The translations under genes were made by a program, and so were the position numbers. A stretch of DNA of 52,934 nucleotides from Elusimicrobia bacterium HGW-Elusimicrobia-3 (GTDB lineage Bacteria; Elusimicrobiota; Elusimicrobia; Elusimicrobiales; UBA9959), in assembly GCA_002840355.1 (NCBI GenBank), contig PHAL01000010.1, positions 1 to 52,934 of the forward strand, in the 5' to 3' direction. Of this stretch, positions 1 through 52,934 are shown piece after piece; position 1 is the first letter of the stretch, and the number at the start of each line of letters is the position of its first letter. The notes under the pieces were generated by a model that saw nothing but the letters and a program-made list of their open reading frames with translations, made no database searches and was not told the DNA's origin.

Positions 1-9
1 GGAGGGGGA

Positions 10-75
10 CCCGCCCGCATGGGCGGGGGAACCGCGCAACGGTTCCCCGGGTGTGGGGCTAGGGGGAGTACCCCC
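10..75 (+). promoter_or_regulatory. three tandem hairpins in the hydG leader
   Basis: Three perfect stem-loops stand in a row upstream of hydG: CCCGCCC/GGGCGGG at 10-27 (4-nt loop), GGGGAACCG/CGGTTCCCC at 26-48 (5-nt loop) and GGGGG/CCCCC at 62-75 (4-nt loop). The first two share two bases, so they could be alternative folds. No T-run follows, so this is not a classic intrinsic terminator on the + strand. It could be the end of an upstream transcription unit, or a structured leader of the hyd operon. A purine-rich GTGAGGA (92-98) gives hydG its ribosome-binding site. Confidence 0.5.
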
Positions 76-101
76 GGCGGCCCTGTGCAGAGTGAGGAAC
101 T

Positions 102-1580
102 ATGGAAACCGTAACAGTAAACGCCGACACCTACGCCGATCACCTCAAGGACGGCCAGGATTTCATAGACGACGCCGCCCTTAAAGCGGCCCTGGCCGCC
201 CCGGCCCCGACACCGGAGCGCGTGCGCGCCATTCTCGCCCGCTCGCTGGCCGTCTCCGAGGCGCTGCCGCCCGAGGACGCCGCCGCCCTGCTGGCCGTGG
301 AGGACCCCGGCCTGCTGGAGGAGATCTTCCAGGCCGCGCGCGACGTCAAGCGCAAGGTCTACGACAACCGGGTCATCACCTTCGCCCCGCTGTACGCCAG
401 CAATTTCTGCGTCAACAACTGCCTCTATTGCGGCTTCCGCACCGGCAATGCCGGCGCCGTGCGCCGCAAGCTCTCCATGCCCGAGATCAAGGCCGAGGCC
501 GAAGCCCTGGCCGGCACCATAGGCCACAAGCGCATCATCTTCGTCACCGGCGAGCATCCCGCCACCGGCGCGCAGTACATAGCCGAGGCGATGCGCACGA
601 TCTACGACGTCAAAGTGCCCACCAGGAAGGGTTTCGGCCAGATCAGGCGCGTAAACGTGAACGCCGCCCCGATGAGCGTGCCGGACCTGAAACTGCTCAA
701 AGAGGCCGGCATAGGCACCTACCAGGTGTTTCAGGAGACCTATGACCGCGAGCTGTACGCTAAACTGCACCCGGGCGGCACGCCCAAGGCCGACTACCGC
801 TGGCGCCTGTACGTCATGCACCGCGCCTTCGCGGCCGGCATAGACGACGTGGCCCTGGGCGCCCTGTTCGGCCTGAACCCCGACTGGAAGTTCGAGGTGC
901 TGGGCCTGGTGGCCCATGCCCGCGAGCTGGAGGCCCGCTTCGGCATCGGTCCGCATACCATCTCGTTCCCGCGCCTCGAGAGCGCCGACGGCACCAGCCT
1001 GCCGGCCAGCAGCCTGAAGAATGTTTCGGACGCGGACTTCAAGAAGCTGGTGGCGGTGCTGCGCCTGTCGGTGCCCTATGCCGGCATGATAGTCACCGCC
1101 CGCGAGCGCCCGGAGACCATACGCGAGGTCATCGGCATGTGCACGCAGCGCGACGCCAGCACCCGCATAGGCATAGGCGCCTACTCCGAGCGCGCCGGCG
1201 CGCAGGAAGCAGAGAAGCAGCAGTTCATCCTGGGCGACACCCGAAGTCTCGACGAGGTGATAGGCGAGCTCGCGGACCTGGGCCATATCACCAGCTTCTG
1301 CACGTCGGGCTACCGCTGCGGCCGCACCGGCGACCATATCATGAAGCTGCTCAAAAGCGGCCACGAGAGCCGCTTCTGCAAGCTCAACGCCGTGCTCACC
1401 TTCCGCGAGTGGCTCGACGACTTCGCCACGCCCGCCACCCAGGCCAAGGGCGAGGCCCTGATCAAGCGCGAGATCGCCGAGATCCGCGCCCGCTCGGCCC
1501 ATTTCCCGCCCGAGACGGTGAAAATGCTCGAGGCCTATTATGACCGCATAGAGAAAGGCGAGAGGGACTTATGCTTCTGA
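102..1580 (+). CDS. hydG: [FeFe] hydrogenase H-cluster radical SAM maturase HydG
   Basis: HydG cleaves tyrosine by radical SAM chemistry and builds the Fe(CO)2(CN)-type synthon of the hydrogenase H-cluster in the cytoplasm. The 492-residue protein has the usual family length. The radical-SAM CX3CX2C motif is C103-VNN-C107-LY-C110. The HydG-specific auxiliary cluster normally uses CX2CX22C; here the segment reads CTSGYRCGRTG, so the ligand candidates are C400, C406 and C426. Residue 403, the usual second cysteine, is glycine. First-to-last spacing is exactly canonical. The ATG at 102 is preceded by a GTGAGGA ribosome-binding site. hydE and hydF follow on the same strand, which fixes the identity. 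No hydrogenase structural gene lies in the window. Confidence 0.95.
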   Translation: METVTVNADTYADHLKDGQDFIDDAALKAALAAPAPTPERVRAILARSLAVSEALPPEDAAALLAVEDPGLLEEIFQAARDVKRKVYDNRVITFAPLYASNFCVNNCLYCGFRTGNAGAVRRKLSMPEIKAEAEALAGTIGHKRIIFVTGEHPATGAQYIAEAMRTIYDVKVPTRKGFGQIRRVNVNAAPMSVPDLKLLKEAGIGTYQVFQETYDRELYAKLHPGGTPKADYRWRLYVMHRAFAAGIDDVALGALFGLNPDWKFEVLGLVAHARELEARFGIGPHTISFPRLESADGTSLPASSLKNVSDADFKKLVAVLRLSVPYAGMIVTARERPETIREVIGMCTQRDASTRIGIGAYSERAGAQEAEKQQFILGDTRSLDEVIGELADLGHITSFCTSGYRCGRTGDHIMKLLKSGHESRFCKLNAVLTFREWLDDFATPATQAKGEALIKREIAEIRARSAHFPPETVKMLEAYYDRIEKGERDLCF

Positions 1581-1594
1581 AGCGCGTATACGAG

Positions 1595-1725
1595 GGTCCG
1601 CCTACGGGCCGGGCCCGTCAGGCACGGGGTCTCGCACACCGTGCTCGCCCCTCCTCACTCGGCCTCGGCGCTACGCAAGCCTCGGCCTCCGTGAGGGCCT
1701 TCCGAACCCAACCCGTCGGCGGACC
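1595..1725. repeat. structured intergenic element with terminal inverted repeats
   Basis: The 169-nt gap between hydG and hydE is bounded by a 14-nt imperfect inverted repeat, GGTCCGCCTACGGG (1595-1608) against CCCGTCGGCGGACC (1712-1725), with one mismatch. Nested inside are GCACGG/CCGTGC (1622-1627, 1639-1644) and CCTCAC/GTGAGG (1653-1658, 1691-1696). The result is a multi-branched fold. It could be a MITE-like insertion or an RNA element in the hyd transcript. A 60-codon reading frame crosses it but looks like chance. Confidence 0.5.
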
Positions 1726-1749
1726 GACTGCGCATCTCGCGGGATATTT

Positions 1750-2745
1750 ATGAATAAAGTCGACATCATCGCAGCCCTCGATCCGGACAATGATCCGGCG
1801 ACGCTGTTCGCCCTGGCCGACAACATACGCCGGGAAGAGCTGGGCGACGGCGTGCACCTGCGCGGCCTGATAGAGTTCTCCAACCATTGCCGCCGCCGCT
1901 GCTACTATTGCGGCATACGCGCCGGCAACGCCCGTGTGCGCCGCTACCGCCTCACCGCCGACCAGATCCTCGGCTGCGCCCGCACCGCCGCGCGGCTGAA
2001 CTACAAGACCATTGTGATGCAGTCCGGCGAGGACAACCACTGGGGCCCGCGCGAGCTGGCCGACATGGTGGCGAAAGTCAAACAGGAGACCGGCCTGGCC
2101 ATCACGCTGTCCGTCGGCGAGCACAGCAAAGAAGACTACAAGCTGCTGCGCGCCGCCGGGGCCGACCGCTTCCTCTTGCGCTTCGAAACCTCCGACCGCC
2201 GCCTGTTCAGCATGCTCAAGCCCGACAGCGACTACGACAACCGCTTCCGCTGCCTGGCCTGGCTCAAGGAGGCCGGCTTCCAGGTGGGCTCGGGCGTGAT
2301 GGCCGGCCTGCCGGGCCAGACGCTGGAGAGCATGGCCGACGATATTTTAATGTTCAAACAGCTGGAACTGGACATGGTGGGCATAGGCCCTTTCATAGCC
2401 AACCCCGACACGCCGATGGCCGGCGCCGTGGGCGGCTCGCTGGACCTGAGCCTGCGCATGGTGGCGCTGGCCCGCATAGTCACCCGCAATACCCATATAC
2501 CAGCCACCACGGCGATGGGCAGCATAGACCCGCAGGGCCGGCAGAAGGCGCTGCGCTGCGGCGCCAACGTGCTGATGCCCAATATCAGCCCGACGGAGCA
2601 CCGCGTGGACTACAGCCTGTACCCCGGCAAGATCTGCACCAACGAGGCCCCCGAGCAATGCGCCGGCTGCGTGGACGCCATGCTGGGCGCGCTCGGCCGC
2701 CACCGCGCGCAAGGCTACGGCCACACACTTAAGGCTAACGTATGA
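1750..2745 (+). CDS. hydE: [FeFe] hydrogenase H-cluster radical SAM maturase HydE
   Basis: HydE is the second radical SAM enzyme of H-cluster assembly; it acts on the HydG product on the way to the dithiomethylamine-bridged diiron unit. The 331-residue protein carries CX3CX2C as CRRRCYYC near residues 47-54, followed by the family-typical GIRAGN and, further on, a QSGED segment that fits the SAM-binding region. A cysteine-rich tail (CTNEAPEQCAGC) lies near residue 300, where some HydE proteins bind a dispensable second cluster. The ATG at 1750 has only a weak ribosome-binding site, so translation may depend on the structured gap upstream. The stop overlaps the hydF start by four bases (ATGA), indicating coupled translation. 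Confidence 0.93.
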   Translation: MNKVDIIAALDPDNDPATLFALADNIRREELGDGVHLRGLIEFSNHCRRRCYYCGIRAGNARVRRYRLTADQILGCARTAARLNYKTIVMQSGEDNHWGPRELADMVAKVKQETGLAITLSVGEHSKEDYKLLRAAGADRFLLRFETSDRRLFSMLKPDSDYDNRFRCLAWLKEAGFQVGSGVMAGLPGQTLESMADDILMFKQLELDMVGIGPFIANPDTPMAGAVGGSLDLSLRMVALARIVTRNTHIPATTAMGSIDPQGRQKALRCGANVLMPNISPTEHRVDYSLYPGKICTNEAPEQCAGCVDAMLGALGRHRAQGYGHTLKANV

Positions 2746-3992
2746 ACACCACCCCGAAATCCATGCGGCTGCAAGTAGCGATCTTCGGCCGCACCAACGC
2801 GGGCAAGTCCAGCGTGCTCAACCTCATCGCCGGCCAGGACGTGGCCATCACCTCGCCAGTGCCCGGCACCACCACCGACGTGGTGGAAAAGAGCATGGAG
2901 CTGCTGCCGGTGGGCCCGGTGGTCTTTCTCGACACCGCCGGCCTCGACGACGCCAGCGAGCTCGGCGCCCTGCGCACCGAGCGCGCCCGCCGCATCTTCG
3001 ACCGCGCCGACGTGGCCATCCTGGTGGTGGAGCCGTTCGGCTGGGGGGACTGCGAGAGCGGCATCGCGGCCGCCGCCCGCGAGAAGAACATACCGCTGAT
3101 AGTGCTGGTCAACAAGACCGATATCGCCGCCCCGTCCCCGGAGCTGCTGGCCGCGCTCAAGGAGCGCGATCTGGAGCCCATACTCTGCTCGGCCCTCACC
3201 CGCAGCCTGGGCGAAGTCACCGTGTCGGCCATCAAGAGCCGCCTGCTCCAGCTCACGCAGGGCAAGGCCGGCCCGAAGGCCATACTGGGCGACCTGGTGC
3301 GGCCCGGCCAGACCGTAGTATTCATCATACCGATAGACAAGGAGGCCCCGAAGGGCCGCATCATACTGCCGCAGGTGCAGGCCATGCGCGACCTGCTCGA
3401 CCACGGCGTGTTCTTCCTGACCTGCCGCGAGCATGAATATGTACAGGCCCTCGCCGCCCTCAGGGAGCCGCCGGCCCTGGTGGTCTGCGACTCGCAGGTG
3501 GTGGACTATATGGCGGCCAATACGCCGACGGGGTTGCCCTGCACCACTTTCTCCATCCTTTTCGCCCGCTTCAAGGGGGACCTGGCCGCCTATGCCGCCG
3601 GCGCCGCCGCCATACGCGCGCTGCGCCCCGGCGACAGGGTGGCGGTGCTGGAAGGCTGCAGCCACCACGCCATAGAGGACGATATAGGCCGCGTGAAGCT
3701 GCCGCGCTGGCTGAAGCAGACCGTCGGCGGCGAATTAAAGATAGATACCTTTGCCGGCCACGACATTCCGGCCGGCCTGGGCGACTATAAACTGGCCATA
3801 CAATGCGGCGGCTGCATGCTGGGCCGCACCGAGATACTGGGCCGCATGGGCAAGGCCGCCGCGGCCGGCATTCCCATCACCAATTACGGCACGGCCATCT
3901 CGGAGTGCAAAGGCGTGCTGGAACGCGTGCTGGGCCCCTTTCCGGCCGCCCTGGAGGCCTACCGGCAGGCCAAGGCTGCAGTGAAAGTGTAA
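2742..3992 (+). CDS. hydF: [FeFe] hydrogenase H-cluster maturation GTPase HydF
   Basis: HydF is the GTPase scaffold that carries the 2Fe precursor to apo-hydrogenase. An N-terminal Ras-like GTPase domain shows P-loop GRTNAGKSS, G3 DTAG and G4 NKTD. A dimerisation domain and a C-terminal iron-sulfur domain follow. The family motif CxHx(44-53)HCxxC appears as C306-S-H308 and Q354-C355-GG-C358. The three cysteines are kept, but the histidine before the second cysteine is glutamine. The length of 416 residues is normal. The gene starts inside the hydE stop (ATGA) and ends in a strong terminator shared with the convergent gene pair. Confidence 0.93.
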   Translation: MNTTPKSMRLQVAIFGRTNAGKSSVLNLIAGQDVAITSPVPGTTTDVVEKSMELLPVGPVVFLDTAGLDDASELGALRTERARRIFDRADVAILVVEPFGWGDCESGIAAAAREKNIPLIVLVNKTDIAAPSPELLAALKERDLEPILCSALTRSLGEVTVSAIKSRLLQLTQGKAGPKAILGDLVRPGQTVVFIIPIDKEAPKGRIILPQVQAMRDLLDHGVFFLTCREHEYVQALAALREPPALVVCDSQVVDYMAANTPTGLPCTTFSILFARFKGDLAAYAAGAAAIRALRPGDRVAVLEGCSHHAIEDDIGRVKLPRWLKQTVGGELKIDTFAGHDIPAGLGDYKLAIQCGGCMLGRTEILGRMGKAAAAGIPITNYGTAISECKGVLERVLGPFPAALEAYRQAKAAVKV

Positions 3993-4007
3993 ACAAGCGC
4001 GGCAAAT

Positions 4008-4039
4008 AAAAAAGCCCGGCTACTCAGCCGGGCTTTTTT
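4008..4039. terminator. bidirectional intrinsic terminator between hydF and the convergent ATPase gene
   Basis: A perfect 14-bp stem has an A-run on its left flank and a T-run on its right flank: the left arm is 4008-4021, the loop is ACTC (4022-4025), and the right arm 4026-4039 ends in six T. Because the A-run becomes a T-run on the minus strand, the hairpin can stop transcripts from both sides. Confidence 0.93.
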
Positions 4040-4050
4040 GTATATGACTG

Positions 4051-6330
4051 TCAGAGTTTTATCAGCGTCACGTCCAGGCCGGCTTCTTCCGCCTTGGGGG
4101 GAACGCTTTGGTCCTTGGTGAGCAGTATGATCTGCCAGCCGGTCTCCTGCTGGAAAGCGGCCAGCAGCCGCAGGGCCGCCGCCTCGCGCTCGGGGTCGAG
4201 GGTATAGAAAGGCTCGTCGAGCAACAGCAGGGCGGGGGCCAGCTTACCGTCGGGGCCCAGCCTGGCCTTGCGGGCCATCGTCAGCCGGGCGGCCAGCATG
4301 AACAGGTCCCGCGTGCCGGTGGAAAGGAATTTGACCGGCCGCAGGTTGCCGCCGGCGTCGTTCATAGAGGCCTCGGCCGCGTCGAAGCTGCCGAACTGCG
4401 CCCGCAGGCCGGGCACGGCCCCGGCCAGCGTGGCCGTAACCTCCTGCGCCAGCGCGTCGAAAGCCATCTTGGAACTGGCGGCCAGTTTGCCGAAAACCTC
4501 GGCGGCCAGGCGGTAGGCCTCGGCCTTGAGTTCCAGGCCGGCTATCTCCTCGCGGGCGGCGGCTATCTCCCTCTCGCCGCTATTGATCCGTTCGGGCAGG
4601 CTCTCCAGCCGGGCGCCGGCCACGGCGCGGGCTTTGTCCATGGCGTGGGAGATCTCCCTGGCCTCGGCCTCCAGGTCGCGCGCCTCGCGTGTCCGGTCGG
4701 CCAGGCGGGCCTTGAGGCGCTCCAGCTCCGGCTCGTCGGCCTTGGTGGGGTCCACGCCCTTGACGTCCAGCGCCTCCTTCTCCAGGAACAGCCTGTCCCG
4801 TATCTCCTCGTCGGAAGAGCAGTGGTACTTCTCCTTGAATATCTTCAGCCGCTCCAGTATGTCGCCGGCCTTGCCGGAGAGCTTCTCGTAGGCGGACAAC
4901 CGCTGCAGATAATCGTCCTCGCTGGCGCAACTCCGCTCTTTCAGCCAGGCTTCGGCCTTACCGAGGGCGGCCCCGGCCGCGGCTTTGAGTTCAGCCACAT
5001 TGATGGCGGCGGCTTTAACGCCGGCCTCCAGGTCGGCGTGGGCGCCGGCCCTGGCCTTTAGCGAGTCCGCCTCGGCGGCGGCCTCGGCCCCGGCTTTAGC
5101 CAGCCAGGCGCGCGCGGCCTCCAGCTCGGCGGGGAGTGCCACGTCGGAGACGGTGGTCCACTCGGCGGCGGCGCCGTCGAGGAAGGCTTTTGTTTCCTCG
5201 GGCGTGTGGCCGGCGAAGGTTTCTTTGACCGAAAGTTTCAGGCCCACCCAGGCGCCGGCAATGGCTATGGCCACCGACGCCCCGTAAGCGCCGGTATTAT
5301 TGCCGCTGTAGGCCACGAAAGCGGCCAGGCCCAGCGCGGCGCACCAGAGCCCTACCCGCAGCGGCTTGTTGACCACGGCCACGGCATGCGGGGGGGCGGA
5401 AACGAAAGCGGTAAGCTTGTCGGACAGGGCGGCGGCGGTTTCGGCCTGTTTCTTTATGACCGGTATGCGGGCCACCAGCGTGTCCAGGCCGCCCTTTGAG
5501 GCGGCCAGGGCGGTCTGACGCTCGCCCAGCGCTGCCGCGGCGGTGTCGGCGGCGCGCTCCCGCTCGCGGGCCTCGTGCTGCAATGCGCGGTAGGCGCTCA
5601 GCTCGCTGCCGGAGAAGCGCCCCATGCCGGCCAGCTCCTCGCGGGCGGCCTTGAGCTCGCGCAGCGCCTTTATGCCGGCCTCGGCCGAGGCCAGCCGGCA
5701 GGCCATGGAGATCTCTTCGAATTTAACATTGGCCGCGTGCGCCTCGGCCTTCTTGGCCTCCAGCGCCGCGTTCCTGGCCTTGAGTTCGCCCTCCAGGCGG
5801 CGGGTTTCGGCCTCACCGGAGAAAATGCGGTCGCGCTCGGCCTTCAGCGCGTCCAGCTCGGGCAGTTTGCGGGAGAGCTGGGCGTTGAGGTCGGTTATGC
5901 GGGCCTGCACGCCGCCGGCGGCCCTGGTCTTGGCCTTGCGGGCCAGCGCCTCGGCTATCTCGGCTGGGTTCAGCCCGGCGTTGAGCAGTTTGGCCTGCGC
6001 CATGCCGGCCCAGGTGCCGCCTTCAGCGGCGTGTATGTCGCCGTCCCCGGCGCGTATGGCGAAGATCTCCAGGAACTCGTCGAAATCGAAGGCCAGCGGC
6101 TCGCCCTTCCAGGTGATGGCGGCCTGGCGTATGGCGGTATAGCGGCCGGCCAGGCGTTTCCAGGGTTTCAGATTCTCTTTCCTGGAACTTGCGCACAGCG
6201 CGTCGAACAGGGCGTCGAAGACCGTGGTCTTGCCGGCCTCGTTGGGCCCGGCCACCACGGTGAAAGGCCCGAAGTCCCAATGGGCCTTGGCGAACTTGCC
6301 GTAATCTTTTACCTCGAGGCGCGCGATCAT
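4051..6330 (-). CDS. YhaN-like (SbcC/Rad50-type) coiled-coil ATPase
   Basis: This is a 759-residue ABC-type ATPase of the Rad50/SbcC/RecF class. Walker A GPNEAGKTT is at residues 28-36. Long Ala/Glu/Lys-rich coiled coils follow, interrupted mid-protein by a hydrophobic stretch long enough for two membrane helices (starting at PLRVGLWCAALGL). The C-terminal lobe carries a signature-like STGTRDLFML and Walker B LLLLDEPF followed by TLDPE. Membrane helices within the coil resemble B. subtilis YhaN rather than SbcC. The start at 6330 is chosen because it overlaps the stop of the upstream nuclease gene (ATGA); a longer reading frame to 6522 lies wholly inside that gene. The pair probably processes DNA ends; the specific substrate is unknown. 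Confidence 0.8.
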   Translation of the reverse strand: MIARLEVKDYGKFAKAHWDFGPFTVVAGPNEAGKTTVFDALFDALCASSRKENLKPWKRLAGRYTAIRQAAITWKGEPLAFDFDEFLEIFAIRAGDGDIHAAEGGTWAGMAQAKLLNAGLNPAEIAEALARKAKTRAAGGVQARITDLNAQLSRKLPELDALKAERDRIFSGEAETRRLEGELKARNAALEAKKAEAHAANVKFEEISMACRLASAEAGIKALRELKAAREELAGMGRFSGSELSAYRALQHEARERERAADTAAAALGERQTALAASKGGLDTLVARIPVIKKQAETAAALSDKLTAFVSAPPHAVAVVNKPLRVGLWCAALGLAAFVAYSGNNTGAYGASVAIAIAGAWVGLKLSVKETFAGHTPEETKAFLDGAAAEWTTVSDVALPAELEAARAWLAKAGAEAAAEADSLKARAGAHADLEAGVKAAAINVAELKAAAGAALGKAEAWLKERSCASEDDYLQRLSAYEKLSGKAGDILERLKIFKEKYHCSSDEEIRDRLFLEKEALDVKGVDPTKADEPELERLKARLADRTREARDLEAEAREISHAMDKARAVAGARLESLPERINSGEREIAAAREEIAGLELKAEAYRLAAEVFGKLAASSKMAFDALAQEVTATLAGAVPGLRAQFGSFDAAEASMNDAGGNLRPVKFLSTGTRDLFMLAARLTMARKARLGPDGKLAPALLLLDEPFYTLDPEREAAALRLLAAFQQETGWQIILLTKDQSVPPKAEEAGLDVTLIKL

Positions 6331-7424
6331 TTGGCGCCTCCCAGCCCGGCGGCTATCTCTTCCAGGCCGAATTGCCGGGCCAGCAGCCAGCGGCGGTAGG
6401 CCTCGGCCTCTTCGGGCTCGGGCTTGATGGCCTCCAGCTCGGCCAGGAAATTCCTGGCCAGGCCGTTGGTGGAGATCTCGGCGGCCACCTTGGTGCGCAG
6501 CTCCACCTCGGCCAAGCGGCAAGCCGCGGCCAGCCTGGCGCGCAGCTTTTCGGCCTCGGCGGCGGCGGCCTTCTCGTCCTCCACCACGCCGGTGATCTTA
6601 ACGTCCACCAGGTCCAGCGCGCCGATCTGGTCCTCTATCTTGTGCAGGCCGACCAGGTCCAGCGCGCCGTCTATGCCCATGGCCAGGTAATACTCGCGGT
6701 ACTGGCCGGCGGATTTCATCACCACCTCGCGGCTGGCGATAGTCGTCCCGTTAATATCCAGAACGCGCACGGTGCGCGGGCCGGCCTCGCGGGCATGGGC
6801 GCGCCAGACGCGGGGGGAACCCGGGTAGCAGGCCAGGGCCCCGCCGAGGCGCTGCTCGCGGCCGGAATGCACATGGCCCATGGCGGCATAGTCCACGGCA
6901 AAGCGGGCGAAGAAATCGTCCTCTATCACGCCGGCCCGCGCGTCGGCCTCCTCGTCGGGGCCGGTATAGATGGTGGAATTGAGGGCATGCACCACGGCCA
7001 GCCGGGCGGCGCCTTCGCGCTTGGGCGGCACCTTCCAGTCGCGGTAGCCGTCGTAATTGGCGGCATGCGGCACGCAGACGAACTCCACGCCCTCGGCCTC
7101 GAAGAAGACGAAAGGGGCCTTGGCGTAGAACTGCACCGGGTCCAGGCTGTAGGCGGCCAGGTCGGCCGTGGCGCCGCGGCCCTCGTGGTTGCCGGGTATA
7201 TAAATGGTGCGGCAGCCTTCCTCGTGCAGGTGAAATAGCTTGGTGCGCACTTCCTTGCGCAGCGCCTCGAAGTCGGCGTAAGAGTCGAACAGGTCCCCGG
7301 CTATGATCAAAAAGCCGGCCTTCTCCGCGCGCGCCAGGGCGAGTATCTCGTCGAGCACGGCGTAGCAATAGTCCTTGTCTGCCACGCTTATGTGGAGGTC
7401 AGCTGTATGTATTAATTTGGCCAT
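6327..7424 (-). CDS. YhaO/SbcD-like metallophosphoesterase, DNA repair exonuclease
   Basis: This is a 365-residue calcineurin-fold nuclease of the Mre11/SbcD/YhaO class. All metal motifs are visible: HTADLH near the N-terminus, GDLFDS, GNHE, and GHVHSG. The C-terminal third is a Glu/Ala-rich region suited to docking on the partner ATPase. Its stop overlaps the ATPase start by four bases, so the two are made together. In Mre11-Rad50-like complexes this subunit supplies the nuclease activity and the partner supplies ATP-driven gating. A TATAAT box lies 13 nt upstream of the ATG, with an AGAGGG ribosome-binding site between them. Confidence 0.85.
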   Translation of the reverse strand: MAKLIHTADLHISVADKDYCYAVLDEILALARAEKAGFLIIAGDLFDSYADFEALRKEVRTKLFHLHEEGCRTIYIPGNHEGRGATADLAAYSLDPVQFYAKAPFVFFEAEGVEFVCVPHAANYDGYRDWKVPPKREGAARLAVVHALNSTIYTGPDEEADARAGVIEDDFFARFAVDYAAMGHVHSGREQRLGGALACYPGSPRVWRAHAREAGPRTVRVLDINGTTIASREVVMKSAGQYREYYLAMGIDGALDLVGLHKIEDQIGALDLVDVKITGVVEDEKAAAAEAEKLRARLAAACRLAEVELRTKVAAEISTNGLARNFLAELEAIKPEPEEAEAYRRWLLARQFGLEEIAAGLGGAK

Positions 7425-7436
7425 AGAACCCTCTAG

Positions 7437-7465
7437 ATTATAGTTAATTAGCGCGCCGCTGAAAA
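7437..7465 (-). promoter_or_regulatory. promoter of the YhaO/YhaN-like operon
   Basis: On the minus strand a perfect -10 TATAAT (7442 down to 7437) sits 17 bp from a weaker -35 TTTTCA (7465-7460). The -10 box is only 13 nt from the start codon at 7424, implying a very short leader that still contains an AGAGGG ribosome-binding site. Confidence 0.55.
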
Positions 7466-7483
7466 AAGTATACCAGGCGAAGG

Positions 7484-7502
7484 CGACAAGGGCGTGTCGG
7501 GG
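7484..7502 (-). repeat. dispersed hairpin repeat, copy 1
   Basis: The 19-nt sequence here is the exact reverse complement of 14707-14725, a GACA/TGTC-containing hairpin unit with the core CCCTTGTCG. Related units lie at 51768-51780 and 51901-51924. All are intergenic. Confidence 0.6.
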
Positions 7503-7551
7503 TAAATTGGCGTTTGTGCCGGGGCCCAGCCTTTCCTACAATATACATAGC

Positions 7552-9102
7552 ATGAAAAAGACCTCCATATTCCTGTCCCTGTTCATAGCCATAGCCGTTG
7601 GCGCGCAGGCCGCCACCGTGGCCGTCTACCATACCTCCGACGTGCACGGCTGGTACTCCGCCCGCCCAGCCGCCTGGGACAACGACAATCCCACCCGCCT
7701 CATAGGCGGCTTCCCGGCGCTGGCCGCCCTGCTCAAGAAGGAGACCACCCCCTATATACTGCTCGACTCGGGCGACATGTTCCAGGGCACGCCCGAGGGC
7801 ATACTCACCAGGGGACTGAGCAGCATGGCCCTGATGAACCAGGTGGGCTATTCAGCCGCCGTGCCCGGCAACCACGACTACGACTTCGGCGCCGATAACC
7901 TGCGCTCGCTGTTCGGCAGCGCCAATTTCCCGCTGCTGGGCGCCAACATTTACAACAAGGCCGACAACACGGCGCCCGACTATATGAAGCCCTACGCCGT
8001 GTTCGAGCGCGCCGGCCGCCGCATAGCCGTGCTGGGCCTGGCCGGCAAGCATACCGCCACCAGCACCCGCCCCGAGAATGTAAAACACCTGGAGTTCCGC
8101 AACGAGACCGCCGAGGCGGCCAAGTGGCTGCCCGTCATCAAGGAACAGGCCCCCGACGCCGTGGTAGTGCTCACCCACTGGGGCATAGACGAGGCCATCA
8201 GCCTCAAGCGCCTGGATATTTCCACCTGGACCTTCACCACCGAGCCCGACGGCACGCTGCAGATAGTGCGCTCGGTGCCCGGCATAGACCTGCTGCTGGG
8301 CGGCCACGACCATACCGCCCTGTACAAGGGCTATAAAGACCCGGTCAGCGGCACCTGGATAGGTGAGAGCGGCTACGGCCTCTCTTATGTCACCCGGGCC
8401 GAGCTCACCTTTGACGACAAGACCGGCAAGCTTACCGACATCAGCGTGGCCGCCCTGCCGCTGTGGATAGACCGCACCGGCGAGGACCCCGCCGTGCTGG
8501 CCACCGTGGCCGGCTTCAACGCCTCGGTGGAGATAAAAATGGGCCGCGTGGTAGGCGAGGCCGCCAGCGACCTGACCTTCGCCACCGACGGCCTGGACTC
8601 TGTCATAGGCAACTGGCTTTGCGACATCACCCGCAAGGCCACCGGCGCCGACCTGGCCTTCCACAATACCAAGGCCATACGCACACCCATTAAAAAAGGT
8701 CCTGTGCTGTTGCGTGACCTGTACCAGACCATGCCCTTCGACAACGACGTCATCACCATGCGCCTCAATGGCGCGCAGCTGCAGCAGCTCATGGCCGATA
8801 ATATAGTCGACAATATGTCGTTCATACAGGTCTCGGGCCTGGAGGTGCAGTTCAAGCCCGGCGCCGACCGCAAGCCCGACCATATAGTGCTGACGCGCAA
8901 TGGAAAGCCCATAAAGCCCGACCAGGAATTCACCGTGGCCACCAACGACTACCTGGCCTACGGCGGCAACGGCGGCGACGCCTTCGCCGGCGGCCGGGAC
9001 ATAGTGGACACCATGATACCGGTGCGCTCGCTGATGGAGCAGGCCTTCGCCCGCGGCAAAGTGAAAGCCCCAAAGCGCGGGCGAATAAAAAGAATAGACT
9101 GA
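7552..9102 (+). CDS. secreted 5'-nucleotidase/UshA-family metallophosphoesterase
   Basis: The 516-residue protein begins with a signal peptide (MKKTSIFLSLFIAIAVGAQA, a cleavage site following AQA), so it acts outside the cytoplasmic membrane. The N-terminal metallophosphoesterase domain shows D30-x-H32 (TSDVHG), GDMFQGTP, GNHDYDFG, an HWG and GGHDH. The C-terminal half matches the 5'-nucleotidase substrate domain (NDVITMRLNG and YGGNGGDAF). Such enzymes dephosphorylate nucleotides or UDP-sugars for scavenging. The ATG at 7552 is chosen over an in-frame TTG at 7507 because it places the signal peptide at the N-terminus. No clear ribosome-binding site is seen. A strong terminator follows. Confidence 0.88.
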   Translation: MKKTSIFLSLFIAIAVGAQAATVAVYHTSDVHGWYSARPAAWDNDNPTRLIGGFPALAALLKKETTPYILLDSGDMFQGTPEGILTRGLSSMALMNQVGYSAAVPGNHDYDFGADNLRSLFGSANFPLLGANIYNKADNTAPDYMKPYAVFERAGRRIAVLGLAGKHTATSTRPENVKHLEFRNETAEAAKWLPVIKEQAPDAVVVLTHWGIDEAISLKRLDISTWTFTTEPDGTLQIVRSVPGIDLLLGGHDHTALYKGYKDPVSGTWIGESGYGLSYVTRAELTFDDKTGKLTDISVAALPLWIDRTGEDPAVLATVAGFNASVEIKMGRVVGEAASDLTFATDGLDSVIGNWLCDITRKATGADLAFHNTKAIRTPIKKGPVLLRDLYQTMPFDNDVITMRLNGAQLQQLMADNIVDNMSFIQVSGLEVQFKPGADRKPDHIVLTRNGKPIKPDQEFTVATNDYLAYGGNGGDAFAGGRDIVDTMIPVRSLMEQAFARGKVKAPKRGRIKRID

Positions 9103-9115
9103 CACGGCAAACAAG

Positions 9116-9139
9116 ACCCGGCCCCGCGGCCGGGTTTTT
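9116..9139 (+). terminator. intrinsic terminator after the 5'-nucleotidase gene
   Basis: A 7-bp GC stem CCCGGCC/GGCCGGG (9117-9123, 9128-9134) with a CCGC loop is followed by TTTTT, 13 nt after the stop codon. Confidence 0.9.
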
Positions 9140-9178
9140 GTTTATAAACCCCGCCGACGGCGCTAAAAAGGTAAAATT

Positions 9179-9190
9179 GACTATATAGTC
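9179..9190. promoter_or_regulatory. 12-bp perfect palindrome upstream of 9203 gene
   Basis: GACTATATAGTC is a perfect dyad placed just before the AGGAG ribosome-binding site (9193-9197) of the gene at 9203 and just after an A/T-rich GGTAAAATT. Position and symmetry fit an operator, but no regulator is encoded next to it. Confidence 0.35.
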
Positions 9191-9202
9191 CCAGGAGAAA
9201 CA

Positions 9203-11068
9203 ATGGCCTTCAAACGCTTCCTCAACCAAACCGCCTTAGAAAAGGCCAAACTTTTAAAAGACAATCTGTTCAACTGGCAGAGCACGCCGGGCTCCATAGT
9301 GCACCTGCGGCCCAATAATACCGTGGCCTTCTACTACCTGGGCCAGAAAGCCCTGGAGCTGGGGGAACTGGGCGCCACGCAGGAATACACCCGCATCTTC
9401 GGCCGCCAGCCCGAGAAGGGCGTGGACGCCGAGGCGCTCACCATACAGCTCAAGAAGGGCCGCCGGGCAGTGATGGAGCATGTGGCCAAGAACAAGATGT
9501 CCGGCCAGGAGCCGGTGCAGCAGGCGCTGCTGGCCTGGGAGCTCTTGCGCAAGCGCGAGGATTTCACCGTGCTCGACGAGCAGGTGCAGGTGCCGCAGGA
9601 GGCCCTGGCCGACAAGGCCCAGGAAGCCAACCGCGTGGACCTGGTGCTGCTGGAGAAAGCCACCGGCCAGCTGCTGCTGCTCAATATCGAGTTCGCTACC
9701 AACGCCGACCTGGACGGCGCGGCCATGGCCAGACTGAAGGCCGCCCGCGCGCTGCCGGCCGCCCTCAAGGGCGGCGAGGCCATTTTCATAAAGCATTACC
9801 AGCAGATCCTCGACCAGAAGACGGCCCTGGGCATACTCAACAGCGACCCGGCCGAAATCAAGGGTTTCAGCGACAAGGGCCTGCTAGTACTGGGCCAGGC
9901 CTACGACGCCTACGGCCGCATTGCCTGCCTGCAGCCGGCCGACCTGCCCGAGAACGGCCAGTACGCCCTGCTGGGCGAGGTGGCGCCGCTCAAAGCCGCC
10001 GCCTTCGCGCCGCTCATAGACCTGCTGCAGAAGGCCCTCACCAGCCCCCGCGCGGCCTACCTGCCGCGCAAACCGCGCGTCAACGACTTCACCCGCCTGG
10101 CCGACGCCCACCAGGCCGCCTGGGCCGCCACGCCCAAGCTCACCCAGCCCGGCGCCTTCGACAACCAGATCACCGATTACTCCAAGAAGAACGGCCTGGC
10201 GCTGCATGCCCGCGGCAAGAACCCGCGCAGCTCGCAGACCGCCTGCGCCCAGGCGCTGGCCCCGGTGTTCATGCGCAACGAGACGGCCGTAGCCGGCCTG
10301 ATAACGGCCATCAACGCCAATGCCGCGCCCACGTGGGGGGTAACCGTGAAGAGCGTGGAGGACTGCCACTTCGAAGTGCCGCATAAGCCTGCCGCCGGCG
10401 GCGGGGAGAAAATGTTCCCGCAGGCGGACCTGGCCGCCCTCACCGGCGAGACCGGCCGCTCCGGCGGCCTGGAGGCCGCGATCGCCGTCACCGGCGAGCG
10501 CGACGGCGCCCCGGTGCGCGCGCTGATAGGCATTAAATTCAAGTACACCGAGTCCGAGTTCGGCGTCTGCGCAGGATTTACCGACCCGGCCTATACCGAG
10601 CCCGGCCGCCATGCCTGCCTGGAGAACGGCGAGCGCGGCGCCCTCTGCCAGCTGCGCCACGCGCATAATCTTATCGCCTTCAACGAGTTCAACCTCAACG
10701 GCATGTTCGGCACTCCCAACCCGCTCGACGGCCACGAGGGCGCCTGCCTGTTCGCGGGCCCGGTCAACCAGCTGTACCGCAGCCATTTCACGCTGCTGCG
10801 CCTGAAGGAGCATTTCGGCTTCGACGAGGCGCTGCTGCTGGTGGTATACGACAACCGCAACACCAGCCTTACCACGGCCGAGCGCCCCTCGCCGGAGAAC
10901 CAGCCGCAGCAGGGCCCCATGGAGCGCTACCGCCTGCGCCTGGCCCCCGAGCATAAGCCCGGTTTCGCCGCCCTGCCGGTGCAGGCCCTGATAGAGGCCT
11001 ATGCCGCCGGCATCACCAAGAAGACGCCGCCCTGGCTGGTCAAGATAAGGTCCCGCTACCACTGGTAG
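9203..11068 (+). CDS. protein of unknown function with PD-(D/E)XK-like motifs
   Basis: I cannot place this 621-residue protein in a family with confidence. It has no signal peptide or membrane helix, so it is cytoplasmic. Two segments look like nuclease cores. Near residues 147-172, VDLVLLEKATGQ leads to LLLNIEFATN, with the D and E of a PD-(D/E)XK fold. Near residues 440-455, ALIGIKFKYTESE resembles the EXK/KYxE region of PGN_0703-like predicted restriction endonucleases. The C-terminal 150 residues are rich in conserved-looking His, Tyr and Asn (LRHAHNLIAFNEFNL). A good AGGAG ribosome-binding site precedes the ATG. The gene stands alone, with a terminator before it and its own intergenic regions, and its codon use matches the host, so it is not a recent arrival. 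Confidence 0.6.
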   Translation: MAFKRFLNQTALEKAKLLKDNLFNWQSTPGSIVHLRPNNTVAFYYLGQKALELGELGATQEYTRIFGRQPEKGVDAEALTIQLKKGRRAVMEHVAKNKMSGQEPVQQALLAWELLRKREDFTVLDEQVQVPQEALADKAQEANRVDLVLLEKATGQLLLLNIEFATNADLDGAAMARLKAARALPAALKGGEAIFIKHYQQILDQKTALGILNSDPAEIKGFSDKGLLVLGQAYDAYGRIACLQPADLPENGQYALLGEVAPLKAAAFAPLIDLLQKALTSPRAAYLPRKPRVNDFTRLADAHQAAWAATPKLTQPGAFDNQITDYSKKNGLALHARGKNPRSSQTACAQALAPVFMRNETAVAGLITAINANAAPTWGVTVKSVEDCHFEVPHKPAAGGGEKMFPQADLAALTGETGRSGGLEAAIAVTGERDGAPVRALIGIKFKYTESEFGVCAGFTDPAYTEPGRHACLENGERGALCQLRHAHNLIAFNEFNLNGMFGTPNPLDGHEGACLFAGPVNQLYRSHFTLLRLKEHFGFDEALLLVVYDNRNTSLTTAERPSPENQPQQGPMERYRLRLAPEHKPGFAALPVQALIEAYAAGITKKTPPWLVKIRSRYHW

Positions 11069-11192
11069 CGGTGGACAGGGCCGTATAGCGCCGGAACAGA
11101 AGTTTGCTGTTTAAAAAAAAGCCGGCATGTGATAGGATTATATAGCGCAAAAAAACCGCGCTGCCGGTTAATCTCTCCCGCATATAAGGCCG

Positions 11193-11948
11193 ATGTACAA
11201 ATTTACCCGTCTCACTAAACTCCTACTGCCCGCGTTAATAGCGTTCCTTGCCATCTGCCCGGCCATAGCCGCGGCGCAGGGTGCCGCGCCGGCGCCCCGC
11301 GCCTATGTCAACGACACGGCCGGCGTGCTGGACTCGCGCACAACCGCCAAGCTCAACGCCGTATTGGCCGACCTGGACGCCCGCGCCAATGCCCAGGTGG
11401 CCGTGCTGACGGTCAAAACCCTGGGCGACAGGGATATAGAGACCTACGCGGTGGAAACCTACAAGAAATGGGGCATAGGCGACAAGAAGACCAGCCGCGG
11501 CGTGCTGCTGCTGGTGGCGGTGGAAGACCGCAAGTCCCGCATAGAAGTGGGCTACGGCCTGGAGGGCATACTGCCCGACGGCCTGACCGGCGCCATACAA
11601 GACGATTATATGCTGCCCTATTTCAAGGCGGGGGACTATTCCGCCGGAGTAGTGCAGGGCTCGCTGGCGCTGGCCATGACTATCGCCAAGGACAGCGGCA
11701 TCACCCTTTCCGAGGGCGCTCAGGGCGCCCAGGGCGCCAGGCGCCAGGCGCGCCCCCTGACCGCCGGCCAGAAGATCCTCGCCCTGCTGCTGCTGGTCGG
11801 CTTTATCATATTCGCCATACGCCACCCCGTACTGGCCATACTGCTGCTGCAGACCATGACCAGGGGCGGCGGCGGCTTCGGCGGCGGCGGTTTCGGCGGT
11901 TTCGGCGGGGGCAGCTCGGGCGGCGGCGGCAGTTCACGCAGCTGGTAG
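11193..11948 (+). CDS. TPM-domain (YgcG-like) membrane-associated protein
   Basis: The 251-residue protein has an N-terminal signal peptide (hydrophobic LLLPALIAFLAICPAIAAAQ), a TPM domain at about residues 35-165 (VNDTAGVLDSRT, VLTVKTLGDRDIETYA, DRKSRIEVGYGLEG), one membrane helix near 190-212, and a glycine/serine-rich tail ending GGSSRSW. TPM domains face the periplasm; some have acid-phosphatase activity or a role in membrane protein quality control. It is the first gene of a three-gene operon ending in lemA, an association seen in many genomes. Confidence 0.85.
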   Translation: MYKFTRLTKLLLPALIAFLAICPAIAAAQGAAPAPRAYVNDTAGVLDSRTTAKLNAVLADLDARANAQVAVLTVKTLGDRDIETYAVETYKKWGIGDKKTSRGVLLLVAVEDRKSRIEVGYGLEGILPDGLTGAIQDDYMLPYFKAGDYSAGVVQGSLALAMTIAKDSGITLSEGAQGAQGARRQARPLTAGQKILALLLLVGFIIFAIRHPVLAILLLQTMTRGGGGFGGGGFGGFGGGSSGGGGSSRSW

Positions 11949-11957
11949 GAGAGAAAT

Positions 11958-12689
11958 ATGGCTAAAATGACACCTGAAGATTTGACTGAAGAACTTAAGA
12001 AGGTCTGCGGCAGCAACCTCTGCTCCGTGGTACTGTACGGCTCAGCGGCGGCCGGCGACACGGTAAAGACCTCGGACTACAACGTGCTGGTCACACTGGA
12101 GCAGGTGGACGCTGACGGCCTGCTGGCCCTGACCGGCCTGTGCACGCGCTGGGGCAAGGACGGCAACCCGGCCCCGCTGCTGTTCGCCAGGGAGACGCTG
12201 CTGCGCAGCGCCGACGTGTTCCCGGTGGAGTTCGCCGACATCATGCAGACGCATAAAGTGCTGCACGGCGCCAACCCTTTCGAAGGCATAAAGATACACC
12301 TCGGCAACCTGCGGCTGGAGCTGGAGCACGAGTTCAAGAGCAAGGTCATCCTGCTGCGCGAGCGGTTCCTGGTCACCAGGGGCGCCCCCAAGGAAGTGGA
12401 CAAGCTGATGGCCGAATCGCTGTCGGCCTTCCTGACGCTGTTCAAGGCGGCGCTGCGGCTTTACGGCGACACGCCGCCGGCCAAAAAGCTGGAAGTACTG
12501 CCCATGCTCTCAAAGCACATCAAGTTCGACACGGAGATCTTCTCCATTGTCTGGGAGCTGAAAGAAGGCAACAAGCACAAGGATCTTTCCTCCATGCAGA
12601 TATTCAGCCGCTACCTGGCGGCGGTACAGGCAGTATCGGGCGAAGTGGACCGCTGGCTGCTGAGCACGGAAAGTGAAGCGAAGAAATAG
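11958..12689 (+). CDS. degenerate nucleotidyltransferase-like protein in LemA operon
   Basis: The 243-residue protein starts with a minimal nucleotidyltransferase-like core: VVLYGSAAAGD followed by SDYNVLV. The family pattern is GSxxxG...(S)DxDxxV, so the second metal-binding aspartate is asparagine and activity may be lost. The remaining 170 residues are predicted helical and I do not recognise them. An AGGAG ribosome-binding site overlaps the stop of the upstream TPM gene, and lemA follows 17 nt downstream, so the three genes form one unit. It may be a regulatory or structural partner of the TPM/LemA membrane system; that is inference from position only. Confidence 0.65.
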   Translation: MAKMTPEDLTEELKKVCGSNLCSVVLYGSAAAGDTVKTSDYNVLVTLEQVDADGLLALTGLCTRWGKDGNPAPLLFARETLLRSADVFPVEFADIMQTHKVLHGANPFEGIKIHLGNLRLELEHEFKSKVILLRERFLVTRGAPKEVDKLMAESLSAFLTLFKAALRLYGDTPPAKKLEVLPMLSKHIKFDTEIFSIVWELKEGNKHKDLSSMQIFSRYLAAVQAVSGEVDRWLLSTESEAKK

Positions 12690-12706
12690 GATCTAAGGAG
12701 AATAAA

Positions 12707-13276
12707 ATGAAAAAAGGCTTACTGATAGTTTTAGGTGTGGTGTTCGGTTTCGTACTGATAATGGGCCTGTGGATGGCCTCCGGCTATAACAGGCTGGTAA
12801 GCACGTCCGAGGCAGTGCCGGCCGCCTGGAGCCAGGTGGAGACCGTGCTGCAGCGCCGCTACGACCTTATCCCCAATTTGGTCAACACGGTGAAGGGCTA
12901 CGCCAAGCACGAGAAGGAACTGCTCACCGAGGTCACCAAGCTGCGCAGCCAGTGGGGCGCGGCCAAGAACCAGAGCGAGAAAGTGGCCGCCGCCAACGGC
13001 ATGGAGTCCGCCCTGGGCAGGCTGATGGTGGTGGTAGAGCGCTACCCCGACCTGAAGGCCAACCAGAACTTCATCCGCCTGCAGGACGAGCTGGCCGGCA
13101 CCGAGAACCGCATCTCCGTCGAAAGAATGCGCTACAACGCCACCATAAACGCCTATAACGTCACGGTGCGGCGCTTCCCCACCAATATCCTGGCGGGCAT
13201 GTTCGACTTCAAGAAATCCGAGGATTACTTCAAGAGCGAAGAGCCGGCCAAGGCCGCACCCGTAGTGAAGTTCTAA
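12707..13276 (+). CDS. lemA: LemA family protein
   Basis: The 189-residue protein has one N-terminal membrane helix (residues 5-23), then the LemA helical domain with family signatures VETVLQRRYDLIPNLV, YAKHEKELL, YPDLKANQNF and RISVERMRYN, and a short disordered tail. LemA proteins are anchored with most of the chain exposed outside the cytoplasm; their biochemical role is unsettled. An AAGGAG ribosome-binding site lies eight bases before the ATG. It ends the TPM/nucleotidyltransferase-like operon and is followed by a terminator. Confidence 0.92.
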   Translation: MKKGLLIVLGVVFGFVLIMGLWMASGYNRLVSTSEAVPAAWSQVETVLQRRYDLIPNLVNTVKGYAKHEKELLTEVTKLRSQWGAAKNQSEKVAAANGMESALGRLMVVVERYPDLKANQNFIRLQDELAGTENRISVERMRYNATINAYNVTVRRFPTNILAGMFDFKKSEDYFKSEEPAKAAPVVKF

Positions 13277-13294
13277 ACGCCTGCACCAGGCTAA

Positions 13295-13326
13295 GCCGGG
13301 CGCCGCTGTACAGGGCGCCCGGTTTT
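13295..13326 (+). terminator. intrinsic terminator after lemA
   Basis: A 9-bp stem CCGGGCGCC/GGCGCCCGG (13296-13304, 13314-13322) is followed by TTTTATTT. Confidence 0.88.
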
Positions 13327-13378
13327 ATTTGCCGGGGCGTTTTTCCTCGGGCGCGGCAACAGCGGCGGCGCCGTTCTG

Positions 13379-13384
13379 TATAAT
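13379..13384 (+). promoter_or_regulatory. -10 box of the first beta-CASP gene
   Basis: A perfect TATAAT inside TGTATAATATA lies 16 nt before the ATG at 13401. No good -35 box is seen. The same TGTATAATATA context precedes the paralog at 14763. Confidence 0.5.
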
Positions 13385-13400
13385 ATACAGTAGCCAACAT

Positions 13401-14684
13401 ATGAAGATCATCATACACCGAGGGGCCGGCGAGACTGGCGGCAACTGCATAGAGCTGGTTTCCGGCAGATCCAGGATATTGCTGGATTACGGCGCCCCGC
13501 CGTACAGCCCGCAGGGGGAACAGCAGCAGACCACGCTGAACATCCCCGGCCTTTACGACGACAAAGCAGCCGACCCCATACTGGCCATCCTCGTCTCCCA
13601 CACGCACGCGGACCATTACGGCGCGCTGCTGGCGCGGCCGGTAAACCCGCGCATAAAAGTCTTCATGTCGGAGATCATGGAAGACGTCATACGCATAACA
13701 GCCAAAATGCCCAGCGAGCCGCAAAAGCTGACGGCGGACATTCACTATTTCCGCAAAGGCCATAAATTCATAGTGGGCGGCTTCGTTATAACCCCGTTCC
13801 TGATGGACCATACCGCGGCCGAGTCCTTCGCCTTCCTGATAGAAGCCGGCCGCAAGAAAGTTATATATACCGGCGACTACCGCGAGCACGGCATTAAAGC
13901 CGCCGCCTTCAAACAGCTGCTGGCGGCAAAGCCCGGCCCCATAGACGCGCTGATAACCGAAGGCACCCAGGCCGGCATAGAGAAAGGCCCCGCCGAGCCG
14001 GAGATCATGGCCCATATAGAGGCCAACCTCAAAGGCCGCGACGGTCCGCTTTTTGTTATGTGCGCCGGCCAGGATATAGGCCTGCTTACCAGCCTGACCC
14101 AATTGGCCAAGAACACCAGGCGCTTCCTGGTGGTGGACGGCTACGCGGCCCTGCTGCTGGAGAGGTTAAAACACCTGGCAGAAAAGCAGGGCGTGGAGCT
14201 TAAGGCCCCCAGCCTGGAGACCGAGTTCCTGCGCATTGTGCGCAATAAAGCCACGCAGCGCATATTCCAGCTTTCGGAATACATGGAGACCTTCAGGCGC
14301 ATGCGCCCCAGGATGTACGGCTGGGACTGGATCCGGGACAACCTGGACCGCCTTATAATACCAGTGCGCGCCAACGCCCAGCATTGGGTGGGGGAAGAGA
14401 TAAAGGATTTCACCAAAGCCACCCTGATATATTCCGACTGGGAGACATACAGCGAGGAAGAGGGCATGGATGAGACCCTGCAATGGTTCCGCGCCCGCGG
14501 CATGGCCGAAGTGCCCACCCCGTCCTCGCACCACGCCTATTTCTCCACCATCCGCAAACTGGTGGAGAACAAGAAACCGCGCTACATCATCCCCATAAAC
14601 ACAGCGCACCAGGACAAATTCACCCAGACCTTCGGCAAGCGCGCCAAAATACTGAATAACGGCGAAGAATTCACGCTGGATTAG
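13401..14684 (+). CDS. beta-CASP metallo-beta-lactamase (RNase J-like), paralog 1
   Basis: The 427-residue protein is a metallo-beta-lactamase fold hydrolase with a beta-CASP insertion, most like a short RNase J. Visible motifs: GGNCIEL near the start, HTHADH (motif 2), a later DHTAAE histidine (motif 3), YTGDYREHG (motif 4), TEGTQ, then the beta-CASP region and PSSHHAYF. RNase J proteins have SGHA and IPIH in the last motifs; here they read SSHHA and IPIN, so at least one metal or phosphate-contact position differs. The 150-residue C-terminal domain of full-length RNase J is absent. The ATG at 13401 is chosen over an upstream in-frame start at 13329 because the fold begins MKIIIHRGA, as in the neighbour. 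Confidence 0.8.
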   Translation: MKIIIHRGAGETGGNCIELVSGRSRILLDYGAPPYSPQGEQQQTTLNIPGLYDDKAADPILAILVSHTHADHYGALLARPVNPRIKVFMSEIMEDVIRITAKMPSEPQKLTADIHYFRKGHKFIVGGFVITPFLMDHTAAESFAFLIEAGRKKVIYTGDYREHGIKAAAFKQLLAAKPGPIDALITEGTQAGIEKGPAEPEIMAHIEANLKGRDGPLFVMCAGQDIGLLTSLTQLAKNTRRFLVVDGYAALLLERLKHLAEKQGVELKAPSLETEFLRIVRNKATQRIFQLSEYMETFRRMRPRMYGWDWIRDNLDRLIIPVRANAQHWVGEEIKDFTKATLIYSDWETYSEEEGMDETLQWFRARGMAEVPTPSSHHAYFSTIRKLVENKKPRYIIPINTAHQDKFTQTFGKRAKILNNGEEFTLD

Positions 14685-14706
14685 CCCTCCGCAGCCGCCT
14701 TAGAGT

Positions 14707-14728
14707 CCCCGACACGCCCTTGTCGGGG
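14707..14728 (+). repeat. dispersed hairpin repeat, copy 2
   Basis: An 8-bp stem CCCCGACA/TGTCGGGG (14707-14714, 14721-14728) has a 6-nt loop and lies 22 nt after the preceding stop codon. Its first 19 bases equal the reverse complement of 7484-7502. It may serve as a terminator without a T-run. Confidence 0.6.
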
Positions 14729-14736
14729 TATTGCTG

Positions 14737-14742
14737 TATAAT
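14737..14742 (+). promoter_or_regulatory. -10 box of the second beta-CASP gene
   Basis: A perfect TATAAT inside TGTATAATATA lies 20 nt before the ATG at 14763. An AAGGGGTGAG ribosome-binding site fits between. No good -35 hexamer is seen at 16-18 bp. Confidence 0.5.
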
Positions 14743-14762
14743 ATATTCAAGGGGTGAGCTAT

Positions 14763-16070
14763 ATGAAGATCACAGTGCATCGCGGCGCCGAGGAAGTGGG
14801 CGGCAATACCATAGAGCTGCAGTCGGGCGATTCTCGCATTTTGCTCGACTACGGCGCCCCGCTGCCCAAGATAGACCCCGCCACCAACAAGAACGTCTAC
14901 CCCACGCCCCAGGAGATCATCCTCAATATACCCGGCCTCTACGCCGACGGCACCCGGCCGCTCGACGGTATAGTTATCTCGCATAACCACGGCGACCATT
15001 ACGGCGGCCTTATACCCAAACCCGTGAACCCGGCCGTGCCGGTATGGATGACGGCCGCCATGGAGGAGCTTATACGCATCAGCGGCAAGATGCCGCGCGA
15101 CGCCACCGAACTCCGGGCCACCATACAGCATTACCGCAAGGGTGTTCCGTTCACGGTGGGCGCTTTCAAACTGACCGCCTATCTCATGGACCATTCCGCC
15201 CCCGAGGCTTTCGCCTTCCTGATAGAGGCGGAGGGGAAAAGGATAATCTACACCGGCGATTACCGCAAGCACGGCAACAAGCGCGCGGCCTTTCAGCAGT
15301 TCCTGGAGGCCGACCTGGGCCCCATAGACCTGATGCTTACCGAGGGCACCCAGAGCACCGTGCTCAGCGGCCCCACCCAGCAGCAGGTGCTGCAGGATAT
15401 AGAAAGCCTGGTGAGCGGCCGCGAGGGCGCCGTGTACGTGATGTGCTCCGGCCAGGACCTGGACGTGATAACTAGCCTTTCAGAGATAGCGCAAGCCCAC
15501 GGCCGCTACCTGGCCATAGACGGCTACATAGCCCTGGTGCTGGAAACCCTGAAAGACCAGGTAAAGCGCGACAGCGGCGTGAACTTGCAGATCCCGGGCC
15601 TGGGCGACGAGCATTTAAAGATCATAGACGCGCCCGCCACCGCCAAAATAGCCCGCCTGCCCGAGTACGCCGCCGTCTACGCCCGCATGCGGCCCCACCT
15701 GGTGGACTGGAAGTGGGTGAACGCCAACCACAAGCGGCTCATAGTGGCCGTGCGCACCTATTCGCAGTACTGGCTGGAGAAGTACGTGCGCGACTTCACC
15801 GATGCCGTGCTGGTGTACTCCATGTGGAACGGCTACAAGGTGGAGGAGTCCTTTCACGACACGCTGGAATACTTCAAGACCAAGGGCCTGCCCGAATTCC
15901 CCGTGCACGCCAGCGGCCACGCCTACTTCTCCGCCGTGCGCGAGCTGGTAGCCAGCAAGCAGCCCCGCCACATCATCCCCATCCACACCGAACACCCCGA
16001 AAACTTCACCTGGGCCTTCGGCCGTGACCGCGTACACGTGCTCAAGAACGGGGGGAGCTTCGAATTGTGA
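14763..16070 (+). CDS. beta-CASP metallo-beta-lactamase (RNase J-like), paralog 2
   Basis: The 435-residue tandem paralog of the preceding gene shares its domain order and many blocks (HRGAEEVGGN, LLDYGAP, LNIPGLY, YTGDYRKHG, TEGTQ). Metal motif 2 is HNHGDH. Unlike paralog 1 it keeps the canonical beta-CASP end motifs SGHAYFSA and IPIHTEH, so it is the better candidate for an active nuclease. It also lacks the long RNase J C-terminal domain. The ATG at 14763 is preferred over a GTG at 14754 because AAGGGGTGAG forms a ribosome-binding site for it. Its own -10 box suggests separate expression from paralog 1. Confidence 0.83.
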   Translation: MKITVHRGAEEVGGNTIELQSGDSRILLDYGAPLPKIDPATNKNVYPTPQEIILNIPGLYADGTRPLDGIVISHNHGDHYGGLIPKPVNPAVPVWMTAAMEELIRISGKMPRDATELRATIQHYRKGVPFTVGAFKLTAYLMDHSAPEAFAFLIEAEGKRIIYTGDYRKHGNKRAAFQQFLEADLGPIDLMLTEGTQSTVLSGPTQQQVLQDIESLVSGREGAVYVMCSGQDLDVITSLSEIAQAHGRYLAIDGYIALVLETLKDQVKRDSGVNLQIPGLGDEHLKIIDAPATAKIARLPEYAAVYARMRPHLVDWKWVNANHKRLIVAVRTYSQYWLEKYVRDFTDAVLVYSMWNGYKVEESFHDTLEYFKTKGLPEFPVHASGHAYFSAVRELVASKQPRHIIPIHTEHPENFTWAFGRDRVHVLKNGGSFEL

Positions 16071-16074
16071 TATC

Positions 16075-16152
16075 TACCCCTTTTGGGGTATATATTATCG
16101 CGACTTAAATATATAAAATAAAATCTGGTTAGGCGCGGTACTATACTAGTAC
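16075..16152. promoter_or_regulatory. hairpin and operator-like palindrome before the S24 fusion gene
   Basis: The 154-nt gap holds two dyads. TACCCC-TTTT-GGGGTA (16075-16090) follows the stop codon and may end transcription. GTACTA-TAC-TAGTAC (16138-16152) is a perfect 6+3+6 palindrome that overlaps a -10-like TATACT (16142-16147), which would suit repressor control of the gene starting at 16225. No -35 box is clear. Confidence 0.4.
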
Positions 16153-16224
16153 AACATCGATGCTGAAACGCTCACCCATCCTCTTTCCCCACAGCCCTCT
16201 ACGCGCACGCCCCGGGCTGCCCTC

Positions 16225-18615
16225 GTGATAGTCTACTCCGGCACCAAAAGCCGCTTCCACCAGGATGTCATGGGCAATGACATCGGCGGGATCATCTTCG
16301 ATACCTTCAAAGCCGTAACCGGCCATAGTACTAAACGCTCCGAAATAGACTCCTGGACCAACTCGTTGCGGTATATGCACGACGTGCTGGAAGACGCCGC
16401 CATTCCCGCCGACGCCGGCGTGGCCATAGAGTACCACATACCGCGCTCGAGCAAGCGCATAGACTTCATTCTCACTGGCACCGACGCCAACAAGACCGAT
16501 ACGGCCATACTGGTAGAGCTAAAGCAGTGGCAGCAGGCTGCCCTCACAACCAAGGACGGCATAGTAACGACCACCTTTAAGGGCGGCCAGCAGGAGACCG
16601 CTCACCCTTCCTACCAGGCCTGGACGTATAAACGCCTGCTCGAGGATTATAACCAGACCGTGCAGGAAAGTAAGATAAACCTCTACCCCTGCGCCTACCT
16701 GCACAATTACGCTCCCGACAACATAATAACCAGTCCGTTCTACGCCCAGTACACCAAAGAGGCCCCTCTATTCCTGAAGCCCGACGCCCTAAAATTGCAG
16801 GAGTTCATCAAGCGCAATATAAAGCATGGCGACAGGGCCGGCCGTGACGGGTTGATGTATCGCATAGACAGCGGTAAGATCAAACCGTCCAAGAACCTGG
16901 CAGATAGCCTGGCCAGCATGCTGCAAGGCAACCAGGAATTTGTGATGGTTGACGACCAGAAGATAGTGTACGAGACCGCCTTGGCCCTGGCCCGTCAGGC
17001 CGCAACAGGGCAAAAGCACGTATTAATAGTGGAAGGCGGCCCCGGCACTGGCAAAAGCGTCGTAGCCATCAATCTACTGGTGGCTCTTACCGGGCAGGAC
17101 ATGGTGGCGCAGTACATAACGCGCAACTCCGCGCCTCGCCTTGTCTATGCGGCCAAATTGGCAGGCACGCTGAGGCGCACGCGCATAGACAACATGTTCC
17201 GCAGTTCCGAAACCTTCCATAAGGCCGAGGCCAACGAGTACGACTGCCTTATTGTGGACGAGGCTCACCGCCTTAAGGAAAAGTCCGGCATATTCAATCA
17301 CCTGGGGGAGAATCAGGTAAAAGAGCTGATCAACGCCGCGAAGCTTTCTGTGTTCTTTGTAGACGAAGACCAGAAGGTAACGCTAAAGGACATTGGCGAC
17401 AAGGACGAGATCCGCCGCTGGGCCAAAAAACACACCGCCAAAGTGATCGAGCTCAAGCTGGAGTCGCAGTTCCGCTGTAACGGCTCGGACGGCTACCTGG
17501 CCTGGCTGGACAACGCGCTGCAGGTGGGAAAAACCGCCAACGACATTCTGGACACCCGCGAATACGACTTTCAGGTGCTCGATGACCCCACCAAGCTGCA
17601 CGAGTTGATCCGCCAGAAGAACCTGCCCAATAACAAGGCCCGCGTGGTGGCCGGCTACTGCTGGAAGTGGCTAAGCAAGACCAACCCCGCGCTTAAAGAC
17701 ATTGTGATAGGCGGCTACCAGGCCGCCTGGAACCTTAACGACGACGGCCAGACCTGGATAATACAGCCCGATTCCGTAAGCGAGGTGGGCTGCATACACA
17801 CCTGCCAGGGCCTGGAGCTGGACTATGTGGGTGTAATAGTGGGCCCCGACCTAATAGTGCGCGACGGCGAGGTTGTAACTTCGCCGGCCGCGCGCGCCAG
17901 CACGGACAAATCCGTGCACGGGTGGAAGGCTTTATATAAGGCCCACCCCGAAGCCGCCAGCAAGCGCCTGGACCTGCTGATAAAGAACACCTACCGCACC
18001 CTTATGACCCGCGGCCAGAAGGGCTGCTACGTGTATTTCACCGACAAAGAGACCGCCGAATATTTTAAAACGCTGCTCCAGCCCGCCACCGCCGGGGCAC
18101 CCGCCGGCCTTGCCCGGCAGTTGAAGAAGGCACTCGACATTCTGCCGGACATTGCCGGGGCGCTCCGGTGGAAGGAGTATCTGCCGGTCTATAGCCTGGA
18201 GGCCGCCTGCGGCGCTTTCGGCCGCGGCATGGCCGTTGAGCCGCAGGGTTGGGCCAAGTGCCCGCCCGGCCTTAAACCCGACCGCAACATGTTCGTGGCC
18301 CGCGTGAGCGGCCGCTCCATGGAGCCCCGCCTGCACCACGGCGACTACTGCGTTTTCCGCGCCAACGTGGCCGGCACCCGCCAGAACAAAATAGTGCTGG
18401 TGCAGCACAGCTCCATAGCCGACCCCGACACCGGCGGCAGCTACACCGTAAAGAAATACACCAGCAAGAAGAAATACGCCGAGGACGGGACTTGGGAGCA
18501 TGAAGAGATAATCTTGAAACCGCTGAACCCGGAGTACGTCGATATAGTGATCCCGAACGCGGAAAACGAAGAGTTTATGGTAGTGGCAGAAGTGGTGGGA
18601 AGTATTATTAATTGA
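16225..18615 (+). CDS. PD-(D/E)XK nuclease + DUF2075 helicase + S24 (LexA/UmuD-type) autoprotease fusion
   Basis: The 796-residue protein has three parts. Residues 1-110 form a PD-(D/E)XK-type domain with E69, D80 and E98-L-K100. Residues 240-620 are a DUF2075/Schlafen-type P-loop helicase with Walker A GGPGTGKS (271-278) and Walker B VDEAHR (344-349). Residues 650-796 are a complete S24 peptidase: putative cleavage bond C662-G663, nucleophile S698 in GRSMEP, LHHGD, and general-base lysine K743 in YTVKK. The bond-to-serine distance matches LexA and UmuD. No HTH is present. The GTG start gives MIVYSGTKS, the usual beginning of this family. It opens a defence island. RecA-stimulated self-cleavage releasing or switching the enzyme is an inference. 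Confidence 0.85.
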   Translation: MIVYSGTKSRFHQDVMGNDIGGIIFDTFKAVTGHSTKRSEIDSWTNSLRYMHDVLEDAAIPADAGVAIEYHIPRSSKRIDFILTGTDANKTDTAILVELKQWQQAALTTKDGIVTTTFKGGQQETAHPSYQAWTYKRLLEDYNQTVQESKINLYPCAYLHNYAPDNIITSPFYAQYTKEAPLFLKPDALKLQEFIKRNIKHGDRAGRDGLMYRIDSGKIKPSKNLADSLASMLQGNQEFVMVDDQKIVYETALALARQAATGQKHVLIVEGGPGTGKSVVAINLLVALTGQDMVAQYITRNSAPRLVYAAKLAGTLRRTRIDNMFRSSETFHKAEANEYDCLIVDEAHRLKEKSGIFNHLGENQVKELINAAKLSVFFVDEDQKVTLKDIGDKDEIRRWAKKHTAKVIELKLESQFRCNGSDGYLAWLDNALQVGKTANDILDTREYDFQVLDDPTKLHELIRQKNLPNNKARVVAGYCWKWLSKTNPALKDIVIGGYQAAWNLNDDGQTWIIQPDSVSEVGCIHTCQGLELDYVGVIVGPDLIVRDGEVVTSPAARASTDKSVHGWKALYKAHPEAASKRLDLLIKNTYRTLMTRGQKGCYVYFTDKETAEYFKTLLQPATAGAPAGLARQLKKALDILPDIAGALRWKEYLPVYSLEAACGAFGRGMAVEPQGWAKCPPGLKPDRNMFVARVSGRSMEPRLHHGDYCVFRANVAGTRQNKIVLVQHSSIADPDTGGSYTVKKYTSKKKYAEDGTWEHEEIILKPLNPEYVDIVIPNAENEEFMVVAEVVGSIIN

Positions 18616-18639
18616 TCTATCACTCAGCGAATCTTAATT

Positions 18640-19443
18640 ATGGTCGCAACGAATAGCGAAGCAAACAAACCAATCAAGAGCATTACTATCCCAATTGCCC
18701 ACGGTAAATCCTTTACGATTTTTTTTACTAGGGATGGGATAGGAATATTAGGTTCTGATGCTAAGCCTAGGTCCACAAAAAAACATTACATGCTTCTTTT
18801 TGACAGACTGGGGATTAGCGCCCATGAAACTCAGGAAGGCAAAACTAAAAAGCATAAGCATTTGGGACGAGTGAACTTTATAGATAATCTTCAAAAAGTG
18901 TCCCGTTTTATTGAAGACAGAATTGGTTCCCAAGAATTTTTAACGCAAATGCGCAATCCAATTTTGACTAACCGGTTTTTTCTTCCGCTACCTGACACGC
19001 AAAATGCGAAGGATTGCTTAAAGGTTCAAGGGAGAAGGGCTGAGGTGGAACCCAATAGCTTTAAACCACAATTATTAAATGCGAATCAGCTTTATGAGAG
19101 CGGGAAGCACCTTTTTCTTGTATTTACAAAAGCTAGAACACGTTACCATCTGAATGGGTTTCTCGTATTTGTAAATCCAGAGGCTATGTTCTTTCTGGGA
19201 ACAGACGTGATTTTAGAAGTCTTTGCTTTGGCAGGTTTTAACTGTAAGGAATTTAAAAAGGATATGTATATTCCATGTAGCCCGGAATTTGGGGGCAGAA
19301 TTGTTTCAAAAAGGGAACTAGAGATTTCAGCCAAAACAAGTCTCGCAGCTCTTTCTCCTGCAATTATTAAGCTCAGTGAAGCGCTGAGTAAAACTATTAA
19401 CGGTCTTGGATCTACGCCATCAGCCACGAAAGAATTAAAATGA
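18640..19443 (+). CDS. unknown protein, first gene of the A+T-rich defence insert
   Basis: I do not recognise this 267-residue protein. It is basic, without signal peptide or membrane helix, and shows no nucleotide-binding or nuclease motif that I can see. The base composition falls sharply in G+C compared with the upstream gene, and ATT/TTT/AAA codons appear, which marks it as transferred DNA. It starts 24 nt after the S24-fusion gene with no evident ribosome-binding site. It lies upstream of the large STAND NTPase in the same orientation, so it may be an accessory, sensor or regulator of that system; this is inferred from position only. Confidence 0.6.
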   Translation: MVATNSEANKPIKSITIPIAHGKSFTIFFTRDGIGILGSDAKPRSTKKHYMLLFDRLGISAHETQEGKTKKHKHLGRVNFIDNLQKVSRFIEDRIGSQEFLTQMRNPILTNRFFLPLPDTQNAKDCLKVQGRRAEVEPNSFKPQLLNANQLYESGKHLFLVFTKARTRYHLNGFLVFVNPEAMFFLGTDVILEVFALAGFNCKEFKKDMYIPCSPEFGGRIVSKRELEISAKTSLAALSPAIIKLSEALSKTINGLGSTPSATKELK

Positions 19444-19476
19444 ATTTGGATCAATAAATTGGGTGGAGAAAAATGT

Positions 19477-19674
19477 ATGTCAAACAACAGATTCAGCCCG
19501 GAGAAGTTTCATCAGTTCCGAATTGTGGACGAAAACAATCAGGTAGTTGGTCACGTTCGAGTGAAACCAAGTGGAATTCATTGGGCGCCCAAGAATGCAA
19601 AGATATGGTATGCAGTATCAATTGAAAAGTTTGCGCTGTACATGGAAGGAAATGGCAGTCGGAAAACAAAATAG
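19477..19674 (+). CDS. small protein of unknown function
   Basis: The 65-residue protein has a compact fold-like pattern: a beta-strand segment FRIVDENNQVVGHVRVKPSG, an aromatic WAPKNAKIWYAVS, then helix IEKFALYMEG and a basic tail. The ATG at 19477 is preferred over a TTG at 19459 because GGTGGAG lies at the right distance. It sits 18 nt before the STAND NTPase gene. Small genes in this place in defence operons can be DNA-binding adaptors, immunity factors or regulators, but nothing in the sequence says which. Confidence 0.6.
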   Translation: MSNNRFSPEKFHQFRIVDENNQVVGHVRVKPSGIHWAPKNAKIWYAVSIEKFALYMEGNGSRKTK

Positions 19675-19692
19675 TGTTTTATACTGCTTCAT

Positions 19693-22600
19693 ATGAGTCC
19701 GATTAATCGCACGGCCCCAATTAGACGAGGATTTGCCACCCAAGATCAGTGGGCCTTTCGGATTTGCCTGGATATTTTGAAAAACCCTGCAGATTATGAC
19801 TGGATGCAATGTGAGACTGCTCCCGACGAGGTATCTGGAGCGTTCTTTCTTGACGATATACTTGTTAAACATAAAGACGATACTTATACGTTTTTACAAG
19901 TAAAACACCGGCAACATGCAACTTCGCCTTGGACTTGGGACGAACTTCTTGCTCAAGCGGAATCAGCACGCGGGGGATTGAAGACCTCGTTAATTCAGAA
20001 ATGGCATCGGTCCATATCTAAACCAGAAATCAAGCAAAAGATTCGCCTAGGCAAACTGCTTACAAATGGCCTCGCTAGCCCAGAACTTAATAGTTGCTTA
20101 ACCGATAACAAAATAGATGTGGCTCTTCTTGAGTCAACTAACCCAGATATTTTTGCAAAGGTTGTACAGCAACTGGGCTCAATCAAAGAATTGAAAGAGT
20201 TTGCTGAATCTTTTGCTTTCTGCTTCTCGCAACCTGATTTTGCCGAAATGGACGTGGTTACGCGCCAAGGGTTTCTAAAATACGGGGCAACTAAAGCTGG
20301 GCTCGATAATTTATTGATCGCAATCCAGAAGGAGTGTCTTAAACAAGAAACTGCCCCTTGGACCATTCAAACCATTTTCGAAAACTGTGAATTTTCTACC
20401 CCCAGACATTTGAACGAAAATTTCTCAATTCCAGCGGATTTTCAAATATTTGACATTGCAAAGCATTCGGAAACCCTGAAAATGTTTAAGGACATCGCAG
20501 GAGGAATTCAGGTATTAGTGGGGAATCCGGGGTCGGGAAAAAGCACCTATCTCGCTTGGCTCTATAAACATCTAACTGGGAATGGTTCAGTCGTTTTGCA
20601 TCATCATTATCATATTAACCCGTCCGATCCAATTCCACTCGCGCGCATCCAAGCCCAGAGGGTAATAGAAGCGCTTAAGGCACAATGCAAAGACCACAGC
20701 GAGCTATTAGGGTCGCTTGTTCAACAAAATGCAGAGAATGTTTCGCTTCGTGATTTTCTAAACAAGATCGCTACTGAATTGTTTACCCAAGGGAAAACAG
20801 CAATCTTAATAATCGACGGATTAGACCATGCCTTGCGACAAGATGCCGTTCGGGAGCTAAAGGAGTTGTTGCTTGAGGCATGTGTTCCACAGAATGGACT
20901 ATGGATTTTATTAGGAACACAGGTTAGCGCAAGAACATATTTGCCCCAGATAGTCTTCGACAAATGTCCAGAAACCAACTGGATAGAAATAGAAGGGCTA
21001 ACATCTTCTGCTGTTTCATCAGTAGTACGAAAAAATGTGCTTCAGTTGAAATTGCCAGACAACTCGATGCAGTTGAATGACCTTTGTGATGAGATTTATA
21101 AACTCTGTAGCGGTAACCCTCTTCATCTCAGATATATTTTAAATACGCTTCGGTTGAAAAAGACCTCCTCAATAGTTACAGATTATGATTGTCGAGGCTT
21201 GTTGCCATATTCGGATGATATCGAACAATATTATCAAGCTCTATGGCGTAGTTTGCCGAACTTTACAAAATCTTTGGCGTTAGTATTTGTTTCGGCTTCT
21301 TTTGAACCGACTCAAGAGCAATTATGCCAGATTGCTACTGCTTTAGGCCTTCGCGTAAACGAAATTACAGAAGCTTTGCAGAATATCTTACATTTACTTA
21401 AAAATCAACATGGGCATTTGTCTATCTTTCATAATAGCTTTAGGGAATTCCTAAACAGCACGATAGAACTTGCACAGCAACAAAATGGATTAAAAACTGC
21501 GCTGCGTGATTGGATTAGGGGGAGCAAATACCAGGATTTGAAATGGGCGCATACTCGAATACTCGAATATGAACTTGGGAATCCAGAACCTCTACTTGAA
21601 ATAGATCGCAAATGGGTAATTGAAGCTGTTAGTTTTCCGCGCCCCCAACATCTTATAGATGAACAACTCGCGGCGGGAACGGAAGCGGCATTTAAGACCG
21701 GAAGATGGGGGAAATGCCTAGAGCTTTCAACATTAAGGGAATATTTGACAAACACAATAAGTTATCACGACGGATATTTTATCCCAGCTTGGATTTTAGC
21801 CTTCGAACTCTCGCCTGAGAAGAACCTAAACATCCAGTTTAACACTCTTGCCCATGAGCAACTAGTGGCTATTAGTAGAGAGATGCAACGATTAGGGAGA
21901 TTCTTTGAAATCGAGCAGGATGTGTTTTCTGCCTTAAACGATAAACATCGCACGCAAAACGTTAGAGCCAACGGGGATATTGGCGGTAAGACCCCAGAAA
22001 TCGCTCTGTCAACAATAGAAATATTGACGTTGAATGATGACTGGGACGTTCCAAATGTTCTTGATTATATCCGCCAGTATTCGGGAACTGGATGGGCGCC
22101 GATCCTAATTGGCCATTTAGCCAGAAGGACAATAGAAACTTTTAAATTTGCGAAATTAGACGATATTGAGAAAGGACTAATTGGCGATTCTGAGCGGTAT
22201 GAATTCTATTTTGCCTGTGCGAAAGCTGGACTAGAATCCAAGTCTGCAAGATTGCTAGAGCTCTTAAAAAATATAGATTCGGCTAAGCTGCCCCCCTTAG
22301 GGATGCTCTTTTGTGAGTTAATGGGGATATCAAGCAGTCATCTCCCAGAACTAGCCCCATATCTCTCTCTACCGAATACTATTCCAGAGTATGATACAGG
22401 GCACAGAGAGCATCGAGCCAATGTTTTTTACGAAGGTTTTCTTACAGGCATTTTGTGTGGACTTAAGGATAATATCTCTATAATCCAAGAATGGGAAAGG
22501 GGATCAGACTCAACGTGGGCACATCTCATCTATTCTCGTATTCTAAAGGCCGGATTTGCCACCGGAGAAAAGCTAAAGAACGGGGCCAAATTAGATTTGC

Positions 22601-25596
22601 TGATACCACTATCATTTTTGGATGACATCGGGGCCTTAAAATGGCCGCAAGATAGAGATCGGCTTGAGTATCAACACTCATTAAGATTAAGCCTCTCAAA
22701 GATTTGTACGACTTTAATAAGTTTAATCCGCTTTCAGGGTTTTGCAGTGCAGTTATCTTTAGAAGAAATCACTGCGCTAAAGGTAAGCGATCATTTTGGA
22801 TCTTATAATTTTATTGAGTTTCTCGATAGTCTTTGCACGAATATCCTTACTCAGGAACAATTGCGTTCCTTGGCGGATGAAGAGCTGGACAATATTCAAA
22901 AGTCTAGCGACACGTTCCCTGACCGCTCGAGCCGCTCATTAAAGATAGCAAGAATAGCTAAGATCCACGCAGATATCACGATTGCAACTACATTCTTATG
23001 GAAGAGTTTTAATTATCTTCTGGGTTATGGTTCTCATAAAGACCCTTTCTTGGATCGGGTCATGGAGAGCATTAAGGTCGCGCATACTATTTCACCAGAG
23101 AGGACAAAATCGCATCTAGCACAGTTGGGCCCCATGGCTGCATCTATTCGGGACTACACCGACGGCGATGACACGAGATATTTCCCCGAATATCTGGCCG
23201 AGATTTTGGTGAGTACGCTCCCGGAATATCTTCCGGGATACTTTGTGGCCCAAGCCCAAAAGGAAAATTATTTTCTCGCAGAAGATATATTCGAGTCTGT
23301 AATCAAGGCGTTGGATCTTTCATCCCCATTTTCGTTTGCACTTGCAACAACGGCTATCGATAGTGGTTCTTTCCTAACTCTGAAAAAACGAGCCGTGTCT
23401 GATCGGTTAGCGGCAAATGCCGTTAACTGTATTGAAAATTACTTCGGCCCAATGCGGTTTGATGTCGATAAACCTAGCCCTAGCCCTTTTGCCGATGAGC
23501 ATAAAGGTATAGATTTCTTAGCAATCCCTGTTTCGAATATTTCCGACAAGCTTGATGCGGTTAATAATACATGGAATAAATCCCGGTTCCTTGCGAAATG
23601 GGCAAATGTTCATAGAGAGAGCAATTCAGAACATACTCCAGAGATTTTCGAGTATTTGTCAAAGTATATAGAGCAAGTCGGGGAAAGCCAAGCCGATGCG
23701 GAAATCTTGGATGTTGCATACAAGTTGGCGTTCCCACATAACAAGGAGAAGGCTTTTCAATATGTTGCGTGGGCACAGGCTAATAGTTCTGGATGGGCTG
23801 AACATTTTTCAAGTGCGGAAGATGCTCGGCGGCGATGGTGCTTTATTAGGGCAAACTTTCCAGATCGGTATTCGGAGTTCTTTCAATTAAGCATTGAGCG
23901 AACAGGGCTTCGCTACGGCCGACGGTCAACATACTTTGTGCCCATACCAAGAGGGATAGAATTCCTTAATTTATTCGCACAAAAAGAAAAGATTGATGAC
24001 ATTATTTCAGCTTCAATTGAAGTTGCCAAAACTCTAATAATAGACGATACTCGACAAAAAACTCCTTGGATTGATGGGCCGCTGCTTGATAGTTTGGATT
24101 TACTGATTCAGCGGCTGTCCTGGCCAGGTTCACTTGTAAGAGAGCGTGCAGCTACGGCTCTTGCCAGTTTATTACATGATTCTGAGACTAGCGCAGAAAC
24201 AAAGAAACGTCTCCTAAATTGGATCTCTGTACAGGAACTTGAATCAATGGTCGTTTACGGGATACTCCCATTCGCTAAGGCAGCTTCAACTTCAACTCCT
24301 GGGTTCTCCATATTTACTGTCACCGAAATTTATGAAAGTATAACGACAACTTCGATCGCGGTAGATGTTCTAATGCAGTATATCGCAAATCACCTAAATG
24401 AGGCCCATTCACCTAAAACGCATAAAAATATATTGTTTGAAGCCCCAGTCGGATATCAGGCAGATGAATTCTTTCTTAAGTACATAAAAAACTTTTTACC
24501 GCCATCCTATCTTTTAGATGGTCAAGAGATTTCGGATAATTCTGGCAGGCCGTTTATTAATGATTGGTGCTTTACCGCAAATTCAATTCAGACCCAACTT
24601 GGGATCGAAAATGACGCTTCTGTTTTGGATTTCATGGGACACCGTGAAGACCACCTTTTAATTGCAGTGTCCACTAAACAAAGTGAAATATATCGCTCTG
24701 CTTTTCTTAGATGTCTTAATGGCTATTATCGCGCTGGGGGAATGTCACGGGATTTTTATCTCGATTATGCACTTGCCACCATACCAATCGACCTTTCATT
24801 GTGGCAAATATTGCCAACACGTAAGCCAAAATGGTGGCCAGGGAACAGTCCCATTCAAAACAGCACAGATAAAGGTGGACTGCCCAATATCTCATATGAT
24901 TTAGAGATACAAAATATCATCAAAACTAGAGATATTCGAGTGTTAGCGTTAGATGGTCGCATCTCGGCCCAGCAGGATTCCAAAATTTCTTCCGGAATAT
25001 CTCTTATTGGATTTGGGTATAAAATTGGAGGCCCCAATCTTCCATCTGCAGAAGAGATATGGAAATGTGTTGGAAATACACGTTGTGAGCTTACCCCGCC
25101 ATCAGCGATGAAAACGCCAATCGCTCACCTCGAATCTTCTTCTGACTATTTAGCAGTCGGAACCCCCAAAATCAGGATTAAAGATGCTGAAATTGCGAAA
25201 TTAGTGGGGGGCTATGGTTGGTTCACTGTCCCAACATGGCAATGGTTTCGTATGCGAAATGCTGCGCCCTTTGGATTAACTAAAGATATATTCCCGTCAG
25301 TTAATCTCTCAATTACCCCAACTGAGCTTGCCTTTTTAGAAAATGGAATAAGAGTCGGAGGTAGTTCTGACTGGACAGATGGGGTTCTTGAGCGAGAAGA
25401 TGCGGACATCCCTCCTCAGTATGGGCACTATATAGAAGTGCGAAACGATTTTCTAAGCTCTACCCTCAAAAACATGGGGCTCCGATTAGGCTTTGTCTTA
25501 AAGCTAAGTGTTAGTGTAAAAGAAGATGGATATGGGAAAAAAGCCAAAAGATTTAACAATTATAAGGTATTCAGTTTTTCCCCAATAATAACATAA
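19693..25596 (+). CDS. Avs-like STAND NTPase with N-terminal Cap4/DUF4297-like nuclease
   Basis: This 1967-residue protein has effector-NTPase-sensor architecture. The N-terminus (about 10-110) has the pattern of a DUF4297/Cap4 PD-(D/E)XK nuclease: E41, D54-D55 and the variant active-site Q69-V-K71. The STAND ATPase follows with Walker A GNPGSGKST (277-285), Walker B ILIIDGLDH (371-379) and a GNPLHL motif (474-479) like the GxP of NB-ARC/NACHT proteins. The remaining roughly 1350 residues, helical with no catalytic motif visible, are the expected place for target recognition. Avs and related STAND proteins bind phage proteins and then cut DNA. The gene is A+T-rich and flanked by two orphan genes upstream and a HEPN-like gene downstream. 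No ribosome-binding site is obvious. The exact Avs subtype is not clear. Confidence 0.85.
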   Translation: MSPINRTAPIRRGFATQDQWAFRICLDILKNPADYDWMQCETAPDEVSGAFFLDDILVKHKDDTYTFLQVKHRQHATSPWTWDELLAQAESARGGLKTSLIQKWHRSISKPEIKQKIRLGKLLTNGLASPELNSCLTDNKIDVALLESTNPDIFAKVVQQLGSIKELKEFAESFAFCFSQPDFAEMDVVTRQGFLKYGATKAGLDNLLIAIQKECLKQETAPWTIQTIFENCEFSTPRHLNENFSIPADFQIFDIAKHSETLKMFKDIAGGIQVLVGNPGSGKSTYLAWLYKHLTGNGSVVLHHHYHINPSDPIPLARIQAQRVIEALKAQCKDHSELLGSLVQQNAENVSLRDFLNKIATELFTQGKTAILIIDGLDHALRQDAVRELKELLLEACVPQNGLWILLGTQVSARTYLPQIVFDKCPETNWIEIEGLTSSAVSSVVRKNVLQLKLPDNSMQLNDLCDEIYKLCSGNPLHLRYILNTLRLKKTSSIVTDYDCRGLLPYSDDIEQYYQALWRSLPNFTKSLALVFVSASFEPTQEQLCQIATALGLRVNEITEALQNILHLLKNQHGHLSIFHNSFREFLNSTIELAQQQNGLKTALRDWIRGSKYQDLKWAHTRILEYELGNPEPLLEIDRKWVIEAVSFPRPQHLIDEQLAAGTEAAFKTGRWGKCLELSTLREYLTNTISYHDGYFIPAWILAFELSPEKNLNIQFNTLAHEQLVAISREMQRLGRFFEIEQDVFSALNDKHRTQNVRANGDIGGKTPEIALSTIEILTLNDDWDVPNVLDYIRQYSGTGWAPILIGHLARRTIETFKFAKLDDIEKGLIGDSERYEFYFACAKAGLESKSARLLELLKNIDSAKLPPLGMLFCELMGISSSHLPELAPYLSLPNTIPEYDTGHREHRANVFYEGFLTGILCGLKDNISIIQEWERGSDSTWAHLIYSRILKAGFATGEKLKNGAKLDLLIPLSFLDDIGALKWPQDRDRLEYQHSLRLSLSKICTTLISLIRFQGFAVQLSLEEITALKVSDHFGSYNFIEFLDSLCTNILTQEQLRSLADEELDNIQKSSDTFPDRSSRSLKIARIAKIHADITIATTFLWKSFNYLLGYGSHKDPFLDRVMESIKVAHTISPERTKSHLAQLGPMAASIRDYTDGDDTRYFPEYLAEILVSTLPEYLPGYFVAQAQKENYFLAEDIFESVIKALDLSSPFSFALATTAIDSGSFLTLKKRAVSDRLAANAVNCIENYFGPMRFDVDKPSPSPFADEHKGIDFLAIPVSNISDKLDAVNNTWNKSRFLAKWANVHRESNSEHTPEIFEYLSKYIEQVGESQADAEILDVAYKLAFPHNKEKAFQYVAWAQANSSGWAEHFSSAEDARRRWCFIRANFPDRYSEFFQLSIERTGLRYGRRSTYFVPIPRGIEFLNLFAQKEKIDDIISASIEVAKTLIIDDTRQKTPWIDGPLLDSLDLLIQRLSWPGSLVRERAATALASLLHDSETSAETKKRLLNWISVQELESMVVYGILPFAKAASTSTPGFSIFTVTEIYESITTTSIAVDVLMQYIANHLNEAHSPKTHKNILFEAPVGYQADEFFLKYIKNFLPPSYLLDGQEISDNSGRPFINDWCFTANSIQTQLGIENDASVLDFMGHREDHLLIAVSTKQSEIYRSAFLRCLNGYYRAGGMSRDFYLDYALATIPIDLSLWQILPTRKPKWWPGNSPIQNSTDKGGLPNISYDLEIQNIIKTRDIRVLALDGRISAQQDSKISSGISLIGFGYKIGGPNLPSAEEIWKCVGNTRCELTPPSAMKTPIAHLESSSDYLAVGTPKIRIKDAEIAKLVGGYGWFTVPTWQWFRMRNAAPFGLTKDIFPSVNLSITPTELAFLENGIRVGGSSDWTDGVLEREDADIPPQYGHYIEVRNDFLSSTLKNMGLRLGFVLKLSVSVKEDGYGKKAKRFNNYKVFSFSPIIT

Positions 25597-25656
25597 CAAA
25601 ATCTAAAACCTTGCAAAATTACGAAGTGACAAAATGAACTGAGCGAGAGTTAACTC

Positions 25657-26445
25657 ATGAGCTGGAAAATTCAAAAGCGTATGGATGTAGGAACAAGCAA
25701 CCCAATCGTTGCCCGAATAATCATCGGCTTGTCAGAAGTCGCGGATTTCACAACCCTCGCGAAGGAAACCAAGAATAGATTGCAGGAGAACTGCCATGAA
25801 ATAGCAGAGTTTTTAATACATGCCGATAAAGCTGCTAAGCCTTTGATCGCTGAAATAAACAGCATTGTTGACGACTTAAATGTAAAAGGCGTACAAACAC
25901 AAGCCGATGGGCGATGCATCAATCTACCGCACACTTCTAAAATTGAAAATTCACGCCTATTTTTAAAATATGCTAAGCAGGCACTATCTGGCATTGCGCA
26001 CAATTTTCAGATCATATTTAACAAACCATATCAGGGACCACATTTTCACAAAATCAAAACTGAGTTCAACACAATATTTGGACAAGAAGACATTCTTACA
26101 CGCCTTATTACCGAAGACGAACCTTGGATAAAGCAATTAATTGAGTTGCGGAATGAAGACGAGCATCCCAATAGCGGAAAACCTTTTTTCAGCGACTTTG
26201 ACATAAACCGAGCCGCTAATGGATACGGCATAACACTACCGCTCTTCTTCAACGGCACCGCAATCAATAACATCCTTGAAGTTTTTAATTACAACCTTCT
26301 AACTTTTTCTGAAGAGGCCACTGTTCTTGCTTTGGAGAAATATTTTATGCCCAACATAACCTTGTTGGAAATACCAGAAAAAGACCGCAATCCAGATATT
26401 CCAAAACGCTACACCTTTGGCTTAAAGACAAAACCAATAGGGTGA
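25657..26445 (+). CDS. HEPN-like protein, putative ribonuclease/effector
   Basis: The 262-residue, mostly helical protein contains ELRNEDEHP, in which R165-N166-x3-H170 matches the RX4-6H motif (with the usual polar residue after Arg) of HEPN RNases. No other domain is recognised. It follows the STAND nuclease gene by 60 nt on the same strand and has the same A+T-rich composition, so both probably arrived together. HEPN proteins in defence loci cut RNA in abortive infection or act as toxins. The call rests on one short motif and on context; a non-catalytic HEPN or a chance match remains possible. Confidence 0.5.
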   Translation: MSWKIQKRMDVGTSNPIVARIIIGLSEVADFTTLAKETKNRLQENCHEIAEFLIHADKAAKPLIAEINSIVDDLNVKGVQTQADGRCINLPHTSKIENSRLFLKYAKQALSGIAHNFQIIFNKPYQGPHFHKIKTEFNTIFGQEDILTRLITEDEPWIKQLIELRNEDEHPNSGKPFFSDFDINRAANGYGITLPLFFNGTAINNILEVFNYNLLTFSEEATVLALEKYFMPNITLLEIPEKDRNPDIPKRYTFGLKTKPIG

Positions 26446-26484
26446 ATCAATTTAAAGATGTTCTAACTTTCTGATTATCACACA

Positions 26485-28353
26485 ATGGCTATCGTAATTC
26501 CGGATTCGGCTTTGGGGGACAGGGCTTACGGCATTAATGCCGGGGAGAAGTATCTCCTTAAGAAGCTCAGGGACGCGCTGCCGGCCGATTGCCTTGTCTG
26601 GCACAACGTCGAGCTGCCCAATCATTATCAGCCGGACATAGTGGTATATCTGCCGCGCTTCGGCATTCTCATCTTCGAGGTTAAGGATTGGGAGAAAGAG
26701 ACGCTTGCCCGGCTGGGCAAGGATTTCTGGGAGATAAACGCTGACGGCCGCCGCAAGCAGGTGCGGTCCCCGCTGGAGCAGGTGCGCAATTACTATTACG
26801 AACTGGCCCGGCTCTTTGAAAGCAAAAGAGTGCTGCTGCGGGGGGAAGGCAACTACAAAGGCTCCTTCAAGCTGCCCATAGCCTACGCGGCGGCTTTTAC
26901 CAGGCTCCGCCGTAAAGACCTGCCAGAGGAAGCCCTGCGCGAGCTGGACCCACGCAAATTCCTATTCCGGGACGACCTTGAGCCGCTCGGCAATACCGTA
27001 ACGGGGCCGGAGCTGGATAAATTCATGCGCTCGCTTTTCAGCCAGGCTTTCTGGCCTAACGAGCCGCTTTCTGCCGAAGAGCTGGACGCGCTGCGCGGCG
27101 CGCTGTACCCGGAGATCACTCTGACCAAAGAGTGCAAGACCGGGCCCAGGCGCATAATCCTGGACATAACCCAGGAGCAGATGGCCAAGAAGGCGGACTC
27201 CGGGCACACCATAGTGCGCGGTATCGCAGGCAGCGGCAAATCGCTGGTGCTGTGCGCCAAGGCGAAGATAATCGCCGAGGCCCACCCGGACTGGAAGACG
27301 CTGGTGATGTGCTTTAACAACAGCCTTAAAAGCCAGTTGGACTTTTACCTCACACACCTTAACGACATCTTCATCACCAAGCCGGCTAAGCCCAATTGGG
27401 AGGTGGGCGCCTTTTACGGATTCCTTTTCAAACTGGCCAAGGAGCTGGGATACAAGGACCTGCCGCACGACCTGTTCCAGCATGAAGGCGACGGCAACGA
27501 CGAGGCCTGCAGCGCGGTGGCAGGGGAGCACCTGCAGAGGATGGCGGCCCTGCCCGGCGCACCCAGGTACGACGCGCTGCTTATAGACGAGAGCCAGGAC
27601 TTCCATCACTCCTGGCTTAAGGGGCTAATGGGGTTCCTTAAATCTGAGACTAACTTCATTATTCTCGCCGAGGACCCCAACCAGAAGATATACAAACGCA
27701 ACTTCACGTACAAGGACGCAGGCATAAACGCAGTGGGGCGCGTGCGAAAACTGCCGGTGGCTTACCGCAGCACCAAAGAGATAATCTTTCCCGCGACGAT
27801 GCTGGTACAGAACTCCAACCCCGACGAGTTCTTCAAGCAGTACGTGGGCGAGGATAACTTTACGAGTCTCTTCAAAGAAGCAGGGGGCAATCCCCCGCAG
27901 GTTGTGTTGGTCCCCTGCGAGTTTGCCGGAGAATACCTGCTGGAGAATATCTGCAACGACATAAAGTCCGGGCTGGCATATTCAGACATCGCGGTGCTTT
28001 GCCCGAACAGGGAGCAGACCGGGAAGTTTCACGGTTACCTGGACCGGCACAAGATCCCGGCGTACTGGCTGGTCAAGGACGCCGAGGCGAAGAACAATTA
28101 CGACGCCGCCCTGGACAAGGTGCTTATAAGCACCGTGCACTCCGCCAAGGGTCTGGAGTTCGAGAAGGTTTACTTCATGAACCTGGAAATGTTCCCACTG
28201 GAGTATCTCAACGAGCGCGAGAACGCGAGCATGGTATACGTGGCCATGACCCGCGCCAAGAAACACCTCACCATAGTAAGCGGCAGCACCACCCCGACTT
28301 TCTCCAGGATCCGCGAAACAGTGCAGAAATACTGCACAGATGATGGAGGATAA
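26485..28353 (+). CDS. NERD nuclease-domain UvrD/Rep-like superfamily 1 helicase
   Basis: The 622-residue protein begins with a NERD (nuclease-related) domain: G20-E21 in NAGEKYLLKKL, D51 in QPDIVVY, and E65-V-K67 in FEVKDW. An SF1 helicase core follows: Walker A GIAGSGKS (246-253), Walker B LLIDESQD (365-372), STVHSAKGLEFEKV and VAMTRAKKHL, the UvrD motifs V and VI region. G+C content and ATA-rich isoleucine use return to the host style, so it was not part of the A+T-rich insert before it. NERD-helicases occur in defence loci (for example Nhi-like systems) and on plasmids. A strong terminator ends it. Confidence 0.88.
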   Translation: MAIVIPDSALGDRAYGINAGEKYLLKKLRDALPADCLVWHNVELPNHYQPDIVVYLPRFGILIFEVKDWEKETLARLGKDFWEINADGRRKQVRSPLEQVRNYYYELARLFESKRVLLRGEGNYKGSFKLPIAYAAAFTRLRRKDLPEEALRELDPRKFLFRDDLEPLGNTVTGPELDKFMRSLFSQAFWPNEPLSAEELDALRGALYPEITLTKECKTGPRRIILDITQEQMAKKADSGHTIVRGIAGSGKSLVLCAKAKIIAEAHPDWKTLVMCFNNSLKSQLDFYLTHLNDIFITKPAKPNWEVGAFYGFLFKLAKELGYKDLPHDLFQHEGDGNDEACSAVAGEHLQRMAALPGAPRYDALLIDESQDFHHSWLKGLMGFLKSETNFIILAEDPNQKIYKRNFTYKDAGINAVGRVRKLPVAYRSTKEIIFPATMLVQNSNPDEFFKQYVGEDNFTSLFKEAGGNPPQVVLVPCEFAGEYLLENICNDIKSGLAYSDIAVLCPNREQTGKFHGYLDRHKIPAYWLVKDAEAKNNYDAALDKVLISTVHSAKGLEFEKVYFMNLEMFPLEYLNERENASMVYVAMTRAKKHLTIVSGSTTPTFSRIRETVQKYCTDDGG

Positions 28354-28378
28354 GAGAAGAAGACCTGCTTTGTTCAAT

Positions 28379-28411
28379 AAAAGGCCGGAGGCTGAGACCT
28401 CCGGCCTTTTT
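28379..28411 (+). terminator. intrinsic terminator after the NERD-helicase gene
   Basis: A 13-bp stem AAAAGGCCGGAGG/CCTCCGGCCTTTT with a 6-nt loop (28392-28397) ends in TTTTT. The A-run on the left also makes it usable from the opposite strand. It separates the helicase from the restriction cassette. Confidence 0.92.
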
Positions 28412-28468
28412 GTTGTCTTTTATGTTACTCGGATTCTGTAGATCCATAGTCAACATATGCGATAGATT

Positions 28469-28478
28469 TGCTTAAGCA
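28469..28478. promoter_or_regulatory. operator-like palindrome before the HTH regulator gene
   Basis: TGCTTAAGCA is a perfect 10-bp palindrome whose end is 19 nt before the ATG of the XRE-family regulator at 28498. Controller proteins of restriction systems bind such dyads at their own promoter. A CATATG lies slightly upstream (28454-28459). Confidence 0.45.
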
Positions 28479-28497
28479 GATACCTGGGGACATTTAA

Positions 28498-28704
28498 ATG
28501 AAAATACTTAAAGATTTTGGTAAAAAGGTGCAGCTTTATCGAAAAAAGAAGGGGCTTTCGCAAGAAGAGCTCTCGTTTGTGGCCGATCTGCACAGAACCT
28601 ATATTAGCCAAATAGAAGCCGGCAATCGCAATGTCGCGCTAAAAAACATTGTCAAAATTGCAAAAGCCTTAGGAGTTAGCCCTAAAGATCTCTTTGACAA
28701 GTGA
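28498..28704 (+). CDS. XRE-family HTH regulator, restriction controller (C protein)-like
   Basis: The 68-residue protein is a single Cro/C1-type helix-turn-helix domain: GKKVQLYRKKKGLSQEEL, then the recognition region LHRTYISQIEAGNRN and IVKIAKALGV. Size and sequence resemble controller proteins of restriction-modification loci. It is the first gene of an A+T-rich cassette; the next gene starts four bases after its stop, so it is co-transcribed with the nuclease genes. A perfect palindrome just upstream is a candidate binding site for autoregulation. Confidence 0.88.
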   Translation: MKILKDFGKKVQLYRKKKGLSQEELSFVADLHRTYISQIEAGNRNVALKNIVKIAKALGVSPKDLFDK

Positions 28705-28708
28705 TGCC

Positions 28709-29731
28709 ATGAAGCCACTAATCAAATACCAGGGATATTCCAGAAAGGAAGTCCACGATATCTTTGAGCCTCACACACGGTTTGTTCCTAGAGGTGGACC
28801 ATGGGGAAACTGGGGCGCAATTAAGATAGATAAGCGACCCGGTGATTATGTCTTCCTCGCCACTTTGGGGACCACACAGTCTGGGCATAAATTCGATGAG
28901 GGGATAACTGAGGATGGGGTTTTGACTTGGCAATCGCAGCCGGGACAGGCGCTAAAGGAAGCGAGAATTAGGGAATGGATTCGGCATGATGAGTCTAAAA
29001 ACTCAATTTACTTCTTTCTTCGAATTAATAAGAGAAAGAACTCTCAATATACATACTTGGGTTTGCTGAAATACATCTCGCATGACACAAATAGAGAAAA
29101 GCCTGTTTATTTCCACTGGCAGATACTTGATTGGGACATAACACAACGGGATTTAGACAGAACTGGCATAAAGCTAAGTAAGCCCACATCTGAGCCAAGA
29201 GATATCAAGCTTGATTCGCTAGTTGCTGGCGAGCCACCAGCCAGGTATGAAGCGAAAGCCCAGGGCACAGAAGTGTTTCGTTCAAAGAAAAAGCCAGATT
29301 ACGCCAAGAGAGATGAGAAAAATAAAAAGATTGGCGATGCTGGTGAACTACTGGTCCTAAAATCAGAGATAGAGCTTCTAAAAAAAGAAGGGCTCCTCGA
29401 ATTGGCCGAGAAAGTTCGGCATACATCTAAACTCATCGGAGACTCTGCCGGTTACGATATCGAGTCATACAACAAAGATGGGGGAATCAAATACATTGAA
29501 GTAAAGACGACCCAAGGGGGGAACGATACTGATTTCTTTATGAGTAGCAATGAGGTTGCATTCAGTGAGTCCCACCCAGACAATTACTTCATATACCGGG
29601 TTTATGACTTTTCTGAAAAGGAAAACTCGGCCAAGTTCTTTGTTATAAATGGGGACCTTAAGAAAAGCCTTACTCTTACCCCTGTCCAATACCGGCTTAG
29701 TTGCCGAAGTCTAAAAGAGCAGGCCCAGTAA
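28709..29731 (+). CDS. DUF3427 + DUF3883 protein, predicted restriction endonuclease
   Basis: The 340-residue protein has two regions. The first (about 1-140; YSRKEVHDIF, RFVPRGGPWGNWG, FLATLGTTQSGHKFDE) resembles the DUF3427 domain found at the end of certain helicases. The second (about 205-320) matches DUF3883, a PD-(D/E)XK nuclease fold: E213 in GDAGE, D250 in DSAGYDIESY, E264-V-K266 in IEVKTT. The start at 28709 is chosen because it lies just past the regulator stop; an earlier TTG overlaps that gene. It is followed after one base by the SRA-like/HNH gene. A nuclease acting on modified or foreign DNA is the likely role. Confidence 0.8.
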   Translation: MKPLIKYQGYSRKEVHDIFEPHTRFVPRGGPWGNWGAIKIDKRPGDYVFLATLGTTQSGHKFDEGITEDGVLTWQSQPGQALKEARIREWIRHDESKNSIYFFLRINKRKNSQYTYLGLLKYISHDTNREKPVYFHWQILDWDITQRDLDRTGIKLSKPTSEPRDIKLDSLVAGEPPARYEAKAQGTEVFRSKKKPDYAKRDEKNKKIGDAGELLVLKSEIELLKKEGLLELAEKVRHTSKLIGDSAGYDIESYNKDGGIKYIEVKTTQGGNDTDFFMSSNEVAFSESHPDNYFIYRVYDFSEKENSAKFFVINGDLKKSLTLTPVQYRLSCRSLKEQAQ

Positions 29732-29732
29732 A

Positions 29733-30428
29733 ATGAAAGACAACATCATTCGTTATCGCGAGATGTGTGCGGCTGAGCAGCATGATATGCTGCAAAAGGG
29801 AATGAATTTCAGACTTAATCCGCAGTACTCGGTTCTTTTGATGTCTCAAAGGACTAATGCTCCATATAAAGATGCTATTCACCCTGACGGCATAACAATT
29901 GAATACGAAGGGCATGACCTGCCCAGATCACAGCAGATACGCGACCCTAAAACCGTGGACCAGCCCAGATTTACCCGGGGTGGGAAGCCAACTGAAAACG
30001 GCAAGTTCGCAGATGCAGTAGATCAATATAAAAAAGATCCAACCAAATGCGAGATTGTGCGGATGTATGAAAAAGTCTTTGACGGGGTTTGGTCGGAAAA
30101 AGGATTCTTTAAGCTTATTGACTACAAGATTGTGAATGATGGTACTCGGAAGGTGTTCCGATTCATATTGGAAGAGGTCGAGGTTAGTTTCGAGCACAAG
30201 AAAGTTGAAATCACTCTAGGCAAAGAGCGCAGCAGGATTATTCCTAGTTCAGTTAAGAAAGAGGTCTGGGCGCGAGATGGTGGCAAATGCGTTATGTGCG
30301 GTTCCACCGATGAGCTGCATTTTGACCACGACCTGCCTTATTCCAAGGGCGGAACCAGCATCACTGCTGCAAATGTCCGAATCCTCTGCGCCCGCCACAA
30401 CCTTCAGAAAAGTGCAAAGATTGAGTGA
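29733..30428 (+). CDS. SRA/YDG-like domain + HNH endonuclease (McrA-type)
   Basis: The 231-residue protein joins an SRA/YDG-like module (about 25-155; NPQYSVLLMSQR, IEYEGHDLPRS, DPKTVDQP, VRMYEKVFDGVW, GFFKLIDY) to a C-terminal HNH domain. The HNH shows zinc pairs C186-x2-C189 and C219-x2-H222 and the catalytic HFDHD (196-200), with a PYSKGGT loop. SRA domains flip out modified cytosines; related Streptomyces ScoMcrA also reads phosphorothioate DNA. This fits a type IV, modification-dependent restriction enzyme. The start lies one base after the stop of the DUF3883 gene. Confidence 0.83.
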   Translation: MKDNIIRYREMCAAEQHDMLQKGMNFRLNPQYSVLLMSQRTNAPYKDAIHPDGITIEYEGHDLPRSQQIRDPKTVDQPRFTRGGKPTENGKFADAVDQYKKDPTKCEIVRMYEKVFDGVWSEKGFFKLIDYKIVNDGTRKVFRFILEEVEVSFEHKKVEITLGKERSRIIPSSVKKEVWARDGGKCVMCGSTDELHFDHDLPYSKGGTSITAANVRILCARHNLQKSAKIE

Positions 30429-30490
30429 GATCGTCTGCGTCAGTTATATTCAGTAGTTAAAAAGACACACAGATTACCCAAGGAGCATTT

Positions 30491-32269
30491 ATGATAACCC
30501 CAAAGTCATCAAAGATTGAGGAGATTCTTAATTCTTCAACCAAATACGAAGTTCCTAAATATCAGCGGGCGTATTCTTGGGGGAAAAGTGAAGCGGTTGA
30601 GTTTTTGGAAGACTTAACAAGTTATGCAGAGGCAAATGGGGGGAAAAAGATTCGCCTATTTCTAGGGACAATGATCTTTGATACCTCCTCCGAGGATGAA
30701 AAGATATTAAAGGTAGTGGACGGGCAACAGCGAATAACAACGATCATGCTCCTCTTGATTGCCTGCCGGAACCTGGCAAAGAAGATTAATGACACAAGAC
30801 TGGCCCAGGAAATTCAAAGACTGATTACCTTTACAAATTTAACTAATGCGCAGGAGGATGGGGAAAAGCTGATGGTCTCAGAGTCGATAAAGAATATCTT
30901 CAATGAGATTTCCAAATTTGAGTGGAATGGAGACTTCCCAACAAAACTTGGGCTAAAACATATTAAGCGTCAGGTGAATCGGGTAAAACCTATCTATGAT
31001 TTCTTTTGGGATGAAATTTCAAATTATGATTCACGGCAACTCAGCACATTCCTTGATGCGATTTACAACTCATATATAGTTCGGATCGATATCCGCGATA
31101 CAGTTGAGGCATTCAGCATCTTTGAGCGGACAAATGCTCGCGGGATGGACCTTGAAGCCTCAGATCTCTTGAAAAACTTTCTTTTTTCAAAGGGTGTTGC
31201 TGGATTAGAGGAGAGCTGGGCTCAGATCAGTGACAATGCTGATGGGAACATCCTCCGAATGTTGAAGTATTTTTACGTTTCAAAGCATGGCTATGTCAGC
31301 AAGGCGGATCTCTACAAAAGGATTAGAGAATACGGGGATGTAATTACTGCACCTGTTCTGGTTGAAGAATTAAAGGACTTCGCTGAATATTTTGCAGCAA
31401 TTAGAATGTCAGATGTAAATGGGATTCGAGAATATTTTGAAAAGATTGGGCATGTAACCATTGCAAAAGATGCTGACAAATATGAGGATTTGCATGTTTC
31501 GCTTGAGGGATTGCGGTTGTTTAAGGTTTCGCAGATCTATCCGCTAATCTATTCTGCCATAGAATGCTTTAAGCGTGCTGGTGGGGCTAGCGACAAGACC
31601 CTTTCAAAGAAATTTATAAGCTTAATCAAGGCGCTTGAAAGGTATCACTTTGTAAACAACGCCATTTGTGAAAGGATTGGCAATGAGGTTGAAAAGCCAT
31701 ATGCTGACTTCTGTCTTAAATACGCAAAATCAGACAAGTTTGCGGAAATAACACAGGAATTGGTTGGAGTGCTAAAGAATAAGCTCGCCCACAAGGATGA
31801 GTTTGTCTCGAGGTTTACAGATCTCAGTTATTCTCAAGACTCAATCCCGTTGCTTTCCTATATATTTGATAGGACAAACAATTACTCGCTTGCCCCCGGC
31901 CAAAGAGTGAGAATATACAACTCCGATCAAAAGGTTTTGCGAAAAAACCACAACATAGAGCACTTTTACCCACAGAAACCCGAGGCAGAGATGAAAAAAG
32001 ATTCGCACACTCAAGAGGTTGTCGATAATATCGGGAATCTGCTTGCCATTAGCTTCCGAGTCAACTCAAAGCTCGGAAATATAAGCCCAGAAAAGAAGGT
32101 GGCTAAGTTGCGCGGTTCACTAGACAAGGAAATAATGAATACCCCTTACGTCAAAGATTTTCTCAACAAGTATGGGGGAAATGCTTCCGCGTGGAATAAA
32201 AAGATGATTGAGACGAGGGCCAAAGATCTAGCGAACGAGTCTTACGATAAAATCTGGAAGTTCGAATAA
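30491..32269 (+). CDS. DUF262/DUF1524 protein (GmrSD/SspE-like nuclease)
   Basis: The 592-residue protein has an N-terminal DUF262 (ParB-like) NTPase domain with VPKYQRAYSW near 18-27 and the family signature D77-G-Q-Q-R81, a helical middle, and a C-terminal DUF1524 His-Me finger nuclease with H487-N-I-E-H491 in HNIEHFYPQ and VVDNIGNLL. The same layout occurs in GmrSD, which cuts glucosylated hydroxymethylcytosine DNA, and in SspE, which works with phosphorothioate systems. It lies 62 nt behind the SRA-HNH gene in an A+T-rich cassette. No methyltransferase or dnd/ssp modification genes are in the window, so modification-dependent attack on phage DNA is the more likely mode. Confidence 0.88.
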   Translation: MITPKSSKIEEILNSSTKYEVPKYQRAYSWGKSEAVEFLEDLTSYAEANGGKKIRLFLGTMIFDTSSEDEKILKVVDGQQRITTIMLLLIACRNLAKKINDTRLAQEIQRLITFTNLTNAQEDGEKLMVSESIKNIFNEISKFEWNGDFPTKLGLKHIKRQVNRVKPIYDFFWDEISNYDSRQLSTFLDAIYNSYIVRIDIRDTVEAFSIFERTNARGMDLEASDLLKNFLFSKGVAGLEESWAQISDNADGNILRMLKYFYVSKHGYVSKADLYKRIREYGDVITAPVLVEELKDFAEYFAAIRMSDVNGIREYFEKIGHVTIAKDADKYEDLHVSLEGLRLFKVSQIYPLIYSAIECFKRAGGASDKTLSKKFISLIKALERYHFVNNAICERIGNEVEKPYADFCLKYAKSDKFAEITQELVGVLKNKLAHKDEFVSRFTDLSYSQDSIPLLSYIFDRTNNYSLAPGQRVRIYNSDQKVLRKNHNIEHFYPQKPEAEMKKDSHTQEVVDNIGNLLAISFRVNSKLGNISPEKKVAKLRGSLDKEIMNTPYVKDFLNKYGGNASAWNKKMIETRAKDLANESYDKIWKFE

Positions 32270-32308
32270 GGTATTCTTATTTCTTAATCTTGTAGTGGAG
32301 GAAAGTGT

Positions 32309-32458
32309 ATGATAAACAAAAAAACAGTCAGTGCGATGAAGAAAGTAGACAAGGCATTGGCAACAATCGAGGAAGTTATAAAAGAGCTTAAGGAAGCAAG
32401 AAAGATATTTCGTAGAAGCATTGGCCAGCAAGGGCGGCAGATGCACAAGGGTAGATAG
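32309..32458 (+). CDS. small 49-residue coiled-coil protein
   Basis: A short reading frame begins with ATG at 32309, seven bases after a perfect GGAGG ribosome-binding site (32297-32301). The peptide is a single amphipathic basic helix: MKKVDKALATIEEV followed by IKELKEARKIFRR and a polar tail. It follows the DUF262 gene by 39 nt and shares its A+T-rich composition. Function is unknown; candidates are an inhibitor, a regulator or a structural partner of the nuclease upstream. The strong ribosome-binding site is the main evidence that it is real. Confidence 0.6.
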   Translation: MINKKTVSAMKKVDKALATIEEVIKELKEARKIFRRSIGQQGRQMHKGR

Positions 32459-32512
32459 TCAGCCTTATTTATTCGATGAGGTGGCGGGGACCGATGCAAC
32501 TGCGCCGGCTAG

Positions 32513-32848
32513 CCCACTGTCTTCTTCGACATTACGCCGCACCCCTGCCAGGCGCGTATCCTTGAAGCGCTCCAGGCAGAGCGCGAATACCGCAAGTCCT
32601 TCAAAAACCTTATTGTTGCCGTCGCCGGCACCGGTAAAAACATTATTGCCGCGCTGGATTAGAAAAATTACTGCCTGGCCAACGGCAACAGGCGGCCCAG
32701 GCGCCTGTTTATAGCGCACCGCGACGAAATTCTCGACCAGAACCTGGTCACCATGCGCAATGTCTTAAAGGATCCCGACTTCGGGGCGCGCATGGACGGC
32801 AACCACGGTACGCCCGCAGATATGAGCCACGTGTTCTGTACTATCTGA
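32513..32848 (+). pseudogene. remnant of a DEAD-family (DUF3427-type) helicase
   Basis: One frame encodes a helicase N-terminus: QARILEALQAEREYRKS, then Walker A-like NLIVAVAGTGKN, then motif Ia region RRLFIAHRDEIL and a RNVLKDPDFGARMDG segment. A stop codon interrupts it after AALD (the codon after GCG CTG GAT), another ends it at 32846, and a stop lies just before 32513. The lysine of Walker A is kept but the next residue is Asn. The family usually carries phospholipase-D-like and DUF3427 domains. Only about 110 codons remain. The DNA is GC-rich, unlike the cassette before it. Confidence 0.8.
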
Positions 32849-33050
32849 GCAATTTCCCGTCGGACTTTATGTTTCAGCTAACACCTGCAGAGGTTAAAAA
32901 TGGTTATCACAGATTGTGATATCCAATTCTCATAAGATGGGATTGCGCAAGCGGCCGCGCACTTTTACCGAGAACGGTGTCGCCATGCTTTCAAGTGTTT
33001 TGAAAAGCCGCCGCGCGATAGATGTTAATATCCAGATAATGCGCACCTGA
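32839..33050 (+). pseudogene. remnant of an ORF6N-domain protein, frameshifted
   Basis: Directly joined to the helicase remnant, in another frame, is [17 protein letters not shown]. After a one-base frame change near 32900, it continues as [24 protein letters not shown] and [13 protein letters not shown], then stops at 33048. These are the signature blocks of the ORF6N domain, a DNA-binding module spread by phages and mobile elements. The start is missing and the frame is broken, so it is not functional. It fuses without a gap to the helicase fragment, which points to deletion between two former genes. Confidence 0.82.
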
Positions 33051-33112
33051 TTCTGGGCGGGTTGCCCTTTTTGTAGAATGTAGGTGCGGGATCCTTCCAT
33101 GGCGCGGCGCGG

Positions 33113-33118
33113 TATAAT
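33113..33118 (+). promoter_or_regulatory. TATAAT box immediately before the 33121 start codon
   Basis: A perfect TATAAT ends two bases before the ATG of the next gene. A normal -10 to +1 distance would put transcription start inside the coding region, so either the transcript is leaderless with a short spacing, or the box is coincidental. No -35 is seen. Confidence 0.3.
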
Positions 33119-33120
33119 TA

Positions 33121-33912
33121 ATGCCACTAAGATTTAAATCACTATGTTCCGGCAGCGGCGGCAACGCGGCGCTGCTGTGGACCAAAGCCGGAGCGCTGCT
33201 GTTGGACTTCGCGCCCGGCAGCCAGCGCAGGTGCCGCCAGGCGCTGGAAGACGCCCGCGCCCTGTGCCCGGCCATCGCCGGGGTGCTGGTGACGCACGCC
33301 CACGGCGACCACATAAACGCCAATTCGCTGAAGGTGCTGCGCGAGGCCGGCCTGCAGGTGCGCTGCCATCCCGAGGTGGCGCGGCAGATAGCCATGAAGT
33401 ACGGGAGTGAATGGACCCCCGGCGTGATCCCTTTCGAGCGGAGCGCCAAGGTGGGGGATTTCAAGGTAGCTCACATGCGCGTCTCCCACGCGCCCAACTA
33501 CTGCACCACGGCCTTTGTCATAACCGCCAAGGCGGACGGCCGCCGGCGCAAAGTCTGCCTGTTCACCGACCTCTGCGCCTTCACCGACGAGCACGTGGCC
33601 ACGGCGGCGGACGCGGATTTCATCTTCCTGGAAGCCAACCACGACCTGGAGCTGCTGAAGAAATTCGGCCACCCCGGCTCGGAGTTCCACCTGTCCAATC
33701 TGCAGGCCGCGCGCTTTCTGCACAAGGCCTGCGGCGCCGGCGCGTCGCAGCCGCAGGCGGTGGTGCTGGGCCATTTGAGCGAGGAGTGCAACCGCCCGCA
33801 CCTGCCGGCCCTGGAAATAGCGGCCTATTTCAACCGCAAGAAACTGGCCGTTAAATTCGAGGTGCACCTGGCCGCCCGCCACGAGCCCGGCCCGGTGATA
33901 GTCATAAAATAA
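33121..33912 (+). CDS. YycJ/WalJ-like metallo-beta-lactamase fold hydrolase
   Basis: The 263-residue protein starts with the typical LCSGSGGNAALL and has the zinc motif H59-A-H61-G-D63-H64. Later come FTDLCAFTDEHV, LEANHD and LGHLSEEC with the remaining metal ligands. It matches the YycJ/WalJ group, linked in Bacillus to DNA repair and cell-wall signalling and reported as a 5' exonuclease-like enzyme in some species. The stop overlaps the start of the DinG-like helicase gene (TAATG), so a joint role in DNA repair is plausible. No alternative start would preserve the fold. Confidence 0.85.
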   Translation: MPLRFKSLCSGSGGNAALLWTKAGALLLDFAPGSQRRCRQALEDARALCPAIAGVLVTHAHGDHINANSLKVLREAGLQVRCHPEVARQIAMKYGSEWTPGVIPFERSAKVGDFKVAHMRVSHAPNYCTTAFVITAKADGRRRKVCLFTDLCAFTDEHVATAADADFIFLEANHDLELLKKFGHPGSEFHLSNLQAARFLHKACGAGASQPQAVVLGHLSEECNRPHLPALEIAAYFNRKKLAVKFEVHLAARHEPGPVIVIK

Positions 33913-35909
33913 TGGAAAACCAGGAGCTCACCGCTATCTTTGGCGCCGGCGGCGCAGTATCGCGGGCCATAAAGGGCTTTGAGCCGCGCGCGCAGCAGGC
34001 GCGCATGGGCGCGGCCGTCGCGCACGCCGTGGGCGAGGGCGAGCATTTAGTTGTAGAAGCCGGCACCGGCGTAGGCAAATCTTTGGGCTACCTCATCCCC
34101 GCCGCATTGTGGGCCGCGCGCAACCAGAAGAAAGTCATAGTGGCCACCCATACCAAGGCCCTGCAGGCGCAGCTCGTTAAGAAGGACCTGCCCGTAGTAA
34201 AGGCCGTGCTGGAAGAGCTCGGCCTGCCGCTTTCATATTTCCTGCTGATGGGATCTAGCAATTACCTGTGCCTGTCGCGCCTGGACCGGGCCGGCAAACA
34301 GGCGCCTGAGCTGTTTGACGAGGAAGGCATCCGCGCCGCGCTGGAGCAGCTGCAGGCCTGGATACACGAAGCCGAAAGCGGCAGCCGGGCCGAGCTGCCC
34401 TTCGCCGTGCCGCACCACCTGTGGGCCGAGGTGTGCCGCGACCCGGACCTGTGCCTGGGCAAGAAATGCCCGCATAAAACGGCCTGCTTCTACCGCAAGG
34501 ACGTGGCCCGCGCCGCCAAGGCCGACATTGTGGTGGTGAACCAGCACCTGTTCTTTGCCGGCATGCCGCTGCCGGCCTTTAACGCTGTCATCTTTGACGA
34601 GGCGCATAACCTGGAGGAAGTGGCGGCAGCCTTTCTGGGCTTCGAGCTCACCGACCGCAAGGTAAAACGATTCCTCGACGATGTTTTTAGCCCCAAGTCC
34701 AACAGGGGGCTGGCGCACCGGCTGTCGCGGCCGCCGGCCCATTGGGTGGAAGACGTTAAAGGGGCGGTTGCCGAGATCAAGCACGCCTCTAAAGATTTCT
34801 TCTACGCGCTTACCGAGAAGCTGGAACTGAACGTGCAACCCGCCGACCGCGCCAAAACCCGCCGCGTACGCGAGGCCGGCCTGGTGCCCAACGTCATGCA
34901 GGCGCCGCTGCTGGAGCTCAGCGTGCTGCTGTCGCAGGCCATTGGGCACAGCCAGTCCGACATGGAAGAGGCCGAGATAAAGGCCTGCCTGAAGCGCTGC
35001 CTGGAGCTGGCCGCGCAGGTTAACGCCTTCCTGGAATGCAAAGAAGAGGCCTGCGCCTACTGGGTAGAGGTCAACGACAAGAAGAAAAAGCCGGAGATCT
35101 CGCTGCACATGTCGCCGGTGGACGTATCCGAGGACCTGCGCAAAGAGTTGTTCGGCCGGAATTACCCGGTGGTGCTCACTTCGGCCACGCTGGCTGTGGA
35201 CGGCTCTTTCGGGATGCTCAAATCCCGCGTCGGGCTGGACCAGTGCAACGAGCTGCTGCTGGATTCGCCCTTTGATTACACCAGGCAGGCGGGCATTCTG
35301 GTGCCGCAAGAGATGCCGGACCCGGCCGCCGAGGCAGCGGCGTATGAGGCGGCGGTTATAGACGCCTGCGTGAAGGTCTGCGGCGCGGTTGAAGGCGGCA
35401 TCTTCCTGCTTTTCACCAGCTGGCTGTCGCTGGAGCGGGCCGCGCGCGCCCTGGCGGGCCGCGTCAGCGGCAGGCTGATATTCAAGCAGGGGGAAGCGCT
35501 GCCGACAAAGCTGATAGCGGATTTTAAGCACGCCGGCAACGGCGTGCTGCTGGCCACGGACACTTTCTGGCAGGGCGTGGACGTGCCCGGGCAGGCGCTG
35601 GCCTGCGTGGTGATAGCCCGCCTGCCGTTCACTTCGCCCGACACGCCGCTGGAAGAGACGCGCCAGGAGTGGATGACGGCCAAGGGCCAGAATTTCTTTG
35701 TGGACTACACGCTGCCCAAGGCCGTGGTGAAGTTCCGACAGGGCGTGGGGCGCTTGATACGGACCAAAAAGGATTTCGGCGCCATAGTGATACTGGACCC
35801 GCGCGTGCAGACCGCGCGCTATGGCGGCAAGTTCCTGCGCTCCATCCCCCGCTGCGCCCGCCTGGGCGACTTCAAGGCCCTTAAAGCCTTCTTCAGCGCC
35901 CGCGGCTAG
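33912..35909 (+). CDS. dinG: DinG-like iron-sulfur superfamily 2 DNA helicase
   Basis: The 665-residue XPD/DinG-family helicase has Walker A EAGTGVGKS (about 49-57), motif Ia ATHTKALQ, DEAH box FDEAHN, TSATLA, a late ATDTFWQGVD and the motif VI region VGRLIRTKKD. Four cluster cysteines C120, C181, C186 and C192 have the spacing of E. coli DinG (C120, C194, C199, C205). The enzyme unwinds DNA 5' to 3' and helps clear R-loops and damaged forks. It starts at the last base of the preceding stop. The same frame reads 16 more codons after the TAG, which I treat as chance. Confidence 0.9.
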   Translation: MENQELTAIFGAGGAVSRAIKGFEPRAQQARMGAAVAHAVGEGEHLVVEAGTGVGKSLGYLIPAALWAARNQKKVIVATHTKALQAQLVKKDLPVVKAVLEELGLPLSYFLLMGSSNYLCLSRLDRAGKQAPELFDEEGIRAALEQLQAWIHEAESGSRAELPFAVPHHLWAEVCRDPDLCLGKKCPHKTACFYRKDVARAAKADIVVVNQHLFFAGMPLPAFNAVIFDEAHNLEEVAAAFLGFELTDRKVKRFLDDVFSPKSNRGLAHRLSRPPAHWVEDVKGAVAEIKHASKDFFYALTEKLELNVQPADRAKTRRVREAGLVPNVMQAPLLELSVLLSQAIGHSQSDMEEAEIKACLKRCLELAAQVNAFLECKEEACAYWVEVNDKKKKPEISLHMSPVDVSEDLRKELFGRNYPVVLTSATLAVDGSFGMLKSRVGLDQCNELLLDSPFDYTRQAGILVPQEMPDPAAEAAAYEAAVIDACVKVCGAVEGGIFLLFTSWLSLERAARALAGRVSGRLIFKQGEALPTKLIADFKHAGNGVLLATDTFWQGVDVPGQALACVVIARLPFTSPDTPLEETRQEWMTAKGQNFFVDYTLPKAVVKFRQGVGRLIRTKKDFGAIVILDPRVQTARYGGKFLRSIPRCARLGDFKALKAFFSARG

Positions 35910-36113
35910 GCGGACTTCCACACCAAGCTGGCGCAGGAGTTAATAGACGGCCTGGAATAGTCTTCACATCACAAATCATCCCCGACATGAAGCCGATACC
36001 CTGACCATACATGCTCCCGCTGCAGCGTTAGCCGCGGGCGGGCTCATAGCGGGCTGTAGCGCTTGTCCGGTGCGGCCCGGTTTAGTATCATGAAAAAATA
36101 GTCGGGGGGGATC
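35910..36113 (+). other. intergenic region between dinG and flavin reductase genes
   Basis: I see no gene, terminator or clear promoter in these 204 bases. The final GGGGGG (36107-36112) serves as ribosome-binding site of the next gene. Confidence 0.5.
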
Positions 36114-36656
36114 ATGAAAAAGCTGGCGCTGAGCAAAGCCTTCACTCTTATAGAGCCGGGGCCGGTGGTGCTTGTGACCACGGCTGACGGCGGGAAGATG
36201 AACGTAATGACCATCTCCTGGACGATGGTGATGGATTTTACGCCGCGCTTCGCCCTGCTCACCGGGGCGTGGAACCATTCCTGCGCGGCCCTGCTCAAGA
36301 CCAGGGAGTGCGTGCTGGCCATACCAGGCAAGGACCTGGCGGAGAAAGCCGTGCGCATAGGGTGCTGCTCCGGCAGCGACACCGACAAGTTCAAGAAATT
36401 CGGGCTGACGCCGCTGGCCGGCAGCAAGGTGAAGGCGCCGCTTATAAAAGAGTGCGTGGCCAACATAGAGTGCCGCGTGGTGGAGCACATCAAAGAGCAC
36501 GACATCTTCGTTCTGGACGGCCTGGCCGCCTGGACCGACGGCAAGCCCGCCGCTGGGCGCATGTTCCACGCCGTGGGCGACGGCACTTTCGTCCTGGACG
36601 GCCGCCGGATAAGCCACCGCCGCATCATGCGCGCCAAGCTCCCCGCCGGGGCCTAA
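36114..36656 (+). CDS. flavin reductase-like FMN-binding protein
   Basis: The 180-residue protein has the split-barrel flavin-binding fold of the flavin reductase-like family: PGPVVLVTTADGGKMNVMTISW at the start, then FALLTGAWNHSCAALL, ECVLAIP and the CVANIECRVVEH strand. Members reduce flavins with NAD(P)H or bind FMN as redox proteins in anaerobes. A G-rich ribosome-binding site precedes the ATG. It stands alone, with no visible partner. The precise substrate cannot be told. Confidence 0.85.
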   Translation: MKKLALSKAFTLIEPGPVVLVTTADGGKMNVMTISWTMVMDFTPRFALLTGAWNHSCAALLKTRECVLAIPGKDLAEKAVRIGCCSGSDTDKFKKFGLTPLAGSKVKAPLIKECVANIECRVVEHIKEHDIFVLDGLAAWTDGKPAAGRMFHAVGDGTFVLDGRRISHRRIMRAKLPAGA

Positions 36657-36710
36657 CGGAGCAGCATATACTATAATCGCTGTAGCCCGCGGCGGTAAAA
36701 AGGGAGCAGT

Positions 36711-37010
36711 ATGGCGCTTAAATTCAAATTCGATGACTGGTTCGATGAGCGGCTTGTCGAACTAATTAAAGAAATGCCGGATAAATTCTCCAGCCACGAG
36801 TTTATTCTCGCCTTCGCGCAAAAGCACCAGGCGCTGTACATCGACCTGCTGTACTCCTACCGGGAGAAAGACCCGTTCGAGATAGCCCACGGGCGGCTGG
36901 CCAAGCATCTCAACGATTTCGGCGACCTGATAGTCTACGACGGCGAAGTGCTGAGCGCAGATATTTTCGGGCGCTCCAACAAATGCGCCTCCTGGCGGAA
37001 AAAGATATGA
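36711..37010 (+). CDS. small unknown protein paired with HNH nuclease
   Basis: The 99-residue protein has no assigned family. It begins LKFKFDDWFDERL, then has a helical SHEFILAFAQKHQALY and a C-terminal FGRSNKCASWRK. A TATAAT (36672-36677) and an AGGGAG ribosome-binding site lie upstream. Its stop overlaps the start of the HNH gene (ATGA), so the two are made together. It may be the DNA-recognition or control subunit of a small nuclease pair; this is inference from coupling. Confidence 0.65.
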   Translation: MALKFKFDDWFDERLVELIKEMPDKFSSHEFILAFAQKHQALYIDLLYSYREKDPFEIAHGRLAKHLNDFGDLIVYDGEVLSADIFGRSNKCASWRKKI

Positions 37011-37399
37011 ACCTTAAAATAATACCGGCGCGGGCGGCCGCTGATTGCGAGAAGGACTACGACAGGGAGCCCTGGCTCAAGTTCGCCCGCCGCATCATCA
37101 GAAACCCGTACGTTAAAGCTTTTCTGGCGCAGCGCGACGGGGGGAAATGCGCCTGGTGCGGCGGGGCCATCACCGACGGCGGCGGCGTGCACCATACCAG
37201 CTACGCCCACGCCTGCACCTATGCCGGCACCATAGAGGTGCGGCAGCAGACGGTGCAGCGGCACGCCAAGAAACGCATGGCCCCGGACTGCGAGAGCTGC
37301 CGGGCCGACAGCCAGGCGCGCTTCGACGCCTGCATGAACAATCTGGTCCTGGTGCACCACCTGTGCAATAAAGAGATCTCCGAGCAGCCGCAGCATTAG
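37007..37399 (+). CDS. HNH endonuclease domain protein
   Basis: The 130-residue protein has zinc-site cysteines C48-A-W-C51, a histidine pair V-H62-H63-T, a second cysteine pair CESC near residue 90, and H117-H118-L-C120-N121 near the end, the pattern of an HNH/His-Me finger nuclease with a structural zinc. The start at 37007 is chosen for its four-base overlap with the preceding stop. It could be a minimal restriction or homing nuclease; GC content and codon use match the host, so it is not recent. Confidence 0.72.
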   Translation: MNLKIIPARAAADCEKDYDREPWLKFARRIIRNPYVKAFLAQRDGGKCAWCGGAITDGGGVHHTSYAHACTYAGTIEVRQQTVQRHAKKRMAPDCESCRADSQARFDACMNNLVLVHHLCNKEISEQPQH

Positions 37400-37464
37400 C
37401 CTGTTAAAGCCCCGCCCCCACAATTGGTATTATTTATGTGGCGTACGGACGCTTTGCTAATACT

Positions 37465-38742
37465 ATGACTACCAAAAGACCGCTGTTGAAGATGAGGAAC
37501 TATTTTGTGGGCGCGCTCAGCCAGGCCTATGAGGGCGGGCAGGGGGACGACAAGCCGCTGCGCGCGGCCGTGCACAGCTGCACCCAGGTCATAGACGCCG
37601 GCAAGGCCGGCCCGGCCGTATACAGCGAGCGGGGCTGCGCCTGGCTGGACCTGGGCGAGCCGCAGAAGGCCCTGGCCGACTTCAACAAGGCCATCAAGGC
37701 CGACCCCAACGACGCCGCCCTGTACAGCAACCGCGGCGACGCCTACGCGGAACTCGGCAAGTACGAGCTCGCCTTCACCGATTATAACCGGGCCATAAAG
37801 ACGGACCCCCGGTTGGCCAGCGCCTATAACAACCGCGGCCAGGCCTATGCCGAAACCGGCGACTTGGAGGCGGCCATAGAGGATTTCAACCAGGCGCTCA
37901 AGCTGCAGCGGGGCCTGGTCTCGTCGATGTACAACAGGGGCTGGGTCTATTTCGACCTGGACAAGCCCGAGAAAGCCCTGAAAGACTTCCAGGCGGCACT
38001 GAAGCTGGAGCCGGGCTCGGCTGAGATACTGGGCAGCCTGGGCGAGGTGTACCAGGAGCTCGGCCAGCCCGCCAAGGCCATAGCCCAATTCACCGAGATC
38101 ATAAAGCGCTACCCCAAGAGCGGCTACGCCTATAACGACCGCGGCCTGGTTTACCTGGAAGAGGGGAACCTGGAGAAGGCCTATCCCGACTTCGAGATGG
38201 CGCTGCGGCTGAGCCCGCACGACAGCGGCGTCTACAATAACTTCGGCCTGCTGTTCGCCTCCACCAAGGGCCGCGAGACCGAGGCCCCCGTGTATTTCAC
38301 CGCCGCGCTGCGGCTGTCGCCCAATACGCCGTTGTACCTGTTCAACCGCGGCGACGCCTACCTGCAGATAGGCCGGGCCAAACTAGCGCTAAACGACTTC
38401 ACCAAAGCCATAGACCTGGACCCGGAGGTGGGGCTGTACCACTTCGGGCGGGGCCTGGCCAATTACGACCTGGGCGAGATGAAAGCGGCCAAGGAAGACT
38501 TCACCGAGGCCCTGGAGCTGGAGCCGCCCACCGCCGAGATCTATTGCAACCGCGCGCAGGTGTGCACCGAGCTGGAGGATTATAAATCCGCCCTGGCCGA
38601 CTACGCGGCGGCCATAGCGGCCGACCCGCATTGCGCCACGGCCTATTTCAGCCGCGCCGCCATATACCAGGACATGGGCAAATACGCCCTGGCCAAGGCC
38701 AATACGGCCAAGGCCCTCAAGCTGGACCCTAAAATAAAATAG
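37465..38742 (+). CDS. tetratricopeptide repeat protein
   Basis: The 425-residue protein is built almost wholly of 34-residue TPR units, about eleven, each with the pattern AY.NRG.AY.ELG....A..DF..A...DP. No signal peptide or membrane helix is clear. It is a protein-protein interaction scaffold; the partner is unknown. The start is uncertain: the ATG at 37465 is used here, and a GTG at 37438 would add nine residues. Neither has a good ribosome-binding site. Only 28 nt separate it from the convergent gene that follows. Confidence 0.85.
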   Translation: MTTKRPLLKMRNYFVGALSQAYEGGQGDDKPLRAAVHSCTQVIDAGKAGPAVYSERGCAWLDLGEPQKALADFNKAIKADPNDAALYSNRGDAYAELGKYELAFTDYNRAIKTDPRLASAYNNRGQAYAETGDLEAAIEDFNQALKLQRGLVSSMYNRGWVYFDLDKPEKALKDFQAALKLEPGSAEILGSLGEVYQELGQPAKAIAQFTEIIKRYPKSGYAYNDRGLVYLEEGNLEKAYPDFEMALRLSPHDSGVYNNFGLLFASTKGRETEAPVYFTAALRLSPNTPLYLFNRGDAYLQIGRAKLALNDFTKAIDLDPEVGLYHFGRGLANYDLGEMKAAKEDFTEALELEPPTAEIYCNRAQVCTELEDYKSALADYAAAIAADPHCATAYFSRAAIYQDMGKYALAKANTAKALKLDPKIK

Positions 38743-38770
38743 GGCCCCCGTTTATATTTGGAAGTAACTG

Positions 38771-38995
38771 CTACTTGGCAGGGGTTTCGGGCGGCGTGGC
38801 GCGCACGAACTTGTCTTTGGCGCCCTCGCGCTCGGCGGCGGTGGCGGGGGCTATATAGTCCCGGTGGAATTCCACCAGCAAGCCGCCCACCTTCAGGGCT
38901 TTCACGCAGCGCGGCCCGCAGGTAACTATCTTCAGCAGCTCGCCGGTGAGTGAATTCTTAACGATATCGCCTTCGGTGAAGTGAAAATCAGCCAT
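38771..38995 (-). CDS. small unknown protein
   Basis: The 74-residue protein has a beta-rich start (DFHFTEGDIVKNSLTGELLK), a CGPRCVKALKVGG segment, and a charged proline/lysine tail. It may form an SH3- or KOW-like small barrel, judged only from the pattern. A GGGAGG ribosome-binding site sits five bases before the ATG, supporting expression. No partner is evident; the matrixin gene lies upstream on the same strand, 36 nt away. Confidence 0.65.
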   Translation of the reverse strand: MADFHFTEGDIVKNSLTGELLKIVTCGPRCVKALKVGGLLVEFHRDYIAPATAAEREGAKDKFVRATPPETPAK

Positions 38996-39031
38996 ATTGC
39001 CTCCCGTGTTGATATATCTTATAACTTTTCG

Positions 39032-39967
39032 CTAGCCGCATACCCTGTTTAATTCCGCTATATCGTCGTTGTTCAGCTTAAGGCCCCGGCCGGTGTTCAG
39101 CGGGAACATCAGGCTTTGCGGGTCCTTTACATGGTCCAGGCCCAGGGCGTGGCCCAGTTCGTGGGCCAGCAAATTCACCAGCTGCGCCCGGTCGGTGTAC
39201 TTGTAGATCTCTATGCTCTGCATGCCGCCGGAGACCCTGTACAGGCCTTCCTCGTAGCGGCCCAGCGCCGAGCCGACGCGGTTGTACTGGTCCGCTTTGA
39301 TATCGAGCTGCACTATCAGCTGGTTGAGCGTGGTGCCCAGCGCGTTGAGCGTGTCCACATTGCGGTTCAGGGCGGTCTCTATCATCCTGATGCCGCCGAA
39401 CTGGGTGGCCAGCGCCTGCCTGGCCCGGTTGATGCTGCGCGCTTCGGCCGGGTCGGCGCTGCCCCGCCGGTTCAGGCGGCCCACCTCGGCGTTGTAGGCG
39501 GCTTCCCTGGCCTTGTAGCGGCCCAGTATGCCTTTCAGCCTGGCTTCCTGGCCGTCCACCTGGGCGGCCAGCGCCTCGTAGCGGGCCTTGAGCTCTTTGT
39601 AGGTGCCCAGGGTCTCTTCGGTGGAGATGCCCAGCGCTTTTAATTTATCCAGCGCGGCCTGCCGGTCGTCGTAGACCATCAGTATGATGACGGCGCCGCT
39701 GCTGTCCTTTAATTCAAAAAGGTTCTTGCGCGCCGGCAGCTCCCAGGCGGTTTCGGCCTCGCGCAGGGCGTCCGTCAATTCGGCGCGGGTGATAGCGTAG
39801 CCCGGGTCTATGGCCCCCAGAGAATAAGTGATGGGGGCATAGCAGGGGAACAGCCTGGCCCGCATGATCTGCGCCGTAGCCAGGTACACGGCCTTGTGCG
39901 AGTGCCACTGGTACCAGGCCGCGCCCAGCGCCGCCAGCAGCAAAAACCAACTGAGGGCCTTACGCAT
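39032..39967 (-). CDS. membrane-anchored matrixin-like (M10) zinc metalloprotease with coiled-coil insertion
   Basis: The 311-residue protein has an N-terminal hydrophobic helix (about 5-22) that anchors or exports it. The zinc motif HExxHxxGxxH is H269-ELGH273-ALGLD-H279, with Met-turn SLMFP at M287, as in matrixins. Residues about 35-110 look like the first half of a matrixin domain (PITYSLGAIDPGY, ELTDALREAETAW). Between the halves, about residues 115-235, is a long Ala/Glu/Arg coiled coil (LKARYEALAAQVDGQE, RGSADPAEARS). The catalytic domain is thus split by a helical arm. It probably cleaves an extracytoplasmic protein. Confidence 0.85.
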   Translation of the reverse strand: MRKALSWFLLLAALGAAWYQWHSHKAVYLATAQIMRARLFPCYAPITYSLGAIDPGYAITRAELTDALREAETAWELPARKNLFELKDSSGAVIILMVYDDRQAALDKLKALGISTEETLGTYKELKARYEALAAQVDGQEARLKGILGRYKAREAAYNAEVGRLNRRGSADPAEARSINRARQALATQFGGIRMIETALNRNVDTLNALGTTLNQLIVQLDIKADQYNRVGSALGRYEEGLYRVSGGMQSIEIYKYTDRAQLVNLLAHELGHALGLDHVKDPQSLMFPLNTGRGLKLNNDDIAELNRVCG

Positions 39968-40036
39968 ATGTTAATTATACGATTTCCGGCCGGCCAACCG
40001 CGGCCGGCTCTTATTTGATAAAATTCTCACCGGACT

Positions 40037-40666
40037 ATGCCGGACATACAACTTGAACTATTCTCACAGGCACAGGCGCACCCGGTGTACCTGTTCTTCG
40101 ACACCGAGACCACCGGTTTGCCGCGCAGCTGGAACGCGCCGGTGACCGCGCTGGACAACTGGCCGCGGCTGGTGCAGCTGGCCTATATGGCCTATGACGG
40201 CGAGGGGGGGCTGATAGCCGCCGTCGACACCATGGTGAAACCGGAGGGCTTCACCATACCGGTGGAATCGTCGCGCATACACGGCATTACCACCGAGCGC
40301 GCGCTGGCCGAAGGCCGCGACCTGGGGACGGTGCTGCGCGAATTCAAGGCGCTGCTGGACCCGGCCCGCTATTTGGTGGCGCACAATATCAGCTTCGACG
40401 AGAAGATCATAGGCGCCGAGTTCCTGCGCAACGGCCTGCCCGACATCCCCGCCGTAAAACACAAGATCTGCACGATGCACAGCGCCACGGAGTACTGCGC
40501 CATACCCGGGCCGCGCGGCTATAAATGGCCCAAGCTCACCGAGCTGCACCGCAAATTGTTCAACAAGGATTTCTCGGAGGCCCACAACGCGGCCGCCGAC
40601 ATAGCGGCCACGGCCAAATGTTTCTGGGAATTAAAGGAGCGGGGGATACTCAAGATCCCCGTCTAA
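40037..40666 (+). CDS. DnaQ-like DEDDh 3'-5' exonuclease
   Basis: The 209-residue protein has the three exonuclease motifs: FFDTETTGL (D22, E24), the VAHNISFD motif II region, and HNAAADIAAT with the DEDDh histidine and aspartate. It resembles stand-alone proofreading-type exonucleases (DNA polymerase III epsilon group) rather than RNase T. The chain begins with IQLELFSQ, a clamp-binding-like QLxLF element that might dock on the sliding clamp. A -10-like TAAAAT lies 12 nt before the ATG, implying a very short leader. The pxpB gene follows one base after its stop. Confidence 0.87.
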   Translation: MPDIQLELFSQAQAHPVYLFFDTETTGLPRSWNAPVTALDNWPRLVQLAYMAYDGEGGLIAAVDTMVKPEGFTIPVESSRIHGITTERALAEGRDLGTVLREFKALLDPARYLVAHNISFDEKIIGAEFLRNGLPDIPAVKHKICTMHSATEYCAIPGPRGYKWPKLTELHRKLFNKDFSEAHNAAADIAATAKCFWELKERGILKIPV

Positions 40667-40667
40667 T

Positions 40668-41333
40668 ATGCAACTACCACTCGCCTCGGGCCTGAAGCCC
40701 CGCGCTACTTATTTTCTCGGCGACGCCTGCCTGTGCTGGTCGCTGGGCGAGACCATAACCCGGCTCACCTCGCTGCAGGTGCTGTATGTCTACCGGCAGC
40801 TCCGCAAGCACCCCGAGCTGGCGCGGCTGGGCGTGCACGACCTGGTGCCCTCCTACACGGCGCTGGCCGTACACGCCGACCCGCTGTGCGACTGGGAGGC
40901 CGTGCGCTGCATAGTGGACGCGGCCGTGGCCGCCATCCCTTCCGACGAGGCCAGGCTTAAAGAACGCTCGGTGAGCCACGTGCTGCCCGTCACCTACGAC
41001 GGCGCCGACCTGCAGCGCGTGGCCGACCACGCCAGGATCACGCCCGAAGAGGTTATCCGCCGCCATACGGCCCCCGAGTACCTGGTGGCCATGATAGGCT
41101 TCCGCCCGCATTTCCCTTACCTGCTGGGCCTCGACCGCTCGCTGGTCACGCCGCGGCTGGACTCGCCGCGCACGGCCATACCGGCCGGCGCGGTGGCCAT
41201 AGGCGGCGAGCAGACCGGCATTTACCCCGAGACCTCTCCCGGCGGCTGGAACATACTCGGCATGACCTCGCCCGACCTGCTCTACCCCATAGAGCCCGGC
41301 GATACCGTAGTCTTCAAGAGGGCCGAAGCATGA
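40668..41333 (+). CDS. pxpB: 5-oxoprolinase subunit PxpB (KipI-like)
   Basis: The 221-residue protein matches the KipI/AHS1 family: LGDACLCWSLGETI at the start, PSYTALAVHADP, HVLPVTYDGADLQRVA, IGFRPHFPYL and a late GGEQTGIYPETSPGGWNILG. With PxpA and PxpC it forms the ATP-dependent 5-oxoprolinase that opens 5-oxoproline (pyroglutamate) to glutamate. The operon is tight: it follows the exonuclease gene by one base and overlaps the pxpAC fusion by four bases (ATGA). Confidence 0.9.
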   Translation: MQLPLASGLKPRATYFLGDACLCWSLGETITRLTSLQVLYVYRQLRKHPELARLGVHDLVPSYTALAVHADPLCDWEAVRCIVDAAVAAIPSDEARLKERSVSHVLPVTYDGADLQRVADHARITPEEVIRRHTAPEYLVAMIGFRPHFPYLLGLDRSLVTPRLDSPRTAIPAGAVAIGGEQTGIYPETSPGGWNILGMTSPDLLYPIEPGDTVVFKRAEA

Positions 41334-42916
41334 AACTCATAAACTGCGACATTGGCGAGAAAGGCCCGCTGCACGAGGGCGACCGCCTGCTGATGGACTA
41401 CATACAGATCGCCAATCTGGCCTGCGACGGCCACGCCGGCGACAAGGACAGCGTGGCGGCCTTCCGCGCGCTGGCCACCGAGCGCGGCGTGGGCGTGTCG
41501 GCGCACCTGTCCTACCCCGACAAGCCCAATTTCGGCCGTGCCACCATGGAGCTGCCCGAGGCCGAGCTGCTGGCCGCGCTGGACGCGCAGCTGGCCCTGC
41601 TGCCCGGCGTAAAACACGTGAAGTTCCACGGCGCGCTGTACAACGACGCCTGCCGCGACGCCCGCCTGGCCGAGCTGCTGGCCGGCTGGCTGATGCGCAA
41701 CAATATAGGCACGCTGCTGGCGCCGGCCGACTCCGAGCTGGCCGCCGCCACCCGGCGCCTGGGCATCACCGTGCTGCGCGAGGCCTTCATAGACCGCCGC
41801 TACAGCTGGGACGAGGCCACCGGCCGCTTTTGCCTGGCCGACCGCGCCGCCGGCGGCGTGATAACCGACCTGGCCGAAGCGCTGGCCCAGGCCGACGAGA
41901 TAGTGCTGCGGGGCCGCGTGAACGTGAGCGGCGACCCGGCCCGGCCCGTCTGGAAAGAGATCAAGGCCGACACGCTCTGCATACATTCAGATTCGCCCAT
42001 AGCCCTAGAGCTCGCGCCCAAACTGCGCGCCGCGCTGGAGCAGGCCGACAAGGCCGCCGCCGCCGCCGGCACCCGCGGCAATATACGCCTGGTGAAACCC
42101 GGCTTCTGCGGCACCGCCGGCCTGCCCCGTTACGGCAGGCAGGATATCGGCGTCTCGCCGGGCGGGGCCATGGACTGCTTCTCGCTGCGCCGCGGCAACC
42201 TGATGCTGGGCAACCCCGACAACAGCCCGGCGCTGGAGATACTGGGGCCCCCCGAGATAGAGATGCTCACGGCCGGCCGCTTTGTGCTGACCGGCGCGCA
42301 GCTGGAGGCTTTCCTGCACCGCGGTGACGCCGGGCCCGAAGAGGTGGAACACAGCCGGGTCTACGAGGTGGAGGCAGGCGACAGGCTGACCTTCGCGGGC
42401 AAGCGCTACGGCCTGCATACTTATTTCTGCTTCAGGGGCCGCGCCGGCGGCGGACCCATGCCGCCCGCCGAGGCGGTGCCTTTCTCGGCCGTCAGCAGCT
42501 GGGCCGACCCGCAGGGGCGCATACGCGTGCTCCCCGGCCCCGAGTACGGCCTGCTGCAGCAGCCCGGCATGTTCTTCCTGACCCAGTGGCGCACGACGTA
42601 TAAAATGGACAAGATGGGCATACGCCTGGCCGGCGAGGTGGACCTGGCCAACGGCCTGGGCAACATGATCTCCGGCGCCGTGGCCGACGGCACCATACAG
42701 CTCACCAAGGAAGGCCCCATCATACTGCTGCGCCACCGCCAGACCACCGGCGGCTACCCGCGCATCTTCAACGTGATCTCGGCCGACGTGGACCTGCTGG
42801 GCCAGTACGCGCCCAACCAGGCCATACACTTCGTGCAGGTAACGCTGGAGCAGGCCCGCGAATTCGCCCGCCTGAAGGAAGCGGACCTCGACAAGCTCCG
42901 CGCCCCGCAGCTATGA
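41330..42916 (+). CDS. fused 5-oxoprolinase subunits PxpA (LamB/YcsF) and PxpC (KipA)
   Basis: The 528-residue protein is two normally separate subunits in one chain. Residues about 1-245 match PxpA (LamB/YcsF): NCDIGEKGPLHEG, NLACDGHAGD, SAHLSYPD, VKFHGALYNDA, DTLCIHSDSP. Residues about 250-528 match PxpC (AHS2/KipA): VKPGFCGTAGLPRYGRQD, GVSPGGAMDCFSLRRGN, QWRTTYKMDKMGIRLAG, GYPRIFNVISADVD. The usual ACGFHAGD and GAHPGYPD of PxpA read ACDGHAGD and SAHLSYPD, so the active site is somewhat divergent. The join is an Ala-rich linker with no start signal inside. Together with PxpB it should make a two-polypeptide 5-oxoprolinase. It overlaps mutT by four bases. Confidence 0.88.
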   Translation: MKLINCDIGEKGPLHEGDRLLMDYIQIANLACDGHAGDKDSVAAFRALATERGVGVSAHLSYPDKPNFGRATMELPEAELLAALDAQLALLPGVKHVKFHGALYNDACRDARLAELLAGWLMRNNIGTLLAPADSELAAATRRLGITVLREAFIDRRYSWDEATGRFCLADRAAGGVITDLAEALAQADEIVLRGRVNVSGDPARPVWKEIKADTLCIHSDSPIALELAPKLRAALEQADKAAAAAGTRGNIRLVKPGFCGTAGLPRYGRQDIGVSPGGAMDCFSLRRGNLMLGNPDNSPALEILGPPEIEMLTAGRFVLTGAQLEAFLHRGDAGPEEVEHSRVYEVEAGDRLTFAGKRYGLHTYFCFRGRAGGGPMPPAEAVPFSAVSSWADPQGRIRVLPGPEYGLLQQPGMFFLTQWRTTYKMDKMGIRLAGEVDLANGLGNMISGAVADGTIQLTKEGPIILLRHRQTTGGYPRIFNVISADVDLLGQYAPNQAIHFVQVTLEQAREFARLKEADLDKLRAPQL

Positions 42917-43293
42917 GGCAGGTCACGGCCGCCGTCATGGAAAAAGGCGGCAGGATACTGCTGGCCCGGCGCAAGAACGGCGCGCTGGCCGGCAAATGGG
43001 AATTCCCCGGCGGCAAGCTGGAGCCGGGCGAGACGCCCGAGGCCTGCCTGCGGCGGGAGTTGATGGAAGAATTCGGGGTGGAGGCCGAGATCGGCGCCTT
43101 CGTCTGCTCGAGCAAGTTCGAATACAAACATTTGCCGATAGAACTGCTGGTATACCGGGCCCGCCATCTCGCCGGCGAATTCAAACTGACCGACCACTCG
43201 GCCATAGAGTGGGTAAAACCCGGAGACCTCTCCAGCTACGACCTCTCGGCCGCCGACATCCCCGTGGTGGAGTTGCTGCTGGGCGGTAAATAG
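42913..43293 (+). CDS. mutT: MutT-like NUDIX hydrolase (8-oxo-dGTP type)
   Basis: The 126-residue protein has a complete Nudix box GX5EX7REUXEEXGU, visible as GGKLEPGETPEAC and RRELMEEFGV (about 34-56), preceded by LLARRKNGALAGKWEFPGG, typical of MutT. It clears oxidised dGTP or similar nucleotides. Length is as usual. It overlaps the end of the pxpAC fusion (ATGA) and ends the operon begun by the exonuclease gene, followed by a terminator. Confidence 0.9.
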   Translation: MRQVTAAVMEKGGRILLARRKNGALAGKWEFPGGKLEPGETPEACLRRELMEEFGVEAEIGAFVCSSKFEYKHLPIELLVYRARHLAGEFKLTDHSAIEWVKPGDLSSYDLSAADIPVVELLLGGK

Positions 43294-43314
43294 CCGGATT
43301 ACAATAGAACTACG

Positions 43315-43337
43315 AGGCGCCGCGGGGCGCCTTTTTT
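43315..43337 (+). terminator. intrinsic terminator after mutT
   Basis: A 7-bp stem AGGCGCC/GGCGCCT (43315-43321, 43326-43332) with a GCGG loop runs into six T (43332-43337). It reaches the last codon of the convergent gene. Confidence 0.88.
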
Positions 43338-43614
43338 ATTTAGCGGGTTCTTCGGGCTCGGGCTTGGTTTGCTCGGGCTGCTCGGTCTCGGTCTCGGGCT
43401 GGGGGAGAGCGGGCTTGTCGGTCTTGGGCGCGGGCTGGTCACCGTAAATGAACTTCACTTTGGCCGGATTCTTGGCATTGGTGGCGCCGATATTGCAGCG
43501 GGGGCATTTGCGCAGGCACTCTTCGAACTTGTTGGCCGGCGGTATCTCCCTGGCGGAAACCGGGCCCATGCCCTTGCCGCATTGGGGACAGCGCAACCTG
43601 GGTAATTTGATCAT
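43336..43614 (-). CDS. small zinc-ribbon protein with proline/glutamate tail
   Basis: The 92-residue protein has two CxxC pairs, CPQCGK near residue 9 and CPRC near residue 37, spaced to bind one zinc, then a 45-residue low-complexity tail rich in Pro, Glu, Thr and Lys. Function is unknown; such proteins can bind nucleic acid or a partner. It is convergent with mutT and shares its terminator region. The divergent DUF2339 gene starts about 105 nt away. Confidence 0.65.
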   Translation of the reverse strand: MIKLPRLRCPQCGKGMGPVSAREIPPANKFEECLRKCPRCNIGATNAKNPAKVKFIYGDQPAPKTDKPALPQPETETEQPEQTKPEPEEPAK

Positions 43615-43666
43615 AACTCAATTTTATCTTCTTGCACGCTGGTACACAAGGGCCTGCGCCGGGCGG

Positions 43667-43695
43667 TTGACTTGCGGCGGGCAAACTACGATAAT
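43667..43695 (+). promoter_or_regulatory. sigma70-type promoter of the DUF2339 gene
   Basis: TTGACT (43667-43672), a 17-bp spacer and GATAAT (43690-43695) each match consensus at five of six positions. An AGGAGGG ribosome-binding site (43710-43716) and the ATG at 43720 follow. Confidence 0.7.
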
Positions 43696-43719
43696 TAAGA
43701 CATTCTGGCAGGAGGGCGC

Positions 43720-45417
43720 ATGGAAAACCCGAGTTTCGAAGATAAGATAAAATCCGAATCGCGTATTAAATTTATCGAAGAGCGCCTGGCGCGCCTGGAA
43801 AAAGCGCTGGGCCTGGCCAAGCCCGAGCCTGCGCCCGCCCCGGCCCCGGCGGTTGTGCAGCCTCAGCCCTCCGCTGCGCCCGCCACCGTGCCCGCCTCTT
43901 TCGCCGCCGCGCCGCGGCCCGTCTCCGCCTCCACTTCCCGCATAGGCGGCAACTTGCTGGCCAAAGTCGGAGTCATCTGCTTCGTGCTGGCGGCCGGCTT
44001 CATCATAAAGCTGTCGCTGGACTCCGGCTGGCTGACGCCGCCGCGCCAGATAGGCCTGGCGCTGATGTTCGGCCTGGGCCTGATAGTGGCCGGCTTCTCC
44101 TTTATGGACGTAGACCGCGAGTACGCCAGCTACCTGCCGGCCACCGGCATCATAGTGATGTACGCCGCCGTCTTCGCCGCGCACAAGTTCCATAACCTGC
44201 TGCCCTTCGAGAGCGCCATTGCGCTGTCGGGCATGGTCACCGGGCTTTGCGTGTGGATCTATACGCGCATCAGGGAGGACATCTACCCCGTCACCGCCGC
44301 CGTGGGCTCCTATTTCGCGCCGGCCATCATGGGCCTGGGCGCCGGCAGCGTGTTCGCCCTCTACTATTACCTGCTCTGCTCCATCGGCTTCGCGGTGATC
44401 TCCATCTGGGTGAAGTCGCGCACGCTCACCGTGATCTCGGCCTACCTGGCCATACTGATGACGGCGCTGGCCGGCATGACGCTCAAGGACGACAGGCTGG
44501 CCGCCACCATGCTGGGGCTCAACGTGATAATCCTGTCCGCCGGCGTGTACTTCTATACCGTGCAGAACAGGACCCCGCTGACCGAGCGGGAATCGGCCAG
44601 CATGCTGCCGGCGCTGCTCCTCTTCTACGCCATGGAGTACTACTTCATAGACCGGCTGATGCCGGGCCTGGCGCCGTGGCTGTCGCTGGGTTTCGCCGGC
44701 CTGCTGCTGGGTCTGTACCTGGCGGCCAAGGCCCGCTTCCCGGAGGGGAAGATGGGCAGCGAGGGCATGATACTGTCCTTTATCACGGTGGTCTGCTTCC
44801 ACTCCTTCTACCTGGAGCTGCTGCCCACGGGCGCGCGGCCGTGGATGTTCGTGGCCATCACGGTCTTCTTCTGCCTCCCCGCCGTGAAGCTGCGCGGCGG
44901 CGCCAGCGGGGCCTGGCGCATACCGGCGCTGGGGCTGATGGCCGTGCTGGCTATAGAGTTCTTCTCCATGGTGTCGCACCTGCTGGCCGGCACCGAGGGC
45001 AGCTGGCTGGCCGTGTCGCTGTTCTCGGTGGCCAGCATGTGGATACTGATCTGCTTCCGCGGCGACGAACTGGCCGGCACCGACGGCTACGGCCCGCTGC
45101 TGGGCGCGGCCCACCTGCTGGCGGTGCTGGGGCTGTACCGGCTCACCAAGGACGCCGGCTCGCTCGAAGTGACCGTTTCGTGGCTGGTCTACGCGGTGGC
45201 CGTCATCGCCTACGCTTTCTCGCGCAAGGACGAAACGCTGGCGCGCTCGGCCGTGTTCGTGCTGGCCTTCGCGGCCGGCAAGGCGCTGCTCTACGACGCG
45301 GCCGCCGCGCCCACGGTGGTGCGCATAGTCTGCCTGCTGCTCACCGGCGCCGCCCTGTACGGCTCGGGCTTCTTCCTGCGCAAGATAGCCGGCTGGAAGA
45401 CCGAGAAACAAGCCTGA
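43720..45417 (+). CDS. DUF2339 polytopic membrane protein
   Basis: The 565-residue protein has a short coiled N-terminus (FIEERLARLEKALG), an Ala/Pro-rich linker (about 28-70), then about a dozen or more membrane helices filling the rest, beginning IGGNLLAKVGVICFVLAAGF. The GGNLLAKVG block and the long hydrophobic tail are typical of DUF2339. Role unknown; the family is found in cell-envelope contexts. A good promoter and ribosome-binding site precede it. The SulP gene follows 16 nt later and is probably co-transcribed. Confidence 0.82.
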   Translation: MENPSFEDKIKSESRIKFIEERLARLEKALGLAKPEPAPAPAPAVVQPQPSAAPATVPASFAAAPRPVSASTSRIGGNLLAKVGVICFVLAAGFIIKLSLDSGWLTPPRQIGLALMFGLGLIVAGFSFMDVDREYASYLPATGIIVMYAAVFAAHKFHNLLPFESAIALSGMVTGLCVWIYTRIREDIYPVTAAVGSYFAPAIMGLGAGSVFALYYYLLCSIGFAVISIWVKSRTLTVISAYLAILMTALAGMTLKDDRLAATMLGLNVIILSAGVYFYTVQNRTPLTERESASMLPALLLFYAMEYYFIDRLMPGLAPWLSLGFAGLLLGLYLAAKARFPEGKMGSEGMILSFITVVCFHSFYLELLPTGARPWMFVAITVFFCLPAVKLRGGASGAWRIPALGLMAVLAIEFFSMVSHLLAGTEGSWLAVSLFSVASMWILICFRGDELAGTDGYGPLLGAAHLLAVLGLYRLTKDAGSLEVTVSWLVYAVAVIAYAFSRKDETLARSAVFVLAFAAGKALLYDAAAAPTVVRIVCLLLTGAALYGSGFFLRKIAGWKTEKQA

Positions 45418-45433
45418 GCACCCGCCGCCGCCC

Positions 45434-47659
45434 ATGACCGATAACAGCGCCGAAACCGCAGCCACGCCGACTAAGTACTGGGCCGACGCCGGCGCCGGCC
45501 TGGCGGCCATGCTGGTGGCGCTGCCTTCGGCCATAGCCTTCGGCGTGGCCATGTACGCCCCGCTGGGGCCGGTCTTCGCCGGCGCTGGCGCCCTGGCCGG
45601 CGTGATCGGCACCATAGCCATCGGCCTGGTGGCGCCAGCCCTGGGCGGCGCGCCGCGGCTGATCTCGGCGCCCTGCGCTCCGGCCGCGGCCGTAATGGCG
45701 GCCCTCTGCGCCCAGCTGGTGGCGGGGGGCGGCAGCCCCGAAGGCGTGATAGCCTCGCTGATGCTCGTGGGCCTGTTCTCGGGCCTGCTGCAGGCGCTGT
45801 ACGGCGCGCTGGGCGGCGGCCGGCTGATAAAATATATCCCTTACCCCGTGGTCACCGGCTACATGAGCGGCGTGGGCCTGCTGATCATCCTCAAGCAGAT
45901 AGCCCCGGCGCTGGGCCTGGTAAAAGCGGCCGACCCGCTGGCCGGCCTGTTCACGCCGGGCGCGTGGCAATGGCCGGCGCTGGGCGTGGCAACCGTCACC
46001 GCCGCGGTGATGCTGCTGGCGCCCCGCTTCACCCGCCGCGTGCCCGCCGCCATCCTGGGCCTGGCCGCCGGCATACTGGCCCACCTGGCCGCCGGCCTGC
46101 TGCGCCCCGCCCTGCTGGCCATGGACGGCAACCCTTTCGTCATCGGCGCCATCTCGGCCAGCCCGGCGGCCGTGTTCGCCGGCATAGCGGCCAGCTTCGG
46201 CGGCCTGCACCTGCCCTCGCTGGAGCAGCTGAAACTTTTGATAGGCCCCACGCTCACGCTGTCGGTACTGCTGTCCATAGACACGCTCAAGACCTGCGTG
46301 GTCACCGACTCGGTGGTGCGCTCGCGGCATAATTCCAACAGGGAACTTACCGGGCAGGGCGCGGCCAATGTCACGTCGGCCCTGCTGGGCGGCATGCCCG
46401 GCGCCGGCACGCTGGGCGCCACGATGGTCAGCCTGGCTAGCGGCGGCCAGACGCGCGCGGCCGGCATAATGGAGGGCGCCTTCGCCCTGGCGGCGGCGCT
46501 GCTCTTGGGCGGCACGATAGGCCGCATACCGCTGGCCGCGCTGGCCGGCATTTTGGTGGTGGTAGGCGCGCGCATGATAGACCGCTCCAGCGTGCGGCTG
46601 GCGCTCAAGCGCTCTACCATACTGGACTTCGCCGTGGTGATAGCCGTGGCCGGCACCGCGCTGGTGTCGGACCTGATAGTGGCCGCCGGCGTGGGCATAG
46701 CTTTCTCGATGCTGCTGTTCATACGCGAGCAGATGAACAGCAACGTCATACGCCGCAAGGCCACGGGGCTGGAGGTATCCTCCAAGCAGCAGCGCCTGCC
46801 GCGCGAACGCGCGGCGCTCAACGCGGCCGGGGCCCAGACGCTGGTGGTAGAGCTGCAGGGCAGCCTGTTCTTCGGCACCACGGACCAGCTGTTCAGCGAG
46901 ATCGAGGCCGACCTGCGCTCGGCGCGGCGGCTGATCATAGACATGCGGCGCGTGACGTCGGTGGACTTCACCGCCGTGCACATGCTCGAGCAGGTGGGCG
47001 AGCTCATGCGCGAGCGCGGGGGGGCGCTGGTGTTCTCCCACCTGCCGGCCAGCCTGCCCACCGGCCAGGACCTGCGCGGCTACTTCAAGCAGCTGGGGCT
47101 GACGCACCACGAGGGCGCCGGCCGCGTGTTCGAGACGCTGCACGACGCGCTGGAATGGGCCGAGGACCGCATACTGGAGGAGGCCGGCGTGAAGCGGCTC
47201 TACTACGGCGAGCTGCTGGACCTGGGGGAGATAGATTTTTTGCGCGAGATGGACGAGCTGTCGCTGGCCGACCTGCGCGTGGTGTTCAAGGAACTGCGCG
47301 TGACGGCCGGCGACGCGATCTTCCTGCGCAAAGGCCACGGCGAGGAGCTGTTCCTGATCCGCCGCGGCAGGGTGCGCGTGGTGCTGCCGCTCAAGGAGAC
47401 GCACCGCCCGCATCACCTGGCCGTGTTCGGGCCGGGGGACTTCTTCGGCGAGGTGGCCTTTCTCAACCGCACGCCGCGCACCGCCGACGCCCTGGCCCTC
47501 ACCGACACCGACCTCTACGTCATCGGCCGCACCGCCTTCGACGAGATAGCCTCGCGCAACCCGGTGGTGGGCGCGGCCTTCTACCAGCGGCTGGCCACCG
47601 TGGAGGCGCTGCGCCTGCGCGACGCCGACCGCGAGCTGCGCCGCCTGCAGGACAGCTGA
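45434..47659 (+). CDS. SulP-family anion transporter with STAS and cyclic-nucleotide-binding domains
   Basis: The 741-residue protein has a SulP membrane domain (about 15-430; GLAAMLVALPSAIAFGVA, PYPVVTGYMSGVGLLI), a cytoplasmic STAS domain (about 455-570; LVVELQGSLFFGTTDQ, DMRRVTSVDFTAVHML), and a C-terminal cNMP-binding domain (about 610-735; GDAIFLRKGHGEELFLI, FGPGDFFGEVAFLNRTPRTADALA). The phosphate-binding cassette of cNMP domains, FGExA...R(T/S)A, is present (FGEVAF...RTA). SulP proteins move sulfate, bicarbonate or other anions. Control by cAMP or cGMP is likely; a class III cyclase gene lies about 1 kb downstream. Confidence 0.9.
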   Translation: MTDNSAETAATPTKYWADAGAGLAAMLVALPSAIAFGVAMYAPLGPVFAGAGALAGVIGTIAIGLVAPALGGAPRLISAPCAPAAAVMAALCAQLVAGGGSPEGVIASLMLVGLFSGLLQALYGALGGGRLIKYIPYPVVTGYMSGVGLLIILKQIAPALGLVKAADPLAGLFTPGAWQWPALGVATVTAAVMLLAPRFTRRVPAAILGLAAGILAHLAAGLLRPALLAMDGNPFVIGAISASPAAVFAGIAASFGGLHLPSLEQLKLLIGPTLTLSVLLSIDTLKTCVVTDSVVRSRHNSNRELTGQGAANVTSALLGGMPGAGTLGATMVSLASGGQTRAAGIMEGAFALAAALLLGGTIGRIPLAALAGILVVVGARMIDRSSVRLALKRSTILDFAVVIAVAGTALVSDLIVAAGVGIAFSMLLFIREQMNSNVIRRKATGLEVSSKQQRLPRERAALNAAGAQTLVVELQGSLFFGTTDQLFSEIEADLRSARRLIIDMRRVTSVDFTAVHMLEQVGELMRERGGALVFSHLPASLPTGQDLRGYFKQLGLTHHEGAGRVFETLHDALEWAEDRILEEAGVKRLYYGELLDLGEIDFLREMDELSLADLRVVFKELRVTAGDAIFLRKGHGEELFLIRRGRVRVVLPLKETHRPHHLAVFGPGDFFGEVAFLNRTPRTADALALTDTDLYVIGRTAFDEIASRNPVVGAAFYQRLATVEALRLRDADRELRRLQDS

Positions 47660-47696
47660 CGATCCATACCGGTATAACGCCGCTCATAGGGGGGAT

Positions 47697-47725
47697 TTGA
47701 CAGTCCCTCCGTCGTAAGTTATAGT
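47697..47725 (+). promoter_or_regulatory. near-consensus sigma70 promoter of the receiver-domain gene
   Basis: A perfect -35 TTGACA (47697-47702) and a -10 TATAGT (47720-47725) are separated by exactly 17 bp. This is the best promoter in the window. Expected transcription start is near 47732, 27 nt before the ATG at 47759. Confidence 0.82.
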
Positions 47726-47758
47726 GTCTGTCGTCGCTACAACATGTAAGGCTAAACA

Positions 47759-48124
47759 ATGACACTACCCGCTAAAATAATACTCATAGTGGACAACGAC
47801 GAGGATTGGATCTCCCTGCTGGAGAAACTGCTGATCAACGAGGGCTACGGCGTGCTCAAAGCCGTTAACTGCGCCGAGGCCATAGCCGCCGCCGGCCGGG
47901 CCCGGCCGGATTGCGTGATCGCCGACCTGAAGATGGGCGGCGAGAGCGGCATGACCGTTTGCTGCCACCTCAAGAACACCCCGGAACTCAGCCATATCCC
48001 CTTCCTGCTGCTCAGCGGCGCCGAGCCCGAGGAAACCGACTGCGGCTGCGGCTGCGACGCCTTCGTCTGCAAGGCGGACGGCACCCCGGCCCTGATCAAC
48101 GCCGTGAGAAAAGCGCTGGGCTAG
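47759..48124 (+). CDS. stand-alone response regulator receiver protein
   Basis: The 121-residue protein is one receiver (CheY-like) domain with no output domain: acidic VDNDED at the start, phospho-acceptor aspartate in VIADLKMGG (near residue 60), the LLLSG strand and a late lysine in CKADG. A cysteine-rich loop (DCGCGCDAFVCK) near the C-terminus is unusual and might bind metal or form disulfides. No histidine kinase is in the window. A near-consensus promoter drives it, so it may be abundant. It lies between the SulP-cNMP and cyclase genes. Confidence 0.88.
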   Translation: MTLPAKIILIVDNDEDWISLLEKLLINEGYGVLKAVNCAEAIAAAGRARPDCVIADLKMGGESGMTVCCHLKNTPELSHIPFLLLSGAEPEETDCGCGCDAFVCKADGTPALINAVRKALG

Positions 48125-48133
48125 CGCCTTTTG

Positions 48134-48139
48134 TATAAT
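48134..48139 (+). promoter_or_regulatory. -10 box and mini reading frame before the YgjP-like gene
   Basis: TATAAT in TGTATAATA lies ahead of a nine-codon ATG frame (48147-48176, reading MKIDKPGAA) whose TGA overlaps the TTG at 48172. The mini frame may be a coupling leader, or may be chance. Confidence 0.35.
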
Positions 48140-48171
48140 AAAAACATGAAGATCGATAAGCCGGGGGCCGC

Positions 48172-48645
48172 TTGAGCGTAAGCGGCCTGATGCGCGACGT
48201 GCGGGATTTCCTCAAGGATCTCTCGCGCGACCTGCCCGACGTGTTCCCGCGGCGCCCGGTTTACCGCCGCGTCGCGCGCCGCGCGCGCCTGCCGCGCCCT
48301 TCGGCCGCCGACCGCGAGCGGGCGAGGGGGATCATCAGCGCCCGCGCCGCCCACTGGGCCGCCCTGCTGGACGCAAAATACAACCGCATAGCCATCAAGG
48401 GCCAGCGCTCATTGTGGGGCAGCTGCTCGCGTAAGGGCAATTTGAATTTCAACTGGCGGCTGGCCGCCGCCCCGCCGGAGACCCTGGACTACGTAGTGGT
48501 GCACGAGCTGTGCCACCTGCGCGAGATGAACCATTCCTCCAGGTTCTGGGCCCACGTGGCCGCCGCCTGCCCCGACTACAAGACCCACCGCCGCTGGCTG
48601 CGCGACAATACCGCCGCCCTGATGGCCGTCTCCGCGCTGGCCTAG
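48172..48645 (+). CDS. YgjP-like (SprT/DUF45, M48-type) zinc metalloprotease
   Basis: The 157-residue protein shows the YgjP/DUF45 signature: SLWGSCSRKGNLNFNWRL, then zinc motif HELCHL (HExxH) in VVVHELCHLREMNHSSRFW with the third ligand region following, and PDYKTHRRWL. The start is uncertain: TTG at 48172 follows a GGGGG ribosome-binding site and overlaps a mini frame; ATG at 48190 would remove six residues. The family is intracellular; substrates are mostly unknown. The cyclase gene begins seven bases after its stop. Confidence 0.85.
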   Translation: MSVSGLMRDVRDFLKDLSRDLPDVFPRRPVYRRVARRARLPRPSAADRERARGIISARAAHWAALLDAKYNRIAIKGQRSLWGSCSRKGNLNFNWRLAAAPPETLDYVVVHELCHLREMNHSSRFWAHVAAACPDYKTHRRWLRDNTAALMAVSALA

Positions 48646-48652
48646 ACCCTTT

Positions 48653-50365
48653 ATGAAAATATTCTCCTCGTTCTGGCGCGGTTTCCACAAACTGCACCTG
48701 GGGCTGTACTTGCTCTTCGGGCTGTCTATCGCTTTCGGGAACTTAACCGCCCAGTTCTTCGAACGGTATTCGATGATAGACCTGGGCCTGGTAAAGACCG
48801 AAATGCAGCGCTTAGTGGATTCCAAGGGGGCTTATTCGTTCTCTAAAGCTACCTGGATGCAGATCTTTAAACCGGTAAACTTCACGGAAACGGAAGCGCC
48901 CGCCCCCGATGGGAAACCGCTAAAGTGGGGAGCGAAAAAGGACGGCAGCGGCGACCCCTACGTGCTGCTGCTGCTGATCTGGCTCTGGCCGCTGTATAAA
49001 TATTATTTTTCAAAAAAGCCGCAGGACCTGAGGCGCATAGAAAAGCGTCTCATCAACCTGCCGCTGGTCCTTTTCTCGCTGAGCTGGGCGATAGCGCTGT
49101 TGGGCTATTTCACCAAGGTGGCGTTCTACGCCGCGCATTACGGCCCGGCCGCGGGCAAGGTGAAACTGGTCTTCGCGGTCTCGTCGCTGCTGATGGGCAC
49201 TTTCGTCAGCTACCTGAACCTGGAGCTGACCGGCCTGTATATCCGCGAGCGGATGGCCAAGCCCTTCTTCCTCGCGAACAATCCCCATGGGGTAAAGAGC
49301 GGCTTTGCCATCAACCTGACGCTGCGCTACGCGCTGATGATGTTCTCGCTGGCCATGGTGCCGCTGCTGCTGAGCGTTTATGTGCCGATCTACGCCAACC
49401 TGGACTTCTTCGCCGGCCTCAAAAACCTTACGGAGGCCCAGGCGGAAAAGCTGTTTAACTACGAGAACCTGAAGATGGTCGCCCCCATGGTCCTGGTTAG
49501 CTTACTGACCGCGGTGCTCCTGGTCTTCCAGGCGCTGTCCATCTTCCTTTACCGCCGCAACGTCCACGCCCCGATCAGCGCGCTGGTGAAACGCATGAAG
49601 GCCGTGGCGGCGGGGGACTTCGACTGCAAGACGTCGGTGCTCTACAACGACGAGCTGGGCCAGCTGAAGGGGCATTTCAACATGATGCTGGACGGCCTGG
49701 TGGAGCGCGACCATATCAAGGACACCTTCGGCCGGTACGTGTCGCTGGAGATAGCCGAGAAGATCATGAAGAGCGGCCGTGTGAACCTGGCCGGCGAGGA
49801 GATACAGGCCACCGTGCTGTTCTCCGACATCCGCGGCTTCACGCCGCTGAGCGAGGCGCTGCCGCCCAAGGACCTGATACGCTTTTTAAACGAGTACTTC
49901 GCCTATATCACCGTGCCCATAGCGGGCAACAAGGGCGTGATCAACAAGTTCATCGGCGACGCCGTGATGGCCATCTTCTCGCCGGTGTTCGGCGTGGAGG
50001 ACCATAAGGCCGCGGCCGTGCGGGCCGCGCTGGGCATGCGGGCGGCGCTAAAAGAATTCAACGCGCTGGGCCGCTACCCCGAGGTGGCCTTCGGCGTGGG
50101 CGTGCACAGCGGCGGGCTGGTGGCCGGCAACGTGGGCACCGAGGCGCGGCTGGAGTACACCGTGCTCGGCGACACGGTGAACGTGGCCTCGCGCATAGAG
50201 AGCCACACCAAGACGGCCGGCACGGAAATACTGCTCAGCGAGGCCGTAATGAGCGGCCTCGACAGGGGGCGGTTCCCGGGCATTGATTTTATAGAAGGCG
50301 AGCCCGTGCTGATGAAGGGCAAGTCCAAGCCGCTGGTGCTCTACAAGGTGGGGCCGGCGGTTTAA
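48653..50365 (+). CDS. membrane-bound class III adenylate/guanylate cyclase with HAMP domain
   Basis: The 570-residue protein has several N-terminal membrane helices (about 12-30, 100-115, 135-155, 165-185, 220-245, 275-300), a HAMP linker (about 305-360; RRNVHAPISALVKRMKAVAAGDFD) and a C-terminal class III cyclase domain. Catalytic features: metal aspartates in LFSDIRGFT and KFIGDAVMAIF, adenine-contact lysine in NKF, and GDTVNVASRIE with the transition-state Asn and Arg. The lysine favours ATP, hence cAMP. The extracytoplasmic loop near 30-95 could sense a ligand. Its stop overlaps by three bases that of the convergent symporter gene, without a terminator. Confidence 0.9.
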   Translation: MKIFSSFWRGFHKLHLGLYLLFGLSIAFGNLTAQFFERYSMIDLGLVKTEMQRLVDSKGAYSFSKATWMQIFKPVNFTETEAPAPDGKPLKWGAKKDGSGDPYVLLLLIWLWPLYKYYFSKKPQDLRRIEKRLINLPLVLFSLSWAIALLGYFTKVAFYAAHYGPAAGKVKLVFAVSSLLMGTFVSYLNLELTGLYIRERMAKPFFLANNPHGVKSGFAINLTLRYALMMFSLAMVPLLLSVYVPIYANLDFFAGLKNLTEAQAEKLFNYENLKMVAPMVLVSLLTAVLLVFQALSIFLYRRNVHAPISALVKRMKAVAAGDFDCKTSVLYNDELGQLKGHFNMMLDGLVERDHIKDTFGRYVSLEIAEKIMKSGRVNLAGEEIQATVLFSDIRGFTPLSEALPPKDLIRFLNEYFAYITVPIAGNKGVINKFIGDAVMAIFSPVFGVEDHKAAAVRAALGMRAALKEFNALGRYPEVAFGVGVHSGGLVAGNVGTEARLEYTVLGDTVNVASRIESHTKTAGTEILLSEAVMSGLDRGRFPGIDFIEGEPVLMKGKSKPLVLYKVGPAV

Positions 50366-51684
50366 GGCTCGTCGATATATTTCCTGGTTTCGGCCGCCAC
50401 CACGGGGGCCAGCAGCAGCAGCGACACCAGGTTAGGCACGGCCATCAGGCCGTTGAAGATGTCGGCGAAATTCCACACCGCCGGCAGGGCCGCCACCGAG
50501 CCCGTCATCACCGCAGCTATCCACAAGTAGCGGTAAGGCTTCACGGCCCTGACGCCCAGCAGGTATTCGGCCGCTTTCTCGCCGTAATATTCCCAGCCCA
50601 GTATGGTCGAGAACACGAAGGTGAGCAGGCCCAGGCTGAGCACGGCCGGGCCGACGTACGGTATATGGGAGAAAGCGCTCTTGGTGAGCGCCGCGCCCTT
50701 CAGGCCGCTCTGCCAGTCGCCGGCGCTCACTACCACCAGGCCGGTTATCAGGCAGACCACTACGGTATCCCAGAAAGTCCCGGTAGAAGACACCAGCGCC
50801 TGCCGCACCGGGTTGCGGGTGCGCGCGGCCGCGGCCACTATCGGGGCCGAGCCCAGGCCCGACTCGTTGGAGAACAGGCCGCGGGCTATGCCGTAGCGCA
50901 TGGCTTCTTTAGCGCCGGCGCCCAGGAAACCGCCCACGGCGGCCTGGCCGGAGAGGGCCGAAGAAAGGATAAGGCCGATGGCGGCCGGCAGTTTATCGAA
51001 GTTGAGCGCCAGGATAATAACGCAGCCGAGCACATAGCAGACGGCCATGAAAGGCACCAGGCGTTCGCACACCCGGGCTATGGATTTAATACCGCCCAGC
51101 ACCACCACCGCCGTGAGCCCGGTCATGACGACGCCGCTGATCCACGTGGCCAGGCCGAAGCTCTCGCGCAGCATCTGCGCTATGGAGTTGGCCTGCACCA
51201 TATTGCCGATGCCGAAAGCCGCCACCGCCGTGAAGAAGGCGAAGACCAGGCCCAGCCAGCGGGCGTTGAGGGCGCGCTCGAGCACGTACATGGGGCCGCC
51301 GGCCATGGCGCCATTGGGCAGGGTGACGCGGTATTTGACCGAGAGCAGCGCCTCGGCGTACTTGGTGGCTATGCCGAATACGCCGGTGAGCCACATCCAC
51401 AGCACGGCCCCGGGGCCGCCGGCGGCCACCGCCGTGGCCACGCCCACGATGTTGCCGGTGCCTATCGTGGCGGCCAGCGCCGTGGTGAGCGCGCCGAAAT
51501 GGGAGATCTCGCCGGCGCCCTCGTGGGCGCGGGCGAAAGAGAGGCGTATGGCCTTGGGCAGGTAGCGCTGCACCAGGCCCAGTCTGAAGGTCAGGTAGAT
51601 ATGCGTGCCGAAGAGCAGGACTATGAGCGGCGCGCCCCAGACGGCGGCGCTGGCCTTTTCAAGAAAAGCGTTAACGAGCTCCAT
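50362..51684 (-). CDS. AGCS-family sodium:alanine/glycine symporter
   Basis: The 440-residue membrane protein has the AGCS hallmarks: GALTTALAATIGTGNIVGVATAV near the N-terminus, GMWxTG-like MWLTGVFGIATKYAEALL, GGPMYVLE, and the late SNESGLGSAPI. About eleven membrane helices are expected. It imports alanine or glycine with sodium. It is transcribed alone, toward the cyclase gene, from a start 284 nt before ssb; the gap contains the repeats described separately. Confidence 0.92.
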   Translation of the reverse strand: MELVNAFLEKASAAVWGAPLIVLLFGTHIYLTFRLGLVQRYLPKAIRLSFARAHEGAGEISHFGALTTALAATIGTGNIVGVATAVAAGGPGAVLWMWLTGVFGIATKYAEALLSVKYRVTLPNGAMAGGPMYVLERALNARWLGLVFAFFTAVAAFGIGNMVQANSIAQMLRESFGLATWISGVVMTGLTAVVVLGGIKSIARVCERLVPFMAVCYVLGCVIILALNFDKLPAAIGLILSSALSGQAAVGGFLGAGAKEAMRYGIARGLFSNESGLGSAPIVAAAARTRNPVRQALVSSTGTFWDTVVVCLITGLVVVSAGDWQSGLKGAALTKSAFSHIPYVGPAVLSLGLLTFVFSTILGWEYYGEKAAEYLLGVRAVKPYRYLWIAAVMTGSVAALPAVWNFADIFNGLMAVPNLVSLLLLAPVVAAETRKYIDEP

Positions 51685-51762
51685 CCGTGAATTTTAACTT
51701 ATTGCGCCGCGAGCGCGTATCGGTATTTTATCGAGGCTTCGCCCCGCTGGAAAGCCCCGGGA

Positions 51763-51924
51763 TGAACCCGACAAGCCCTTGTGGTTGTGTGTCGCTTCGC
51801 TTGCTCTCCGTAGCAAACCAGGGAAGCGAAGTCGAGTCCGTAGCGGCGCAGGATAGCGTAGTCCACCCGGGTTCACCCTCTTCACTATGCTACCTCCAAC
51901 AACCCGACAAACCCTTGTCGGGTT
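51763..51924. repeat. structured intergenic repeats before ssb (hairpin family copies 3 and 4)
   Basis: The gap between the symporter start and ssb holds nested dyads: TGAACCCG/CGGGTTCA (51763-51770, 51868-51875), CTTCGCTT/AAGCGAAG (51795-51802, 51824-51831), and a perfect 10-bp hairpin AACCCGACAA-ACCC-TTGTCGGGTT (51901-51924). A decayed copy of the last, CCCGACAAGCCCTTGTGG, begins at 51767. These match the family at 7484 and 14707. A long frame entering ssb from 51687 crosses this element and is not translated in my view. Confidence 0.6.
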
Positions 51925-51968
51925 CGCCTGCTATGCTATTGACGGAGTTAAACCGGGAGGGAGGGAAT

Positions 51969-52412
51969 ATGCCTAACTTGAACAAAGTGATGCTGATGGG
52001 CCGGCTGACGAGGGAGCCGGAGGTAAAGGAGTTCGCCAACGGCGGGAAAGTGGCGCAGATCGGCTTCGCGGTGAACAACCGCCGCCGCAACCACGAGACG
52101 GGGGAATGGGAGGACGCGCCGGTGTGGCTGGAGCTCAAGGCCTACAACCGCGAAACCGGGCGCAAGACGGCCGACCTGGCCGAGAAGCACCTGCACAAGG
52201 GCATGCCGGTGTACGTGGAAGGCCACCTGGCGCTGGAGGAGTGGGAGGGGAAGGAAGACAATAAGAAGCACTCGCGCACGCTGGTCTACGTGGACCACAT
52301 AGAATTCCTGGGCGGCAAGCGCGCCGACCAGGAGCCCGCCGCCAGCCCGGCCGGCAAAAAGAAGGGCAAAAGCGCGCAGAACGCCGAAGAGGGCGGGGCG
52401 CAGGAGCTCTGA
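51969..52412 (+). CDS. ssb: single-stranded DNA-binding protein
   Basis: The 147-residue protein has a normal OB fold (about 1-110): NKVMLMGRLTREPEV, VAQIGFAVNNRRR, WLELKAYNRETG, YVEGHLALEEWEG, YVDHIEFLGGK. The C-terminal tail is Ala/Lys/Glu-rich and ends EEGGAQEL, lacking the DDDIPF-type acidic tip that recruits repair proteins in most bacterial SSBs. The ATG at 51969 has a strong GGGAGGGAGGG ribosome-binding site. It is probably a second SSB or one from a lineage with another tip. Confidence 0.92.
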   Translation: MPNLNKVMLMGRLTREPEVKEFANGGKVAQIGFAVNNRRRNHETGEWEDAPVWLELKAYNRETGRKTADLAEKHLHKGMPVYVEGHLALEEWEGKEDNKKHSRTLVYVDHIEFLGGKRADQEPAASPAGKKKGKSAQNAEEGGAQEL

Positions 52413-52418
52413 GGGGGA

Positions 52419-52455
52419 GGCGGCCGGCCCGGCGCGAGGGGCGCCGGGCGCCGCC
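52419..52455 (+). terminator. GC-rich hairpin after ssb
   Basis: A 9-bp stem GCCCGGCGC/GCGCCGGGC (52427-52435, 52441-52449) is extended by GGCGGC/GCCGCC (52419-52424, 52450-52455) across a two-base bulge. There is no T-run, so it may only pause or protect the transcript. The following 160 nt to the next start hold an A/T-rich patch (52551-52590) that could include a promoter (TTGCTT, 16 bp, TAAACT). Confidence 0.5.
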
Positions 52456-52618
52456 GTTCATGGCCCGTCGCACCGCCGCCGCGGCGCTGCTGCTGCTCTG
52501 GTCCGCCGTGACCGGCACGGGCGCCGGGGGCGGCGGCCGCGGCGACGCTTTCTCTTTTGCTTTGTCCCGCGGAAATTGTAAACTTTCTGCAGGTTTGGAC
52601 GCAGCAAAAGGGGGAGCC

Positions 52619-52934
52619 GTGAAAAAGAAGGACGCAGATTATAATCCGGATATAGAACTGGCCAAGGGGGCCACGCTGACCGCTTCGTCTTACGACAAGA
52701 CGCAGGGCGTGGACGTGACGCTGACCAGGGTGACCGTGGGCGGCCGGGCCGGCGAGGTGGAGTTCACGGGCGAGGCCACCGGCAAGGGCCCCGGCATAGA
52801 GGGCACCATGAACGTCTGGCTGTCCATCTTCCGTTTCATGCGCCCCGACGGCACCGTGAACCACGTGTCCGGCTGGAACATAGCGCTGGCCCTCAAGCCC
52901 GGCCAGACGGCCCTGGAGACCGCGCAGGCCTTCG
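52619..52934 (+). CDS. unknown protein, cut by the window edge
   Basis: The reading frame is open from a GTG at 52619 to the end of the window (105 codons). It begins MKKKDADYNPDIELAKG and continues with beta-strand-like VDVTLTRVTVGG and GEVEFTGEATGKG. A strong AAGGGGGAG ribosome-binding site precedes the GTG. An in-frame ATG at 52460 would add a signal-peptide-like start (RRTAAAALLLLWSAV) but has no such site, so I prefer the GTG. I do not recognise the family. Confidence 0.55.
   Translation, partial: MKKKDADYNPDIELAKGATLTASSYDKTQGVDVTLTRVTVGGRAGEVEFTGEATGKGPGIEGTMNVWLSIFRFMRPDGTVNHVSGWNIALALKPGQTALETAQAF

Follow-up and report, generated by a model that had tools for sequence, protein, structure and literature searches.

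A LexA-type S24 module on many classes of restriction and defence enzymes: a possible SOS-dependent off-switch

A single mobile module of the LexA type has been grafted repeatedly, even in mid-chain, onto nearly all classes of restriction and DNA-degrading defence enzymes, and we tentatively propose that it cleaves itself on RecA-ssDNA filaments and so serves as a transcription-independent SOS off-switch, a view that, taken as a whole, falls somewhat short of an even call. Both S24 autoproteases and restriction enzymes are familiar in their own right; a description of the two combined as a mobile module was not found in the papers searched.

A nuclease-helicase with an S24 tail

The window, that is, the whole stretch of 52,934 nucleotides analysed (contig PHAL01000010.1 of Elusimicrobia bacterium HGW-Elusimicrobia-3), encodes a nuclease-helicase followed by an S24 tail (Table 1). 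The helicase region matches the Pfam family SLFN-g3_helicase (PF09848, formerly DUF2075; E 6.7e-104) and, judged by this match and its Walker motifs, belongs to the SLFN-g3/DUF2075 helicases; GGPGTGKS (Walker A, residues 271–278) and D345-E346-x-H348 are invariant in 26 full-length relatives (33–86% identity), and Foldseek matches the domain to RecD2, SLFN11 and Dna2. The N-terminal region was matched by no family in the Pfam search; its motif E69...R78-x-D80...E98-L-K100...Q131, likewise invariant in the 26 relatives, points to the E...D...ExK core of a PD-(D/E)xK nuclease. In PADLOC, the models Nhi, AbiO and PDC-S41 partially match the nuclease-helicase portion at weak to moderate strength, PDC-S41 spanning residues 28–302 (2.5e-19), and leave the S24 tail uncovered. 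The tail itself matches Pfam Peptidase_S24 (residues 683–791, E 7.2e-10, over the family cut-off) and the UmuD-like NCBIfam model PRK10276 (1.7e-5), and no helix-turn-helix family of Pfam is matched in the 796-aa protein, whose N-terminus is the nuclease-helicase. A sequence-only reading had described just such a fusion lacking a helix-turn-helix, and Pfam returns both domains; its placing of C662-G663, S698 and K743 is confirmed by the codons. C662 and S698 lie 36 residues apart, as do C24 and S60 of UmuD. The protein has the S24 domain with a LexA-like fold, the Ser-Lys dyad and the Cys-Gly bond of an S24 autoprotease; it is not a short stand-alone protein beside umuC, as UmuD is, but a fusion with MBL-fold and STAND-like genes as neighbours. 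Its domains, residues and positions are established.

Table 1. Coordinates of the fusion gene, its parts and the upstream palindrome in the window
Feature	Position	Strand	Remarks
Nuclease-helicase-S24 fusion gene	16225..18615	+	GTG start, 796 aa, open reading frame
N-terminal PD-(D/E)xK nuclease region (predicted), aa ~1-200	16225..16824	+	Motif conservation and PADLOC PDC-S41
Schlafen-group-3/DUF2075 helicase domain, aa 264-607	17014..18045	+	Pfam, motifs, Foldseek
Linker between helicase and S24 module	18046..18177	+	pLDDT <50 at aa 621-634
LexA/UmuD-type S24 module, aa 652-796	18178..18612	+	Pfam and AF2 model
Predicted scissile bond C662-G663 (SLEAAC/GAFG)	18208..18213	+	C662 = TGC, 18208-18210; G663 = 18211-18213
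Predicted catalytic Ser698 (GRSMEP)	18316..18318	+	Codon TCC; Ser in 116/116 copies, partly by design of the scan
Predicted catalytic Lys743 (YTVKKY)	18451..18453	+	Codon AAG; Lys in 116/116 copies, partly by design of the scan
Palindrome GTACTATACTAGTAC (GTACTA-TAC-TAGTAC)	16138..16152		Overlaps -10-like TATACT; conserved in two orthologues

The same enzyme is known without a tail. Relatives of 618–629 aa (49–57% identity) from Hymenobacter, Methanosphaera, Halalkalicoccus and a Microcystis phage lack the S24 domain and stop near the linker of the window protein; since they are complete at this length, the tail is an add-on to a finished enzyme. We know of no LexA-type SOS response in the source organisms of the two archaeal examples. 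A gene for a MazG-like nucleotide pyrophosphohydrolase (PF12643, 110–150 aa) usually directly precedes the Schlafen-g3 nuclease-helicase, tailed or not (upstream at L071, L072, L074–L077, L079, L082, L083, L095, L102, L110, L115, L118, L126 and L142), which suggests a two-gene defence unit; it is absent from the window and from loci L064 and L065, all three of which have a conserved promoter in common instead. In one orthologue of the fusion gene (L025, 10188–12608, genome G027) a hairpin-rich repeat of ~147–183 bp has been inserted four times with the frame intact; related copies are present in G026 and the genome of the window (L027, L153), and the repeat resembles small interspersed palindromic elements.

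Genomic setting

The genome of the window protein encodes recA and a LexA-like gene (bond MANC-GPA) side by side on opposite strands. Across tail-bearing genomes, RecA exceeds the cut-off of its model in 25 of 28, with one further genome holding it in two pieces, and LexA does so in 20 of 29. An archaeal bin (G357) with a tail (L080) has only a weak RecA-family match, and this archaeal example is doubtful, possibly reflecting contamination. The palindrome upstream of the gene, which the sequence-only reading took as operator-like, is real, and two close orthologues carry GGTTAGGC in the same place, followed 8–10 bases on by CTATACTAGTA, with a perfect 12-bp TATACTAGTATA; apart from this local conservation nothing speaks for an operator, and 6-bp arms alone appear in 11% of shuffles. 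A role as SOS box was rejected because the palindrome is absent from the recA/lexA region of its own genome, and a genome-wide search gave two near-matches only.

Two adjacent paralogues of RNase J-like MBL-fold proteins (13329–14684 and 14754–16070) lie directly 5' of the fusion gene. The gene also stands at the head of a defence-rich stretch with genes for Cap4-nuclease/NACHT, NERD-UvrD, NOV_C/DUF3427, HNH and GmrSD proteins. The last four of these lie in a 14-kb segment of low GC (18600–32500; 0.41–0.53 versus 0.60–0.69) that adjoins the fusion gene on its 3' side and was probably acquired as a defence island. In the window, 19693–25596 encodes a 1967-aa protein with a Cap4-type nuclease, a NACHT/AAA NTPase and Avs1b-like similarity, adjoined by two small orphan ORFs (18640–19443 and 19459–19674) for which a family search gave no match.

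The S24 module on many enzyme classes

A pattern scan of 84,980 species genomes gave 392 relatives, the best 80 of which were examined. The module is ~145–160 aa long and nearly all copies come from metagenome assemblies. In the window's phylum, a profile of the tail matches HsdR-like, Type III Res-like and Schlafen-type proteins, and the module is present in ~16 of 341 genomes when the stronger profile matches are counted; among Omnitrophota it occurs in 52 of 384. By best BLAST match, the 116 non-redundant copies are carried by SLFN (33), HsdR (32), Type III Res (11), ISP (5), Res-like (5), DruE (4), IIG (3) and SNF2/DEAD proteins (3) and by small Acidobacteriota proteins (7), the others having no class or being fragments. 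Pfam and PADLOC searches with representatives gave T1RH-like_C, HSDR_N and PADLOC REase_I for the HsdR carriers, Mrr_cat_2, ResIII, Eco57I and Type_ISP_C for the Type ISP carriers, and Type III Res, IIG/DrmMI-like methylases and DruE-like and Type IV-like helicases for others, while weaker copies of the module are found on an AlwI-type restriction enzyme, an HsdS specificity subunit and TnsA-like or Type III Res C-terminal pieces. The trait common to the SLFN-g3, HsdR, HsdS, Type III Res, ISP, AlwI-type, IIG, DruE-like and Type IV-like carriers is that DNA is their target. Where the sequence-only reading saw one unusual fusion and proposed a search for DUF2075-S24 proteins, the module proves to be spread over many enzyme classes.

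Of 118 copies, 103 sit at the C-terminus of their protein. Two copies, L215 and L216, both from the same Schekmanbacteria bin (four copies in all), are internal: in L215 the module lies between an HSDR_N nuclease and a SWI2/SNF2 motor, and in L216 inside the HSDR_N domain of an EcoEI-type R subunit. Both keep an AAA-G bond, and cleavage there would sever the enzyme. Seven Acidobacteriota tails (L108, L109, L128, L133, L135, L140 and L143) follow a short N-terminal region (DUF3037 in two) and form one clade in the tail tree; these proteins possibly have a role outside defence.

The tails have switched enzyme class on several occasions, though not without constraint, because a tree of 79 tails requires 19 changes of partner class, compared with a possible minimum of 8 and a mean of 40.8 after shuffling, and because a single origin of the HsdR tails is rejected (log-likelihood lower by 220 when they are held together, p-AU 1.6e-47). 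The mobility of the module is established in this sense. Phages and plasmids were considered as its vehicle and rejected on account of its near-absence from them: no relative was found in 50,697 phage records or in a pattern scan of IMG/VR, and 72,556 plasmid records gave one, Halomonas sp. PA16-9 (L033). This is a complete replicon in which helicase and tail lie in different frames, representing either a split pair or an error in the record.

Bond, catalytic residues and predicted structure

Ser, Lys and an Ala or Cys at P1 are each present in all 116 non-redundant copies, the conservation of Ser and Lys being partly by design, since a copy entered the scan by matching one of two patterns that hold either Ser or Lys; the respective other residue, the bond, which is in neither pattern, and the copies found by profile are free of this bias. 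P3 is Ala in 107 of 116, and all but one of the copies have Ala, Val or Ile at P2 (115 of 116), so that the predicted N-terminal product would mostly end in -AAA, -AAC or -AVA. At P1', Gly is found in 64 copies, Thr in 43 and Ser in 9. The usual bond of S24 autoproteases is Ala-Gly or Cys-Gly (PMC8565304). The sequence-only reading had named loss of the bond or of the Ser/Lys pair in homologues as evidence against it; the pair and P1 are retained throughout, but 52 of 116 copies depart from Gly at P1'. Among close relatives of the window protein the C-G bond is universal, and on the tail tree the switch between Gly and Thr or Ser requires only three changes, most of the Thr/Ser state falling in one clade, which spans SLFN, HsdR, ISP and Type III Res tails. 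Signature residues of the module are W676, G717, R719, T741 and Y745.

An AlphaFold model of the tail (71 sequences, pLDDT 88) has LexA and lambda CI, then UmuD, as its nearest solved folds, with VIA Z scores of 12–13 to LexA C-terminal domains; its matches include the RecA-bound structures of LexA, lambda CI and UmuD (8gms, 8trg, 8gmu, 8gmt). The match to the LexA fold rests on the model, since a sequence search of the PDB gave only chance matches to nanobodies for the full protein and none for the tail profile. Both in this model and in that of the whole protein (pLDDT 84, pTM 0.58) the bond stretch (residues 658–665 or 658–667) is a helix, whereas in solved LexA and CI it is an extended loop; the models thus depict no bound, cut-ready state.

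An off-switch and its alternatives

Since the S24 module is indeed part of the protein and never varies in its catalytic pair, a link to the SOS response at the protein level is the best reading, and we hypothesize that the tail is a RecA-triggered self-cleavage fuse that disables restriction during DNA damage, a built-in form of restriction alleviation, for which the balance is slightly short of even. In undamaged cells, the ATP-driven anti-phage-type nuclease-helicase would guard against foreign DNA. Upon damage to host DNA, the S24 domain would dock onto RecA-ssDNA filaments as LexA does and cut itself at C662-G663, freeing the tail, so that the enzyme would now end in ...SLEAAC (...AAA or ...AVA in relatives). 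This end resembles the Val-Ala-Ala end of LexA and may feed the enzyme to ClpXP, so that the nuclease would be degraded or put out of action for the duration of chromosome repair, and the same module would act likewise in many restriction and defence enzymes that are unrelated to one another. Cleavage, its dependence on RecA, degradation and the direction of the switch (off) are what we infer. According to PMC12273997, which cites Neher et al. 2003, the Val-Ala-Ala-COOH end of cleaved LexA is recognised by ClpXP. DNA damage suppresses Type I restriction, with ClpXP carrying out the proteolysis in Types IA and IB (PMC3874165); in E. coli, plasmid-induced restriction alleviation is independent of LexA cleavage (PMC11109961).

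The sequence-only reading had proposed an effector switched on or off by RecA-ssDNA filaments; the invariant catalytic pair agrees with it, and the wider pattern, that of a mobile module found across nearly all kinds of restriction enzymes, favours an off-switch over an effector trigger. In an on-switch, the tail would restrain the enzyme until RecA-triggered cleavage, prompted by ssDNA from phage replication or damage, frees the active nuclease, following the logic of UmuD and UmuD', and the mostly C-terminal position of the module would leave the enzymatic chain whole. Enzymes guarded by methylation, however, must act when DNA enters, before any damage, and activating them afterwards would cut the host, so that an on-switch would be harmful where an off-switch is a known need; cleavage of the two internal modules would also disrupt their enzymes, and HsdS and methylase fusions are ill-suited as damage-triggered weapons. 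We consider an on-switch improbable. The near-absence of the module from phage and plasmid records likewise fits a device that protects the host. An assembly artefact joining S24 genes to their neighbours, which the metagenomic origin of nearly all copies might suggest, is scarcely credible: the same junctions recur across independent genomes and phyla, the catalytic residues never vary, other genomes encode four full-length proteins 81–86% identical to that of the window, and the complete Halomonas replicon has the same pair, frameshifted between the parts.

Four observations weigh against the off-switch, namely Thr or Ser at P1' in 52 of 116 copies, the helical bond in the models, the archaeal tail with a weak RecA match and the LexA-independent plasmid-induced alleviation in E. 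coli. The first two would suit a module that cuts nothing and instead recruits DNA enzymes to RecA filaments, or joins them to one another, by docking or dimerising in the manner of LexA and UmuD', LexA-type domains being dimerisation domains; yet Ser and Lys are invariant even alongside A-T or A-S bonds, and P1 is always Ala or Cys, a constraint expected for catalysis and not for docking, which makes a non-cutting module unlikely, though the likeliest of the alternatives. As the module keeps its bond at any position in the chain, it is most readily understood as a cutter. Cleavage might also proceed independently of RecA, set by constitutive turnover, stress or engagement of DNA and mainly limiting enzyme dose, for which the tail in an archaeal bin lacking a clear RecA could be cited; this is rather unlikely, given that recA is present in at least 26 of the 28 tail-bearing genomes, though most bacteria have it, and that the closest structures are the RecA-responsive LexA, CI and UmuD.

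Relation to known systems and significance

The tail shares its fold, the Ser-Lys dyad and Ala or Cys at P1 with LexA, UmuD and lambda CI, and the window copy has the C-G bond and spacing of UmuD. In contrast to these proteins, it is fused to restriction and defence enzymes and has no DNA-binding or polymerase role, has Thr or Ser at P1' in 45% of copies and possesses signature residues of its own. The damage-linked proteolytic shut-off of a helicase-nuclease proposed here is similar to the alleviation of EcoKI restriction by ClpXP (PMC3874165, PMC4231737). However, the EcoKI protease is external and, according to these papers, the degron for ClpXP was not found, whereas here the cutter would be part of the enzyme. 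Descriptions of S24-restriction fusions were not found in the papers searched, subscription literature lying largely outside this set, and domain databases may list such architectures; by term search, S24 and LexA are absent from the reviews PMC12707154 and PMC10952713, and PMC3874165 names LexA only in the title of a reference.

The finding addresses an old question, how bacteria with damaged DNA avoid being killed by their own restriction and defence nucleases. If the proposal is true, a portable module that cuts itself would provide a general solution beyond EcoKI and the external ClpXP of E. coli, the SOS response would directly regulate immune proteins rather than their genes, and the module would represent a ready-made damage-sensitive off-switch.
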